NCBI GenBank assembly: GCA_009746045.1
Contig: RPFO01001805.1
Coordinates: 26,814 to 90,813 of the forward strand
Reading direction: 5' to 3'
DNA from: Mesostigma viride
Taxonomy: Eukaryota; Streptophyta; Mesostigmatophyceae; Mesostigmatales; Mesostigmataceae
Length of the DNA: 64,000 nucleotides
A program made the position numbers and the translations under genes. The number at the start of each line of letters is the position of its first letter. Within the stretch, counting starts at the first letter, position 1. The notes below the pieces were generated by a model that searched no databases, was not told the origin of the DNA, and saw nothing but the letters and a program-made list of their open reading frames with translations. Below, piece by piece: positions 1 to 64,000 of the stretch.

Positions 1-54
1 CCTTTCTGAAAAGCCTCTCTTGCTATCGACGCCCTCCTACGGGCCGCCGAGCAG

Positions 55-270
55 CTAGACAAGACGGACGCAGCTGCACTCGTCCGTCACACCGCAAAAA
101 CCCTCCACCACCGCGTTCCAAATAACGGCGCGGTTTTCATCGATTGAGTGTAGGCGTTTGCACACTTCAGGGGGCGTTTTCATGGCCATCGCTCTGTTTG
201 CCTTTTCTTCCATGTTTCTTATGACGTTCCTCATCGCCAGAACGATGTCATTCCGCTCTTTCGCGTTCAT
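55..270 (-). CDS. Small hypothetical ORF, 71 aa
   Basis: An ATG at 268-270 opens a 71-residue frame of mixed, protein-like composition: a charged helical start (MNAKERND), a lysine- and alanine-rich middle, and several cysteines near the end. The open frame continues upstream without an ATG, so the start is uncertain. I recognise no domain. It lies at the window edge next to the tRNA gene. It could be a real small gene of the island, the end of a longer broken gene, or a chance frame. Confidence 0.25.
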   Translation of the reverse strand: MNAKERNDIVLAMRNVIRNMEEKANRAMAMKTPPEVCKRLHSIDENRAVIWNAVVEGFCGVTDECSCVRLV

Positions 271-585
271 CCACCAGAACCCGAGCGGACGAGGCGCGTC
301 TGGAACTTCCTTCAAAACCCTGCGCGAGGAGGAACGGTACGTAAGCGGCAACCCGGGCGAACCGTGGTAAGCGAACGAGTGTTTGGATCCAATGCTTTGG
401 TTCTCGATTCAAAAAAACGCACAAACTCACTCACGTTTTCGTTTTTGGCAGCATGTCGTCCCACTCCTTCATGGCGAGTTTCAGATTCGCGCCTTTCATG
501 GCTTGTTTTGGTTTTTGCGTCACTGTGTCCGCTGCGTCTCCCTTTCGTGGTCGCCCTTTTATCCTTTGCTCTACTGACCCTCTCC

Positions 586-619
586 GGCGGTTACAAATCT
601 CTCCGGATTCGTAACCGCC
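586..619. promoter_or_regulatory. Inverted repeat upstream of the tRNA
   Basis: GGCGGTTAC (586-594) and GTAACCGCC (611-619) form a perfect 9-bp stem with a 16-base loop, ending 8 bases before the tRNA gene. GTAACCGCC recurs in the promoter array near 16.3-16.5 kb and at 8.12 kb, so it may be a protein-binding site and not only a hairpin. Confidence 0.4.
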
Positions 620-627
620 ACGTGAAC

Positions 628-698
628 GTTCTGGTAGCTCAGTGGAAGAGCGTCGGCCTTATGAACCGAAAGTCGCGAGTTCGAATCTCGCCCAGAAC
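628..698 (+). tRNA. tRNA gene, anticodon UAU (Ile) by position
   Basis: A complete cloverleaf can be drawn by hand. The acceptor stem is GTTCTGG/CCAGAAC (7 bp), the D-arm GCTC..GAGC, the anticodon arm TCGGC-CTTATGA-ACCGA, the variable loop AAGTC and the T-arm GCGAG-TTCGAAT-CTCGC. It totals 71 nt with no encoded CCA. The anticodon by position is TAT, which would read AUA isoleucine codons. The innermost anticodon-stem pair is a C-A mismatch, which slightly weakens the call. The A- and B-box promoter sequences are present. A lone tRNA gene in a virus-like cluster is common in large DNA viruses, but host tRNA genes look the same. Confidence 0.85.
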
Positions 699-707
699 AT
701 CGAAATT

Positions 708-720
708 TTCTAGAACTTTC
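708..720. promoter_or_regulatory. Heat-shock-element-like site
   Basis: TTC ta GAA ct TTC is three alternating, correctly spaced nGAAn units, lying between the tRNA gene and the next start codon, which is 13 bases downstream. The closeness to the ATG makes a classical promoter role doubtful. It is reported because the same core, TTCTAGAA, recurs upstream of other island genes. Confidence 0.35.
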
Positions 721-732
721 TTATACAACCAC

Positions 733-999
733 ATGGCACAGTGCAGTGCGAAGACCAAGGATAATCACAAATGCAACAACGCCGCCCGAAAGGGCTACAA
801 GACGTGCGCCTCCCACGCTCGAAAGTCGCGGAAGCACTCCGCGCACCAAGGCGGGTTCACGTGTCCTATGCGAGACCTGACCGCGGTCGAATCGACCCCC
901 GTCCCGGGAGGCGATTTGAACGCAGGAGGGTATTCGGATTACGCGACGCCGGCCACGCACTCCATAGCCCAGCGCAGGTACCGAAAGAAGAGGCGCTAG
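733..999 (+). CDS. Small cysteine/histidine zinc-binding protein, 88 aa
   Basis: The ATG at 733 is the first in-frame start after the tRNA; the frame extends upstream only through the tRNA. The N-terminus has Cys4-x9-Cys14-x10-Cys25-x2-His28. This matches a small zinc-binding motif (Cys, then Cys after a T-K-x-G-type turn, then CxxH) that I recall from many giant-virus and some bacterial proteins (DUF5763-like). The rest is basic, ending in an Arg/Lys cluster (RRYRKKRR), so binding to nucleic acid is plausible. The function is unknown. It fits the island's abundance of small zinc proteins. Confidence 0.6.
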   Translation: MAQCSAKTKDNHKCNNAARKGYKTCASHARKSRKHSAHQGGFTCPMRDLTAVESTPVPGGDLNAGGYSDYATPATHSIAQRRYRKKRR

Positions 1000-1164
1000 G
1001 TCGCGCACAGTAAAAAATTTTGAGAACTTGTAAATAACGGACACGCAGATGCCCTCCCACACTCGCTGGACGGAACAAGGGGCCACGCACGTTCGTTTTT
1101 CGGACAGAACGGAACGCAAGCCGCGCAAAATACCGCCGCCTGACGCGCAAGTGACAACGAGTCG

Positions 1165-1371
1165 TTAGGATGGCCGCGTAGAGCACGGCAATGGGGGAGA
1201 TTCCTTCTGGACAGAACGCAGGGCCGAGGCGTACTCGGCGCACAATTTGGATCCCTCCGTGCTCATTCGCACCGTAGACCCTATATCTTTATCGTCGCTC
1301 GCGGCAGTTTCTGCGCTACAACAACAACCCATGGGCGTGCACACATTGTGAATGCGAAAAGGTTTTTTCAT
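1165..1371 (-). CDS. Small ORF with an acylation-type start (MGCCCS)
   Basis: An ATG at 1371 opens 68 codons. A second ATG at 1332 would give a 55-residue protein beginning M-G-C-C-C-S. That is the classical pattern for N-myristoylation on Gly2 plus palmitoylation on the cysteines, as in small membrane-anchored signalling proteins. The remainder is rich in Ser, Ala and acidic residues. It lies between a plus-strand and a minus-strand gene. The motif is seen directly; expression and lipidation are inferred. A chance ORF is possible. Confidence 0.3.
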   Translation of the reverse strand: MKKPFRIHNVCTPMGCCCSAETAASDDKDIGSTVRMSTEGSKLCAEYASALRSVQKESPPLPCSTRPS

Positions 1372-1515
1372 TGATTATCGTAAATATTGCATGAATTGCA
1401 CGGACAGACGCCGTACATGTACGCTATGGATTCGCGGACACAAGAGGCCCGCGCGCATCGTATCCTTTCGCGACTGTTTCAAAACCCCCGTCCTCTCTAG
1501 GACGAAGGAGGAGAA

Positions 1516-2172
1516 CTATTGAAGCACGGTGGTGTTCGAATATTGGTCCACGTGTCGCGTCGTAGCGCTCGACCACCACCCGGAACGTTCCCAATGAAAT
1601 CCGGTCGTACTTCTTCCCGCCATGATTTCCTGACGCTCTAGCTGGTTGAACGTCTTGAACACGAAACTGTGCGCGCGTTCTTGCAGCGTCCAGTTCCTCC
1701 CGGCGACGTCGTACAGCCGCTCCTCCACTCTGCGCCTCATGCTGTTAGACACCCTCAACTCCATCACGTGCGTGATGCCTTCCTCCAACTCCTCCCAAAG
1801 GGCCCACATCTTGCGGATTTTGTCGCCCCGGGGCGTGAAAACGGCGTCCTCGCACTCTTGGAGCCTTTCGGGCGCGAGGGCGGCCATCACCCCTCGCAAT
1901 TGTTCGTCCGTCCTCTGTTCGAGAAGAGGGTCGATGCGGTCGATCTCGGCCTCCTGACGAAACGCCAGCTCTTTGGAAACGGCGAGCTCCAAGTTCACGT
2001 ACCGCCTTTTGAGATATTCCTCTTCCAACTTCTCTCGTTTCACCTCCTCGTACGCTTTCTGCGTGGCCTTGTTGATGCCATCGCCGAACGGCCAAGACTT
2101 TTCCACGATCTTTTTGATGAGTTCCGGGGGGAGGGACTCGTAGGACGCGGGCTCTCCTTCACCGAGCTCCAT
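1516..2172 (-). CDS. Charged coiled-coil protein with an F-box-like start, 218 aa
   Basis: The open frame reaches further upstream through a GTG, but the first ATG is at 2172. Residues 10-27 (YESLPPELIKKIVEKSW) resemble the opening helix of an F-box (LPxEL.xxI), a module that links substrates to SCF ubiquitin ligases. A long Glu/Lys/Arg-rich helical stretch follows (about residues 35-150), likely coiled coil. The C-terminus is Ser/Thr- and Trp-rich. F-box-like proteins are frequent in large DNA viruses and in algae. The match is short, so the role is tentative. A retrotransposon inserted 56 bp upstream of the ATG may have separated the gene from its promoter. Confidence 0.55.
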   Translation of the reverse strand: MELGEGEPASYESLPPELIKKIVEKSWPFGDGINKATQKAYEEVKREKLEEEYLKRRYVNLELAVSKELAFRQEAEIDRIDPLLEQRTDEQLRGVMAALAPERLQECEDAVFTPRGDKIRKMWALWEELEEGITHVMELRVSNSMRRRVEERLYDVAGRNWTLQERAHSFVFKTFNQLERQEIMAGRSTTGFHWERSGWWSSATTRHVDQYSNTTVLQ

Positions 2173-2232
2173 CGCTGCGAGAATGGCGTGCGAGGACGGG
2201 GACACCTTTCGTCAGAGAGCGGGTGACAATTT

Positions 2233-2877
2233 TGTCAAGGGTATATTTTACCCTATGTGCCCAACTACCTGTTTATATTTAATTCTGGCCGTCATGTTGT
2301 AAACGGAGGACTAATTAGGGTTGCGTCATTATTAATCGCACCCGCCTACCGTATTTCAGGCCGATAATTGAATAGGTTAGGAAGGGCTCGCCGTGATAAT
2401 TACGGCACAGTTTATAGCACTAGAAATAGTGCCGTACAGCGAAAGTTATTGTATGCCGAAGTTGTACTATTTCCGGCACAAGACTTAACGCACTGTAGGT
2501 GCCGACGGTACCATCCTCGGCCCACTATTCCGTGTTGGATATTTCTACCGACACGAGTTACTAGATGCCCCGTACTTAATGCGCTGGCATGTTAGCAAGA
2601 CTTCTAGAATGTACGACTCTGAAGTTAAGTCGTTAAGTTATTGTCTTGCGCATAGCCGCCACCTTTGGTGGATATAGGCACGATGTTTGTGCTCGATGCC
2701 TTCACCTTACCTGTCCTAGCTGTCAGCTATGGACGATAATGGTCCCCACCCGGGAACCGCACCATGGCTTTGGCGGTCAAACGGTGGCAGTCCGTAACCT
2801 AAATATGAAATGAATAAATCGTCTATCAATTGTCTCAAGCAGTCTTGACGACCAAGGAATCAACCAAATTTCTAACA
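2233..2877. repeat. 5' LTR of the TRIM-like element
   Basis: 645 bp, TG..CA ends. It contains an AATAAA-like signal near 2,811. It is identical to the 3' LTR except for G versus A at about 2,360/3,783. Confidence 0.9.
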
Positions 2878-3655
2878 CAAAGCCATTACACAAATTCACC
2901 CTATGGACGTCAATTAGCGAGACCCGCCTGAAAATGGCGAGAGACGTAATGTATTTTCATGCATTATTATGGTCCGGAGGTTCGCGGCGTTGCTGTCGTC
3001 AAGCCGCATTGTAATTCCAGGAACTGGCCCAGTGCCGCGGCCTGATCAACCGCAGGCCTTATATTGCCAGATTCCAGGAAATTTTCCCCAGATTCCAGAG
3101 TGTGGCCGCGGCACTCATGCCAAATGCTGCTGAAGCTAGAGCCATACACGAGCTCAAGTTCAAATCGCGGCGGAGGCGAATTCGCAGCCCTCTTTGTGAA
3201 ATTTCATTTTTTGCTGGGTGATCATGTCGGCCAGGCGCGGTATCCGCCTGCATTCTATGACTCGAATTTTTGTGAAGGCCGAGAAGCCAAGTGCGCAGGA
3301 GCCCAGCTGCCGAGAAGCCAAGTGCCGCAGAGCCGAGAAGCCAAGTGCGCAGGAGCCCAGAGCCGAGAAGCCAGTGCCATCCACGAGTTAAGGAAATCGG
3401 GATTTTTTGTTCCGGTTCATGTCATCGGGTTCTGATGCTAAGCCCTGTATTCAAAAGCACACATTCGGGTTTTTTGTTGCTAATCCCCATGTCCAAAAGC
3501 ACAAGTGTTAACCTCGCCTAAGCTCCAGTTTTTGTTGCAATGGTTCACCATGGAATGTTATCCCAAGTAAGGGGGGCTATACACCCTACCTAAGCTAAAG
3601 GGAAAGTTACAACCATTGGATTATACCATAGTACTGGCTAGTTGAGCAAGGGGGG

Positions 3656-4300
3656 TGTCAAGGGTATATTTTACCCTATGTGCCCAACTACCTGTTTATA
3701 TTTAATTCTGGCCGTCATGTTGTAAACGGAGGACTAATTAGGGTTGCGTCATTATTAATCGCACCCGCCTACCGTATTTCAGGCCGATAATTAAATAGGT
3801 TAGGAAGGGCTCGCCGTGATAATTACGGCACAGTTTATAGCACTAGAAATAGTGCCGTACAGCGAAAGTTATTGTATGCCGAAGTTGTACTATTTCCGGC
3901 ACAAGACTTAACGCACTGTAGGTGCCGACGGTACCATCCTCGGCCCACTATTCCGTGTTGGATATTTCTACCGACACGAGTTACTAGATGCCCCGTACTT
4001 AATGCGCTGGCATGTTAGCAAGACTTCTAGAATGTACGACTCTGAAGTTAAGTCGTTAAGTTATTGTCTTGCGCATAGCCGCCACCTTTGGTGGATATAG
4101 GCACGATGTTTGTGCTCGATGCCTTCACCTTACCTGTCCTAGCTGTCAGCTATGGACGATAATGGTCCCCACCCGGGAACCGCACCATGGCTTTGGCGGT
4201 CAAACGGTGGCAGTCCGTAACCTAAATATGAAATGAATAAATCGTCTATCAATTGTCTCAAGCAGTCTTGACGACCAAGGAATCAACCAAATTTCTAACA
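3656..4300. repeat. 3' LTR of the TRIM-like element
   Basis: 645 bp, offset exactly 1,423 bp from the first copy. It follows a polypurine tract and is followed by the AATTT target duplication. Confidence 0.9.
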
Positions 4301-4567
4301 AATTTCAAATAAGCAACGAACGCTCCGGAACTCCGAATTACTCTAGTACGGGCTTCCAAAAGGGTGAGAAGTGAATGGACGGCCAGATGCCCAGACACTC
4401 CACGTGGCATTCGTAGGACGGTCCACGTATGATCCGCCGTTTGGGGACCGGTGACGTGGGTTTCGAAGGTGGAAAGCGCTTAGACCGCCCTCGAACGCTC
4501 TGCTCGTCACTCGAAGAGGCATAAATGGATCTGTAAAAGCAAACAACCGATCAAGAAAGACGGAGCC

Positions 4568-5503
4568 ATGGAGGCGAACAAGATCATGCAGAGGTACCTC
4601 TGCCCCTCTCGTCCTTTCCATGACGACGAGCAGGACCCGTTCGAGGGGAAGATTCGCGTGAACGTAAATGGCCAGATATCGGTCATCGACGTAATCAAGG
4701 TGATGATGTTCATGACTGATGACGGGGCGTTCACTAAGAACGCCGGTATCCACGCCAATAACACGTTTGCAAGGCTTTGCAAAGTCCACCCAGAGGTTTA
4801 CTCTCTCTGTGTAAACTTCAAATTCCCCGGGGCCGGGCAGCGAGAGACTCCGGTCACGGACCGAGCTGGGATCTTGACCATCATTCAGTTGCTGCCAGGC
4901 AGAAAGGCCGCCGTTTGTCGCCGCGCCATCACCGTGTTGCTGGAGAGGTACCTCGACGCAGACCCTAGTCTCATCCAGGACCTCCATGATAGGTATCGTG
5001 ACAAAACCGGCGAGGACTTCGTCCCGTTGTCTCGTTCCGCTCTGGCCGAGACCCCTCGTATCAAGGCGGCAGAGGCTGTAAAGTCAGACATGCTGGCGAT
5101 CAAGAACAGCTCGAAGGAGAAGGTGCCTCCTCGCGTGTACGCATTCGTGAACGACGTGAGCAACAAACTCGTCACGGGAGACCACACGGCCAAGTACCGC
5201 GAGAATCAAAAGCTGGTGAAGAGGAGTCAGGCGACCAGAAACACATTTACGGACGCCATGAGCTCATTGGCGGAATTCTTCCATCTGAGCCACCAAGGCA
5301 TGGTATCAAAGGGCGGGGACCCGAAGAAGGTGGCTGTGGATATAGAGGAGGCATTGGCACCCGGGCTAGAGAGAATGGGGCACTATGAGGAGGCTCGCAA
5401 GTACCGTGGTCCCGAGTTCGCAGAGAAGAACAGGATTCTGATGCAGCAGAACCGACTTCTGATCAAACAGGAGCAGCAGGCGAAGAGGATCAAAACGGAG
5501 TAG
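4568..5503 (+). CDS. TPV/LPGR-module protein of virus-associated type, 311 aa
   Basis: Starts at the ATG at 4568, about 45 bp after an AT-rich TATA-like stretch. Residues 25-150 hold a globular region with 'RETPVTDRAGILTIIQLLPGR' (split here only as motif RxTPV...LPGR) and then RRAITVLLERYLDAD. I recall this TPV-LPGR-RRYLxxD pattern from many algal, dinoflagellate and viral proteins, some annotated near BRO/KilA-N DNA-binding modules, but I am not certain of the family. The C-terminal half is Lys/Glu-rich and helical, ending in a Gln/Lys coiled stretch (about residues 285-311). A DNA-binding or regulatory role is an inference. Parts of its own coding sequence recur as degenerate fragments downstream. 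Confidence 0.6.
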   Translation: MEANKIMQRYLCPSRPFHDDEQDPFEGKIRVNVNGQISVIDVIKVMMFMTDDGAFTKNAGIHANNTFARLCKVHPEVYSLCVNFKFPGAGQRETPVTDRAGILTIIQLLPGRKAAVCRRAITVLLERYLDADPSLIQDLHDRYRDKTGEDFVPLSRSALAETPRIKAAEAVKSDMLAIKNSSKEKVPPRVYAFVNDVSNKLVTGDHTAKYRENQKLVKRSQATRNTFTDAMSSLAEFFHLSHQGMVSKGGDPKKVAVDIEEALAPGLERMGHYEEARKYRGPEFAEKNRILMQQNRLLIKQEQQAKRIKTE

Positions 5504-5570
5504 CTTTCTCACACCGAAGTGACCACGTGGTCTCTGGAAATCCCCTGGCGCCAAGCAGCGTTCACACACT

Positions 5571-5750
5571 CCGAGGTTCACTATGGCGTATTCGACCTTT
5601 GTTCGAGCCACAAGGAGGTTCAAACGCGGTGTGTAAACTTCCCATTCCCGGTCCCGGGCATCGAGAGTCCTTTATTATTAACACGTGCCGAGGTTTACTC
5701 ATGTGTAAACTTCGAATTCCCCAGTCCCGGGCAGTGAGAGGGCTTTAATA
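5571..5750 (+). repeat. Two degenerate echoes of the upstream gene's coding sequence
   Basis: About 5,630-5,665 and 5,693-5,740 repeat the DNA that encodes residues 75-95 of the preceding gene (core GTGTAAACTTC...TTCCC..CCCGGGCA..GAGAG). Each starts with a GAGGTTTAC-like lead. A 21-bp string with TCCTTTATTATTAACACG also occurs twice (5,667 and 5,770). These are partial duplications with no intact frame. Confidence 0.6.
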
Positions 5751-5796
5751 TTCACTGATCCATTCACAAAGTCCTTTATTATTAACACGTGCGTCC

Positions 5797-6153
5797 TTAC
5801 GTGTACTTATAATATCCGAATTCCGTGTCAAATTGCGCCTCCCCCTTTTCTACAAGCTCTTTCCAATAAGTCGGTACACGTTCAGGGGCCGAGAACGGCT
5901 TCATTGACGGTATCCCCCATTTGATCAGTTTGTGTATCCCGAAAAGGATAGGTGGGAGTACGGATACTGCTACGAGTCCGATGCCGATATACAGAAATTT
6001 ATCGGTGACGTGAGATTGTTTGAGCCACTGATGATACTGCTTATCAGCGTCATAGGGGTTTCGAGATCTGAGCCATACCGGTATGGACCCCCCCACGAAT
6101 ATTAGAAACCACACGACAAAAAATATTATAATCTTTGCGGTCCTGTCGTCCAT
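5797..6153 (-). CDS. Small two-helix membrane protein, 118 aa
   Basis: An ATG start at 6153. Two hydrophobic segments, about residues 7-28 (IIIFFVVWFLIFVGG...) and 53-76 (FLYIGIGLVAVSVLPP...), are typical membrane spans, separated by a charged 25-residue loop. The C-terminus is polar and aromatic (ends FGYYKYT). It is convergent with the upstream plus-strand gene and co-directional with the next gene. I recognise no family. The composition is strongly protein-like, with lower GC than its neighbours. Membrane location is inferred. Confidence 0.6.
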   Translation of the reverse strand: MDDRTAKIIIFFVVWFLIFVGGSIPVWLRSRNPYDADKQYHQWLKQSHVTDKFLYIGIGLVAVSVLPPILFGIHKLIKWGIPSMKPFSAPERVPTYWKELVEKGEAQFDTEFGYYKYT

Positions 6154-6218
6154 CGGGTGTCATAGTGGGTACGTGAAAAAAATAATTCTGCCACCGGGGT
6201 ACGCTAGCTTCCGTAACC

Positions 6219-6258
6219 TGTGGAATTCCCCAGTCCCGGGCGGCGAGAGGCCTTTTGG
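6219..6258 (+). repeat. Third echo of the 4.8-kb coding segment
   Basis: GGAATTCCCCAGTCCCGGGC followed by GGCGAGAGGCC matches the second echo at about 5,714-5,740 and the gene segment at 4,820-4,850. It lies upstream of the small membrane protein's start, so it may be a mobile or recombining fragment or part of that promoter. Confidence 0.5.
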
Positions 6259-6405
6259 CCAGGTAGCTAGTGGGTCCACTCATTGTTGGAATTGTCAATT
6301 AAAACACTTTATTATTCATTCATCAATAAAGTTCTTTATTACTCATTACATTTCATCCATCCATCAACCAAGTCCCCAAACCCCAAGCATCCCCAACCCC
6401 CGAGT

Positions 6406-7899
6406 CTACAGCTCGCCCACGGGCGTGTACGAGAACAGCGCCGTCGCCTTGTCCCGCAAGTTAGCCACCCTATTCTGAATAGCAGCCGCCCCAGAACGAC
6501 CCGCGGAAGCGCAAGCCCGCACCACCGTGCTCCTCGCGAAGAAGCTGAACTCCCTCGCCATCGTCGCGTAGTCGCGCCGGCGGTACTCGGGCACCAGAGG
6601 AAGCAAGTCCCTCAAGAGGTGCTCGTTCAGAGTCGCCAGAGCCAGCGCCTGCGTGCGCAACGCCGCGCGCTGGTCGATGCAAGCCGCCATCTCCGGAGAC
6701 GAGGGCGCGATCTTGGCCAGGCAGGCGTCCACCGCGTCCCTCTCTGCCCTGACCGCCTTGCAGGTCCCCTGCAGCACGCACGGCTGCCTCCACCCCTCCT
6801 CGATCCGGGCGTTGCGGATGTTCCTCCATATGGCCTCCTGCTCCTTGTCCTCTGCCTCGTTGAGCGGCACCTTGGTGGGCATCTGCCCCCAGCACTTGGC
6901 GGGCGTGACCACCATGAGGGGGTATACGAGCTTGGCGTCCTGCTCCGGGTCGATGTTCTCCACGCGCGCGGGCTTCCTGTCCTCCCCGGGCAGCAGGAGG
7001 AGCCTGTCGACCTTGTGCTGCTCTCCCGCCGGCGTGGGGAAGACCCTGGCCGCCGGGTTCCTCGTGAGCAGCGCCCTGACCTGCGCGGAGTGCTGCCTGG
7101 GCGCGTGAACGGGCACGTCCCTGTTGATGAGCACGTGGTTGGGGAGGATCTGCCTGGGCTGCTGCGGCTGCTGCGTCTGCGTCTGCGGCTGTGCGAGGAC
7201 GGGGCTTCTCGCGGCCATGGCGGTTGCGGCGACTTGCATCCTGGCGAGGTTCTGCATCCCCTGCGCGAAGAGGTTGACGGGCGGCAGGAGCGGGGGCCCC
7301 GCGGGCCTGGGCACGACTTGGGGCAGCTTGGGCACGCCCACGACGGTGTGCGTGTTGCAGGGCACGCCCACGGCGACGGAGATGACCGTCTTGGCTCTCT
7401 TTGCCGCCGCCACCGCGGGCACGATGCGGTAAACGAGCTCCTTCCTCCCGTCCGGGTGCACGACCTCCATGGTGACGGCTCCCTCGGGCAGCGAGAGGAT
7501 GGGCGTGGGCGCAGGGGCCTGAGAAAGGGCTGGCGAAAGGGCCGGGGCGGGCAAGGGCGCGGGCGCCATCTCCAGGGGTCGTTTCGGCCTCTGCGCGAGG
7601 TTGGCGTTTGCCTGCGTCTGCGTCTGCGGCTGCGGCTGGGCCTGCGGCTGGGCCTGCGTCTGCGTGGGCGCTGGCGTGGGCGCTTGCGTGGGCTTGTTGT
7701 TGTTGTTGTTTGCGGCCCCCGTGCCCGCCTGGACCGCCTTGATGACCTCGGGCACGATTTTGAGCGTGGCGAGCGCGGTGGCGGCCTCCTTCTCGTCGTC
7801 AGAGAGGTTCAGAGAGTGCATTTCGGGGATTTCCTTTTCCTGAGTCTGAGCCTTAGCCTGAGCCTGAGCGGCCTCGCACAAAACGGAGAAGGCGTCCAT
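6406..7899 (-). CDS. Large Ala/Gln/Pro-rich protein of unknown function, 497 aa
   Basis: A clear ATG at 7899 and a long frame with GC-rich third positions. The N-terminal 60 residues are helical and charged. A Pro/Thr/Gln linker follows (about 75-130), then a probable folded segment around residues 150-215 (MEVVHPDGRKELVYRIVP). A larger C-terminal region (about 270-497) has Arg-rich helices and conserved-looking cysteines. The opposite strand also has a long frame because of the base composition; this strand was chosen for its realistic composition, ATG and promoter. AATAAA/TTTATT signals lie just downstream (6,300-6,345). The function is unknown; the Gln/Pro linker resembles transcription-associated proteins, which is only suggestive. 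Confidence 0.6.
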   Translation of the reverse strand: MDAFSVLCEAAQAQAKAQTQEKEIPEMHSLNLSDDEKEAATALATLKIVPEVIKAVQAGTGAANNNNNKPTQAPTPAPTQTQAQPQAQPQPQTQTQANANLAQRPKRPLEMAPAPLPAPALSPALSQAPAPTPILSLPEGAVTMEVVHPDGRKELVYRIVPAVAAAKRAKTVISVAVGVPCNTHTVVGVPKLPQVVPRPAGPPLLPPVNLFAQGMQNLARMQVAATAMAARSPVLAQPQTQTQQPQQPRQILPNHVLINRDVPVHAPRQHSAQVRALLTRNPAARVFPTPAGEQHKVDRLLLLPGEDRKPARVENIDPEQDAKLVYPLMVVTPAKCWGQMPTKVPLNEAEDKEQEAIWRNIRNARIEEGWRQPCVLQGTCKAVRAERDAVDACLAKIAPSSPEMAACIDQRAALRTQALALATLNEHLLRDLLPLVPEYRRRDYATMAREFSFFARSTVVRACASAGRSGAAAIQNRVANLRDKATALFSYTPVGEL

Positions 7900-8432
7900 G
7901 TCTGGCGTGTAGGAGTGTTGGCTATGGCTGTTCGTTCGCTAGCTTGTGTGTGTGCGCGTGTAAGTCTGTGCGTGTTCCTTGCGCGTCGGAGTGCTTTTGT
8001 CCTTTCCCGTGGGTCTCGCGTGTGGCGTGGTGGCTGGACCAATGGGCGCTCGGCGCTCGGCGGTCGTAACGGTCTTTCTGCCCCGCGTCCCGGCCCGTCC
8101 AATGGGCGTGCACGGGATCTCGTAACCGCCGGCGCGTGCCGTGTTCGTCCCGTGTTCGTTCTGTCCTTCTCGGTCCACGAGTGGCGGCCGGCGCCCGGTG
8201 GTGACGCACGGGATCTCTGCGCGGATCCGCTGACAAGATCTCGTGGCGGGCCGCGGGAATCTTCTAGAAGTTTCCAGCCGGCGCGACGCCGTCCGTTTTC
8301 GTCCAATGGGAACGCACGGGAATCGAGGCCGGTCCGCGTAGAAAGTGCGTGGTCCCCTCGGACTTGGCCATCTCACTCACGCATCCCTCGCTATCGTCTA
8401 TCTCGGCACTCTTCCTTGCTTCCTTTCTGGCT
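7900..8432. promoter_or_regulatory. Divergent promoter with repeated CCAAT boxes and an HSE
   Basis: Separates the minus-strand gene starting at 7899 from the plus-strand gene starting at 8433. It carries CCAATGGG at about 8,039, 8,099 and 8,302, the last two in the context CGTCCAATGGG. Repeated CACGGGA (8,113; 8,206; 8,316), GTAACCGCC (8,122) and a perfect heat-shock element (8,257-8,274) are also present. Site names follow known eukaryotic consensus sequences; binding is not shown. Confidence 0.6.
8257..8274. promoter_or_regulatory. Perfect four-unit heat-shock element
   Basis: GAAtcTTCtaGAAgtTTC is four alternating GAA/TTC triplets at exact 5-bp spacing, the optimal site for a heat-shock factor trimer. 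It lies about 160 bp upstream of the next ATG (8433). Confidence 0.65.
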
Positions 8433-9348
8433 ATGGCTTCCTCCGCCCGTTTCCTGTCTTGCAACAAGTGCAACCGGGCGTTCCCCGAGTCCCATTTCGT
8501 GTCCGCCCGCTTGGCGAACGGGTTCACGCTGGCGTGCCTTTCTTGCCGCGAAACTCAGAACAAGCAGGCCCGCCTTCGCAAGGCCCGCGCGAAGGAGATG
8601 CAGCGGGACGAGGAGGAGGACTACGAGAACGTGCCCTCCTTCAGCTACAGCTCCTCCGAGGGCGTCTCCTCCGAGATTTCCTCGCCTTCCTCTGTTCACG
8701 GCGCTGCCTCCGCCGAGGCCGTTTCCGAGTCGTCTTCTGACGCTGAGTCCGAGCCGGCTCGCCTGCCTTCTCCTCGCACTCCGTGCGCGCCTTGCATGCC
8801 GGCTCCTTTCCGCCGCTGCCTTCGCGTGAAGGGCAAGAACCCGCACCTGCGCCCTCACGACGGGATGGGCGCTCGCGTGAAGGACAGCTCTCGCCGCGAG
8901 TTGCGCGGCTGCCGTCGCCGTCTGTCTCCCTACTTCCGCGGTTCTCCTCCCAAGTCTTCGGAGGCGCACGTGCAGGACGACGAGGTGCTCGGTTGGGGCG
9001 CGTTCGAGGGCCCCGTGAAGGATCTTTTGAGCGAGTCCCGCATCCGTCGCAGCGACCGCGAGATCCGCGAGGCGATCGATCTGATGGCCGCCGAGGAGGA
9101 GAAGTCTCTGGCTCCCGCCCCGCCCCGCCCCCGCTCCTTGCGCTCCGGAGGAGGAGGAGGAGGAGGACGTGTTTTCTGCGATGGGCCCCTTCCGCGTGGA
9201 GGACATGGACCTGGACCTGGACTTGGAGCGTCTGGGCGAGGACCTTTTCTGCGACTTCCGTTTGGGCGCTCTTTCCTTGGAGGACATCGCCGGGCTCGAG
9301 AAGGTGGAGAAGGAGCGTTGGTTCCTCCCCTTCGAGCTGAAGAATTGA
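8433..9348 (+). CDS. Zinc-finger protein with acidic tail, +1 frameshift
   Basis: The first ATG of the frame is at 8433 (MASSARFLSCNKC); an upstream GTG extension is ignored. Residues 9-12 CNKC and about 37-40 CLSC form a CxxC..CxxC zinc site. Ser/Glu-rich and Arg-rich regions follow. After about residue 230 the original frame becomes an implausible glycine run. A frame one base later gives Glu-rich EEEEDVFSAMGPF, an Asp/Leu-rich stretch and the end WFLPFELKN with a stop at 9346-9348. The span is 916 nt (one base over a multiple of three), so one extra base in the C-rich or GGA-rich segment at 9,110-9,150 explains it. An AATAAA lies 55 nt after the stop. The acidic, hydrophobic tail resembles an activation domain (inference). 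Confidence 0.55.
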
Positions 9349-9402
9349 AGTCCTCGGGCCGTTGTTTTGCCCCTTTCCACGGGGCTTGCTTGCCCCATGC
9401 AT

Positions 9403-9411
9403 GATAATAAA
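9403..9411 (+). terminator. Poly(A)-signal-like ATAATAAAG
   Basis: AATAAA about 57 nt after the stop codon of the preceding gene. Confidence 0.45.
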
Positions 9412-9538
9412 GTACATTTCCTCCCCTTTGATTGGCCCCCACTCGTGTGCACTAGGTAGTTCCGCGGCCTCGCGTATCTGTACTAGGAACTCGCTACACC
9501 CGCCGAATCCGAGCGATCCGATTGGCCGCTAGTAGACG

Positions 9539-9675
9539 TACTTGGAGTATCGACCAGTAGGGATAGCATAACCACGCTCCTCCATTTTGGACCCGTTTCC
9601 CACGGGATGGTGATGGTAAAGGTGACTCTGCTGTTTTTTTCGCGTTTGGAAAACGAAAAATTTAGTTTTGCTGGA
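9539..9675. repeat. Left arm of a long inverted repeat
   Basis: 137 bp that pair with 10,218-10,354 with few mismatches. The innermost 80 bases, from CCCACGGGATGG to TTTTGCTGGA, are almost perfect. Weaker similarity extends outward to an ATTGG/CCAAT box on both sides (near 9,520 and 10,371). Confidence 0.85.
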
Positions 9676-9709
9676 CAAGGTAAATCGGGCATATCGCGGT
9701 CCGTGGTCC

Positions 9710-10160
9710 GGCACATGTCAATATTTTATGGTCAGCGATGGAGTATATTAATATGACCGTTCCATTCAATATTTTATGGTCAGCGATGGAGTATATTAAT
9801 AATGCTGGCACATGTCAATATTTTATGGTCAGCGATGGAGTATATTAATAATGCTGGCACATGTCAATATTTTATGGTCAGCGATGGAGTATATTAATAA
9901 TGCTGGCACATGTCAATATTTTATGGTCAGCGATGGAGTATATTAATAATGCTGGCACATGTCAATATTTTATGGTCAGCGATGGAGTATATCAATAATG
10001 CTGGCACATGTCAATATTTTATGGTCAGCGATGGAGTATATTAATAATGCTGGCACATGTCAATATTTTATGGTCAGCGATGGAGTATATCAATAATGCT
10101 GGCACATGTCAAAATTTTATGGTCAGCGATGGAGTATATTAATATGACCGTTACATTCAA
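9710..10160. repeat. 49-bp tandem repeat array in the inverted-repeat loop
   Basis: The unit GGCACATGTCAATATTTTAT... recurs at 9,807, 9,856, 9,905, 9,954, 10,003, 10,052 and 10,101, exactly 49 bp apart and almost identical. Variant end units (9,710-9,806 and 10,101-10,160) carry TTAATATGACCGTT. It is AT-rich in a GC-rich region and non-coding. The repeats are contiguous, without spacers, so this is not a CRISPR array. Confidence 0.9.
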
Positions 10161-10217
10161 ACTTGTATGGTCATCGACGGAGTAGAGAGGAATCGCATCC
10201 CTACGAGATTCATCACG

Positions 10218-10354
10218 TCCAGCAAAACTAAATTTTTCGTTTTCCAAACGCGAAAAAAACAGCAGAGTCACCTTTACCATCACCATCCCGTGGGAAACAG
10301 GCCCAAAAGGGAGGAGCGTGGTGGTGCTATCCCTACTGGTCGATACTCCAAGTA
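10218..10354. repeat. Right arm of the long inverted repeat
   Basis: Reverse complement of 9,539-9,675. The pair can form a 137-bp stem with a 542-base loop, placed between the 3' ends of two convergent genes. Confidence 0.85.
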
Positions 10355-10410
10355 TTCTAAGTGTCGTCCAATCAGAAAGCCTCTTTTGATAGCCTGCGAG
10401 TCTCGACCGA

Positions 10411-11112
10411 TCATTTGCCGGCCATGTCGGCCCCTGTCTGGGCCCGTTTCCACGTCGGCCGGATGTTCGTGTAGTGGAGTCTCTGCAGCCCCTCTTCCTT
10501 GGAGGGCGACCCGCGCGCCACGGGGATCACGTGGTCGAAATGCCAGGCCTTGCCGTAGTTCACCCACGTCATCCCCGGCTTCATCATCGCGTCCATGTGG
10601 CGGATGAATCCGGGGATGTCGGTCCCGAGGGCCTTCAAGAGCACGTCCCGGGAATAGACGCCCAGCACCCTCATGTAAGGTCGGAACAGGTTTCGGTATA
10701 TCTTCTCTCGCGGCCTGCAAATCATGCAGCTCTTCTTGGTGGTGCCGGGGTGATTCTCGCACTGCCCGATGCCGCAACGCTGACAGGCCGTCTTGAAACC
10801 GTGGGGACACCTCTGCATTTCCTCCGAGAGCGATCTCGCGTGGATGCCGCACGTTTTGCACCTGCGCTTCCTCCCGTGTCGGCACACCCCTCCGCGCGCC
10901 ACCGGTTCGGGAGGGCGCGTCTTGTTCTTCGAGATGCCGCACTTTTTGCACGCGTACTTCCTGCCGTGGGGGCACACCGCTGGCCGGGAAGGCTGCAGGC
11001 CGGGAAGGCGCGCCTTCTTCGTCGGGATCCCGCACTTTTTGCACGCGTACTTCCTGCCGTGGTGGCACACCGGAGCTTTTGGTCGCGAGCCCGTCACCCG
11101 CTCGCCCCTCAT
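10411..11112 (-). CDS. HNH endonuclease with CxHG zinc repeats, 233 aa
   Basis: The frame continues upstream without support, through a CT-repeat leader; the ATG at 11112 (MRGERVTGS) is the likely start. The N-terminal half has four cysteine repeats of the form C-x-H-G-(R/K/F)-x4-C-x2-C-G (e.g. CPHGRKYACKKCG) and a fifth CxxC, probably a string of small zinc ribbons. The C-terminal part has the HNH signature: WHFDHVIPVA, then LHYTNIRPTW, with catalytic-type His residues and the final Asn/His pair. Such zinc-repeat HNH proteins are familiar from giant viruses and algae. It would cut DNA, perhaps as a homing enzyme or in recombination; the target is unknown. Confidence 0.8.
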   Translation of the reverse strand: MRGERVTGSRPKAPVCHHGRKYACKKCGIPTKKARLPGLQPSRPAVCPHGRKYACKKCGISKNKTRPPEPVARGGVCRHGRKRRCKTCGIHARSLSEEMQRCPHGFKTACQRCGIGQCENHPGTTKKSCMICRPREKIYRNLFRPYMRVLGVYSRDVLLKALGTDIPGFIRHMDAMMKPGMTWVNYGKAWHFDHVIPVARGSPSKEEGLQRLHYTNIRPTWKRAQTGADMAGK

Positions 11113-11639
11113 GGCGTCTCTCTCTCTCTCTCTCTCTCTCTGCCCCTCCCCTTTTACGCCCGGAGAAAGGGATTCGAAAGCCTTCGAAAGCCTTCCAGAA
11201 ACGCCTCGACCGGTAGTATCCACCAATAGAAACGCGAGGAACGCGACCCCGTGAGCCCCCACGCGGAACCGGGCCGGGGTTCCAGAAGCGCGCGCCGACA
11301 GCGGGTCGTTCGGACCGGTCCGGTGAGTCAGCACGCGGGACCGTCTAGTAGCGCCGCGCCGGACGCGGCCTTTCCGGTCCCGTGAGTCAGCACGCGGGAC
11401 CGTCTAGTAGCGCCGCGCCGGACGCGGCCTTTCCGGTCCCGTGAGTCAGCACGCGGAACTGGCCGGAGGTTCTAGAAGCGCCGCGCCGGACAAGGCCCAC
11501 CCGTGGATGGACCAATCCCGTGCGTCCGCCGCCACCCGTGGAAAATCACAAAGACTGCGGCCACCCACGGGGAAGCCATCTCACGCAAGACCAACCAGCG
11601 AGCCAGAAACCAAACGCCTTCTCTTTTCACGACATAGCC
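11113..11639. promoter_or_regulatory. Divergent promoter with 58-59-bp tandem repeats carrying TGAGTCA
   Basis: Lies between the HNH gene (minus) and the zinc-ribbon gene (plus). Tandem units of about 58-59 bp carry GTGAGTCAGCACGCGG at 11,324, 11,382 and 11,441; a degenerate copy begins near 11,250. TGAGTCA is the bZIP (AP-1/GCN4-type) core. TTCCAGAA (11,281) and TTCTAGAA (11,470) are half heat-shock elements. A TC dinucleotide tract (11,117-11,141) forms the HNH leader. Confidence 0.6.
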
Positions 11640-12753
11640 ATGGCCATCACCACGCGCTCCATGGCCTCCATGCGCAGGCGCTCCTCGCGCAAGCCGGTGC
11701 CAAAGCTGCGAGACGGATTCGTGCAGTTCGTGCTGGGCGCCCACCTGGCCAGGAAGCAAGCGCGGCCCCCTCCGCAAGCGCAAAGCCGTCAAGGGATGCC
11801 GCCTCCGCTGCTGCGACCCCAACGCCGTCCTCTGCCCCTCCTCGCCTCTGCCGGAGGAGCGCGAGTACGCCCTCACCGACCTGGTCCCCGACCCCGACGA
11901 GTCCGTGGCCCCCTTCGACTACGAGCAGGCCGTCAGAGACCACTACCCCTGCGACAAGTGCCACAAGAAGGGACCGGACAGCATCTTGATGCGACACAAC
12001 CCCAGGAACCAGATGGGCTCCATGGACGACATCCTCTGCGAGGAGTGCCTCGTCTCCTGCATCGGCATCATCATGGACGAGGGCAGGGACTCCGAGTACC
12101 GAAAGAAGTACATGTCCCAGTGGATCAGGGTGCCCGTGCCCAAGCCGGAAACCAGCCGCCCGCTCGTCCCGCTGGAACAAGGGGGGCAGTACAGGTGCCG
12201 CGAGTGCAAGACCATGCCGTACAAGGTCGCCTTCCGCGTCCTGCACAAGGAGGGGGACACCGAGCCGGGGATCTACTGCGAGCCCTGCGTCAACAGGCAG
12301 GTCGTGGCCATCATGCGCAAAGGAAACCACCAGGACTTCGGCCCCATGGTCGCCAGCTGCGAGGACGTCCTGCGCCGCTTCAAGCTTGACGAGGACTTGG
12401 CGCGCATCTGCACCTCCCTCGCCCCCTCCTACAACTTCCCCTACTACGACCAGTGGCCGCCCGCGAGGTGCGAGAGCTGCAAGCGCAAGTTCGAGCACCA
12501 CGCCATGTCCGCCTACATGATGTACATCCCGCAGGAGGGCACCATGGGCGTGGCCTGCCACTTCTGCGCCAGGAACGCGCACAGGAAGGCCCTCATCAAG
12601 TTCGACGGGTACAGCTTCGAAAACTGCTTCAAGGCGTGGTACCAGGACGGAGAAAACACCAAGCTATCCGGGCACCTGGCGCCCCTCACGGACATCACCA
12701 CCCTCCTGGGCGTGCACGCCATCGGCGCCCCCGTGCCGGTCGACTACGATTAA
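11640..12753 (+). CDS. Triple zinc-ribbon protein, frameshifted, about 370 aa
   Basis: The first ATG (11640, MAITTRSMASMRRR) opens a basic start that runs to about 11,755. The matching continuation (KRKAVKGCRLRCC, then the long C-terminal frame) is one base later. The whole is 1,114 nt, one over a multiple of three, so a single extra base in the C-rich stretch at 11,755-11,775 is the simplest explanation. The main frame has three cysteine-pair modules: CDKC..CEEC, CREC..CEPC and CESC..CHFC, each a probable zinc ribbon. It ends GAPVPVDYD. The function is unknown. TGTAA motifs (12,824; 12,838) follow the stop. Confidence 0.55.
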
Positions 12754-13279
12754 ACAGCCTCATGGGATCAATAGCCACAAGTGCACACCTAGCCCAGCCC
12801 TCATCAATAGACAAGTCTCTGCCTGTAAATTATTAACTTGTAATGAAAAAACGATTCGTGCATGCCCACATCTCATGCAGTGCCACGGGACTTAGAAAAA
12901 TCCCGTGGCACACAAAACATAAGGAAAACATGGGGTCACCCTCGCGGAGCGTAGTAAGGGCCCGCAGGTGTGTTGACACGGGAAAATGGGGTTTACCCCC
13001 TTACTACAAAAACCCAAGGTGACCCCAGGGGTGGGCACCTGGGACACATGGATCCACGGGAAATCATCACAGGTGGCCAGGGTGTGACAGTAGCCAGCAT
13101 ACCATCACAATCCCGTGGGGTGCATGGACATGTGTGCAATACATCCATTATTATTCATAATAAAATCCAATTACACATTGTGATGCCATGAAATGACTCA
13201 ATAATGCAAACAGTGTCCATTGCTTTATTCATTTATTCAAAAACAGCTGTAATTCATGAACTGTCAAGCCACCAAAGGT
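12754..13279. terminator. Convergent intergenic region with nested hairpins
   Basis: Non-coding. It contains GTGCCACGGGA/TCCCGTGGCAC (12,880-12,911, perfect 11-bp stem, 10-base loop). A larger nested structure has GGGGTCACC (12,932) pairing with GGTGACCCC (13,018) and, inside it, GTAGTAAGGG (12,951) pairing with CCCTTACTAC (12,998). AATAAA signals for the minus-strand gene appear as TTTATT at about 13,222-13,235. A role in ending two converging transcripts is inferred. Confidence 0.6.
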
Positions 13280-14275
13280 CTACGTCTTCTTCTGGCCGGC
13301 CTGGGCGGCCTGGGCGGCCTGGGCGGCCATGCTCTCTGCGATTTGAGCGTGTGTGAACCCCATAGTCGCCATGTGGTTCAACATCCTTTGCAGGGCGTTT
13401 ATTCCAGAAGCAACTTCAGCGTCACTAGGGACAGGCTTGCTCCCTGACCCCTGCCCAGCTGCTGGCTTCTCCCCAGGAGTGACAGGTGCAGGCTTCTCCT
13501 CCTCGCTGGCGGGTGCAGGCTTGTTTCCAGCACTGGGTGCAGGCTTCTCCTCAGCACCGGCTGCAGGCTTCTGGGAAGGGACGGGGGTCTTCTTGATGGC
13601 GAATGACCTGTCTGCCGGGCTCGGCGTGATTTTTGTTAGCTTTACGCGTCGTCCCACCGGTGGCGACTTCCTTGCCCTCTTGGAGGAGGGAGTGGATCCC
13701 TCCTCCTTCTTTACCACTACCTCCCACTGCATGGGCGGGGGGTCGTTGGTTCCGGTAACGTCGACCTCCTGGGCTGCGAGGATTTCTTCCTGCTGCATGC
13801 GTTCATTCCACGCATCTCTCGCCATCTTGGCTGTGACGCGATTCCCTGGAGCCACGTTCGCCGTCCCCCTAAAGTTCTTGAGAAAGTCACGCATCCTTGC
13901 GTCGTACTGGCTGTCAATCTTGGACAGTGGCAACCATGCCAGGGTGAGGTCAGAAAACCTCGTCCTCACGTGCATTACCCCGCCTTCCAGCTTAACGCTG
14001 TCGAATTTGTACACCTTTCCGTCGTCGTTGTATGCTGGCTCCTCCTCCTCCTCGTCTTCCTCATCTGATGACGAGGAGGAGGAGACAATGTCGGCATTTG
14101 CCGGCCCCCCCTGGGTGGCCTTGCCCCTAGAGTTTCTCTTTGAAATGTCGTCGACTGTTTCCTGGAGTATATCTCCTACAGCGTGAAATAAAGCGGCGAT
14201 TGGCAGCCGCTTCGCCTGCCTCACGTTATCCTTCATAATATCGCTATCCTTCATCATACCTGGGCTATCGTTCAT
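13280..14275 (-). CDS. Acidic, Lys/Pro-rich low-complexity protein, 331 aa
   Basis: An ATG at 14275 (MNDSPGMMKDSD). A short helical region (residues 18-45) is followed by a Ser/Asp/Glu tract (about 64-80). A possible folded core follows (about 85-170, with KVYKFDSVKLEGG and WNERMQQEE), then basic patches (KRARKSPPVGRRVK) that look like nuclear localisation signals. Next come five or so EEKPAP/GNKPAP repeats (about 230-285) and an alanine/glutamine helix at the end. I recognise no family. It probably acts in the nucleus or binds nucleic acid, judged by composition only. AATAAA signals follow the stop on its strand. Confidence 0.6.
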   Translation of the reverse strand: MNDSPGMMKDSDIMKDNVRQAKRLPIAALFHAVGDILQETVDDISKRNSRGKATQGGPANADIVSSSSSSDEEDEEEEEPAYNDDGKVYKFDSVKLEGGVMHVRTRFSDLTLAWLPLSKIDSQYDARMRDFLKNFRGTANVAPGNRVTAKMARDAWNERMQQEEILAAQEVDVTGTNDPPPMQWEVVVKKEEGSTPSSKRARKSPPVGRRVKLTKITPSPADRSFAIKKTPVPSQKPAAGAEEKPAPSAGNKPAPASEEEKPAPVTPGEKPAAGQGSGSKPVPSDAEVASGINALQRMLNHMATMGFTHAQIAESMAAQAAQAAQAGQKKT

Positions 14276-14932
14276 TGTGTCACTTCTCTTCGCGTTGCTT
14301 GATCAATTAATTCATTGCACGCATGCACGCCGCCTTTGATTCATTTTGTATATGTTTACCACCCCCAAAATTCGATAATGTGCCAAGTGGGCCGCCAGCC
14401 ACCCCCTTACAATTCGTCCCAAGTCCAGAATGTGCATTATATACGATTGTGATGCGTGATACTGCATTCGTACGGTGCAAGTACCATATTCTGGCGTCGT
14501 ACGGTGCAGTATAGGCGCGGCTCTGAATTCGGTGGTCCCGGACTTGAGAAAATTGCCTAAGTCCCAAACACTAAGGCGTATGGGCCTGCTACCTAAGTGC
14601 ACAGGCCAAAGTACTTGTCCAAATTGTAATTAAATTATATATCCATGCAAGGCTTGATAAGCACATTGTTCGTGAATGTTTGCATGCAAGAAACTTTTAT
14701 TATTTCAATAACATCATGAGTAAATATATGAAAATGCACAAGGTCCCACGGGACTTGCCCTATACTGACTACCATGCGTGCTAGTGTACATCACAAATGA
14801 CAATGATGTGAGTCCTAGGGACTTGTCTTTAGTCCCCCTTCATGGAGCAGGGCCTCATGGAGGGGTTGGAGCCAGACGGGCCAGCTCGAAAACGCTGGGA
14901 GGGGTTGGCACCACGGAAGACCTTCTCCTTCT
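14276..14932. other. Intergenic region between two minus-strand genes
   Basis: About 650 bp with no credible frame. It contains near-repeats of GTCGTACGGTGCA (about 14,468 and 14,495), a TCCCACGGGACTT hairpin-like site (about 14,748) and AT-rich DNA. It presumably includes the promoter of the gene starting at 14275. Confidence 0.4.
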
Positions 14933-15991
14933 TCACGACTGGCTCCTCGGAGGTGGGGGGGAGTCAGCAGGGCGCTTTCCCTTGAGGAAGTCGCTCTTGG
15001 GGACCTCCACAACGTCGTCATCGTCATCCTCCACCTCGATGACCTTGGGGGCCATCTTGGAAGGCGTGGTCTTCACCCTCCTGCAGGTGTTGCCCCTGAG
15101 GAACTTGGGCTCCTCCTCCTCCTCCTCCTCCTCCTCCTCCTCCTTGACCACAGCCTCCTGGGGCTGCTGCTCCTCCTCCTGCTCCTGCTCCTCCTCCTCC
15201 TCCTCCTCCTCGGGATCCCGCTTGAACTGGTACCACGGGTCCTCCGCGTCGTCCAACGGCTCCTCGTCGTCCTCGTCCTTCTCAGACTCGAGGGCCCCCT
15301 CCTCAGCGTCAGACTCGTCCTGGATTTCCTGGAGGCGCCTGCGTGCCTCCTCCTGGATCGCCTTCCTCCTCTCGTCCCTGTCCGCCTTCCTCACTTGCCA
15401 CTTGAGTGGCATGTTGTAGCGAGGGTCGGACTCGCAGGGGTCCACGGGCCTGGGGATGTTCGGAGCAGTGAAGAGGTTCTCCTTCTTGGAGAAGAAGCAA
15501 TTGACGCAGAGCTCGCGCTTCCAGTTGGCGTTGGGGAAGAAAGCCCACGGAGCGGTCTCATCCCCGCACTCTGGGCAATCAGGAGGGAAAATCGGCTTGT
15601 GGTCGATCTCGTTGTTCTGCAAAGTGGGGTGGGCAGCACAAAAAATGACAAGGGGCAGTGCGTCTTGTTAGAATCCACAGGAGGAGTGCAAAAATGCAGC
15701 CAAAGTCAGCAAAAAACGCAAGGAAAAGAAGTTTACCTCGAGCATGTGCTCGCAGAGGATGCATTCCGTGTGGTAGCCACCGATATCCTCGGGGACCTTG
15801 CGAAACTTGTCAATGGGGAGCAAGGTATTGCAACAAATGCAAATGGACAGCACTTCTGCGACTGGCTTGTTTTCCTTGTTCCTTTTTGCGAGAGCTGCGT
15901 CAAAAGCGTCGTGGAGCTTGTCTGTCATATCGTGGACTTTGACTCCATTGCCTGGGTAAGCGCGGACTGGGAAACGCTTAGTGCGGGCCAT
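14933..15991 (-). CDS. Two-exon zinc-binding protein with long acidic tail, 312 aa
   Basis: Exon 1 is 15,991-15,737 and exon 2 is 15,616-14,933. The junction is CTCGAG|GTAAAC...CTTTGCAG|AACAAC, phase 0, and joining them gives one clean frame of 313 codons. The N-terminus is basic (MARTKRFPVRAY). Cysteine pairs CICC and CILC in exon 1, then CPEC and CVNC in exon 2, form two CxxC..CxxC zinc sites spanning the intron. After residue 150 the protein is Glu/Asp-rich with an Arg/Lys island and ends in Ser/Pro. The domain layout parallels the single-exon zinc proteins nearby. The function is unknown; a nuclear role is inferred. Confidence 0.7.
15617..15736 (-). other. Spliceosomal intron, 120 nt
   Basis: GTAAAC donor and pyrimidine-rich CCACTTTGCAG acceptor on the minus strand. 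Without removal the frame ends 21 codons into the intron. Confidence 0.75.
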
Positions 15992-16807
15992 TGTGTTTTG
16001 GTGCTAAGGGGTTGGTTTTGCTGAGAGCTTTTTGGCTATGGCGGTTTGGCTTGCAGAATGCCCTTGGATGCAAAGGGGGAAGTGTTTTATACCTTCCCCG
16101 TGGATGACGCATGGGACTTGTGAAAAATCCTGTGGTCGCCGCTGTGACAGGCTGGTAACGGCAAAACGGCCGTGGAAATCCACGCGGTGAAGGCCGCGGG
16201 CCGCGTGAATCCGCGGGAAATCTGATACGAAACCGCCTTTCCCGCGTCACGCCACGCTGGCCTGGCATGTAACCGCCGTTTCCCGCGGCACTCCACGCTG
16301 GACAAGTTCAGAAAACCGCCGTTTCCCGCGTCACGCCACGCTGGCCTGGCATGTAACCGCCGTTTCCCGCGGCACTCCACGCTGGACAAGTTCAGAAAAC
16401 CGCCGTTTCCCGCGTCACGCCACGCTGGCCTGGCATGTAACCGCCGTTTCCCGCGGCACTCCACGCTGGACCGGCACGTAACGGCCGTTTCCCGCGGCAC
16501 GCCACGCTAAAATCGTGAAGTAACCGCCACGCCAACTTGTCAGTCCCGAGCCGCGGCACGAGAAAACGGAGATCCCGAGATCTTCCAGCGGATTTTTTGG
16601 CGCGATTCCTTGTACGGCGTGCTGTCTCACGGGAAATCTCCTGCAAAACGCCTGTTCAGGCCAATCGCACGGTCACGAATCGCCCAAAAACTTTGAGGCG
16701 GAGAAGGGTCTTCGAAGTGTATATGTGCCCAACCACCACGCCTCCACGAGCACTCACCACTACACACCGCCATAGCCAAGAAAGCTCACTACATCTCTCA
16801 GAACACG
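15992..16807. promoter_or_regulatory. Divergent promoter with seven TTTCCCGC (E2F-type) sites in tandem
   Basis: Separates the two spliced genes. TTTCCCGC occurs at 16,238, 16,279, 16,322, 16,363, 16,406, 16,447 and 16,488, spaced alternately 41 and 43 bp, and once inverted at 16,212. The repeat unit also carries CCACGCTGG and, in alternate units, CATGTAACCGCC (a MYB-like AACCGCC). TTTSSCGC is the E2F/DP consensus of plants and animals. A TATA-like GTATATGTG lies near 16,717, about 90 bp before the plus-strand ATG. Confidence 0.75.
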
Positions 16808-18033
16808 ATGCCTAGGACTGGATCCGCTTCTAACTGTCATGGTAGCCAGGGTTTGAGGGGGGCAATGAGGCCTGTGCCTCGCCCACTTCCAAGGGAAGGA
16901 ACTCGCGACAGGCCATACGACGCTGAGCAGGAGCAAGAGCCGGGTAATGTTCCTTTTCCTGTCCTTTTCCGTCTTTTCCCGTGGAGAGCTGTCGTTTGCA
17001 AGTGGGTTTGCCCCCAAAAGCTCACTCCTTGTGTGGTTTTCCGTGGCTTATAAATTTGTTTGTTTTTTCAATGCTTGCGTTTTTTTTTTTTTGCTTTTTT
17101 GTTTTGCTTGCAGAAGAAAGCCGTGACGCCAAACGGCTGAAGGAGATGCCTATGAGGCAGAAGGTCTCCACTCCCACCGCCCTCCGCGAACGCTCTTGGC
17201 AGGAGAAATACGAGGGGCTGTCCTGCAACGTCAAAAACGCAGTCGTTATCAAGTTGCCGCAGTGCCCCTTCTGCCTGGCCCCCAGCAAGACGGGGAAGTA
17301 CGCGAGGCTCGTCGCCCTCATCGACCATCCCCACATCCACGAGTGCAACTGCGTGATGTGCCCCGAGTGCGTGGAGAAGATGAAGGCGTTCCATCTCACC
17401 AAGCCGAACGGCAAGACCACCAACATGAAGTGTCCCATGTGCAGCTGCGAAGTCCTGACGCACTACCACAAGTTCTACCAGATGGACCACGCCCTCAACG
17501 AGCTGGTGGCCTCCCTCCCCTACGGCTTCTGCGACTACGGCTGCGGAATGTTCCTTCACAGGGAGGACGTCGACGACCACTTCGCCACCTGCGAGAAGAA
17601 CCGCTTCGAGTGCGGTTTCTCCGTCGATATCAAGAGGCAGGACGGCTCCAAGTCCAAGACCGGCTGTTCTTACACTGGCAGGAAGGCGGACGTGGAGGCT
17701 CACATGAAGAGGTGCGCCTACTACCACGAGGCCTGCGCTGTGCTGGAGCTGAAGGAGAAGGCCAAGCAGGCAGATGCTGTCAAGGAGCGCCTGATGAAGG
17801 AAGGCCACGGCGCCAGGGAGGACTTGAGGATGCTCCTCGGCTTCACGGCTGAGGAGATGGACGATATAATGGAGCGACTGGTGGTGAAGGAGTTGGACCG
17901 CGTGGGGAAGCTCCCGTGTGCCAGCTCGTTGCCTGATGGAGGCCAGGCATTCCCAACAGATAGCGAGATACAAAACGCCTCGTTCCCAGTCCTTGAGGTG
18001 TCACAGGGCCCACAGTCTGCAAGGATAGTGTAG
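16808..18033 (+). CDS. RING plus TRAF-type zinc-finger protein, two exons, 351 aa
   Basis: Exon 1 is 16,808-16,943 (MPRTGSASNCH) and exon 2 is 17,114-18,033; joined they give 352 codons in one frame. About residues 80-150 carry CPFC...HECNCVMCPEC...CPMC, a RING-like cross-brace of cysteines. The segment FCDYGCGMFLHREDVDDHFATC and the later CSYTGRKADVEAHMKRC match TRAF-type zinc fingers (CxxxC...HxxxC). A helical, charged C-terminus follows. RING plus TRAF fingers typically mark ubiquitin ligases that act on signalling or cell-cycle targets. Substrate and activity are unknown. It is driven from the E2F-like promoter array, so S-phase expression is a reasonable guess. Confidence 0.75.
16944..17113 (+). 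other. Spliceosomal intron, 170 nt
   Basis: GTAATG donor, poly-T tract and GCTTGCAG acceptor. It splits a glycine/glutamate codon (phase 1) and restores the frame GAA GAA AGC. Confidence 0.75.
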
Positions 18034-18456
18034 GTGACAGATGCCAGCATAAGATGTGCTTGTTTTCAGCACTAGGCAGTTGGAGATAGGATGCCAGCAT
18101 AGGATGTAGATGTTTGCCAGAATTAGGCCAGTAGATATGCGAATGCCAGCATAACACACTGATATTTTTGAATGACTTGGAAAAGATGTGAATGTTCTGG
18201 CCCAAACATAAAAAATATCTAAGTGCCATAGTATATTTAAGTATCTGTAGTTAGGAACAGGCCACGTGGCAGCCACAAAGCCCGAGGGTAGCCAGCCGAA
18301 TCTGTAGTACGAGATCCGACGGTTACGGAACGGACGGGTACGGACAAGTACGGACGGGTACGGACGGATACGGCCAGTACGGAACGGACGCGGCACGCGG
18401 AATCCCGTGGACCACCACGAGGCCCCCGTGGGTCCCGGCGGTTTTTAGGTTCCAGG
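18034..18456. other. Intergenic tail of the island with short repeats
   Basis: GATGCCAGCATA occurs three times (about 18,039, 18,089 and 18,141). A run of ACGGACGGGTACGG-type repeats covers about 18,310-18,390. A TCCCGTGG site lies at 18,403. No gene was seen. Confidence 0.4.
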
Positions 18457-18486
18457 GTTAGTATTACGGGCGCCCGTAATACTAAC
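18457..18486. repeat. Perfect 30-bp palindrome at the island/retrotransposon junction
   Basis: GTTAGTATTACGGGC is followed immediately by its exact reverse complement with no spacer. Sequence homologous to retroelement copy B resumes within 3 bases of the palindrome's end (18,490). Confidence 0.9.
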
Positions 18487-18492
18487 GGCGGC

Positions 18493-21400
18493 GTGTTGTC
18501 GCGAGAGTATCCCGCGCAGTTTCCGCCATCAGCATGGCGTGACCCGTTTGGGGAATGTCCTCAAGATATCCGAGCCATCGGTGAGGTGCAGGTGCAGCAG
18601 TTGTTGCGCAGGCATCATGCCATCGACTTGGTAATCGCGGGTTGGGAGTGCCAGGGCCTGAGCCAGGCAGGGCACGGGCGGGGGCTAGCCGATCCGCGTA
18701 GCGCGCTGTTCTGGGAACTGTTGCGTGTGGTGGGACTGTTGCAGTCGCGTCAGCCCCATCCGCCTGCGTATCTGTTTGAGAACGTTGTGGCGGGTGACAG
18801 CCCACATCAGGCGGTGCGGGAGGACTGGGCTACAATCGTGGCACTCCTGGGGGAGCCCATCGTGTGTGACAACGCAGGGCTGGGTGGGCTCACGCATCGT
18901 TTGCGTGCCTATTGGACCAACGTGGCGTGTGCGACCGGTGTGCAGGCGGTCTTGGGGGCCGTAGCAAGGCAGCATCCGAGTGTGTCTGCGGAGGTAGCAT
19001 TGCCTTCCCACCTAGTCACGCAGAAGGTGGATAGCGAGGATCGCCCACCGTATGCACGCGTCAACCGGGTCGGGAGCCCCATGTGTGCACTGCCGACCCT
19101 GGTCAGTTACCAAGGGTCGACAGCATACCGTGATCGGGGTAAGGGTCTCGTTTGGGACACTACCACCGGTCTGTTGGTGCAGCCACCCGCAGAATTTCGT
19201 GAGGCCAGCATGGGTTTTCATGTCGGGGCCTCGGCGCTGCCGGGCGTGCTCGAGAGTGAGCGCTGGTCTTTGATAGGCCAGGCTATGTCGGTGTTGCAGG
19301 TCGGGTATGTGCTGCTTGCATCGGTTGCCGTGCGCCAGTCTGGGGGGGCGTCCCCAGCCAATCCGCCTCAGCAGGTTGAGGCGCGCGCAGCCAAACTGAA
19401 GCGCCCTGCAGCGACGGGGACTTCATCAGCATGGGGGTGGCGTCTGCGACAGGTGTGGACTATCATTCTCATGACCGCCCTGCTGACCAGCACCGTGCTG
19501 GCCGGCGAGCCCACGCTGCATCGGGTAATACACCGTGCGGCACGCGAGGCTCCGGCGGTGGGTGTCACACCAGGTGTGGCAGCCTTTTCCTTGTTCCACG
19601 ACGATGCGGCTAGGGCGCCGCATCTTGAGGCACATGCGGTAGCTGTGGGTGATCCCGCGGATACGCACCCCTGGGCTATTGGCGAACACCTTTCTGATGC
19701 GCAGCGCTCAGCCATGCTAAAGTGGCTAGGCACTGCAAGGGGGGCCTTCGCTTTCACAAGTGATGAACTGGGGTGTTTCAATGGTGGGACCATGCGTGTT
19801 CCATTGGACACTGACACTCCTTTGTTCCGACGCCAGCATCGCCTGAGTCAGGCCGAGTTGGATTTTGTAGCCGAGCAATGCAAGGAGTTAGAGGATGCCG
19901 GTATCATCAGGCAATCTTCCTCCAGCTATGCTGCTGCCGTTGTCGTTGCGCCCAAGAAGGACGCTATCACCGGGGCATGGACGGGTATGCGCATGGCCAC
20001 CGATCTGCGGTTGCTGAATGCACACACACCCGTGGACCGTTACCCCATGCCACGTGTGGATGATGTCCTGGATAAGATATCTCCTCATGTGAAGTTTGTG
20101 TCCTCGCTGGACCTGCGTAGCGGCTTTCATCAGATCGCAGTTGCGCCGGAGGATCAGCGGAAGCTTGCATTCTGGGGGGGCGGCAATTTGTATGAGTGGG
20201 TGCGCATGCCCTTTGGGCACCGCAACGCTAGTGCTGTTTTCCAACGAGCTATGGACAAAGTGCTTGCAGGTCTTCCTTTCGCCGCTTGTTACATTGATGA
20301 TGTAATCGTCTTTAGCGCGACATTTGAGGAGCACCTGGCGCACTTGGAGCAGGTTCGCTTGGCTCTCGAGGAGCATAATATGCGGCTGCACCCTGAGAAG
20401 TGCAAGTTCGCCCAGCGGACCCTCTCATTCCTTGGTCATCAGATTGTGCCGGGTGGCCGGACGCCTGATGCCGCCAAGGTCGAATCCATTGCGCAGGCCG
20501 CCGTACCCACGGATGTCTCAGGGGTGCGGGCGTATTTGGGTTTGGCTGGCTATTACCGAGGTTACATTGAGAACTTCAGCAGCAAGGTGAAGCCCTTGAC
20601 CGAGTTACTCAAGAAGGGGTGCGTGTGGGCGTGGGGTCCCGCACAGCAACGCGCCATCGAGACAATCAAGCAGGAGCTCACGTCGGCACCGATTCTGCGC
20701 GCCCCTGACTATGCTTTGCCATTTGTGTTATATACCGACTGGTCCAAGGTAGGACTGGGTGCGGTCTTGGCGCAAAAGGATGGTGATGGGCGCGAGCACG
20801 TTATTGCTTATGCTAGTCGCAGCAACAACCCAGCGGAGAGCCGGTATTCTTCCTATGAGGGGGAGGCACTGGCTGTGGTGTGGGCCATCAAGCACTTTCG
20901 CCCGTATTTATTGGGCGCGTGTTTACTCTGGTGACAGACCACCAGCCGCTTCAGTGGCTAATGACCAACACCAACCTGACGGGTAAGCTCGCCCGATGGG
21001 CCATGATTATCCAGGAGTACCACATGACCATTGTGCATCGGGCCGGCAAGGACCATGTCAACGCCGATGTGCTATCCCGATACGCCATGCCTACCACTGT
21101 TGACCACACTGGAGCCCGGGCCATGGGTGCCGAGGGCTCGTCGGTTCTGTGGTCTTTGTGAACGCTGCTGGGTATGCGGCCGACGATGAGGAGGAGGCGT
21201 GGTGGCGCAGTGTCGAGTACTCTGTGGCGGACTTCGGCATCAGCGACGACCCGGTGCGGCCGTCGCCATTCACGCCATCCAAAGCTGTGTGCGCTATGGA
21301 AGAGGGTAGGTCTCTGTCCTTTGACATTGATCCTTCTCTGCAGCAGCTGATCGCTGTGCAGGCTCTCTTAGCGCGTAGCTCTCTTGCTGATTGCTACACC

Positions 21401-22939
21401 GCTGATATCTGGCTAGATGGTCGAGTTTTGGAGCAAGTGCAGGGTGCTGTCTTGACTCCTACTCCAGTCGATTGGACTCCTGCTCAGAAGGCGACGGAGT
21501 TGAACAGGGTGCAGCACAGGGCTGCAACCTATGGTTGGGAAGATGGGGTTTTGTACAAGCTGTTGGGCAAGCGTAGGGTGGTCGTCCCACCGCCTGACAA
21601 GCGCGTTGCTATAGTGCAGGCGTACCACGAGCGGTATGGTCACTTGGGTGGCAATCGCACGCTCAGCCTCGTACGGACCAGCTATTGGTGGAATAACATG
21701 CGACACACAGTGGCCCAGGTAGTGGCCAGCTGTGTCCCGTGTGCTCGAACCAAGGCTAACTTTAGCGCAGATCATGGTGCCAAGGAGCTGATGTCGCTTC
21801 CCATCAAGGGCTTGTTTTATCGCTGGCACGTCGATCTGTGCGGGCCGTTTCAGGAGAGCCCTGACGGCAACCTCTATGTCATGGTATGCGTGGAGAGCTT
21901 TAGCAAATGGGTTGAGTTGATCCCCATTGCTGACAAGCATGCCGCTACCACAGCGAAGCATTTTGCAGACATCATCACCAGGTTTGGGGCTCCCGCGGAG
22001 GTAGTCACGGACCAGGGTGGTGAGTTCAGGGGTGAGTTCCAGGAGTTGCTGGATGGATGTCTTATTGATCACCGTCGCACTTCTCGGGAGCATCCTCAGG
22101 CCAATGGTTTGGCTGAGAGATTGGTGCAGACCGTCAAGCAGGCGCTGCGCAAGTGGAGCCTGCAGGTGCCGGAGTCGGCCAGGTGGGATCGCGAGTTGGC
22201 ATGGATTGCCATGGGTTATCGCATGTCTCCCCAGGAGTCTCTCGCTACCTTCTCCCCGTATTTCCTTCTGTTCGGGCGTAATCCTCTTTTGCCTACGGAG
22301 GCACAGGTTGCGCACCCCGAACCCATGGCCTTCGACAACGCTCAGCAATTTTTGGTTGAGGTGCTGGCCAGGGCAGAGACTTTTAAGAAGGTCATGCCCA
22401 TCGCGATGAACAACTTGTTCATTGCTCAGCACAGGGACTCCCTGCGCTACGCTCAGCGCCGGGGGGGCACATACATGGCTCGCCAGCTGCGGTTTAGGCC
22501 AGGGCAGTATGTTTTCCTGCGCACTCAGCTGAAGCACACTTTGGATGTGGAGGCGGGGCCCACCATTTTGCGCATTGTGGCTATCAAACCATCGGGAGTG
22601 GCAATTTTGGAGGGCGCCGACGGGAGCCGTACGACTGACAACCTCAGCAATCTCAGTCCCTGCTCGCTGCCCAATTTGGTCCACGACCTCCAACCGCACA
22701 CGTCTCGCCGAGTCAAGGACGCCCAGTGTCAGGTTTGTCACCGGGTCGATCAGGCGGAGTCCATGTTATTGTGTGATCAGTGTAACTGTGGTTGGCACAT
22801 GCAGTGCTTGCAGCCAGTGGTCACCAGCATTCCGGAGGGGGATTGGTTTTGTCCAGTGTGCACCGCTGCGCAGTTTACCTCCCGCAGCTTGACTGCGGTC
22901 ACCGCTGCCCTTGTCTTGGTACGATCGCTGTCTTCGTGA
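18493..22939 (+). pseudogene. Polyprotein of copy A (partial methyltransferase, RT, RNase H, integrase, PHD)
   Basis: The frame begins within the methyltransferase, so the ATG at 18493 is only an internal Met. In order: methyltransferase motif IV (GWECQGLS), ENV, and the HRLRAYWTN segment; RT with FVSSLDLRSGFHQI and the YIDD box (about 20,292); RNase H; integrase with an HHCC zinc site, D-D-E core (HVDLCGPF, VVTDQGG, then E of NGLAERL) and a PHD finger. Compared with copy B it lacks one T near 20,912 (run of T in TTTATT) and one G near 21,141, each shifting the frame. It is otherwise nearly identical. It cannot make a complete protein as assembled. Confidence 0.85.
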
Positions 22940-22965
22940 TGGGGCCGGTCGCCAGCGAGGGGGGG

Positions 22966-23108
22966 AATCATGGGACAGGTCCTCGCCCACCCCACAGGGC
23001 ATGCAGTTAAGGCAGGCACGTCAGCTAAGCTCATTTGGGTTTTACCAAATTAAGCTGAGTGGCCAGCCGCCATGGTGGCGCCGGAGATTGTGGCACGCAG
23101 ACGCGACA
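22966..23108 (+). repeat. 143-bp module X, inner copy of element A
   Basis: Runs from AATCATGGGACAGG to GACGCGACA just after the polyprotein stop and a GAGGGGGGG purine tract. It includes a hairpin (CTCAGCT... TTTGG/CCAAA ...AGCTGAG in the other copies). The same 143 bp occurs three more times in the window. Confidence 0.8.
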
Positions 23109-23129
23109 GCTGTCACGGACGCGAGCTAT

Positions 23130-24895
23130 TGGCTCACACCCAACAGTTTTGTCCTCAATTGAGGACAGTGCAATGCTGTTAATAACTCTTACACTAAAAA
23201 AAAATTAAATATGGGGCTTTGAACCATGATCATTTATGATGTGTTTGAGAGTTCCAATGCTTAACATCATCCATATGTGCGCATTTCCTATTTAATTATG
23301 AATTGTTACGTGCAGGGGGGCCTGCATCGGCAACCAAGGAAAACCCTCCACTATAATGCACGAGAGAATGAGACACAAAGACCATGCTTCCAAGGACCAC
23401 AAGCGGTCACCAAACCCATAGGACCCCTCCCTAACATGTGGCAGCCACCCCGGGGCTGCCCATGCTTGGCCACCCCACGGACAGCTATGGCATATGGCCA
23501 GGAACCCGATACGAGCAACTGCACTTGGCAGAGCACTAGGAAAGCTAGCTATGCCAAACTAGGGTAAGGACAGGTTTTCAGTGGCCGAGTAAGGTCCTAG
23601 GTCTTCGTAGGACGCTTAGGTGACACCATGGTGCTTTAGCACCCTAAGTAGAGCCATGCATGCAATATAAAGGGCTCATTATAGGTATCGCAAAGACGAA
23701 GAGCCTATCACAGCAGCAGAATGCCAACATGACAAGGTCAACTCCTCTACCTAGCTCCCTCTAGAAAAAGGGTTATATGTCAGAAACCAAATAGGCAAGA
23801 TCCCAGAAAGCCTGGGAAAAACTTTCAGCAACAAGGCAGCAACAAGAAACTATCCACACGTACGCTTACCATAGCAAGCAAGGCATTGCTTCTAACGCCA
23901 GCGTTGGCCATGCAGATAACGATTACCTTTGCATTGACGGAACGGAAGGAAAAAACGGTGGCCAGCTAACACTCGCCTCTCCCCATTCAACAGCGGCATG
24001 AAAATGAAGGGGCTGGGCATAATACACCATCGAAATCATACAATGTAATCGAATAACAACCTACGACATGTGTTGTCGTAATTTATATGAAGAAACGGAT
24101 GCGGATGATGTCCGGAGACGGCTTCTCGACGTGCTCCCAGCCGGCCAGATGCGCGGAAAGGCTCGAAAATTATAAAAGAAAGCATGGGGACGCGCGGGCA
24201 GCACCTAGCCTTGCGGCAAATGAAATCTATGGCTCGCGCCCACCGCCGTCGTCGCCAGGCGCAACGACGATCTGACGACATAAAAACTGGGTATATTTAA
24301 CGCTTCCAACCGCCCAAAATACTTGTACCCAGAACTCGCCCTTGAACCCGAAAGCGTAACAATACCCACCCTCACGGTATCCGTTGCTAATGTCAAGAAA
24401 AAAGCGCGCATCACAGAGCAGTATACCGGCTTGTCATGCAATCTACGTCGCCTCCCGTTTTTCTGCAAACTAGACAAATTCCGTTCATCAAAGAATTTTT
24501 TAGAGAATCAAAAGCGATTGCCCCCCAAAAACAGCTTGGGCGGAAGATCTAGATGTCGATCTATAATTCTGTCTTGGTCCGGGGCAAAACGATCGCCTGT
24601 ATAGTTCAGGCAAGCCTCGGACCTGGCTCGACCCCATAGCCGCAATTTGCGGGAACACACGCACGCATTGCAACGTTCCCACCAAAATAGGTACTTTTCT
24701 CCACCACATAATTTACAGGTACGGACGGGTCCTGTCGACCCCAGTACCGCGCCGCGCCGGGTACCGAGTCCATTTTCGCGGGAAAAGGGTCAGATGACCG
24801 TTGGGACCAAGGTTTCGCGCCAATACCTGCTGCTGAAGGTGCTGTCCTTATTGGGAGGATTTTGTCCTCAATTGAGGACATGTGAGTTTGGGGCA
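23130..24895. mobile_element. 1,766-bp insertion with TG..CA ends inside the LTR of copy A
   Basis: Comparison with copy B shows GAGCTATGTCATCC interrupted here, with CTAT present on both sides (23,126-23,129 and 24,896-24,899). The insert starts TGGCTCACACC and ends GTTTGGGGCA. An identical 18-bp palindrome, TGTCCTCAATTGAGGACA, sits 20 bp from the left end and 15 bp from the right end. It has no long frame. The 4-bp duplication and TG..CA ends suggest a solo LTR; the twin palindromes would also suit a small DNA transposon. Confidence 0.7.
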
Positions 24896-24899
24896 CTAT

Positions 24900-26133
24900 G
24901 TCATCCGGGCGGCGCCCACTATGCACAAGACCGGTGACGTGCGCAAGGAATTTGTTTTCTACGCATTTTCGACAAAGGCTAGTGACCGGGGGGGAACACT
25001 AGCACTTGTAGCATAAGAGCGGACGAAAGTGTACGTGCACGCGCGCCGGGCCAGGCACAGCTGGGCGCGCAGCACTGACTTGAGCGGACGGCAGCACAAG
25101 TGCGCAGCGTCGAGAGGATCATACGCGTGTTAGTGGACAGCTGGAGCTGAAGCTGGACTGCTGGACTTCAACAGCGCCGAGGCTATTGACAGGCCAGGTG
25201 TCTTTGTGGTGTAGAATAGCGGGTCAACGTTATGAGGACTGGACAGAAAATGGAAAAGGACAATTTGCGGTGCGCAGCCAGATCGCTGGAATGAATGCGA
25301 AATTGCTGGCAGCCCTACAAAGGGATTTCTTCTAGAAAGGAACGATTAGACGCAATGTTTGCTGGGCCACTCACACGCAAGGTGTGAGCGTGCAGATTGT
25401 CTGAAGGATATTATGCTTCGACCTTGGTGGACGTGACTCAATGCCGGACATTCCCAGGGACAGAAATGCCGGAGCCTCTAGGAGATGAGATCGGCAAGAG
25501 GGTAGCAATTTAGATTTGTCGGGATGCCTTCCTGCTTTTGTTGGCATGTGTGGTAGAAAGCCAGGACGGCAACTGGAATGCGGTTTCTATTTGCATGGTT
25601 CAGGCAGCAAGATAGTTTTGGCATTCCTGGCTGGACTGACAAGTGTGGCGTGTGTCATGCGTGTGGCATGACGAATGGTTTGGTTCATAGTCGAAGAGGA
25701 CTCTCACGCAGCGTGTAGTCTCTTCGAGTCTCTCGTTAGTGGCCTTCGTGTTTCTCCCTTTCCTTGGGAGCAAGGCCGGTAGCATGTCATGGAGCGCTGC
25801 CTAACTGCGGGCTCGTGAGCATGGAGTGCATCGATATTGAGACTATCAACGTGTTGTAATTGTATTAACTTTCTCAATAAATTCCGCATGTGCGGCTTCA
25901 TCATCAGACTGTGCAAAGTGTGTGTTGTGAAAGCATTGTTCTATAGCAGGGGAGGCAAAAGCACCCTCTTGCACCATCATATTGTCGCAATTAGAGTAGT
26001 TGGAGCGTCTAGCTAACGCCCCAGCAAGGATATTCAAACGCGGCACGCGACGGTACACAAGGGGATCAAGAAGGTGGTCATCAGGCACGAGGGACAGTTC
26101 CTTGTCCTCGGCTGAGAGCCCTCTTTTCATTAA
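24900..26133 (+). repeat. Long terminal region (Y) of copy A, 3' end
   Basis: Continues the LTR started at 23,111-23,129 after the insertion. It matches, in reverse, 61,068-62,315 and 51,423-52,572 of copy B. It ends CTCTTTTCATTA, followed by another module X. Confidence 0.85.
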
Positions 26134-29100
26134 TCATGGGACAGGTCCTCGCCCACCCCACAGGGCATGCAGTTAAGGCAGGCACGTCAGCTCAGCTCAT
26201 TTGGGTTTTACCAAATTAAGGGGTCCGGACGGACCTGCCCCCCCCCAAATTGAATACACATGTTTTGCACTCAATACTCATGCTGGCAATGCAAATTATG
26301 ATGGGGGACCATAAATATGACCCTTGGGCATGCATCTGGCTACTTTTTGAGTTCAAGGCCCATCACAATACAAGTGCAGGGAGCTTTTTTTGGCGCGCAC
26401 ACCCCCTAAAAGCACGGATTGCCTAGGACAACCCCCCCACACTTGTGTACCAAACACCATATTCCAGTCAAATCCCCACCCAGACCAAGGAATGGAGCTA
26501 ATTTGCAGCACCAAAATCGCACGTCTGGGCATACTTTGGCAGTTTACCGAAAAATACGTCTTTTTTGTGACTAAAAAAAAAAAATCAAATCAAATACGCA
26601 TGGGTTGGGCCCAGGGAGATATAGATAACTTCCACAGGGTGGGAATATCAATGGGACCAATTTTCAGCTCATTCTGACTGTAACAGTATTTTCTGACAGT
26701 GTGTATACTGTTACATCCAAGTGGACGTGAACTTGGAGTTCAACGTTCAGTGTAAATGGCTGAGTCTTTTGTACGGCCAAAGTGTAATGATTCCTGGCCT
26801 GACTTGACTTTTTGGGACTTATATGCGGAGTGCCCTTTTGATGGTGCTTTGTGTTGGGCCCTGGACGGTATGGGACAGTACCTTGGAATCTATGTGTTAT
26901 CTGACTGATGTCAGTTAGTATCTTTCGTAAGTTAGGGGTGTAAAGCATATATAGAGAGAACCTTACCGGTTCATCTGTGTTCTGATTGGCTGAGACCTGT
27001 AGGATTGCGTTGGACTCCTCTGTGTCGGCGGGGACATAACCTTTGCCTGTTTGTCACCATAGATAGCCATCACGCGGATACCCCCAATTATGTGAAGTTA
27101 TTTCTAATAACCAAACATGCTCACTTCAGGCCCTGTTATTGGACAGCCATATCCGATAGACAGGAAGTCTTGTGTCTGTATGAACAAGCAGAGAGACGCC
27201 CGACCAAAAGGGGACCACCGCTCTCTACCGCGTAAGTACCGTCTCGTAGGAATGGCCTCTAGACGGGAAACGACCACCCTCTATGATTCCTGGAGAGTGC
27301 TAGGAATCTCCCCTGTCTCTTGGGGTTTGATAAGTCCGTTCTGTCTTTAATGACAGGAGGTAAAAGATCTGTGCATTTAGTGGAGCAGAGACCACCATTT
27401 TATTCTGTTACACTGACCACGTATGTGAACAGGCATCACTTTTGTATGAAAAAAAAAATGCACAAAAATACGGTTTTATGCCAAATGGCTGCACCAATCA
27501 CAACCTTGCCCACCACCAAGTGGGGCAAACAAGGTGCCAGCAAGTCATTTATCATGCAAACTATCTTGGAATCAAAATTCAGGTCATTCTGAGCTAGACT
27601 GATGGCATAAACTAGTGTCCTCAACTGCCACCCCTCAACCCTAGTATAGACTGGCATGAGCTCAAACATAACCCTTTTCATCACCTGCCCACCACAAATC
27701 ATCAGCATCCTAACATAGACGGCTGCCAATTGAGTTATACAAACAGCCACCAAATGCAGGATCAAGCTGAGCATGAGCCTTGACTACTAGAGAGGTCATT
27801 CATAGCATGCAGCACCACACTATGGTAGCATAGTTGGCAATCTTCATTGGTAATAACAGAAATGTTTAGAGGCCCAAGCAACGTTCAATAGCAACAGAAA
27901 CATGTGGGATTAGATGGGTGACTCGTACATGCTAGCCACACCCCACACCTCACCATGGTTGTAAACCATGCTCAACAATAAGGTGTATAAACAGCATGCT
28001 CATATACACGTGCTATGCTGACTTAGAGTAGAGGATGATGCCTCAATCAACCAGCAATAATAACACAATGTTCTAACCCTGCAGGTTCACATCACCCCGT
28101 TCAAAAACCAACCAACAAAACAGAACTGTAAGCGCAAACACGAAATACAGCAAAGCCATAAGAGAAATGGCTTGCAGCCATCCTCATAAGCATGGCTAGC
28201 ATCCTTGAGAGCACATTGATTGTGATGCATAGTGGCTGTGATCCACAAATCTAAAGAGAACACACACGTAAGCATAGCTTACACATATACAAAGCATGGC
28301 CAGCAAGAGAAGTATAGCCACCTTGTTTCCCAGCACGTTGAGACGCACGGTTCATATGCTCGCCAGCTTGTTGCATGCCGCCCTCGAGGCATGCCGGGGT
28401 ACGTGTTGAATATGCAATATAAGCACTCTGCCATCCAAATCCTTCCATATATCATTACATTAACGTAGCAGCTTACCTTGATATTACCCAAATCAATCCT
28501 AGACAGGATTTCAGAGCTTGCCACGCATAACGTAAGCGAATCGGTTGAAAGCTGCCGGAAAACTAGAGACGTGCATGCAGCAAGCGGCGAACAAAACAAC
28601 GCACCCTTCCAGGAAACCGTGCTGAAAGCTTAGAATAAAGGGATTTCTAAACGCAATAGACTTCGGGGGTAACCACTGGATAATAGAGGTACAATGGCAT
28701 GCTATCATTCCTGACAAGGCGCGCAAGAAATGCCAGCCACCCATGGACGGGTTGACAGCGCATAAAGCAGGACCTGGCGTTTTCTTTCCGAAAATGACGA
28801 GGAAAAGTAATAAAATAAAAGGTTCTTTAACATTTTCAATCTCCCCGTTAATGAACGTTGCTTTCTGCATCGCTAGGGACTAAGAACCTTTGTAATTATC
28901 GCTGTAGGCATGTATTGCTGCTTATTCGTTGCGGCAAGATTTCCGGGCCAGACCCCCTCGCAAACGCGGATGAAAAATGGCATCGATCTCGTCAATAATG
29001 CATCTTCGGCTACGCAAGATCATGATGAAACTTTAATTTGACGCATCTGCATAATTTTCTGCGGTCTTATTGCCATATTACTGCATTTATTACCTAACGC

Positions 29101-29274
29101 ACGTCGCCATGGCCAACTTGGCGCAAGGGTTACGCGCATCGTGCACCACAATTTCACGTGACGGGTACCGGCGCGAATTTTTTGGCGCGAAATAATTCCG
29201 GTCCGTCCGGACCCCTTAAGCTGAGTGGCCAGCCGCCATGGTGGCGCCGGAGATTGTGGCACGCAGACGCGACA
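26132..29274 (+). repeat. Module X, outer copy of element A, split by a transposon
   Basis: 26,132-26,219 and 29,220-29,274 together make the 143-bp module. The break is at TTAA, duplicated at 29,216-29,219. Confidence 0.8.
26220..29215. mobile_element. piggyBac-type non-autonomous DNA transposon, 2,996 bp
   Basis: Perfect 16-bp terminal inverted repeats, GGGGTCCGGACGGACC and its complement, are bordered on both sides by TTAA (26,216-26,219 and 29,216-29,219). Removing the insert with one TTAA restores the module X sequence seen in the other three copies. TTAA duplication is the hallmark of the piggyBac superfamily (some Kolobok-type elements also use it). The interior is AT-rich with only short frames, the longest about 119 codons, and no DDD transposase is visible, so it depends on another copy. 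Confidence 0.85.
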
Positions 29275-29445
29275 ACCTCCCAGCCAAGGGGGGGGTTCCC
29301 CCCCCCTCCCACCCCCCCCTCCCACAACCAAGACCAGACCCCCTGTCTCCCAAGTCGCTACGGGTCACATTACGTTGCCACAATTGTGACTCTTCCATCT
29401 ACCTTTTCCCACAATACAATCCACCAATGTCACAGCCTACGACGT

Positions 29446-30473
29446 TTAGTGTCTGCCGTGGCCTTGGGTCTTCTTGAAGGAAGGACACTCTTTCTTGATG
29501 TGCCCCCACCCCTTGCACAGGTAGCACTGAATCTTGGACTTGCCCTGGCCACCACCCCCATTGTCAGACGCGTTACCCGGCTTGGGCTTGCCACCCACCC
29601 TCCTGAACACCGACTTGGCATGTGATTGCCCGTCAGGGTCGGGTGAATGGTTGGCCTTCCGCTTGTTGTGGTTGCCCCCACGCCCTCCTTGGCTTCTGTC
29701 AGCCTCAGACGCCCTGGAGCCCCCCTGGGCACGCCCACCTGCATGGGTTGCCTTCACAGCTGGCACCCCACCCTCAAACAGCTCCTCTGCCTCGAGTGCC
29801 TGTTTGATGATGACCTTATAGGCCTTCAGGGTAGAGTGTGGGGCACACATGACCTTTAAGGAGCCACGTGTTGCCTTGTCCAGCCCAGAAACCTTCAGCC
29901 AGTTAGTCAGGGCTATGTTGTCAGCTACGTTAAAGCCATGAGCCCTGCCCTCCTCAACCATTTTACAATAGTTGAGAAAATTCTGGATGAGGTCTCCCTT
30001 GACCTCCCACCCTTGGTACTTATCCTGCCAGTGGATCCCCACTTTCTTACGTTGGTCCTCTAGCAGCTCCCTCAGCTCTGCCACGTAGACTGCCCAGGCC
30101 TTGTTGGCCTTCTTGCACTCCCTAGTGAGGTCTTTTATCTGATCTGTGCATTTGCCAAAAGTCTGGCTGCCTATCCAGATCTGATAATATAGTTAGTACC
30201 ACCGTACAAACTTGGAAACCCCTCTAGTCCCTCCACAAACTCCTCTGCCTGCTTTGGCTTAGAGTCTGAAGTGACAGGTTGCAGCTGATTTACTATAAGG
30301 AGACCCTGGGTGGTGAAATCATAACCTGAAACAGCATGTGCATTATTATTAATCGAAGGGATATTGGTGATTTCTCCGGGGGCGCCCACATCATCTACGT
30401 GAGCCGTCCCACTACCAGCACCCCCGTCTTTATTGCCACTGGCTGGGCCTTTACTACGCCGCCCGTCTGCCAT
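29446..30473 (-). pseudogene. Gag remnant with CCHC zinc knuckle from another LTR element
   Basis: The ATG at 30473 (MADGRRSKGPASG) opens 100 codons. A frame shift near 30,190-30,200 is needed to continue into IWIGSQTFGKC and the second frame, which runs to a stop at 29446. The C-terminal part has a basic Gly/Arg/Asn-rich stretch and a zinc knuckle CYLCKGWGHIKKEC (CX2CX4HX4C), typical of retrotransposon nucleocapsid. The Gag ends normally but no protease or polymerase follows; instead the 3' end of copy A begins 170 bp away. It differs from copy B's Gag and resembles copia-type Gag in layout (inference). Confidence 0.7.
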
Positions 30474-31349
30474 GGTACACTACACTGCTGTTCAAGAACA
30501 CTGGAGCAAAGCAGCCAAAACAAAACCTGACAGCAAATATGTACAAGTCTGCCAAGAAGTGCCGCCTGCACCGGTGTCAATTGCGCCGCGAAGTGCCGAC
30601 GAGTACAGAAAAAAAATTGCCGACGTTTGTAGCCCCGTTTAACTGAGGCCACGGAAGTCGCAATACTCGTATGCGTATTCCCCGTCTTCCAGGTCGGGCG
30701 TGAGAGCCGGACCCGCGCCGGTCTGGATCAACACAGGAACATGAAACCCTTTGTACAGATCGAATTAGTCAGCCCATGTCGCAGACAGCCTTCCACATGC
30801 AGGCCAAGGCATAGCGGCCCTATCTTTCCCGCATGCGTTAATTAAACTATATTCAGAGAAAACCGATCCCAAGAGACGAAGGCGCAGGTATAGAAGGAAA
30901 TATTATCTACGTGAGGATTTCCGCTGTGAGCAGGTCTAACTTCTAAACGCGAGCATGTCCCGAAGCGGGCAGCACGTCTCCGATAGCTTGTCTGCGACCC
31001 GCCCATTACCTGACAAGAATGTGTCGTCTTCGTTATCCTGACCGCGGAAGGTCAAAGGCATAAAGGGGTTCTGCTGCAGAGGACCGTCGTCGTCGTATCT
31101 ACCTGAAGTTCCTCCGATACCATCGTTACGCCGCGGACCTACACCGCCTCCTCTACCACGACCTAATCCACGTCCCAAGGAGCCTCGTCTAATTCTACCT
31201 AAACTAGTGGGGCCGCAAGTTGCTGAGGAGCTACTCTGTGCGAAGGTCGGACGCGACAATTCAGATCTCAATGCATTTACATATGTATAACTATAATATG
31301 CCATCAGCCAGTTATGCCGTCTAGGGTATTCCGGCCCCACCGTCTAGGT
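30474..31349. other. Non-coding stretch, possible Gag element leader
   Basis: Upstream of the Gag remnant. A minus-strand frame at 30,936-31,340 is Arg/Gly-rich (SLGRGLGRGRGGG) and could be a fragment of a real protein, but it has no ATG I trust and no recognised domain. Otherwise I see nothing definite. Confidence 0.3.
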
Positions 31350-31556
31350 CATCTAGTCGCTCTACACGTAAGCCAGCCATAATTTCAATGCACAAGGATA
31401 CACATTTCCATCACCATTCATCTTCATCATCCTGAACGACTCGAACACGCGGACAAGATAACGGCAGGCTCGAGCTACCATGGTCCGGATTCTCCCGATT
31501 TCTGGCCTGCTCTGGTTGTCTCCTTGATAATATGCCATGAGCCAGTTATGCCGTGA
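31350..31556 (-). repeat. SINE-like dispersed repeat, copy 1
   Basis: Contains the family core (on the other strand) GGAGAATCCGGACCATGGTA, then GCTCGAGCCTGCCG, and the end motif GGTTGTCTCCTTGATA. Starts near TCTAGTCGCTCTACACGTAA. Matches copies at 33.9, 34.1, 41.5 and 62.9 kb. Confidence 0.65.
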
Positions 31557-33437
31557 CCAATTCAATTCAGGATATTATGAAGGAAACACCTAACCAGCCA
31601 TGACCCAAGCTAATACGTGTTACAATCCATAACACACGCCGAGTGCCAACACGAGGGGTAGAACGTGCATAAATGACCACCAACGGTCAGGCATGCTCGG
31701 GCCGACCTGGCCCTCGCACACAGGAACCATGCTGGTCCACTACATCTACACGAAGGATAAGGACCACTAATAAAGTACGCAGCGCGGCGCAGATGCACCG
31801 TTACACTGAACTACAGTACCACACAATTGCCACGTCATAGGCCCAAGTAACCACTGGCCAAAGGTACTAACTACACGTAGGCATAGGAAAGCTCACGGTC
31901 ATAACTACAGACCGTACAGACTAGCTGAGGCCACTGAAACGTAAGACCTACATTTACGGCCATAACTACAGCAGGTTGTTACGCGACGTAACAGCACCAT
32001 AGATATAGAGTTGGCTTGATGTTTTAGAGAGATTAGACCGGTAGGATTGCGTGTACCCATCAATCCATCCATCAGGGTTAATGCTCCGTGACTCCCCAAC
32101 GGGAGCACGAGATTAACCCATGGTCCGCCAGCACTTTTTTTGGTTTTTTGACCCCTGAAAATGAAAAAAATCATAACTCCTAGACCACAACTCCAAATAC
32201 CCTCAACCCAGGTACTGGGAATATCTACACTTCAAGGGCTTTCAGAGTATGCAATAATACCATTGGTTTGTCAAGGCATTTGGATACTAGGTCCAACCAA
32301 AGTTGGCCAAACGATCGTTTCCGTGCAAGAAAAAGTACACCCCCCCCATTTTTCTCAGGGGGGGGTCAGAAACCTCAATACCAACATTGGACAATTTAGT
32401 TGGATAGTCCAATGGTGCTTTCCTTTGGTCAAACCACCCGGATACCCCATTTGACATGTATAATGCACGCGTGTACATGTATGGCTTACGCGCGCGCAAA
32501 CAGCCAACTATGCCATGCTATACAATTATGCAATATAAATGACCACAATAGAGTGCCAAACCTGCTGGAATCCAAACATGACGCCAACTTGCCATCACTG
32601 AACGTTATCCCCCAAAGAAGTGCCACAAATTGTGCACCATAATGGCTAATACCCCTCCTAGAGCAGGCATGGAAAGCTGTTGCAATAACCACTATCCTAC
32701 TCATCAAAAGACATGTAAGAAGGTACGAGTCTCCCTGCAAACAACGTGCAAACGCATTGCCGCACCTGCCTCGATCATGACCTGGCCGGGTTCCGCTGGC
32801 CGGCATGCTCACACGTCACGTATGCAGCTACTAGTGGGAGAGGCGGCCATAGCCGCTCTATCCATGCATCCGTCATCATTACCATGTTGAAGATATGTGC
32901 AAAAATGACGTCTAACGCGTCCACGTTCCCAGCAAATGGCGCAGCGGGCTTTCGTAAAGACGCGGGAGGCCCAGGCAGACGGAAACTCCCAAGAACCAAA
33001 GGAAACCGGCGATACCAAACGGGACGTCAAGACAGAGGTAATAGCCACTGCGTATTTCCTCAACAGCATACATCTGATCATTCTTGATGTACCAAAATAA
33101 TGCATCATCGTTCAGGGGTCTACATCTGACCCATTTCAAGCCGCGGAACCCAAAATTGCCACAAAATGGCACGCTGACAGCCATATCTCTATGCGCGCGC
33201 GCAACGGTAAAAAATGTTAGCAAAAGTCACGTGACTGCCTGCAAGAAAGTGGTGGTATTTACTGGGCTGTGGCGCAATTACCTACCCAACCTAAGCATTT
33301 TCATTCACGTTGGGTCTGCCCCGACCGGCCGGACATATTTACGTTACGTCACTTACGTCGCAGGTCACGGAATTACGCGGCACAGTTACGTTACGTGTGT
33401 TGTGGTAAAAAATGACCACATCGGCGGACCATGTGGG
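31557..33437. other. Repeat-poor non-coding region
   Basis: No credible gene. About 32,055-32,130 holds part of a dispersed repeat (ATCCATCCATCAGGGTTAATG with CTCCGTGACTCCCCAACGGG) seen again near 41,770 and 63,315. Runs of C and G lie at 32,340-32,365. Several short frames are all below 125 codons and lack recognisable motifs. Confidence 0.35.
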
Positions 33438-33815
33438 TTAATCTGGCTGTAGCGTGCGAGCATTGAAGGTGGCGAGGACTAGGGGTGCGCGTTGACCAAA
33501 GAGCGGGGGGGTGCGAGCGGGGATGGGGGCGGGGGTGGAGCAGGGTGGTGATGGGGGTGGAGACGGTGGTGAGAGGGGGGTGGCGGGGGCAGGAGGACTT
33601 ATGCTTTCAATCACCGTTTCGATTCTTCCTGCCAACGCGTCGAGGCGACGCCGACGGTTGGCTCAGGTGGCCAGGTAGAATGAATCTGCGTCTGCACGCA
33701 TTAGAAATGCGTGCAGTCTGAGGAGGTTTCAGAGGGGGCCGCGCGAGGCGGGGCGAACCTGGCACACTGCCGACCTGTTGCTCTCTCTCCGACAGCCTGA
33801 GGACTGCGAAGGGAA
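33438..33815 (-). mobile_element. LINE fragment: start of ORF2
   Basis: Matches the full LINE at about 45,250-45,620. The frame AGRIETVIESISPP...PLVLATFNARTLQPD is open here, whereas the longer copy is frameshifted in the proline stretch. It is therefore useful for reading how ORF2 begins. Confidence 0.75.
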
Positions 33816-33839
33816 ATTAATTAATGCTCGCGAATGAAT

Positions 33840-34015
33840 GGACGAATTTCAATATATTGAGCTGACACATTTTCATCTCCATTCATATTTATCATCCTGA
33901 ACGACTCGAAAACGCGGACAAGACAACGGCAGGCTCGAGCTACCATGGTCCGGATTCTCCCGATTTCTGGCCTGCGCTGGTTGTCTCCTTGATATTGAGC
34001 TGGTTGTCTCATTGA
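33840..34015 (-). repeat. SINE-like dispersed repeat, copy 2
   Basis: Same core as copy 1, with the terminal CTGGTTGTCTCCTTGATATT repeated once in a slightly altered form. Confidence 0.65.
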
Positions 34016-34116
34016 TATAGAGCCCATGCAAGTGTAAAATCATAGATTAAAAAAGAAATAAGTTGTTCATGCATGAAGTTATTTACAGCACGATATACCC
34101 GTCTGAGGGGCATGCT

Positions 34117-34310
34117 CCTGTTTTATCAAGGAGACAACCAGCTCAGGCCAGAAATCGGGAGAATCCGGACCATGGTAGCTCGAGCCTGCCGTTATCTTGT
34201 CCGCGTTTTCGAGTCGTTCAGGATGATGAATATGAATGGAGATGGAAATGTGTAGCCTTTAGTAGATGAAATGATGGCTGGCTTACGTGTAGAGCGACTA
34301 TAGATGACCT
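34117..34310 (+). repeat. SINE-like dispersed repeat, copy 3
   Basis: Best copy for reading the forward strand: starts TATCAAGGAGACAACCAG and ends near GTAGAGCGACTATAGATGAC. TGGTAGCTCGAGCC resembles a pol III A box, and TTTTCGAGTCGTTC, about 35 bp on, resembles a B box (GGTTCGANTCC). That supports a tRNA-derived SINE, but weakly. Confidence 0.55.
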
Positions 34311-34545
34311 AGACGGTGGGGCCAGAAACAGCTTGCTTGATCAGGGCGTGGTCCTGTTTTATCCCCACGGGCCCCCCATGGCCCATTGCTAGAATGCAGG
34401 GTAGAAGTCCGCAGGTGGAGGTTATTGCCCCTGAGGATACCCGCTAAACTACCGCCTCGTCTGCTATTACAGTAGAGGACAGCTCAGATGAGGATTATAT
34501 CCCCCTCTAGTGACTATATGGTTGGGGTAGGATGCACTGAGAGGT

Positions 34546-34750
34546 GCTACACTAGACGTGACGGGCTCACACCCGGGCAGCCTCCTGGTTTGTCTGTAAT
34601 ATGGAGGCAGATGGTACGCAAGGATAGATGGCAAGTAGTGATGAAGGAGACCACCCGCAAGTCTGTGGGGGCTTCGCATGTGACCGCGTATGGCATTCAT
34701 AGCGATTCGGGCCGTGGTGCCCACAACCCTGTAACTAGGACCTAGATGAA
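34546..34750 (+). mobile_element. LINE 3'-end fragment, plus orientation
   Basis: GCTACACTAGACGTGACGGG to CCTGTAACTAGGACCTAG, then a TTAATTAA tail, matches the 3' end of the full LINE in reverse. It is tail-to-tail with the next fragment. Confidence 0.75.
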
Positions 34751-34756
34751 TTAATT

Positions 34757-35828
34757 AATTAATAGACACGTGACTCCGTCACGTGAGCGTAAGTCCTCAG
34801 TGGGAGGGGAACATGGGATGGAATGGATGGTGTAAGCTATCTAGGTCCTAGTTACAGGGTTGCGGGCATCACGGCCCGAATCGCTATGGATGCCATTATT
34901 ACGCGGTCACACGCGGAGCCCCTACAGACTTGGGGGTGGTCTCCTTCATCACTACTTGCCATCTATCCTTGCGTACCATCTGCCTTGATATTACAGACAA
35001 ACCAGGAGGCTGCCCGGGGGTGAGCCCGTCACGTCTAGTGTAGCCCATGTCCATGCCGAGTCTATCACGAAAAGTCCACGGGTGGCGGCCCTGCCGCGCG
35101 CGGCCGGGGGCACGCCAGGTGAGGACATATCGCCCAGGCTGGGCGGGCTTAGTGCCCGCTAGTCTATCTGATGTGTCTACCTGATATCTGTGCGGGCCAG
35201 GTGCCCGGCTAGGCCCAGGCGCCTGTGCCTAATAATGTGGGAAACATAGGGCAAATCAGCGTACAAATCCTCATTACTCATGTGCAAACCAAAGGGGATG
35301 TTAAGGGCCTTGCGCAGCATCTTGGTGACGGCGCCGTCGAGTCGTTGCTCCAGCTCCTGCGTCAGTGTCCAGGTCTCGGCGCCGTAGGTCAGGATCGTCA
35401 GAATGACGACCTTGAAGAGGTCACGCTTGACGATCCGGGGTAGGGCGGGGTTGCTCCACCAGCGGCGGTGGTCGTGGAGTTGCGCCCACGCCATGCCGAT
35501 CCGTGTCGTCAGGTTGTCCTCGCAGTCGGGAAGCCAACTGCCGAGCAGCTTGAAGCGGCCTGAAGTAGGGTAGTTGACCTCGGTGTCGTCTAAGAGGCGG
35601 AGTGTGGGTGGGGGCCCTGCCATGCCGAGGGCCAGGGCCTCCGTTTTGGGGCTGATTTCTAGACCAACCGTCCGAGCCTTGAGCGCCAGGCAGTCCAGCC
35701 AAAGTTGGGCAGACTCCGGCTTCTCGATGAGCGTGATGTCGTCGGCATAAATGAGGTCAGCTAGTAAATTCTGCTTGTTAGTCGGGCCCCCTTCCCCAAG
35801 CTCGTTCGTGATCGCTTGGCCAGGGGCA
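34757..35828 (-). mobile_element. LINE fragment: 3' end of ORF2 (RT thumb and C-terminus)
   Basis: A 5'-truncated copy running from the CACGTGAC tail palindrome through the 3' UTR into ORF2, with LIYADDITLIEKPE (YADD box) and RRLGLAGHLART. At 35,828 it joins, in GCCAGGGGCACGG, to a plus-oriented tail. Confidence 0.8.
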
Positions 35829-36065
35829 CGGCAAGTAGTGATGAAGGAGACCACCCCCAAGTCTGTGGGGGCTCCGCGTGTGACCGCGTATGACATTCAT
35901 AGCGATTCGGGCCGTGGTGCCCACAACCCTGTAACTAGGAACTAGATAGCTTACACCATCCATTCCATTTTTTATCTATTAATTAATTAATTAATCCATT
36001 CCATTCCATGTTCCCCTCCCACTGAGGACTTAGGCTCACGTGACGCAGTCACGTGTCTATTAATT
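35829..36065 (+). mobile_element. LINE 3'-tail fragment, plus orientation
   Basis: CAAGTAGTGATGAAGGAG to CAGTCACGTGTCTATTAATT, fused head-on to the inverted RT fragment. Tail is TTAATTAA plus CCATT repeats. Confidence 0.7.
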
Positions 36066-36310
36066 ATTAATTAACTAATGATGCAGACGATATTTGTAAC
36101 TTTCGCATTAATTATTTTCTAATGAGATTAGCGTAGTACTCCGTGACATGCCCATGCGCATGACACGCAAGTACTTACTTATACCCGTCATGCATGGACA
36201 CTGGCCCCACCCAAGGCCAAACACTTCCGAACTTCGCAGTGCTCATGCATGGCAGTCATGGGAAACACTGGATAGCTTGTCACTGGAAGCGCGAGCAAGT
36301 ACTTGCCACC
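36066..36310. other. Short intergenic region
   Basis: Between the LINE tail and the glycosyltransferase gene's 3' end. Nothing recognised. Confidence 0.3.
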
Positions 36311-39289
36311 TCACGGGAAACACGGGTGCCAATCCATGTCTCCCGGCAGGCACCCAGTCCGTTTCCCACCCGGGAGCGTCCAATCGTTGTGCGGCCGAAA
36401 GCCGGTCGCGATCCCATCAAACGACATCACATCGTTGAAGATCTCGTACACGGGCGGGGGCCACGTGACCATCGCCGCCAGCTCAACCACCGTCGAATAG
36501 ACGTTGCTGAGCGCTGCGCCGATGATCGCGCCCGCCTGCGCCATGAGGACCACCTCGGCTAATAATAGCGCCACCTGGTCCACTGTCGGGTCAGCAATGG
36601 GACCTTCCACCTCCCCACCCGTAATTGACCGATCAGCCGCCCTAGTGCTAATGGAATGACCATTCTCGATACTACCAGTGAAATTAAGACTGTCCAGACT
36701 AGAGAAACTGCCATTCCTCCTCCCTCTCCTCGTCTCATTCGTCTGCTGCTTATTCATCAAGACGTTGTTCTTGCGGTAGTACTTTCTCATCGCCTGGGAC
36801 CCCATCTCGCCTCCTACTCTGGCATACGCAACCTTGTCCTCCCCTAGCGCCACCACCCGCCCAAAGAAAACGTGCGCAAAGTCCCTTGCCGCGTGCACGT
36901 CGTCCGACATGACGTGCGCCACGTCCAGCCCGAGCATGCCGCCCACCGCATTGGCATATTCTGCGAACCGGTACGTGTCACCGGCGCCCCGCCCTGTATT
37001 ATGCTCATCCCCGTGACGAATGTGGACCGCGATCGTCTCCCCCACACCCACACCACCGCGGCTGTGCATGCTACCAGCTGCCCCTGCACGAATAGAAGAC
37101 TTGCGGTTGTTGTGCCGCCTTTGCAACGAAAAATGGGCCATCGACCCACTTCCCCCCCACTTGAACTCTCGCGAGCGACGGCCCCGCCCTGCCCCGAAAG
37201 AGGGGAATGATGTAAACCGGAAGATGTTTGCATCATTCCTCTGCGACCGGCCCATGAGACCGGCCCCTGTGATTGGCCCATGAGGCGATGGGACCCTTCT
37301 TCCATCAGCCGACCCCGCCGCCCCCTCTTCCCTCGACCGCCGTGAAAGAGCTTCCACTTGTTTACTTGACGCTCGATGAACTTCCCTCAACTCTCGGCGC
37401 CCCCGACTGCCCTGATCTTGGGCCCAATGTTGAGCTGCCGCCGCATCAGAGCCCGGCCAAGGAGCCGTCCCGTTGCTGTTTGCACTGCCGCTGTTCCCGT
37501 TGTTGTTGATGTTGCCGGGTCCACCTCCAGGGTGGGGTGAACGCGGCAGGGCGCCGCGTGCGTACTGTCGCCGCCGGTCGGCTCGCCTGTCGCTGGCAGC
37601 AATAACATCATTATTAAAGTGCCGGCCGCCCGGTGGCCCTGCCATCCAGGGTGGAACCGGCCCCGATGAGGCCACACCATGATCACCACCACCAAGAACA
37701 GCACCGAGATGGCTACCACCGCCGTCAATGTCCCTATTACCACCACGAGCACCCCCACCGCCGCCTCCTAGGCTGTGCGGAAGCAACCCCGCTACGCCAT
37801 CATCTAAACCATCATCACCACCACCACCATCATCACCACCATCGCCACCACCACGCAGCCGGCCCGCTCGTTGCCAAGTGCCTCGTCCGGGGTGACTGCC
37901 GGGAGAATTATTAGAGCCAGGGTGACGGGCGGGAGAATCAGTGCCCGGATGAGGGCCGTGCTCATGACGATCCGGATGTTGGGGCCTAAGGTTGCGACGG
38001 CTGGGGTCGTGGGGGCCAGGCGGGCTGACTAACCCCACCGCCAGCCCCAGCCAGCCCGCGACGCGGGGAATGTAGTCGCGCAGCACCGGCCCCGGCCGCA
38101 GGAGGAACGACGTGGCCTCACTTAACACCGCCAGGGTGCCCCTCAGGCCCCACCGCGCGGCCACCTCAGCGGCCATCTCTCCCGACAGCCCCGGGCGCAT
38201 GACCTCGAACACAACCAGGCCGCTGAGGGTGGGGGTGGGTGGGGTGGTGAAGGTCGTGGTGGTGGCTGTGGTGGTTGTGGCGGGGCCGCCGGTGGGGGTG
38301 GGGGTGGGGGTAAGGGGGGGGTGGGGGAGTGTCCCATCCGGTGGTGCTTCAACCGCGGGATCCCCTTCCGGCGTTCCATTGCGAAGCGGCGGTTCTTCCC
38401 GGCCCCATCCGGGCAAAACTCCTGGGGGAGGGGTATGCGCCCCCTGATGGGGGGTGGTGGTCGTCCCAACTGGGCGGGTGGTTGTAGAAGGACCCGCGCT
38501 GTCGCAGGAGCAGTTGGACAGCGGCGCAAAGTAGCAATCGTGCAGGCGGCGGGTCGGGCACAAGGGCGCGAATGCAAGGTTGTCGGTCGGGTACAGGCAA
38601 CTCGTGTGGTCCAAGGGGCGCGTGTCGGTGAGGTCCTTGTCGAAACGCACCTCGACGAGCGTGCAGTTGGACAGCACCGCATGGAGGAGGCACGAGGCCT
38701 CGCCCCGCAGCTTGGAGAAGAGCTGGCCGTGGGCGCGCAGCACACACGCGCACAGCCTGGGGCGCGAGGAGCAGTCCGAGGGGAACTGGTTCGCCAGAAT
38801 CGCGTCGTGCCAGCGCTGCCTAGCGGGGCCCCGAACAGCGGGGCCCTGGTGGAACAGGTCCGTCAGCAGCAGCGCGCCGGCACTAGAAGCGGCACCGTCA
38901 CTAGCAGCACCAGCAGCAGCACCGCCGGCACTAGCAGCAGCACCATACGCACTAGCAGCAGCACCGGCACTAACGGCAGCACCAGTGGTGGCGGCGGCAC
39001 CGTCGGCGCTAGCGGCAGCAGCAGTGGAACCGAAGGCGGAAGGATCCTCCGTGACAGGAGAAGCGGTGATATGCGCCGGAGCGGCGGTGACGGCGCCAGT
39101 AGTAAAGGGGTCATCGTGGGCCGCAGCGGTACCAGCCGTGGAAAGATCTGCCGTGGAAGGGTCATCACCATGAGTGTAGGGGGCGGCCGCAAGTAGTGCT
39201 GTGGAGAGGAGCAGCTGTATTAGGAGGCAGGAAGCAAGGAGCCGCCAGCTCACACATGGCGTACTGGTTTGAGGGCGGCGGTGGAGCAT
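36311..39289 (-). CDS. Putative secretory fucosyltransferase-like glycosyltransferase, 992 aa
   Basis: The frame extends to a TTG, but the first ATG is at 39289 (MLHRRPQTSTP). Residues 14-38 (WRLLASCLLIQLLLSTALLAAA) form a signal anchor, expected for a type II Golgi enzyme. An Ala/Ser/Thr-rich stem follows, then a cysteine-rich segment (about 205-315), a Pro/Thr linker and a Gly/Asp/Asn-rich region of low complexity. The C-terminal domain has IAVHIRHGDEHNTGRG (about residue 755), an MSDDVHAA segment, and AGAIIGAALSNVYSTVVELA near the end. The HIRxGD motif, a later acidic 'SDD', and a final SNVYSxxxEL-like block resemble GT23 (alpha-1,6-fucosyltransferase, FUT8-type) enzymes. Substrate is unknown. 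Low-complexity inserts could hide unrecognised introns. Confidence 0.5.
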   Translation of the reverse strand: MLHRRPQTSTPCVSWRLLASCLLIQLLLSTALLAAAPYTHGDDPSTADLSTAGTAAAHDDPFTTGAVTAAPAHITASPVTEDPSAFGSTAAAASADGAAATTGAAVSAGAAASAYGAAASAGGAAAGAASDGAASSAGALLLTDLFHQGPAVRGPARQRWHDAILANQFPSDCSSRPRLCACVLRAHGQLFSKLRGEASCLLHAVLSNCTLVEVRFDKDLTDTRPLDHTSCLYPTDNLAFAPLCPTRRLHDCYFAPLSNCSCDSAGPSTTTRPVGTTTTPHQGAHTPPPGVLPGWGREEPPLRNGTPEGDPAVEAPPDGTLPHPPLTPTPTPTGGPATTTTATTTTFTTPPTPTLSGLVVFEVMRPGLSGEMAAEVAARWGLRGTLAVLSEATSFLLRPGPVLRDYIPRVAGWLGLAVGLVSPPGPHDPSRRNLRPQHPDRHEHGPHPGTDSPARHPGSNNSPGSHPGRGTWQRAGRLRGGGDGGDDGGGGDDGLDDGVAGLLPHSLGGGGGGARGGNRDIDGGGSHLGAVLGGGDHGVASSGPVPPWMAGPPGGRHFNNDVIAASDRRADRRRQYARGALPRSPHPGGGPGNINNNGNSGSANSNGTAPWPGSDAAAAQHWAQDQGSRGRRELREVHRASSKQVEALSRRSREEGAAGSADGRRVPSPHGPITGAGLMGRSQRNDANIFRFTSFPSFGAGRGRRSREFKWGGSGSMAHFSLQRRHNNRKSSIRAGAAGSMHSRGGVGVGETIAVHIRHGDEHNTGRGAGDTYRFAEYANAVGGMLGLDVAHVMSDDVHAARDFAHVFFGRVVALGEDKVAYARVGGEMGSQAMRKYYRKNNVLMNKQQTNETRRGRRNGSFSSLDSLNFTGSIENGHSISTRAADRSITGGEVEGPIADPTVDQVALLLAEVVLMAQAGAIIGAALSNVYSTVVELAAMVTWPPPVYEIFNDVMSFDGIATGFRPHNDWTLPGGKRTGCLPGDMDWHPCFP

Positions 39290-40733
39290 GCTCGCCGCCG
39301 TGGACAAAAGTAGGATGCTCAACGCCGATCACACGGAAACTGCCATGAGCCTTCTCGAGTAGGCCAGCAGCCGGTTCTCTCTCGATATATTGTGTACGTG
39401 TAGGCCTCTCTCGATGTCTTGTGTCCGCCAGCTGGCTCACGTCGCAGCACCTGCGGCCGTGCGAGTTACAGGGTGGCTCCCAGGGGCAGCGAGGGCGCGG
39501 TCGAGCCACGTCGTCTTGTTCACGAGGCAGCTGCAGCCGGGGCAGGCGCGTGGTGATATGCGGTTATGATGACTGACCACGTGACGTCGGCGCGGAAGCG
39601 AGAATGCTAGCATCACCTGGCAGAATCTAAATCAGGGACTCGAGCGGCTCATGAGCCATGAGCCTACGCGACTGATCCGCAAATTGTTAGGGGGGAGTAA
39701 TACGAATAACCGGTTCCATTACACAGATTGACAGCGCCCCTGCGGGAGACGCGTTTTCCTGCAGCAGTCAACCTTGTCGAGCCTTGTCGAGCCTTGTCGA
39801 CCCTTGTCGAGCGTTGTTGAGCCTTGTTGAGCCTCGTCGAGCCTCGTCGTCCGTCGAGCCTTGTCGAGCCTTGTCGAGCCTTGTCAATCAGTTAGCCTTG
39901 TCGAGCAGTCAGCCTTGTCTGGCAGGCCCGCTCTACTGTACACGGAAAGTTGGGGGGGGTAAAACCGTAAAAGGGGATTTCTTATTCAGGGGCCCAGTGG
40001 CCTCCAGGACAGGCGCGCCGCGCCAGACTCGCCCGCTTTGGGCTTTGGGCGTCTTGGAATTTGGCTTTGGGCGTCTTGGAAGTTGGCTTTGGGCGTTTGG
40101 CTCTTTTGGCACAAAGGCCGAGCAGATTTCTACACTACACTGGTACTACGTAAAAAGCACAGACTGGTGCGGCGTAACATTTTTAAACTTGGTAAAATTA
40201 CCGCCGCACAGCCAGCCAGAACTGGACAAGGTGATGGCCGCAAGTAGTCGTTGCTGGGCTATCGTATTTGTAGCATGGGGCGTTTCACCGAGTCCGGCTA
40301 CGGTTAGCATGATGGGGAGGATTCCTAACCTTCATTATGTGGGTTAAGTAGGGGTGCTCATAGTGGCCGGTTTCCCTCGCTTCCTTGTAAACTGGGCTCT
40401 GTGTCAAGATCACAGACGACCGGGTAAGTATTTGTTCCAGTCTGTTCTAGTTTGTATGACGCCCGGCCTGCTATTAGGCGTTCTTGTTATTGTCGTTCAT
40501 CATCGCCGTGACCGTCGTGGCCAGCAGCGTGCTTCTTTACATACCCGGATGGTGTCGACTTGTCTATTGATAGCGCATTGGTGAATATCGCTGCATGGAG
40601 GAATATCGGCTACAACCCGCGGGAAAGTGCTGGCTCCAATGTGCTTTTTGTATGCAGGATGACGGCACTGCCAAGCCGGAGACGAATATGACGCTCGTTA
40701 TAATGCCAGTCATTCAGACCGACTGCGCGACTG
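39290..40733. other. Upstream region of the glycosyltransferase gene, repeat-bearing
   Basis: Probable promoter side of the preceding gene. It includes a decamer array (39,776-39,915) and a 25-bp repeat (TTTGGGCGTCTTGGAA..., about 40,036-40,096). No credible gene. Confidence 0.4.
39776..39915. repeat. Decamer tandem repeat, CCTTGTCGAG
   Basis: About twelve imperfect copies of CCTTGTCGAG, with CGTTGTTGAG and CCTCGTCGAG variants. Confidence 0.8.
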
Positions 40734-41340
40734 GTTGTGGGATACACGTTCCTGGACTTGTGGGATGTGTTCCTTGTTGTGGGATACTTGTTCTTGGTTG
40801 TGGGGTAGCAGTTCCTGGTTGTGGGATACACATTCCTGGTTGTGGGATAGCAGTTCTTGGTTGTGGGATGTGTTCCTGGTTGTGGGATGCACGTTCCTGG
40901 TTGTGAGATGTGTTGCTGGTTGTGGGATACTTGTTCCTGGTTGTGGAATGTGTTCGTGGCTGTGGGATGCACGTTCCTGGTTGTGGGAAGCACGTTCCTG
41001 GTTGTGGGATGCACGTTCCTGCTTGTGGGATACTTGTTCCTGGTGGTGGGATACACGTTCCTGGTTGTGGGATAGTCGTTCGTGGTTGTGGGATGTGTTC
41101 CTGGTTGTGGGATACTTGTTCCTGGTTGTGGGATACTTGTTCCTGGTTGTGGGATACTTGTTCCTGGTTGTGGGATACTTGTTCACGGTTGTGGGATGTG
41201 TTGCTGGTTGTGGGATACACGTTCCTGGTGGTGGGATACTTGTTCCTGGTGGTGGGAAGCACGTTCCTGGTTGTGGGATACTTGTTCCTGGTTGTGGGAT
41301 GCACGTTCCTGGTTGTGGGGTACTCGTTCCTGGTTGTGAC
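40734..41340. repeat. 21-bp minisatellite (GTTCCTGGTTGTGGGATAC-type)
   Basis: Nearly 30 units of about 21 bp (occasionally 15-20). Because 21 is a multiple of three, several frames on both strands stay open (CSWLWDT, GCGILVP, PTTRNKY). None is supported as a gene. Confidence 0.85.
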
Positions 41341-41454
41341 ATGCCCTCGTTGGCTAGCTTGTGGCTGCATGCTCCATTTCAGGGATGTATGTTACATTAA
41401 GCACGAGCTAGATATTGTGTGTGTTACATATGCTCCCAACGGAAATATGTCATT

Positions 41455-41665
41455 CTAGTCGCTCTATACGTAAGCCAGCCATAATTTCAATGCACAAGGC
41501 TACACATTTCCATCTCCATTCATATTCGTCATCCTGAAAGACTCGAGAACGCAGACAAGATAACAACGGCAGGCTCGAGCTACCATGGTCCGGATTCTCC
41601 CGATTTCTGGCCTGCGCTGAAATTAAGAATTCCATATCAAGCAGACAACCAGTTCAGGCCAGAAA
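41455..41665 (-). repeat. SINE-like dispersed repeat, copy 4
   Basis: Near-complete copy with the TCTAGTCGCTCTATACGTAA end. The other end is rearranged (ATCAAGCAGACAACCAGTTC in inverted orientation). Confidence 0.65.
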
Positions 41666-41765
41666 TCAATGATTAATGAGTTAATAATTAATTAATAAAC
41701 ACGTGACTGCGTCTTGTGAGCAAAAGTCCTCAGTGGGAGGGCAACATGGGATTAATTAATTAATT

Positions 41766-41970
41766 AAACCTGTGCTCCCGTTGGGGAGTCACGGAGCATT
41801 AGTTACCCCGATCGCGATGGATGGATGGAAGGATGGATGGATGGATGGATGGATGGATGGATGGATGGATGGATGGATGGATGGATGGATGGATGGATGG
41901 ATGGATGGATGGATGGATGGATGGATGGATGGATGGATGGATGGATGGATGGATGGATGGATGGATGGAT
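41766..41970. repeat. GATG tetranucleotide tract with its leader repeat
   Basis: About 155 bp of GATG repeats (41,816-41,970) preceded by TGCTCCCGTTGGGGAGTCAC, a leader also found (reverse) near 32,095 and, diverged, near 63,315. It lies exactly at the 3' tail of the LINE. Confidence 0.8.
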
Positions 41971-42209
41971 TAATTAATTAATTAATAGACACGTGACTGC
42001 GTCACGTGAGCATAAGTCCTCAGTGGGAGGGGAACATGGGATGGAATGGATGGTATAAGCTATCTAGGTCCTAGTTACAGGGGTGTGGGCACCGCGGCCC
42101 GAATCGCTATGAATGCCATACTTGGTCACACGCGGAGCCCCCACAGACTTGGGGGTGGTCTCCTTCATCACTACTTGCCATCTATCCTTGCGCACCATCT
42201 GCCTCCATA

Positions 42210-45200
42210 TTATACAGACAAACCAGGAGGCTGCCCGGGGGTGAGCCCGTCACGTCTAGTGTAGCCCATGTCCATGCCGAGTCTATCACGAAAAGTCCAC
42301 GGGTGGCGGCCCTGCCGCGCGCGGCCGGGGGCACGCCAGGTGAGGACATATCGCCCAGGCTGGGCGGGCTTGGTGCCAGCTAGTCTATCTGATGTATCTA
42401 CCTGATCTGTGCGGGCCAGGTGCCCGGCTAGGCCCAGGCGCCTGTGCCTAATAATGTGGGAAACATAGGGCAAATCAGCGTACAAATCCTCATTACTCAT
42501 GTGCAAACCAAGGGGGATGTGAAGGGCCTGGCGCAGCATCTTGGTGACGGCGCCGTCGAGTCGTTGCTCCAGCTCCTGCGTCAGTGTCCACGTCTCGGCG
42601 CCGTAGGTCAGGATCGTCAGAATGACGACCTTGAAGAGGTCACGCTTGACGATCCGGGTTAGGGCGGGGTTGCTCCACCAGCGGCGGTGGTCATGGAGGT
42701 GCGCCCACGCCATGCCGATCCGTGTCGTCATGTCGTCCTCGCAGTCGGGAAGCCAACTGCCGAGCAGCTTGAAGCGGCCTGAAGGAGGGTAGTTGACCTC
42801 GGCATCGTCTAAGAGGCGGAGTGTGGGTGGGGGCCCTGCCATGCCGAGGGCCAGGGCCTCCGTTTTGGGGCTGATTTCTAGACCAACCGCCCGAGCCTCG
42901 AGCGCCAGGCAGTCCAGCCAAAGTTGGGCAGACTCCGGCTTCTCGATGAGCGTGATGTCGTCGGCATAAATGAGGTCAGCTAGTAAATTCTGCTTGTTAG
43001 TCGGCCCCCCTTCCCCAAGCTCGTTCGTGATCGCTAGGCCAGGGGCACGGCCTGCAATGCTAGCAAAGCGAGCACGTGCCTGGCGCATAACATAATCCAC
43101 TACAATAATAAACAGGTACGGCGACAGGACGCAACCCTGCCAGACGCCGGTCTGCAGTGGGCAGGGCGGGGTAATGCCGTGTTGAGTGCGCACCGAAGTG
43201 GTCGACCCCTCATACAGCGTGCGGATGACGGTAATCAGGGGAGTGGGGACGCGAGCGCGAGCAAGTACAGCCCATAGAGCGTCCCAGAGGACAGAATCAA
43301 AAGCCTTGATGAAGTCGACGAAGATCAGGATGGCGGGAAACTCACCAGGTTGCAGGAGAGCGATTTCCTCGAAGAGGCGACGCGCGACGAAGATGGCCAT
43401 GACGGTGTTGCGCCCAGGACGGAAGCCCATTTGACTTTCCCCAAGGTGACAGTCGAGAGCAGAACGAAGGCGGTTGAGGATCATGCGCATGAACAACTTG
43501 AGTGCGGCGCTCTGGATGCAGACTCCTCTGTAGTTGGCGGGGTCGTCAGGGGAACCTTTGTTTTTGTACAGCATAATACGGTAGCTGTGCTGCCACTCAG
43601 GAATCGGCGGCGCGTCGGCAAGCAGGATCCGGTTGCAGACGTCAAGCAGGAACCCCGTGAGCGCCGTCAGCTTAATCACCGGGGCTGGGAGCTGGTCAGG
43701 TCCAACGGCGGCATAGAAGCGGAGTTGCTTGGCGGCGGTGCTCAGCTCGAGCTCGGTGAACGGCGGGAGCTCGTTGGGGTCGGCCAGGGGTTCCGTCAGG
43801 GCTGGGTACGTGTAGTCCTGCTCAGCGGCGGGCGGCGTGGGCGGCGCAGGGACGTCCGCAGGCGCTACTGCCAGGCGTGCGGCCGCCAGAGGGCCAAGCG
43901 GCGGAGGCGGCGGGGGGGCGCCGAGCAGCCGGGACTGGGAGGAATACCACTGGTCGAGCTGCTGCTGCGGTGAGCCAGAGAGCGTCCGCGGCGCCGGCTG
44001 CGCGCCGCCGGCGGGCCGTTGGGCGTGACGCAGGCGGGTCCAGGCGTACTTGCCGTGCTGGTCCTTGAGGTGGGCGAAGTACTCGCGGACATGAAGGTCC
44101 TCCTGCTCCTTGGTCGCCTGCCGGATGGCCGAGTGGTAATCGGCTTTGAGGCGGGCGTAGCGGGCGGGGTCGCTGTTGTCGCGCAGGGCTTGCCGGGCCT
44201 GGATGACGGCGGGGAGCCGGTGCAGGCTGGTGAAGCGGGGCGGGCGGCGGGGGGGCAGTAGGGCCCCGGCCGCGGGCAGCTTGTCAGCGAGGTGCCGAAG
44301 GGCCGATGCCGGGCCGGCAGCGAACAGCTGGGCGTGGCTGGCCGGGATGTCCAGCGCGTCGACGAACGCCTCTGCGCGCGCTTGTGGGCGCGTTTTTCAG
44401 GGAAGTCCTCCAGAGCGTCGTCAGATTTCTCGAGCAACTGAAGTGTGCGCAAATCAGGTGGTGCCACGTGCTTACGAAAGGGCGAGGGGAATCGCAGGCG
44501 GATGCGGGCGGTGACGATGCGATGATCGGAGCGCACCAGGGGGATCACATGCGAGCGAGCAGCTAGTACAGATCCTTGATGACGCTTGCGCATTACAACA
44601 TAGTCAATGCAGCGTTCAGTGCCAGTTGGCGAGGTGTGTGTGACCAAAGCATCTGGACTATGTGGAAAGCGGGTGTTGGCAGTGACCAAATCGCATGTCG
44701 TAAGCAAATCAGCAAAAAGTTCAGTGTTGGCATTGGAGACCGTACCGTTGGGGGCGTGCTGACATCCGCCAGTACCCGGTGGTAGCGTGGCGTTGGCGTC
44801 CAGCAGCAGAGCGAGGTAGTTGCGACCAGGGATGCCGTTCGCCAGGTTCTCCAGCGCTGCAAAGAAGTCCTTGCGGTCTTGTTCTGGGTGGCCGGAGTGG
44901 GGTGCGTAACCAACGCCCACCGTCAGGGCGTAGGTCGAGTGGCCCTCCATCGAATGAAAAGTGGCCACGAGGAGCCGAGCGTTGACCAGCTGGGGTTCGC
45001 CCATGTGGCGTACGGCGAGCGGGGAGCAGAGGAGACCGACGCCCCCGTTCCCGGTGCCGTCGCCGCCTCCGTAGTAGAACCGCCAGCCGTCGATGTCGTC
45101 AGCAACAAGGGCAGTTGATCCGCGGGCCGATGCAGTGCGCCTGTGTTCTTGGATTCCCAGGATGGCGATATTATTGTCGATGCAGAAACCAATAAGATTG

Positions 45201-45695
45201 GAGACTCGATGGCACTGACAGTCGTCACTGCGCAGGCAGTGACAGCGGTCAGCGTCGGGCTGGAGCGTGCGGGCGTTGAAGGTGGCGATGACCAAGGGCG
45301 CGCGTTGACCGAAAAGGGGGTGCAGGCGGGGGTGGGGGCGGAGATGGAGCAGGGTGGTGATGGGGGTGGGGGTGGAGGTGGTGGGGTAGGGGGGCGGGTT
45401 GGGGACTTATGCTTTCAATCACCGTTTCGATTCTTCCTGCCAACGCGTCGAGGCGACGCCGACGGTTGGCTCGGGTGGCCAGGTAGAATGAGTCTGCGTC
45501 TGCACGCATAAGAAATGCGTGCAGTCTGAGGAGGTTTCGGAGGCGGCCGCGCGAGGCGGGGCGACCCTGGCTCACTGCCGACCCGTTGCTCTCTCTCCGA
45601 CAGCCCGAGGGCTGCGAAGGCAAAGGGGCGGGAAGGGGAGTTAGGCAGATCCCACTGCTAGAGCCGCGGAGCCGCGGGGCCGCGAGCGTCATCAT
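42210..45695 (-). pseudogene. LINE ORF2: AP endonuclease and reverse transcriptase
   Basis: Starts at the ATG at 45,695-45,693, which overlaps the ORF1 stop as ATGA. The endonuclease part (about 45,295-44,400) has VIATFNARTL, LGIQEHR, LLLDANATLP and SDHRIV, the usual metal-binding and catalytic positions. The RT part has YRGVCIQSAALKLF, MGFRPGRNTV, FVDFIKAFDSV, GCVLSPYLF and the YADD box (about 42,960), then a C-terminal HRRLGLAGHLART segment. Two frameshifts are needed: one in the proline-rich stretch near 45,310 and one near 44,390-44,400 (by a run of T). The length, about 1,160 codons, is normal for a LINE. No RNase H is recognised. Confidence 0.85.
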
Positions 45696-46279
45696 TGATA
45701 GGAGAGAAGGGTTCGCAGCGCGGGCTCCGACTCAGGTGCAAAGCGAACGAATTTATTAGGGGGACGGCCAAGCCTGGCAGCCATACCTGAGCTGAAGTTG
45801 CCCCGGCGGATCCCCACACGTGCTGGGGAGCAGGTGACCGTCGATGCCGGTGGCGATGGCGGTGACGGCGGGGGCCGAGTAGGGGGCTGGGGCGCTGGCA
45901 CGGCGGTATCCATGGGGGTCGCCGTCATTGGAGGAAGGTCCTGGCCGTTAATGCGGACGATGAAGACGCCATTAAAGAGGCGGGCATAGATGCTGCACCG
46001 TAGTTGCGGGTTGGCCTGCTTGGCTGCCCGAGCCTCGTGGACCTCTGGCCGGTTCAGGGCGGCAGCCCGGGCCTCAAGCTGCTCCGGGGTATAGTAATCG
46101 TCGATGCTCAGTTGGGTATCGTGGAGGTTCCGGCGGGCCTTCTGCACCTGCAGTTTGTCCTCCTTGCGGTGGAATTCCACCAAGACAGGGGCGGTGGGGC
46201 CGCCGAGCCGTTGTGCCGTTTTGATGACGACGCTTTGGGCCACGCCGAGCTTCCCCAGGAAGGGGTCGCCCCGGAGGTA

Positions 46280-49200
46280 CAGGGGTCACCCGCAGTATCG
46301 CAACAAGAATCGCAACTCAAAAAATTTTTTTTTATCATCCACTTCGATTAAGGGCAGGTATGGGCACACCATGGCACCTTTACTTTTCAAAAGTGATGTT
46401 TGGATGAAAAATGGGAGCGTGCTCGAGTATCGCAACACCCAGTTCCGCAACTGAAAACCCACCAATTCTAGAGTTCCGCAATGCAACAGAATCGCAACAA
46501 ACCTGGCAAGTATACCAAAAGTACGCCGTACACGTGCGCCGGAAGGAATAAATTGTCGCCAATCGGCGTGCAGGATCCGATATGTGCTTGCAATAGTTAA
46601 CGCCGTTGACGATTGATTTGCCGCGCGGTGTTCAGTTCAGTTCAGTGGGATTCATCGCGCGGAAGTCAGTGCAATAATGAACAAAAACAAAAGTGTGCCG
46701 CCTCTTCATTGAATAATCAACGACCTATAATTAGTCTACAACCACTAACCTTTCGTTATCAAACAGTTCCCTAATCATCACGCGCGTCATCGTCTCGTCA
46801 TTGCGCGTCATTACCCCGTCATTGTCCCGCCGACATTACACAGCTATGGTCTTGAGGTATAGTCGGCGCCGTGGCATGTTAAACAAACTGCGTTGTTTCA
46901 TTCACAGTGTGGTTTCATAATGTCGCTCTTTCGAACGGGGATGCATTAGGCAACAATACTGGACAGATTCTGAAAGAGGGTGTGTTTGTGAAGTGGGGAT
47001 GGCAGCGGCCCAGCATTTGCTGGCCGTGCGGGTGCAACTTTGAGGCGACTACATATATCGCCCTGAACCGTCTTTGTTAAAGCGGTGAGACAGTCCAGTG
47101 TTACAGTCCGGCCGCAGGCCGGGCAAGGGAAATGCTGTGTTCACCATGATGCTGCGGGCCGAGGATGGGTGGCTGCATGGAAACGTGAATGCTTGCATCG
47201 AATGGATGGCGGTGTCTGCATGCATGGATTGCACGTGAATGTTCGCAGGATGGGTGGTAATTGCATGGATGCTCGCAGGATGGGTGCTAATTACCCGAAT
47301 CGATATTGCATTAATGCTTGCAGGGATGGATGGTGTTTGCATGCGTGGATACGTGAATGCTTGCAGGGATGGATGGTGTTTGCATGCATGGATACGTGAA
47401 TGCTTGCAGGGATGGGTGGTGTTTGCATGCATGGATACGTAAATGCTTGCAGGGATGGATGGTGTTTGCATGCATGAATGTGTGAATGCTTGCATGGGTG
47501 GATGGTGTTTGCATGCATGGATGGGTGGTGTTTGCATGCATGGATACCTGAAAGCTTGGGGTGGATGGTGTTTGCATGCATGGATACGTGAATGCTTGCA
47601 TGGGTGGATGGTGTTTGCATGCATGGATGCGTGAATGCTTGCACGGATGGGTGGTGTTTGCATGCATGGATACGTGAATGCTTGCCTGGGTGGATGGTGT
47701 TTGCATGCATGGATACGTGAATGCTTGCACGGATGGGTGGTGTTTGCATGCATGGATACGTGAATGCTAGCATGGATGGATGGTGTTTGCATGCATGAAT
47801 GTGTGAATGCTTGGGGTGGATGGTGTTTGCATGCATGGATACGTGAATGCTTGCGTGGATGGATGGTGTTTGCATGCATGGATGCGTGAATGCTTGCAGG
47901 GATGGAAGTGATTGCATGCATGAATACGCGAATGCATGCATGAATGCGACCGAGGACAATGTAAGCACCTTTTAGGGATTAATATAGTGGTGAATATGGG
48001 CAGGCCCCCTGACCCATGTGAGTTATACATGTATTCAAGGAGACAACGATTCCAGTCCATGGCAGGATATATAAAGGATACCAACCCCAAGTCGGTGGGG
48101 GTATGCATGTGACCCAATTCAGTACAAGTGTAATAACAGTGATTCGGGCCGTGGTGCCAGCAACCCTGTCACTCAAGGTTACATTATAGATACTCATTCC
48201 ATCTCCGCCTCCACATCATTGAGGATGTAATATACGCGACAACTATTAATGGTCGCATGGCGGTCACGCGACGCCTGATCAACGCGTAGCGTCTGCGTGT
48301 CGTAATTTAATTTTTTAATATTAATGCACAGTCACCATTTTACCGCGTGCTGGCCTGCACTTAGCCCTTGGATGACCAGTGTGTAACTCTACCCCTAATT
48401 ATGGCTGGTTGCACCTTGCATGATAATGTCCAGAAACCAGCCTGATAACAATCTAGTGTCCATACTGGGACCAAAGCACACGCATATAGGGAGTTACTTC
48501 GGGGTCATGTCATTAGTCATGTTGCAATGTCCTATATGTCCTATGGGTGCTAAATACAGCACTAATCTCAGGGGGGTGCACGGGTGCGATAAAAAAGACA
48601 CTTACAATGCAATGTTAAGTGATAATGCAATATTGGACGTCTTCACAAACCAAGGCCCAAATGCACACGTAGCAAGGGGGTGCAAGGGGCGGTGTTACCC
48701 ATGCATCCAGAACATGAGAAATGACCTCCATTTGCATGCCTAGGATGAAAATATACAAACACTGCATCGAACTTCTTTTCTACGTCAGCAAGGCACTGGG
48801 GCCTCCATAGATGTTGCACGGACTGCACAACTGCACAGGCGTCCTTTACTAGCAAAGCCAAAAGGCTGACAAAAAACTGGCCATGATACCATCTTTCCTG
48901 AAGAATTTAGGCAATAGAAACCATCGTGCTACCATCTACAACTCCTTTAGATGTTAAATCAATCGTCATTCTAGAAAATTAGGTACAGACGCAGCTAATC
49001 ATGAACAAAACTGATGAAAATCTTACGACGACGGTTGTACAAAACCACAACCACAAACTAGTACACAGGAGTAGTAAGTTAGCGAACTTAACACCACAAA
49101 CCTTCAACAACGTGTCCGAGATTACTTACCGAATGATATAACGACTTTACCTTGTTGACGGTATCCGCAGGTACACTAAACTGCGCCATGCCGAAACCGC

Positions 49201-49697
49201 AAAAAGAAGGCTAGCGGAAAGCTAGCAATCTCATGACAGAAAGGCAATCTCATCACGGCGTCGAGACTTTCCTGGCCCTGAACGATGATGCAATACGCGA
49301 AATACATCATACGAAAACTACTGGTTGCGAAAAATTCAATGATACAGAAGCTAATAACAAGTGCTGCCTTTCATCGTCACCCCCGTGATGATTAACGCGT
49401 GTAGACGCAGTAAAAACCAGCCCGAGATAATGTGCGCATAATTAGATGTTGCGCGACTGCGGCTATAGCATTTTTCTGACGCCGCTCATTTCAGTTCGGT
49501 TGATTCTTCGCGCCGGTCAGCCAAGGAGTGACATACTTCACGTCGGGGTGTATCTTTAGTTGCGATACCACGCGTTTGCCGTTTCGCAACTTTTCGTCCA
49601 AATCGGTCCTCGCAAGAATCGCAACAAAAGTGTTTTTTGGTCCTCCTGGAAAGTTGCGTAGTTGCGATTCTTGTTGCGATACTGCGGGTGACCCCTG
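46280..49697. mobile_element. TA-flanked non-autonomous DNA transposon, 3,418 bp
   Basis: Identical 38-bp terminal inverted repeats (46,280-46,317 and 49,660-49,697; outer end CAGGGGTCACCCGCAG) are flanked by TA on both sides (46,278-46,279 and 49,698-49,699). Excision with one TA restores the LINE ORF1 frame (ARLGTY to LRGDPF). The inner ends carry extra GTTGCGAT/ATCGCAAC motifs. TA duplication points to the Tc1/mariner superfamily; no transposase frame is present. The interior carries a 43-bp minisatellite and a fragment resembling the LINE 3' end (about 48,080-48,175). Confidence 0.85.
47300..47930. repeat. 43-bp minisatellite inside the DNA transposon
   Basis: Units such as GGATGGTGTTTGCATGCATG-GATACGTGAATGCTTGCAG recur at about 43-bp spacing (for example 47,315, 47,358, 47,401) with deletions and GGGTGG/GGATGG variants. 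The long His/Pro/Ser frames across it are repeat artefacts. Confidence 0.85.
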
Positions 49698-50600
49698 TAG
49701 GTGCCCAGGCGTGCATCGTTGACGTTCGAGGGGACCCCACGTACCACAATACTGCATGAGCGAATGGGTTCGTGCATAGCATCCCGTGTGCTGGCCTTGA
49801 CGGCTGTTTTGATTTCGTTGATGAGCTCCGTAGTAGGGTTCTGAAGCGTGGCGGCATAGGTGGTCTTGGCAGGAGTTATGGAGGCGGCAAGTTGTTGCTG
49901 GAACTGGTGGAGGAGCTGCTGCTGCTGCTGCAGTCCTGCTGCAATGTGGGTGATGGCGGAGTGGATGGAGGTGTCGGCGTGTGAGGAATGGGCGTGGTGG
50001 GTGGCGAGGTGGTTGTGGACAGGGTTGAGGGCAGCGTTGAGGAGGGAGGGGAGGTGATCGAAGCAGGTATTGACGACTTGCTTGGCGGTGATGCCGATGG
50101 CGGCAGCAACAGTGGGGTCGGTTCCCAGGTCCAGAGAGGCCATGACAAAGCGCTCAAGGGCGCTGTCGGAAAGACGGGAGCACGTCCACCAGACTGCGAG
50201 GCAGAGGTCGGTGTCGTCGGGGTTGTCGTGGAGAAAGTCCGACAGGTGGGTAACCTGTTGGTTGCAGTCCCGGATCTCGCACTTTTTCTCGGCAGCCAGG
50301 TGCAGGATGGTGAGGGCGGCAGCTCGGGACAGGCGCATGATGGCGTTATAAGGCCTGGCCATTTGCCAGGTAAAAATGCGGCAGCTTCCGCGGCAGAAAA
50401 GGCCTCCTCGCAGGTATCCATGGCAGGGTCGCTGTTCGGCGGAGCGGTGGAGTGGAGCGGCTGGATGCTGACAGTGGCGTCCGGCATAGCGTGCAAGGGT
50501 GTTTCCAATGACGCCATGGCTTCATCAGCGAGTTGGTGCAGGGCCGCGGACGCTTGTGATTGCTGTGATGAGTCGTATTCCGCCATATCGAGCTGAAAAC

Positions 50601-50985
50601 CAGCGATATTTGCTGGGCAGTGCGGTGCCGGTATCTTCGGAAATATTGAGCGATAGCTGTAGAAAATTATATCAGCGTGTTTGTCTTCAAAAAACGAGTC
50701 TAATGCAACCAACCCGATGAAATTTCATGGCCGGAGTCGAAAGTTATGAGCATTCTCGTATATTGCAACAGCGATATTTGCTGGGCAGGGCGGTGCCGGT
50801 ATCTTCAAAAATATTGAGCGATAGCTGTAGAAAATTATATCAGCGTGTTCGTCTTCAAAAGACGAGTCTAATGCAACCAACCCGATGAAATTTCATGGCC
50901 GGAGTCAAAAGTTATGAGCATTCTCGTATATTGCAACAGCGATATTTGCTGGGCAGGGCGGTGCCGGTATCTTCGGAAATGCTCG
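50601..50985 (-). promoter_or_regulatory. 168-bp tandem monomers upstream of LINE ORF1
   Basis: CAGCGATATTTGCTGGGCAG recurs at 50,601, 50,769 and 50,937, exactly 168 bp apart, with almost identical content (two full units and one partial). The array ends 15 bp before the ORF1 ATG. Tandem 5' monomers act as promoters in some LINEs (for example mouse L1), so this is likely the element's own promoter. Confidence 0.7.
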
Positions 50986-51279
50986 ACATGCACGTTGATA
51001 TTAGGACGTATGGGTTGCCATTGCTGGAATTGAATTGAATTGAATTGTAACATAACTCCGTTGGGAGAATATGTAGCACATATCCCTGAGAAGGGCATAT
51101 GGCTTTTAATACATTCTAGGCTACTTCCTGCAAGAGTGCATGGAATGTAAGCAGCACTTGCTCTAGGTGCCTCAAGGGCACCGGCACCACCATGCTGTCT
51201 CAGGTTCAACCCGCCTAAGGGGGGGATCCTGGCACGGGGGAGGAAGATCATCATGGCTATACAAGGGCTAGGGCATGGC
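50986..51279. other. Sequence between the LINE and copy B
   Basis: About 290 bp with AATTGAATTGAATTG repeats (51,028-51,046) and no gene. It ends with TGGC (51,276-51,279), the target duplication of copy B. Confidence 0.5.
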
Positions 51280-51422
51280 TGTCGCGTCTGCGTGCCACAA
51301 TCTCCGGCGCCACCATGGCGGCTGGCCACTCAGCTTAATTTGGTAAAACCCAAATGAGCTGAGCTGACGTGCCTGCCTTAACGGCATGCCCTGTGGGGTG
51401 GGCGAGGACCTGTCCCATGATT
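51280..51422 (-). repeat. Module X, outer copy of element B
   Basis: 143 bp, matching the three other copies. It ends the element at the TGGC duplication. Confidence 0.8.
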
Positions 51423-52572
51423 ATCCTTGCTGGGGCGTTAGCTAGACGCTCCAACTACTCTAATTGCGACAACATGATGGTGCAAGAGGATGCTTTTGCC
51501 TCCCCTGCTATAGAACAATGCTTTCACAACACACACTTTGCACAGTCTGATGATGAAGCCGCACATGCGGAATTTATTGAGAAAGTTAATACAATTACAA
51601 CACGTTGATAGTCTCAATATCGATGCACTCCATGCTCACGAGCCCGCAGTTAGGCAGCGCTCCATGACATGCTACCGGCCTTGCTCCCAAGGAAAGGGAG
51701 AAACACGAAGGCCACTAACGAGAGCCTCGAAGAGACTACACGCTGCGTGAGAGTCCTCTTCGACTATGAACCAAACCATTCGTCATGCCACACGCATGAC
51801 ACACGCCACACTTGTCAGTCCAGCCAGGAATGCCAAAACTATCTTGCTGCCTGAACCATGCAAATAGAAACCGCATTCCAGTTGCCGTCCTGGCTTTCTA
51901 CCACACATGCCAACAAAAGCAGGAAGGCATCCCGACAAATCTAAATTGCTACCCTGTTGCCGATCTCATCTCCTAGAGGCTCCGGCATTTCTGTCCCTGG
52001 GAATGTCCGGCATTGAGTCACGTCCACCAAGGTCGAAGCATAATATCCTTCAGACAATCTGCACGCTCACACCTTGCGTGTGAGTGGCCCAGCAAACATT
52101 GCGTCTAATCGTTCCTTTCTAGAAGAAATCCCTTTGTAGGGCTGCCAGCGATTTCGCATTCATTCCAGCGATCTGGCTCCGCACCGCAAATTGTCCTTTT
52201 CCATTTTCTGTCCAGTCCTCATAACGTTGACCCGCTATTCTACACCACAAAGACACCTGGCCTGTCAATAGCCTCGGCGCTGTTGAAGTCCAGCAGTCCA
52301 GCTTCAGCTCCAGCTGTCCACTAACACGCGTATGATCCTCTCGACGCTGCGCACTTGTGCTGCCGTCCGCTCAAGTCAGTGCTGCGCGCCCAGCTGTGCC
52401 TGGCCCGGCGCGCGTGCACGTACACTTTCGTCCGCTCTTATGCTGCAAGTGCTAGTGTCCCCCCCGGTCACTAGCCTTTGTCGAAAATGCGTAGAAAACA
52501 AATTCCTTGCGCACGTCACCGGTCTTGTGCATAGTGGGCGCCGCCCGGATGACATAGCTCGCGTCCGTGACA
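51423..52572 (-). repeat. Long terminal region (Y), 3' copy of element B
   Basis: About 1,150 bp, starting TGTCACGGACG. It lacks roughly 100 bp at its end relative to the 5' copy and copy A (joins GGATA directly to ATCATGGG, with short microhomology). Confidence 0.8.
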
Positions 52573-52574
52573 GC

Positions 52575-52717
52575 TGTCGCGTCTGCGTGCCACAATCTCC
52601 GGCGCCACCATGGCGGCTGGCCACTCAGCTTAATTTGGTAAAACCCAAATGAGCTGAGCTGACGTGCCTGCCTTAACTGCATGCCCTGTGGGGTGGGCGA
52701 GGACCTGTCCCATGATT
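52575..52717 (-). repeat. Module X, inner copy of element B
   Basis: 143 bp between the purine tract after the polyprotein stop and the long terminal region, in the same place as in copy A. Confidence 0.8.
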
Positions 52718-52809
52718 CCCCCCCTCGCTGGCGACCGGCCCCATCACGAAGACAGCGATCGTACCAAGACAAGGGCAGCGGTGACCGCAGTCAAGCTGCG
52801 GGAGGTAAA

Positions 52810-52960
52810 CTGCGCAGCGGTGCACACTGGACAAAACCAATCCCCCTCCGGAATGCTGGTGACCACTGGCTGCAAGCACTGCATGTGCCAACCACAGTTA
52901 CACTGATCACACAATAACATGGACTCCGCCTGATCGACCCGGTGACAAACCTGACACTGG
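52810..52960 (-). other. PHD finger at the C-terminus of the polyprotein
   Basis: CQVCHRVDQAESMLLCDQC, then NCGWHMQCLQ, then WFCPVC: a C4-H-C3 pattern with the conserved Trp two residues before the last cysteine pair. PHD fingers usually read histone H3 tails. It lies after the integrase core and its GPY-like region, a place where other Ty3 elements carry a chromodomain that guides insertion. Confidence 0.85.
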
Positions 52961-55900
52961 GCGTCCTTGACTCGGCGAGACGTGTGCGGTTGGAGGTCGT
53001 GGACCAAATTGGGCAGCGAGCAGGGACTGAGATTGCTGAGGTTGTCAGTCGTACGGCTCCCGTCGGCGCCCTCCAAAATTGCCACTCCCGATGGTTTGAT
53101 AGCCACAATGCGCAAAATGGTGGGCCCCGCCTCCACATCCAAAGTGTGCTTCAGCTGAGTGCGCAGGAAAACATACTGCCCTGGCCTAAACCGCAGCTGG
53201 CGAGCCATGTATGCGCCCCCCCGGCGCTGAGCGTAACGCAGGGAGTCCCTGTGCTGAGCAATGAACAAGTTGTTCATCGCGATGGGCATGACCTTCTTAA
53301 AAGTCTCTGCCCTGGCCAGCACCTCAACCAAAAATTGCTGAGCGTTGTCGAAGGCCATGGGTTCGGGGTGCGCAACCTGTGCCTCCGTAGGCAAAAGAGG
53401 ATTACGCCCGAACAGAAGGAAATACGGGGAGAAGGTAGCGAGAGACTCCTGGGGAGACATGCGATAACCCATGGCAATCCATGCCAACTCGCGATCCCAC
53501 CTGGCCGACTCCGGCACCTGCAGGCTCCACTTGCGCAGCGCCTGCTTGACGGTCTGCACCAATCTCTCAGCCAAACCATTGGCCTGAGGATGCTCCCGAG
53601 AAGTGCGACGGTGATCAATAAGACATCCATCCAGCAACTCCTGGAACTCACCCCTGAACTCACCACCCTGGTCCGTGACTACCTCCGCGGGAGCCCCAAA
53701 CCTGGTGATGATGTCTGCAAAATGCTTCGCTGTGGTAGCGGCATGCTTGTCAGCAATGGGGATCAACTCAACCCATTTGCTAAAGCTCTCCACGCATACC
53801 ATGACATAGAGGTTGCCGTCAGGGCTCTCCTGAAACGGCCCGCACAGATCGACGTGCCAGCGATAAAACAAGCCCTTGATGGGAAGCGACATCAGCTCCT
53901 TGGCACCATGATCTGCGCTAAAGTTAGCCTTGGTTCGAGCACACGGGACACAGCTGGCCACTACCTGGGCCACTGTGTGTCGCATGTTATTCCACCAATA
54001 GCTGGTCCGTACGAGGCTGAGCGTGCGATTGCCACCCAAGTGACCATACCGCTCGTGGTACGCCTGCACTATAGCAACGCGCTTGTCAGGCGGTGGGACG
54101 ACCACCCTACGCTTGCCCAACAGCTTGTACAAAACCCCATCTTCCCAACCATAGGTTGCAGCCCTGTGCTGCACCCTGTTCAACTCCGTCGCCTTCTGAG
54201 CAGGAGTCCAATCGACTGGAGTAGGAGTCAAGACAGCACCCTGCACTTGCTCCAAAACTCGACCATCTAGCCAGATATCAGCGGTGTAGCAATCAGCAAG
54301 AGAGCTACGCGCTAAGAGAGCCTGCACAGCGATCAGCTGCTGCAGAGAAGGATCAATGTCAAAGGACAGAGACCTACCCTCTTCCATAGCGCACACAGCT
54401 TTGGATGGCGTGAATGGCGACGGCCGCACCGGGTCGTCGCTGATGCCGAAGTCCGCCACAGAGTACTCGACACTGCGCCACCACGCCTCCTCCTCATCGT
54501 CGGCCGCATACCCAGCAGCGTTCACAAAGACCACAGAACCCGACGAGCCCTCGGCACCCATGGCCCGGGCTCCAGTGTGGTCAACAGTGGTAGGCATGGC
54601 GTATCGGGATAGCACATCGGCGTTGACATGGTCCTTGCCGGCCCGATGCACAATGGTCATGTGGTACTCCTGGATAATCATGGCCCATCGGGCGAGCTTA
54701 CCCGTCAGGTTGGTGTTGGTCATTAGCCACTGAAGCGGCTGGTGGTCTGTCACCAGAGTAAACACGCGCCCAAATAAATACGGGCGAAAGTGCTTGATGG
54801 CCCACACCACAGCCAGTGCCTCCCCCTCATAGGAAGAATACCGGCTCTCCGCTGGGTTGTTGCTGCGACTAGCATAAGCAATAACGTGCTCGCGCCCATC
54901 ACCATCCTTTTGCGCCAAGACCGCACCCAGTCCTACCTTGGACCAGTCGGTATATAACACAAATGGCAAAGCATAGTCAGGGGCGCGCAGAATCGGGCCG
55001 ACGTGAGCTCCTGCTTGATTGTCTCGATGGCGCGTTGCTGTGCGGGACCCCACGCCCACACGCACCCCTTCTTGAGTAACTCGGTCAAGGGCTTCACCTT
55101 GCTGCTGAAGTTCTCAATGTAACCTCGGTAATAGCCAGCCAAACCCAAATACGCCCGCACCCCTGAGACATCCGTGGGTACGGCGGCCTGCGCAATGGAT
55201 TCGACCTTGGCGGCATCAGGCGTCCGGCCACCCGGCACAATCTGATGACCAAGGAATGAGAGGGTCCGCTGGGCGAACTTGCACTTCTCAGGGTGCAGCC
55301 GCATATTATGCTCCTCGAGAGCCAAGCGAACCTGCTCCAAGTGCGCCAGGTGCTCCTCAAATGTCGCGCTAAAGACGATTACATCATCAATGTAACAAGC
55401 GGCGAAAGGAAGACCTGCAAGCACTTTGTCCATAGCTCGTTGGAAAACAGCACTAGCGTTGCGGTGCCCAAAGGGCATGCGCACCCACTCATACAAATTG
55501 CCGCCCCCCAGAATGCAAGCTTCCGCTGATCCTCCGGCGCAACTGCGATCTGATGAAAGCCGCTACGCAGGTCCAGCGAGGACACAAACTTCACATGAGG
55601 AGATATCTTATCCAGGACATCATCCACACGTGGCATGGGGTAACGGTCCACGGGTGTGTGTGCATTCAGCAACCGCAGATCGGTGGCCATGCGCATACCC
55701 GTCCATGCCCCGGTGATAGCGTCCTTCTTGGGCGCAACGACAACGGCAGCAGCATAGCTGGAGGAAGATTGCCTGATGATACCGGCATCCTCTAACTCCT
55801 TGCATTGCTCGGCTACAAAATCCAACTCGGCCTGACTCAGGCGATGCTGGCGTCGGAACAAAGGAGTGTCAGTGTCCAATGGAACACGCATGGTCCCACC

Positions 55901-56329
55901 ATTGAAACACCCCAGTTCATCACTTGTGAAAGCGAAGGCCCCCCTTGCAGTGCCTAGCCACTTTAGCATGGCTGAGCGCTGCGCATCAGAAAGGTGTTCG
56001 CCAATAGCCCAGGGGTGCGTATCCGCGGGATCACCCACAGCTACCGCATGTGCCTCAAGATGCGGCGCCCTAGCCGCATCGTCGTGGAACAAGGAAAAGG
56101 CTGCCACACCTGGTGTGACACCCACCGCCGGAGCCTCGCGTGCCGCACGGTGTATTACCCGATGCAGCGTGGGCTCGCCGGCCAGCACGGTGCTGGTCAG
56201 CAGGGCGGTCATGAGAATGATAGTCCACACCTGTCGCAGACGCCACCCCCATGCTGATGAAGTCCCCGTCGCTGCAGGGCGCTTCAGTTTGGCTGCGCGC
56301 GCCTCAACCTGCTGAGGCGGATTGGCTGG

Positions 56330-57345
56330 GGACGCCCCCCCAGACTGGCGCACGGCAACCGATGCAAGCAGCACATACCCGACCTGCAACACCGACATAG
56401 CCTGGCCTATCAAAGACCAGCGCTCACTCTCGAGCACGCCCGGCAGCGCCGAGGCCCCGACATGAAAACCCATGCTGGCCTCACGAAATTCTGCGGGTGG
56501 CTGCACCAACAGACCGGTGGTAGTGTCCCAAACGAGACCCTTACCCCGATCACGGTATGCTGTCGACCCTTGGTAACTGACCAGGGTCGGCAGTGCACAC
56601 ATGGGGCTCCCGACCCGGTTGACGCGTGCATACGGTGGGCGATCCTCGCTATCCACCTTCTGCGTGACTAGGTGGGAAGGCAATGCTACCTCCGCAGACA
56701 CACTCGGATGCTGCCTTGCGACGGCCCCTAAGACCGCCTGCACACCGGTCGCACACGCCACGTTGGTCCAATAGGCACGCAAACGATGCGTGAGCCCACC
56801 CAGCCCTGCGTTGTCACACACGATGGGCTCCCCCAGGAGTGCCACGATTGTAGCCCAGTCCTCCCGCACCGCCTGATGTGGGCTGTCACCCGCCACAACG
56901 TTCTCAAACAGATACGCAGGCGGATGGGGCTGACGCGACTGCAACAGTCCCACCACACGCAACAGTTCCCAGAACAGCGCGCTACGCGGATCGGCTAGCC
57001 CCCGCCCTTGCCCTGCCTGGCTCAGGCCCTGGCACTCCCAACCCGCAATTACCAAGTCGATGGCATGATGCCTGCGCAACAACTGCTGCACCTGCACCTC
57101 ACCGATGGCTCGGATATCTTGAGGACATTCCCCAAACGGGTCACGCCATGCTGATGGCGGAAACTGCGCGGGATACTCTCGCGACAACACGCCACAGTGA
57201 CTGAAGTACACCTGACGCGCCTTGTGCGATGGCTCTACCGCGATGAGTTTACGGCACACGCCGCCTGCGGCCAAAAAGCCTGCAATGCCCCCTCCGATCC
57301 CCGCAAACAGTTCCAACACTACCGCACCCTTGGCAAAATCAGGGG
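56330..57345 (-). other. Cytosine-5 DNA methyltransferase domain in the polyprotein
   Basis: Motif I LELFAGIGGGIAGF binds S-adenosylmethionine (57,285-57,330). Motif IV is AGWECQGLSQAG with the catalytic Cys-Gln (about 57,030). Motif VI is FENVV (about 56,905). Motif VIII-like HRLRAYWTN (about 56,775) resembles the RxRYFWxN of DNMT3/DRM enzymes. LPTLVSY and SLIGQAMSVLQVGY fit motifs IX and X. All motifs are in the canonical order. The usual Pro before Cys is Glu here. It is copied intact in B, while copy A lacks motif I. Confidence 0.85.
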
Positions 57346-60300
57346 CCTGCGGTAAGATTGCAGCAGAAAAATTACCTTGGGCCTCCGAGACACCCGGTTG
57401 CACCAAAGTGAGGCCATGGCTGGCCATCTGAGGAATGGTGATGACGGCTTCAGTCACCCGCTTGCGCATAGCCAGCTGCCGCGTGGACGTCACAGCATCC
57501 AGCGACCACTGCGTGCGCATCTTGGCAATGCTCGCCGTTGGCTGAGGCAGCACCGTCCGATGCTTGTCCCACGCCGATGAGCCCGCCGCCCGTACCTCCA
57601 CCATGCTGACCTCCACCACGCCCGCAGCCGCGGAAGGGTTGAGGCGTGCAGCCCCGGCTGAAGAACTGAAGCATGAGACCGGCACACTGGCCCGCTTCAG
57701 GCCAGCCCCATCCCAATCAGGGATGTAAGATGCCTCCTCCGCCCTATAGTCCACCTGAACCATGGCGCGAGCAAGGACATCCACCCCGAGTAGTGCGGAA
57801 TATCCACACTTGTTGACCACCAGCGCATACGCGGACACGGTGGTCATGCTAGAGGCGCGCAACGGATTGAAAATCACGTTGACTTTAACCGCCGTCATAG
57901 CGTACGGCTTACTAGCCGGACCCTGCCAACCTGACACAGACACGGGGCTTTCTACTAAGCCACCGTTCTCGTAGGTCAGGTTCAGCATGGTGGCCAAGTC
58001 TGTGCTGATGACTAGCGGCTGAGCACCGCTATCAAGCTTGACTGCGCCAACCAACGGACATGTCACCATGTCGCTCCATACATCTCCACAGGCTCCAACT
58101 GCTTGGAACGCTATGGACGGCTCACCATTGGGGTATGGAACTACCGTGGGAACCTGGGGAACTGCACTAGTGCGCTGCTGGCTACTTGTGCTGACCACTC
58201 CCGCTTGCACCACGGGCACTGCGGCTTCTACCGGCTGACGCCCGTAGGTGACGGACTCAGAATTGCGCAAGGTGCGCACATCATGCCCATCTGCGAACAA
58301 CTGGATCTCGGACACAACCGACCCCAGCCACTCAACCCCCTTCTGCCCGAAGGTGTCGACCACCTGCCGTGCTGAAAACATGGGTACGTCCACAATGAAC
58401 GGCATTGGGTACACAGGCGCCAATCGCCTACGCTGCTCCAGCCCAGCAGGGTTCGCATGCTCAAAAGCAGATTGCACCCCAGCCAGCGGCATGGAAAAGG
58501 ACGCGGGCAACTGCCCGGCAGGCAACATGGGTGCCTGCTGAAAAGAAAGCGGGCTGCGTGCCTGCTTGCCTTTGGTAGCCTCCGCAGCGTTGATCTCGAC
58601 GTCACCCGGCATGGGCGCCCAGAATGGGTCCTCCCGGTACACCGTCGCGAATTGGTTGGGGGGCGCCGTCGCCTCCTCACCATGCTTGATGGCAGCCACC
58701 TGGGCTTCCATCGAGTCGGTCTTGCCCGCCATCTCGGCGAAGTGGACCGTCTTGATGCCCGCGGCTGGACACTTGTTCATCAGGTGCCACTTCGTGTCTG
58801 CCCCATGCGGCTTCGTGCAGCGGCTTGGACACTCGCGACTAAGGTGCCCATCCTTGTCGCAAAGGTAACATTTACCGCGTGACGGGGTGGGTGCGCCCAG
58901 CGCGCCTTGCACGCCCTGCGCCTCCTGAGTCCCATCCGATGACGGCGGACGACCGCCTCCGCCTCGACCACCACCGCGACCCCGACCACCGTAGCCACTG
59001 CCGCCGCCACCACGACTGACACCGCCGCTGCCACCCTGACCGCCACCGCCGCTGCCACCCTGACCGCCACCGCCGCTGCCCCCGTGACCGGCGTTGCCAC
59101 CACCCTGAGTGCCGACATATTCACCGCGCCCCGCACCAGGCAGCCGCTGGCCACCCTTGACCGCGATGGCCTTCTCCATCTCAGCCATCTTCTTGCGCAT
59201 CTCAGCCAGCTCAGACGAGATACCCTTCTCGCCTTCCGCACGCTTCCTGAGCAGCCGCTTGAATGCTGCACAGAGAGTCACCAAAGTCCACTCCCCACCG
59301 GGCGGCTCCGGAAGATCGATGGCCAGCAGGGGCACTGCACTCCGCCATAACCGGCAAGCCTTGGTCTGCGTATAATCAGGCACTTTGCCCGCAAACGCGA
59401 GAAGCCGGTCAAGGGAGAAAGCCGGATCCTCACCCTCGGCGACGGTGAACGCTCCATTCCATTCCGCGATGGCCTTGACGTGCTCAACTGGGTACTCCAG
59501 CCGCAGTTGCTGCCACAGCTGCTCTGCCGGGTCGACATCGAAGATGATCGAGTCGAGATCCGGTGTGCCCATGTCCGTGAGCGCAAACCATATGTCCGTG
59601 CGATGACATCGGTCCACGAGCGCTCGGTAATGCTGGACCAAAACCTGGACCTTCTTCTTGGTCAGGTCATGGAAAAAAAGGTGAATAAAATCCATCACCA
59701 TCTCATGGCGAAGAGGATACCCCGAGGCATAACGATAAGTGTTACAATGAGCTCGGAAGAGCTCATAGGCTTCCTCTAAAGTCGCACCCGTGCCTGCTGA
59801 GGTGAACTTCTCGCGAAGCTCCACCTTGGGCAGCGATGGCACACGAGTGGATTCGCCATGCACGCCGTACGGCATGCGGTGGGGTCGCTGGACGTCGTCG
59901 CCCTCACCCCATGGTATGCTGGCTACCTCCCGATCGACTTGGCCCCAGCCGAAGTCTGACCGAGTGCCGCCAAGCCTGGGCCGCCCTGCGGTGCCACCCA
60001 ACGGCGTTGCTGCCGCCGTCATGGGTGGCCGACCTGTGCTAAACAAGCCACCTGATGCTCCCCCCCTGGGGGCTGCACCATACCCGCCGCGCCACGATAA
60101 CGTGCCTTGGTTGGGTGCCCGTAGGTTCCCCCCAGCGTATAAGATGCGTCGGCAGTCGACCGGGTGCCTACCCGACCGACGTTCGGCTGCAGCTCGTCAT
60201 CCTGCGCCATTTCCCCGTCGCCCCGCCGTTGACCGCTTGGTCCGACGCGTGGCTGACTGGGCTCAACGTTGCGTAGTGGACCTGTCCCACTGCGCTCTTC

Positions 60301-60795
60301 GTCGAAGTGTCCGCGTTGGTCGCGCAGCGCCTCATGTCGCCGCGCTTCCTCGGCAGCGGCCTCCTCGTCGGCAGCCTGCCTGGCCTCGGCGTCGCGTTGG
60401 GCCGCAGCTTGGCAGGCGCGTGCAGCTTCCGTGGTTGCCTCCGCCTGCCGCCGTTGCTCAGCGCGCTCCGTAGCACGCCTCGCTTCAGCCGTAGATTCCG
60501 CGCGCTCCAAAGCAAGTCGCACAGTTTCTTCAACAAGCGTCGCCTGTTGCGATAACTGCGTCGCTTGCTGAGCTCGGAGTGCCGCCAGCTCTGCCGCTTG
60601 CTCTTGCAGCAGGCGCAGCACTTGGGTAAGAGCACCACCGTCCCCTGCCGAAGAAAGGGAAGGCGCTCCATTACCTAACAAAGCGGTGTCCGCACTAGTG
60701 CCGAGACGACCGCTGGGCGGGTCAGTTGCTTGACCGCCCGTAGCTGCCGGCGCTGACCCACCACTGCCTGATGCTGTGGGGTCAGTTCCTGACAT

Positions 60796-61067
60796 GTTGA
60801 TGGTGGTATCGACCCTGGAGAGCTCCTGCCCGTCGGTGTCGACGCCCGTGTTGGCACAGCCTGCGTGGCTTGCCAAAAACGCTGTGACCGACCTAGTGTG
60901 ATATGACATAAACTGCCACAACCACTACCAAGTAGCAACGGTCTAATCTGAAAGACTTAATGGTTGATCAGGCCACTATGTGTGCTAGTCTTCCCCAGAA
61001 AACTGCACACCGTCTCTCTTTGCTGAAATGAAAATGTTCCTTTGCAGATGGAGCTAGTCTCTTCGAG
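60796..61067 (-). other. Untranslated leader of copy B
   Basis: Between the 5' long terminal region and the Gag start. No primer-binding site matching a known tRNA end was identified with confidence; TGGTAGTGGTTGTGG (about 60,920-60,935) is a candidate only by its TGG start. Confidence 0.4.
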
Positions 61068-62315
61068 TAATGAAAAGAGGGCTCTCAGCCGAGGACAAGG
61101 AACTGTCCCTCGTGCCTGATGACCACCTTCTTGATCCCCTTGTGTACCGTCGCGTGCCGCGTTTGAATATCCTTGCTGGGGCGTTAGCTAGACGCTCCAA
61201 CTACTCTAATTGCGACAATATGATGGTGCAAGAGGGTGCTTTTGCCTCCCCTGCTATAGAACAATGCTTTCACAACACACACTTTGCACAGTCTGATGAT
61301 GAAGCCGCACATGCGGAATTTATTGAGAAAGTTAATACAATTACAACACGTTGATAGTCTCAATATCGATGCACTCCATGCTCACGAGCCCGCAGTTAGG
61401 CAGCGCTCCATGACATGCTACCGGCCTTGCTCCCAAGGAAAGGGAGAAACACGAAGGCCACTAACGAGAGACTCGAAGAGACTACACGCTGCGTGAGAGT
61501 CCTCTTCGACTATGAACCAAACCATTCGTCATGCCACACGCATGACACACGCCACACTTGTCAGTCCAGCCAGGAATGCCAAAACTATCTTGCTGCCTGA
61601 ACCATGCAAATAGAAACCGCATTCCAGTTGCCGTCCTGGCTTTCTACCACACATGCCAACAAAAGCAGGAAGGCATCCCGACAAATCTAAATTGCTACCC
61701 TGTTGCCGATCTCATCTCCTAGAGGCTCCGGCATTTCTGTCCCTGGGAATGTCCGACATTGAGTCACGTCCACAAGGTCGAAGCATAATATCCTTCAGAC
61801 AATCTGCACGCTCACACCTTGCGTGTGAGTGGCCCAGCAAACATTGCGTCTAATCGTTCCTTTCTAGAAGAAATCCCTTTGTAGGGCTGCCAGCGATTTC
61901 GCATTCATTCCAGCGATCTGGCTCCGCACCGCAAATTGTCCTTTTCCATTTTCTGTCCAGTCCTCATAACGTTGACCCGCTATTCTACACCACAAAGACA
62001 CCTGGCCTGTCAATAGCCTCGGCGCTGTTGAAGTCCAGCAGTCCAGCTTCAGCTCCAGCTGTCCACTAACACGCGTATGATCCTCTCGACGCTGCGCACT
62101 TGTGCTGCCGTCCGCTCAAGTCAGTGCTGCGCGCCCAGCTGTGCCTGGCCCGGCGCGCGTGCACGTACACTTTCGTCCGCTCTTATGCTGCAAGTGCTAG
62201 TGTCCCCCCCGGTCACTAGCCTTTGTCGAAAATGCGTAGAAAACAAATTCCTTGCGCACGTCACCGGTCTTGTGCATAGTGGGCGCCGCCCGGATGACAA
62301 GCTCGCTCCGTGACA
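61068..62315 (-). repeat. Long terminal region (Y), 5' copy of element B
   Basis: About 1,248 bp, starting TGTCACGGAGCG and ending near CTCTTTTCATTA, then the untranslated leader. It lacks module X on both sides, unlike the 3' end. Contains TTCTAGAA and a short ACTCGAAGAGACTA repeat that recurs in the leader. Confidence 0.75.
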
Positions 62316-62690
62316 TGGCGTCTCGACAGAGAGCATCTCTCTGCTACTGCCTAGGCATAGCATGGCGAAATTCTTAATGCAACGTCCATGGAGTCCCATT
62401 ATAGGCATGGCGTGGCTAAATTCTTAATGCAACATCCATGGGGGCCATTATGAGCGCACATGCGCGTGGGCCACATGCTAGGCTAAGCCTGACTAATCTA
62501 CACTACTGCTAACGACTAATCTACATTGCTGGAACGTTTGTTGTGATCTAATTCTAACATGTATAATAAGGTTCGCATTATTCATCCATCCTCAAAGCCT
62601 CTTGCTCGTTGACCACTTTCAGTTCCACAGAAGTAGTCAAGGATATTACTTGTCTAACTTACTGAGATAACTAACACAAATCACACACTT
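62316..62690. other. Flank of copy B with a short duplication
   Basis: AAATTCTTAATGCAAC followed by TCCATGG occurs twice (about 62,370 and 62,413). No gene. Confidence 0.4.
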
Positions 62691-62965
62691 ATCAAGGAGA
62701 CAATTATATTTCTTGATCAACGCATCTTCATTTCTGGCCTGCGCATGCGCTGGTTGTCTCCTTGATATTTCTTGATCAACGCATTGCGGTCCAATGTGGT
62801 GTGAGCAATTGTTTGTTAAGCCGCGGTATGATTGTGTGCACGAGTTTAATTCATCAACCCCGATGGATTCGATTGACTAGATTAAGTGAAGATAACGGCA
62901 GGCTCGAGCTACCATGGTCCGGATTCTCCCGATTTCTGGCCTGGCTGGTTGTCTCCTTGAGACAA
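62690..62965. repeat. SINE-like dispersed repeat, rearranged copies
   Basis: TATCAAGGAGACAA (62,692), GGTTGTCTCCTTGATATTTC (62,752) and a core from GATAACGGCAGG to GGTTGTCTCCTTGA (62,891-62,962) show two partial copies of the family, the second inserted or recombined near the first. Confidence 0.6.
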
Positions 62966-63349
62966 CTATGCATGCGTCTTGGACTGCCTCATACATGGAC
63001 TGCTACATGCATCCGTCTTTGACTGCCATGCAGGACAAGACGCGGTGGAAGAAGATTGTCAAGGCGCACACGCCTGACCCTGTGGGCAAGCCCCCTCCCC
63101 CCAAGCGGAGGAGGCGTTTTGAAGTAGTGTAGTTATGATTTCTAGATAGCTTAGAGTTAGGATCGTTCGATCACGCGGCTTCCTCCACCCCATCCATCAT
63201 CATGAATATGTGCTAACATGATCTCCCCACGGAGCATGTTATAACTTAATTTAATTTAATTTAATTTAGTTTTTAATATGCATGCCTGAGATGACTAATT
63301 AAAATCCTGCTAGCTCCCTTTGGGGATCATGAGCAAAATATAATCGCGA
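62966..63349 (+). other. Possible protein C-terminus, otherwise non-coding
   Basis: A frame ending at 63,132 (TRWKKIVKAHTPDP then PPPPKRRRRFEVV) is strongly basic and ends in a nuclear-localisation-like stretch. It looks like the tail of a broken gene but has no recognisable domain or clear start. AT-rich repeats (TTTAATTTAATTTAA, about 63,250) follow. Confidence 0.25.
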
Positions 63350-63566
63350 CGGATGGATGGATGGATGGATGGATGGATGGATGATGGATGGATGGATTGG
63401 ATGGATGGATGATGTGATGGATGGGATGGATGGATGGATGGATGGATGGATGGATGATGGATGGATGGATGGATGGATGGATGGATGGATGGATGATGAT
63501 GGATGGATGGATGGATGGATGGATGGATGGATGGATGATGGATGGATTGGATGGATGGATGGATGG
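63350..63566. repeat. GATG tetranucleotide tract
   Basis: About 217 bp of GATG with GATGATGG and GGATTGG interruptions, preceded by a diverged copy of the leader repeat seen at 41,770. The Asp/Gly/Trp/Met frames here are artefacts. Confidence 0.85.
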
Positions 63567-64000
63567 GTGCACACAATCCCACCCGTCTATTCTATCTAGT
63601 AACAAACAATCTACTAGTCTATCTTATCTAGCTAGAGTGTGCCAGACCCTAGGAGTCTTGCCTAGATATATACTCTAGTAGATATGCTCTAGTTGTCTCA
63701 CATCATTGTCTCACTTAATAATTAATATGTGTAATGCACGTAGTTTCACAATAATGACCAACTAGTGGCCGGAGTACCTGTTCACGTGCCCCGTTGAGGG
63801 CTTATATATATCGTCAGGCAAGAAGAACCATTTATCAAGGAGACAATGCAACAACCACGAGCCAGATAATTTATACCAAGTCCTCAATTTGCATGATTTT
63901 TCAATTGCTCCTTATCCAATTACAATTTACAACACATACGCATGAATCATAGAGTTCGTGTGCTACAACGCAGACAGTTCTGGCGCTCCGTCGTCATCTG
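63567..64000. other. Non-coding end of the window
   Basis: AT-rich, with CTAGTAGATAT-type repeats and another TATCAAGGAGACAA end motif at about 63,834. No gene seen. Confidence 0.4.

What the first reader, a model, noticed from the sequence alone, without database searches (positions are those of the whole stretch)
51280..62315. Ty3-type retrotransposon carrying both a DNA methyltransferase and a PHD finger
One polyprotein combines a DNA-methylating enzyme (writer) and a histone-reading finger with the usual retroelement enzymes. The element could methylate DNA, perhaps its own or its target's, and choose or mark chromatin through the PHD finger. Retrotransposons with methyltransferases have been described in a few algae and dinoflagellates; I do not recall one that also ends in a PHD finger. 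The domain order and motifs are seen directly; the joint function is inferred.
Basis: partly seen in the sequence, partly recalled or inferred. Interest (0 to 1): 0.95.

Follow-up and report, generated by a model that had tools for sequence, protein, structure and literature searches.

The report
Algal retrotransposon with methyltransferase and PHD
A young jumping gene in the green alga Mesostigma carries both a DNA-methylating enzyme and a histone-reading finger, belongs to a widespread green-algal family of such elements, and appears to insert itself in an unusual, rearranged form.

Summary
Minus strand 51280-62315 is a Ty3-type retrotransposon of Mesostigma viride with gag, protease, a DNMT3-like C5-methyltransferase, RT, RNase H, integrase and a C-terminal PHD finger. 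Overlapping open frames of two window copies chain all domains. Of other genomic copies, MTase is in 20 of 20 upstream stretches and PHD in 26 of 30 loci (three do not reach it; L018 lacks it).

It is not unique: 111 of 120 listed relatives carry both domains, with the MTase before the integrase rather than before RT. The catalytic Cys stands in 89 of 94 near-full MTase domains; the domain is as conserved as RT. Nearest described element: KnitGypsy-Dnmt3 of Klebsormidium (2018).

New here, as far as my searches reach: the conserved PHD, nearest to readers of unmodified H3K4; a self-complementary primer site; and split repeats (L-int-S-GC-L-S) with TGTC...GACA ends and 4-bp target duplications (11 of 13 pairs, plus the window). 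That is what a DDE integrase would leave by opening a two-LTR circle at an internal GACA.GC.TGTC site. Methylation, histone binding and the circle step are inferred, not shown.

The parts
51276..51279 (.). Target-site duplication TGGC, left copy
   Evidence: Read directly; pairs with 62316-62319
51280..51422 (-). S2, outer short repeat; its end ...GCGACA is the element's 3' terminus
   Evidence: 99.3% identical to S1; 20 distinct flanks follow S2-type GACA in the loci
51423..52572 (-). L2, long repeat (in this copy about 96 nt shorter at the L2/S2 junction than in most insertions seen)
   Evidence: 99.3% identical to L1; junction comparison
52573..52574 (-). GC spacer between S1 and L2 (GACA.GC.TGTC)
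   Evidence: Same in all 29 loci that hold an S1, 25 distinct places
52575..52717 (-). S1, inner short repeat
52718..52728 (-). Polypurine tract GCGAGGGGGGG directly before S1 (putative plus-strand primer)
   Evidence: Read directly; before S1 in the other S1 loci
52822..52956 (-). PHD finger, C-terminal to integrase
   Evidence: PF00628 E 3.4e-9; PDB relatives BAZ2B, Lid, BAZ2A, CHD4, ATXR5
53587..54096 (-). Integrase: H2C2 zinc finger plus rve DDE core
   Evidence: PF17921, PF00665
54664..54978 (-). RNase H
   Evidence: PF17917 E 3.1e-39
52744..55065 (-). ORF with RNase H, integrase and PHD in one frame (773 aa)
55239..55951 (-). Reverse transcriptase; frame interrupted in this copy, open in copy 2
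   Evidence: PF00078 on two ORFs, start by own profile; one stretch in copy 2
56342..57328 (-). DNMT3-like C5-cytosine methyltransferase domain (329 aa)
   Evidence: PF00145 E 5.6e-11; AF2 model pLDDT 94.0; best PDB matches DNMT3A/B
57779..58039 (-). Aspartic-protease-like region (weak)
   Evidence: PF13650 E 0.076, below cut-off; the Closterium relative has it above cut-off
58823..58876 (-). CCHC zinc knuckle (gag)
   Evidence: PF00098 E 2.2e-4
55379..60046 (-). ORF with gag C part, protease, MTase and first part of RT (1555 aa)
60019..60921 (-). Gag N-terminal ORF, out of frame with pol here; same frame in 14 of 17 other stretches with a match
61055..61068 (-). Putative primer-binding site ACTCGAAGAGACTA at the inner end of L1'
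   Evidence: Exactly complementary to 61471-61484; the only self-complement of 12 nt or more, over 60 nt apart, in window 61001-62315
61471..61484 (-). Putative self-primer TAGTCTCTTCGAGT inside L1
61069..62315 (-). L1', 5' long repeat; starts TGTCAC at 62315
62316..62319 (.). Target-site duplication TGGC, right copy
18490..29285 (+). Second, damaged copy on the opposite strand: MTase (truncated) to S1, L2 with an insert at 23130-24895, 96 nt of 5' internal sequence, S2 with an insert at 26221-29215
   Evidence: 99.8% identity over 4642 nt

Best explanation
A young, self-primed Ty3-type retrotransposon of Mesostigma viride. It belongs to a clade seen in chlorophytes, streptophyte algae and (integrase-PHD part) a liverwort, whose integrase ends in a PHD finger and whose polyprotein in most of the relatives listed carries a DNMT3-like C5-methyltransferase. 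Shown: the domains gag-PR-MTase-RT-RNaseH-INT-PHD in overlapping open frames; split repeats L1'-int-S1-GC-L2'-S2; TGTC...GACA termini; 4-bp target duplications; a primer-binding site complementary to a site within L. Inferred: (1) the RNA primes its own reverse transcription (about 0.8). (2) Conventional LTR synthesis from the primer site and polypurine tract yields cDNA with LTR = S.GC.L' at both ends; it is joined end to end and the integrase opens one internal GACA.GC.TGTC site, inserting L'-int-S.GC.L'-S with a 4-bp stagger (about 0.55). (3) The methyltransferase acts on DNA, most likely CpGs of the element's own cDNA before or at integration (about 0.5). (4) The PHD takes the chromodomain's place and tethers the integrase complex to nucleosomes whose H3 tail is unmethylated at K4 (about 0.5).
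Against: No methylation, binding or circle data. The methyltransferase has Glu for Pro in motif IV (WECQ). The published yeast assay of KnitGypsy-Dnmt3's domain was negative though inconclusive. 13 of 20 Mesostigma MTase stretches share a frame break in the assembly. 5 of 94 relatives' MTases lost the catalytic site although integrase and PHD persist, and 21 of all 115 MTase matches, fragments included, show none of three motif patterns. In the streptophyte-type clade only Mesostigma and P0129 show the MTase together with RT; several relatives' ORFs with RT-RH-INT-PHD show none, perhaps because they start just before RT. Some L2/S2 variants are single bases and may be later mutations or errors. 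L005, L010, L013 and L018 depart from the layout. CpG transitions are 9 of 26 transitions between paired L repeats and CpG o/e is 0.86-0.94: no clear footprint of methylation. Two pairs lack an exact 4-bp duplication.
Confidence: 0.6

Rival explanations
1. PAT/DIRS-like reverse transcription: the outer S2 is regenerated during cDNA synthesis by template switching on S1, giving a linear molecule with TGTC...GACA ends that the integrase uses directly; no circle-junction cleavage.
For: The repeat order equals that of DIRS/PAT elements; de Mendoza et al. 2018 say so for KnitGypsy-Dnmt3 (Fig. 4 legend).
Against: No tyrosine recombinase among the Pfam matches, and 4-bp duplications are present. The sequence before S2 varies (9 of 20) while S1/L2 is fixed; simple template copying would not predict that.
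Confidence: 0.3
2. The MTase is kept for a non-catalytic job, such as DNA or RNA binding or polyprotein assembly, and does not methylate.
For: Motif IV Pro-to-Glu in 48 of 94 domains; 5 of 94 without the catalytic Cys yet with INT-PHD; negative yeast assay of the nearest relative.
Against: Catalytic Cys in 89 of 94. Domain identity falls to 0.33 in pairs that include a dead one, as if catalysis were what is selected.
Confidence: 0.3
3. Ordinary Ty3 element in which host DNMT3 and PHD exons were captured as passengers with no function in transposition.
For: Accessory domains are known in retroelement polyproteins (PMC6338049, passages).
Against: Both domains recur across chlorophytes and streptophyte algae, the PHD also in a liverwort, with RT-like conservation in the chlorophyte-type layout.
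Confidence: 0.05
4. Chimera by assembly error or nested insertion.
For: Frame breaks in both window copies.
Against: MTase in 20 of 20 stretches at the same place, P0129 with part of the MTase and the rest in one ORF, and unrelated species.
Confidence: 0.01

Closest known systems
KnitGypsy-Dnmt3 of Klebsormidium nitens (de Mendoza et al. 2018, PMC5890265; abstract, sections 9, 10, 11 and passages read)
   Same: Gypsy pol carrying a DNMT3-related MTase; repeats arranged as in DIRS; streptophyte alga
   Different: 'PHD' has 0 occurrences in its main text; sections 9-11 say nothing of primer, target duplications or integration route. I could not see its figures, and no KnitGypsy-Dnmt3 sequence was at hand; two Klebsormidium integrase fragments do end in a PHD (P0124, P0136) but I cannot tie them to it
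SymbioDIRS-Dnmt3 (same paper)
   Same: Retroelement DNMT3; CG methylation shown in yeast
   Different: DIRS class; here a DDE integrase and 4-bp duplications
Chromoviruses, including Chlamyvir and Tcn1 (Neumann et al. 2019, PMC6317226; passages)
   Same: Ty3 with a chromatin-reading-type domain behind the integrase; most Tcn1 predicted self-primed
   Different: Chromodomain rather than PHD; 'PHD' and 'methyltransferase' have 0 occurrences in the main text
Ginger1 DNA transposons, e.g. Ginger1-9_HM (PMC2836005; passages)
   Same: Gypsy-like integrase with extra C-terminal domains including PHD, TGT ends, 4-bp duplications
   Different: DNA transposon; Ulp1 present; CCGG/CCGT-specific target
DNMT3A/DNMT3B
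   Same: Closest solved fold of the MTase. Their ADD domain, a PHD-like reader of unmodified H3K4 (recalled), makes a similar writer-reader pair
   Different: 18-24% identity; PHD is on the integrase side of the polyprotein, not beside the MTase; WECQ motif
IS3/IS911 minicircle junction and retroviral 2-LTR circles (recalled, no call)
   Same: Abutted ends with a short spacer as substrate, DDE enzyme
   Different: Retroviral 2-LTR circles are held to be dead ends; here the junction is encoded in every LTR

Membership tests
Ty3/gypsy retrotransposon | Gag-CCHC, protease, RT, RNase H, then integrase | tested here: met
   protease only weak in this copy
Ty3/gypsy retrotransposon | Two plain identical LTRs at the ends | tested here: not met
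   L1'-int-S1-GC-L2'-S2
Ty3/gypsy retrotransposon | TG..CA termini with short target duplication | tested here: met
   TGTC...GACA, 4 bp exact in 11 of 13 pairs plus window
Ty3/gypsy retrotransposon | RT phylogeny inside Ty3 | not tested
   Only an integrase tree within relatives was built
DIRS/PAT element | Split direct repeats | tested here: met
DIRS/PAT element | Tyrosine recombinase instead of DDE integrase | tested here: not met
   rve found, no recombinase match at E up to 0.1 in the window ORFs scanned
DIRS/PAT element | No target duplication (recalled) | tested here: not met
   4-bp duplications
DNMT-encoding Gypsy (KnitGypsy-Dnmt3) | DNMT3-type MTase inside Gypsy pol with DIRS-like repeats | tested here: met
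Chromovirus | C-terminal chromodomain | tested here: not met
   No chromodomain match at E up to 0.1; PHD there instead
DNMT3 family | C5-MTase motifs with the catalytic Cys, and fold closest to DNMT3 | tested here: met
   by sequence alone DRM and HhaI chains score best, weakly
DNMT3 family | Branching with host DNMT3 in a rooted tree | not tested
   No host DNMT3 rows; the PF00145 genome search did not complete
PHD finger reading unmodified H3K4 | C4HC3 zinc ligands | tested here: met
PHD finger reading unmodified H3K4 | Binds H3 tail unmodified at K4 | not testable with these tools
   Only sequence nearness

The most novel reading that the evidence does not exclude
A widespread green-plant clade of Ty3 elements integrates from circles: its DDE integrase does not use the cDNA ends but a pre-made end-to-end junction (GACA.GC.TGTC) encoded inside every LTR, so that each genomic copy is a circularly permuted two-LTR form. 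The same polyprotein writes CpG methylation on its cDNA and reads unmethylated H3K4, rebuilding the DNMT3-ADD pairing within a mobile element. The repeat layout is shown here for Mesostigma only.
Probability: 0.35. Interest if true: 0.85.

Novelty: new variant of a known kind. Interest (0 to 1): 0.64.

Why it matters
In the papers I saw, a DNMT-bearing Ty3 element is described in detail for one alga; an opinion paper adds, in one passage, that DNA-methylase-encoding Ty3/Gypsy and DIRS elements occur in green algae too (PMC6338049), and I lowered interest from 0.66 to 0.64 for that. Here MTase plus PHD turns out to be the common form among 120 listed relatives, under clear constraint, with loss of catalysis in a volvocalean-type group as a built-in control. 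That makes an open question testable: do retroelements methylate their own DNA, and does a reader finger choose where they land? The split-repeat copies with 4-bp duplications suggest that a retroviral-type integrase can use a circle junction productively, against the usual view (recalled) that two-LTR circles are dead ends.

Tried and rejected
Rejected: assembly chimera; uniqueness of the MTase+PHD pair; DIRS membership; the window copy as the typical form, since it lacks about 96 nt before S2 that most insertions seen have; the idea that GC after GACA is a target duplication, as it is fixed only between S1 and L2 and varies after S2.
Full report
What is there. The window is from Mesostigma viride: the MTase region is identical to a Mesvir1 gene model (P0001), and G000, which holds the window as C1642:26814-90813, has 439.9 Mb. 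On the minus strand, 51280-62315, lies a Ty3-type element. Pfam finds zf-CCHC, DNA_methylase, RVT_1, RNase H, H2C2, rve and PHD in this order; protease is weak here but clear in a Closterium relative. Copy 1 is interrupted between RT and RNase H. A second copy on the other strand at 18490-29285 is open there and interrupted elsewhere. Between them, overlapping intact frames run gag-PR-MTase-RT (copy 1), MTase (truncated)-RT-RNaseH (copy 2) and RNaseH-INT-PHD (copy 1). The N-terminal gag ORF is in frame with pol, without a stop in the matched stretches, in 14 of 17 other stretches with a match.

Other copies. From 40 scored matches to the 145-nt repeat, out of 610 first-look candidates, 30 loci were given, and I fetched 20 upstream stretches. 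MTase is present in 20 of 20: 6 open throughout, 13 with a frame break at the same place, 1 partial. PHD is present in 26 of 30 loci, one with a stop (L006); L015, L023 and L026 do not reach it, and L018 is an S repeat on unrelated sequence. Frame breaks that recur at the same spots may be assembly errors or inherited; I cannot tell. Some loci overlap or are duplicate contigs of one insertion; by 3' flank there are 20 distinct S2 ends. Paired long repeats differ by 0-0.78% in 14 elements, so the family moved recently.

Repeat architecture. The ends are not plain LTRs. In sense order the copies read L1'-internal-S1-GC-L2'-S2, L about 1155 nt plus about 100 nt, S 143 nt. Exceptions: L005 and L010 run from L2' on into the primer site, L013 has a large loss in L2, L018 has no L, L007 is cut by the contig end. 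The outer ends are TGTCAC...GCGACA. Of 20 stretches, 13 gave both flanks; the 4-bp duplication is exact in 11 of these 13 (the misses are TCGG/GCGG and ACCG/ACCA; in L043, which held two L starts, I used the one that leads into the element). The window has GCCA in sense. Chance per pair is 1 in 256. S1 is preceded by GCGAGGGGGGG, a polypurine tract, and joined to L2 by GACA.GC.TGTC in all 29 loci that hold an S1 (25 distinct places). The 14 nt before S2 have the commonest form in 11 of 20 distinct S2 ends and differ in 9, from single bases to large losses; the window copy lacks about 96 nt there. At the inner end of L1' stands ACTCGAAGAGACTA, exactly complementary to a site within L, at the 18 of 18 places printed (which printed places with a match or with CGAAGAG). 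In window 61001-62315 it is the only self-complement of 12 nt or more with arms over 60 nt apart. This points to self-priming as in Tf1 (recalled) and as predicted for most Tcn1 elements (PMC6317226, passages).

How it most likely works. Priming at the L' end and at the polypurine tract would, by the ordinary LTR mechanism, give cDNA with LTR = S.GC.L' at both ends. None of the 15 stretches in which I found a 5' end starts with S; they start at TGTCAC. Joining the two cDNA ends and opening one internal GACA.GC.TGTC site gives exactly the observed L'-int-S.GC.L'-S, with a fixed S1/L2 junction (templated) and a variable L2/S2 junction (made by joining; some single-base variants may be later mutations). 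The steps from cDNA to circle to insertion are inferred. The rival is PAT-like template switching during cDNA synthesis.

The PHD. It sits right behind the integrase, where chromoviruses have a chromodomain. Each zinc ligand is kept in over 90% of 120 aligned PHDs (P0006 left out). Nearest solved chains are BAZ2B, Lid, BAZ2A, CHD4, ATXR5 and WSTF; from recall most of these read unmodified H3K4. Where K4me3 readers have a cage Trp, two before the His (recalled), this family has Gly. So H3K4me0 reading is the best guess, untested.

The wider family. Of 258 homologues of the INT-PHD part of P0002, 120 were listed; 111 of 120 have both MTase and PHD by my domain profiles, all with the MTase before the integrase, and 9 have PHD without a detected MTase. 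Named hosts include Tetrabaena, Pleodorina, Volvox, Chlamydomonas, Haematococcus, Monoraphidium and Chromochloris. With the window's own INT-PHD as query, 183 hits, 120 listed, 114 of them new: 97 of 114 have the PHD, among them Klebsormidium, the liverwort Calypogeia, Volvox, Gonium and Pseudoscourfieldia. Two layouts occur: MTase before RT (Mesostigma; P0129, whose MTase is cut at the ORF start; Closterium P0003, which ends after the MTase) and RNase H-MTase-INT-PHD. In an integrase tree of 79 of 211 rows, Mesostigma falls in a clade of 29 rows, SH-aLRT 100, with P0129, Klebsormidium, Calypogeia and Closterium integrases; no row of it shows an MTase between RNase H and integrase, but apart from Mesostigma and P0129 none shows one before RT either, their ORFs often starting close to RT. 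Some members lack the PHD (four Closterium rows, P0178, P0181; P0180, P0213, P0216 and P0232 may be truncated). The three MTases that stand before RT group at SH-aLRT 92.9 against 41 others after three long branches were left out. Whether one MTase moved or two were captured is open.

Known work. De Mendoza et al. 2018 (PMC5890265; abstract, sections 9-11, passages) describe KnitGypsy-Dnmt3: DNMT3 in Gypsy pol, repeats as in DIRS, purifying selection on the DNMT, and no activity of its domain in yeast, which they call inconclusive; SymbioDIRS-Dnmt3 domains did methylate CG. 'PHD' has 0 occurrences in its main text; I could not see its figures. A 2025 DNMT survey (PMC12344493, passages) mentions DNMT3 in LTR Copia and DIRS elements of streptophytes and dinoflagellates. 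An opinion paper (PMC6338049, passages) speaks of DAM- and DCM-encoding Ty3/Gypsy and DIRS elements in green algae and charophytes among others. Neumann et al. 2019 (passages) has 0 occurrences of PHD or methyltransferase. Ginger1-9_HM (PMC2836005, passages) shows that a Gypsy-like integrase with a PHD exists in DNA transposons. So the kind is known; the conserved PHD, the second layout and its breadth, the primer site, and the target duplications with the fixed and variable junctions are what I add, as far as my searches reach.

Noticed in passing
18490-29285: Second copy of the element on the opposite strand, with a 1.77 kb insert (23130-24895, TTTTGTCCTCAATTGAGGACA near both ends) in L2 and a 3 kb insert (26221-29215) in S2.
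   Followed up: partly
P0104, P0087, P0091, P0092, P0120: MTase domain retained but catalytic Cys lost in Chlamydomonas, Pleodorina and three metagenome elements, while INT and PHD stay conserved.
   Followed up: partly
P0004: Metagenome protein with a C5-MTase at its N end before RT and RNase H, WPCQ motif; possibly DIRS-like, no integrase match.
   Followed up: no
L031-L050, L003-L030: Single-base frame breaks recur at the same spots (MTase in 13 of 20 stretches; integrase near residue 134-139 in 8 loci); assembly error or inherited, undecided.
   Followed up: partly
L043/L016: One insertion lies inside the L repeat of another copy, with its 4-bp duplication AAAG.
   Followed up: no
L005 (C1566) and L010 (C1513): L2' runs on into the primer site as in a tandem or longer joined form; L010 then has a shortened S2.
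   Followed up: no
L018 (C1391): An S repeat preceded by sequence that is neither L nor the polypurine tract; perhaps a remnant or a related element.
   Followed up: no
P0139: Protein labelled as a Spirochaetia MAG is an algal-type INT-PHD, probably contamination.
   Followed up: no
47227-47891; 50601-50980; 63340-63570: 43-nt minisatellite, 168-nt tandem repeat and a GGAT-rich simple repeat.
   Followed up: no
46278-46317 and 49660-49699: Perfect 40-nt inverted pair 3.3 kb apart; the right arm lies in ORF 49556-50362, which has no Pfam match above cut-off.
   Followed up: no
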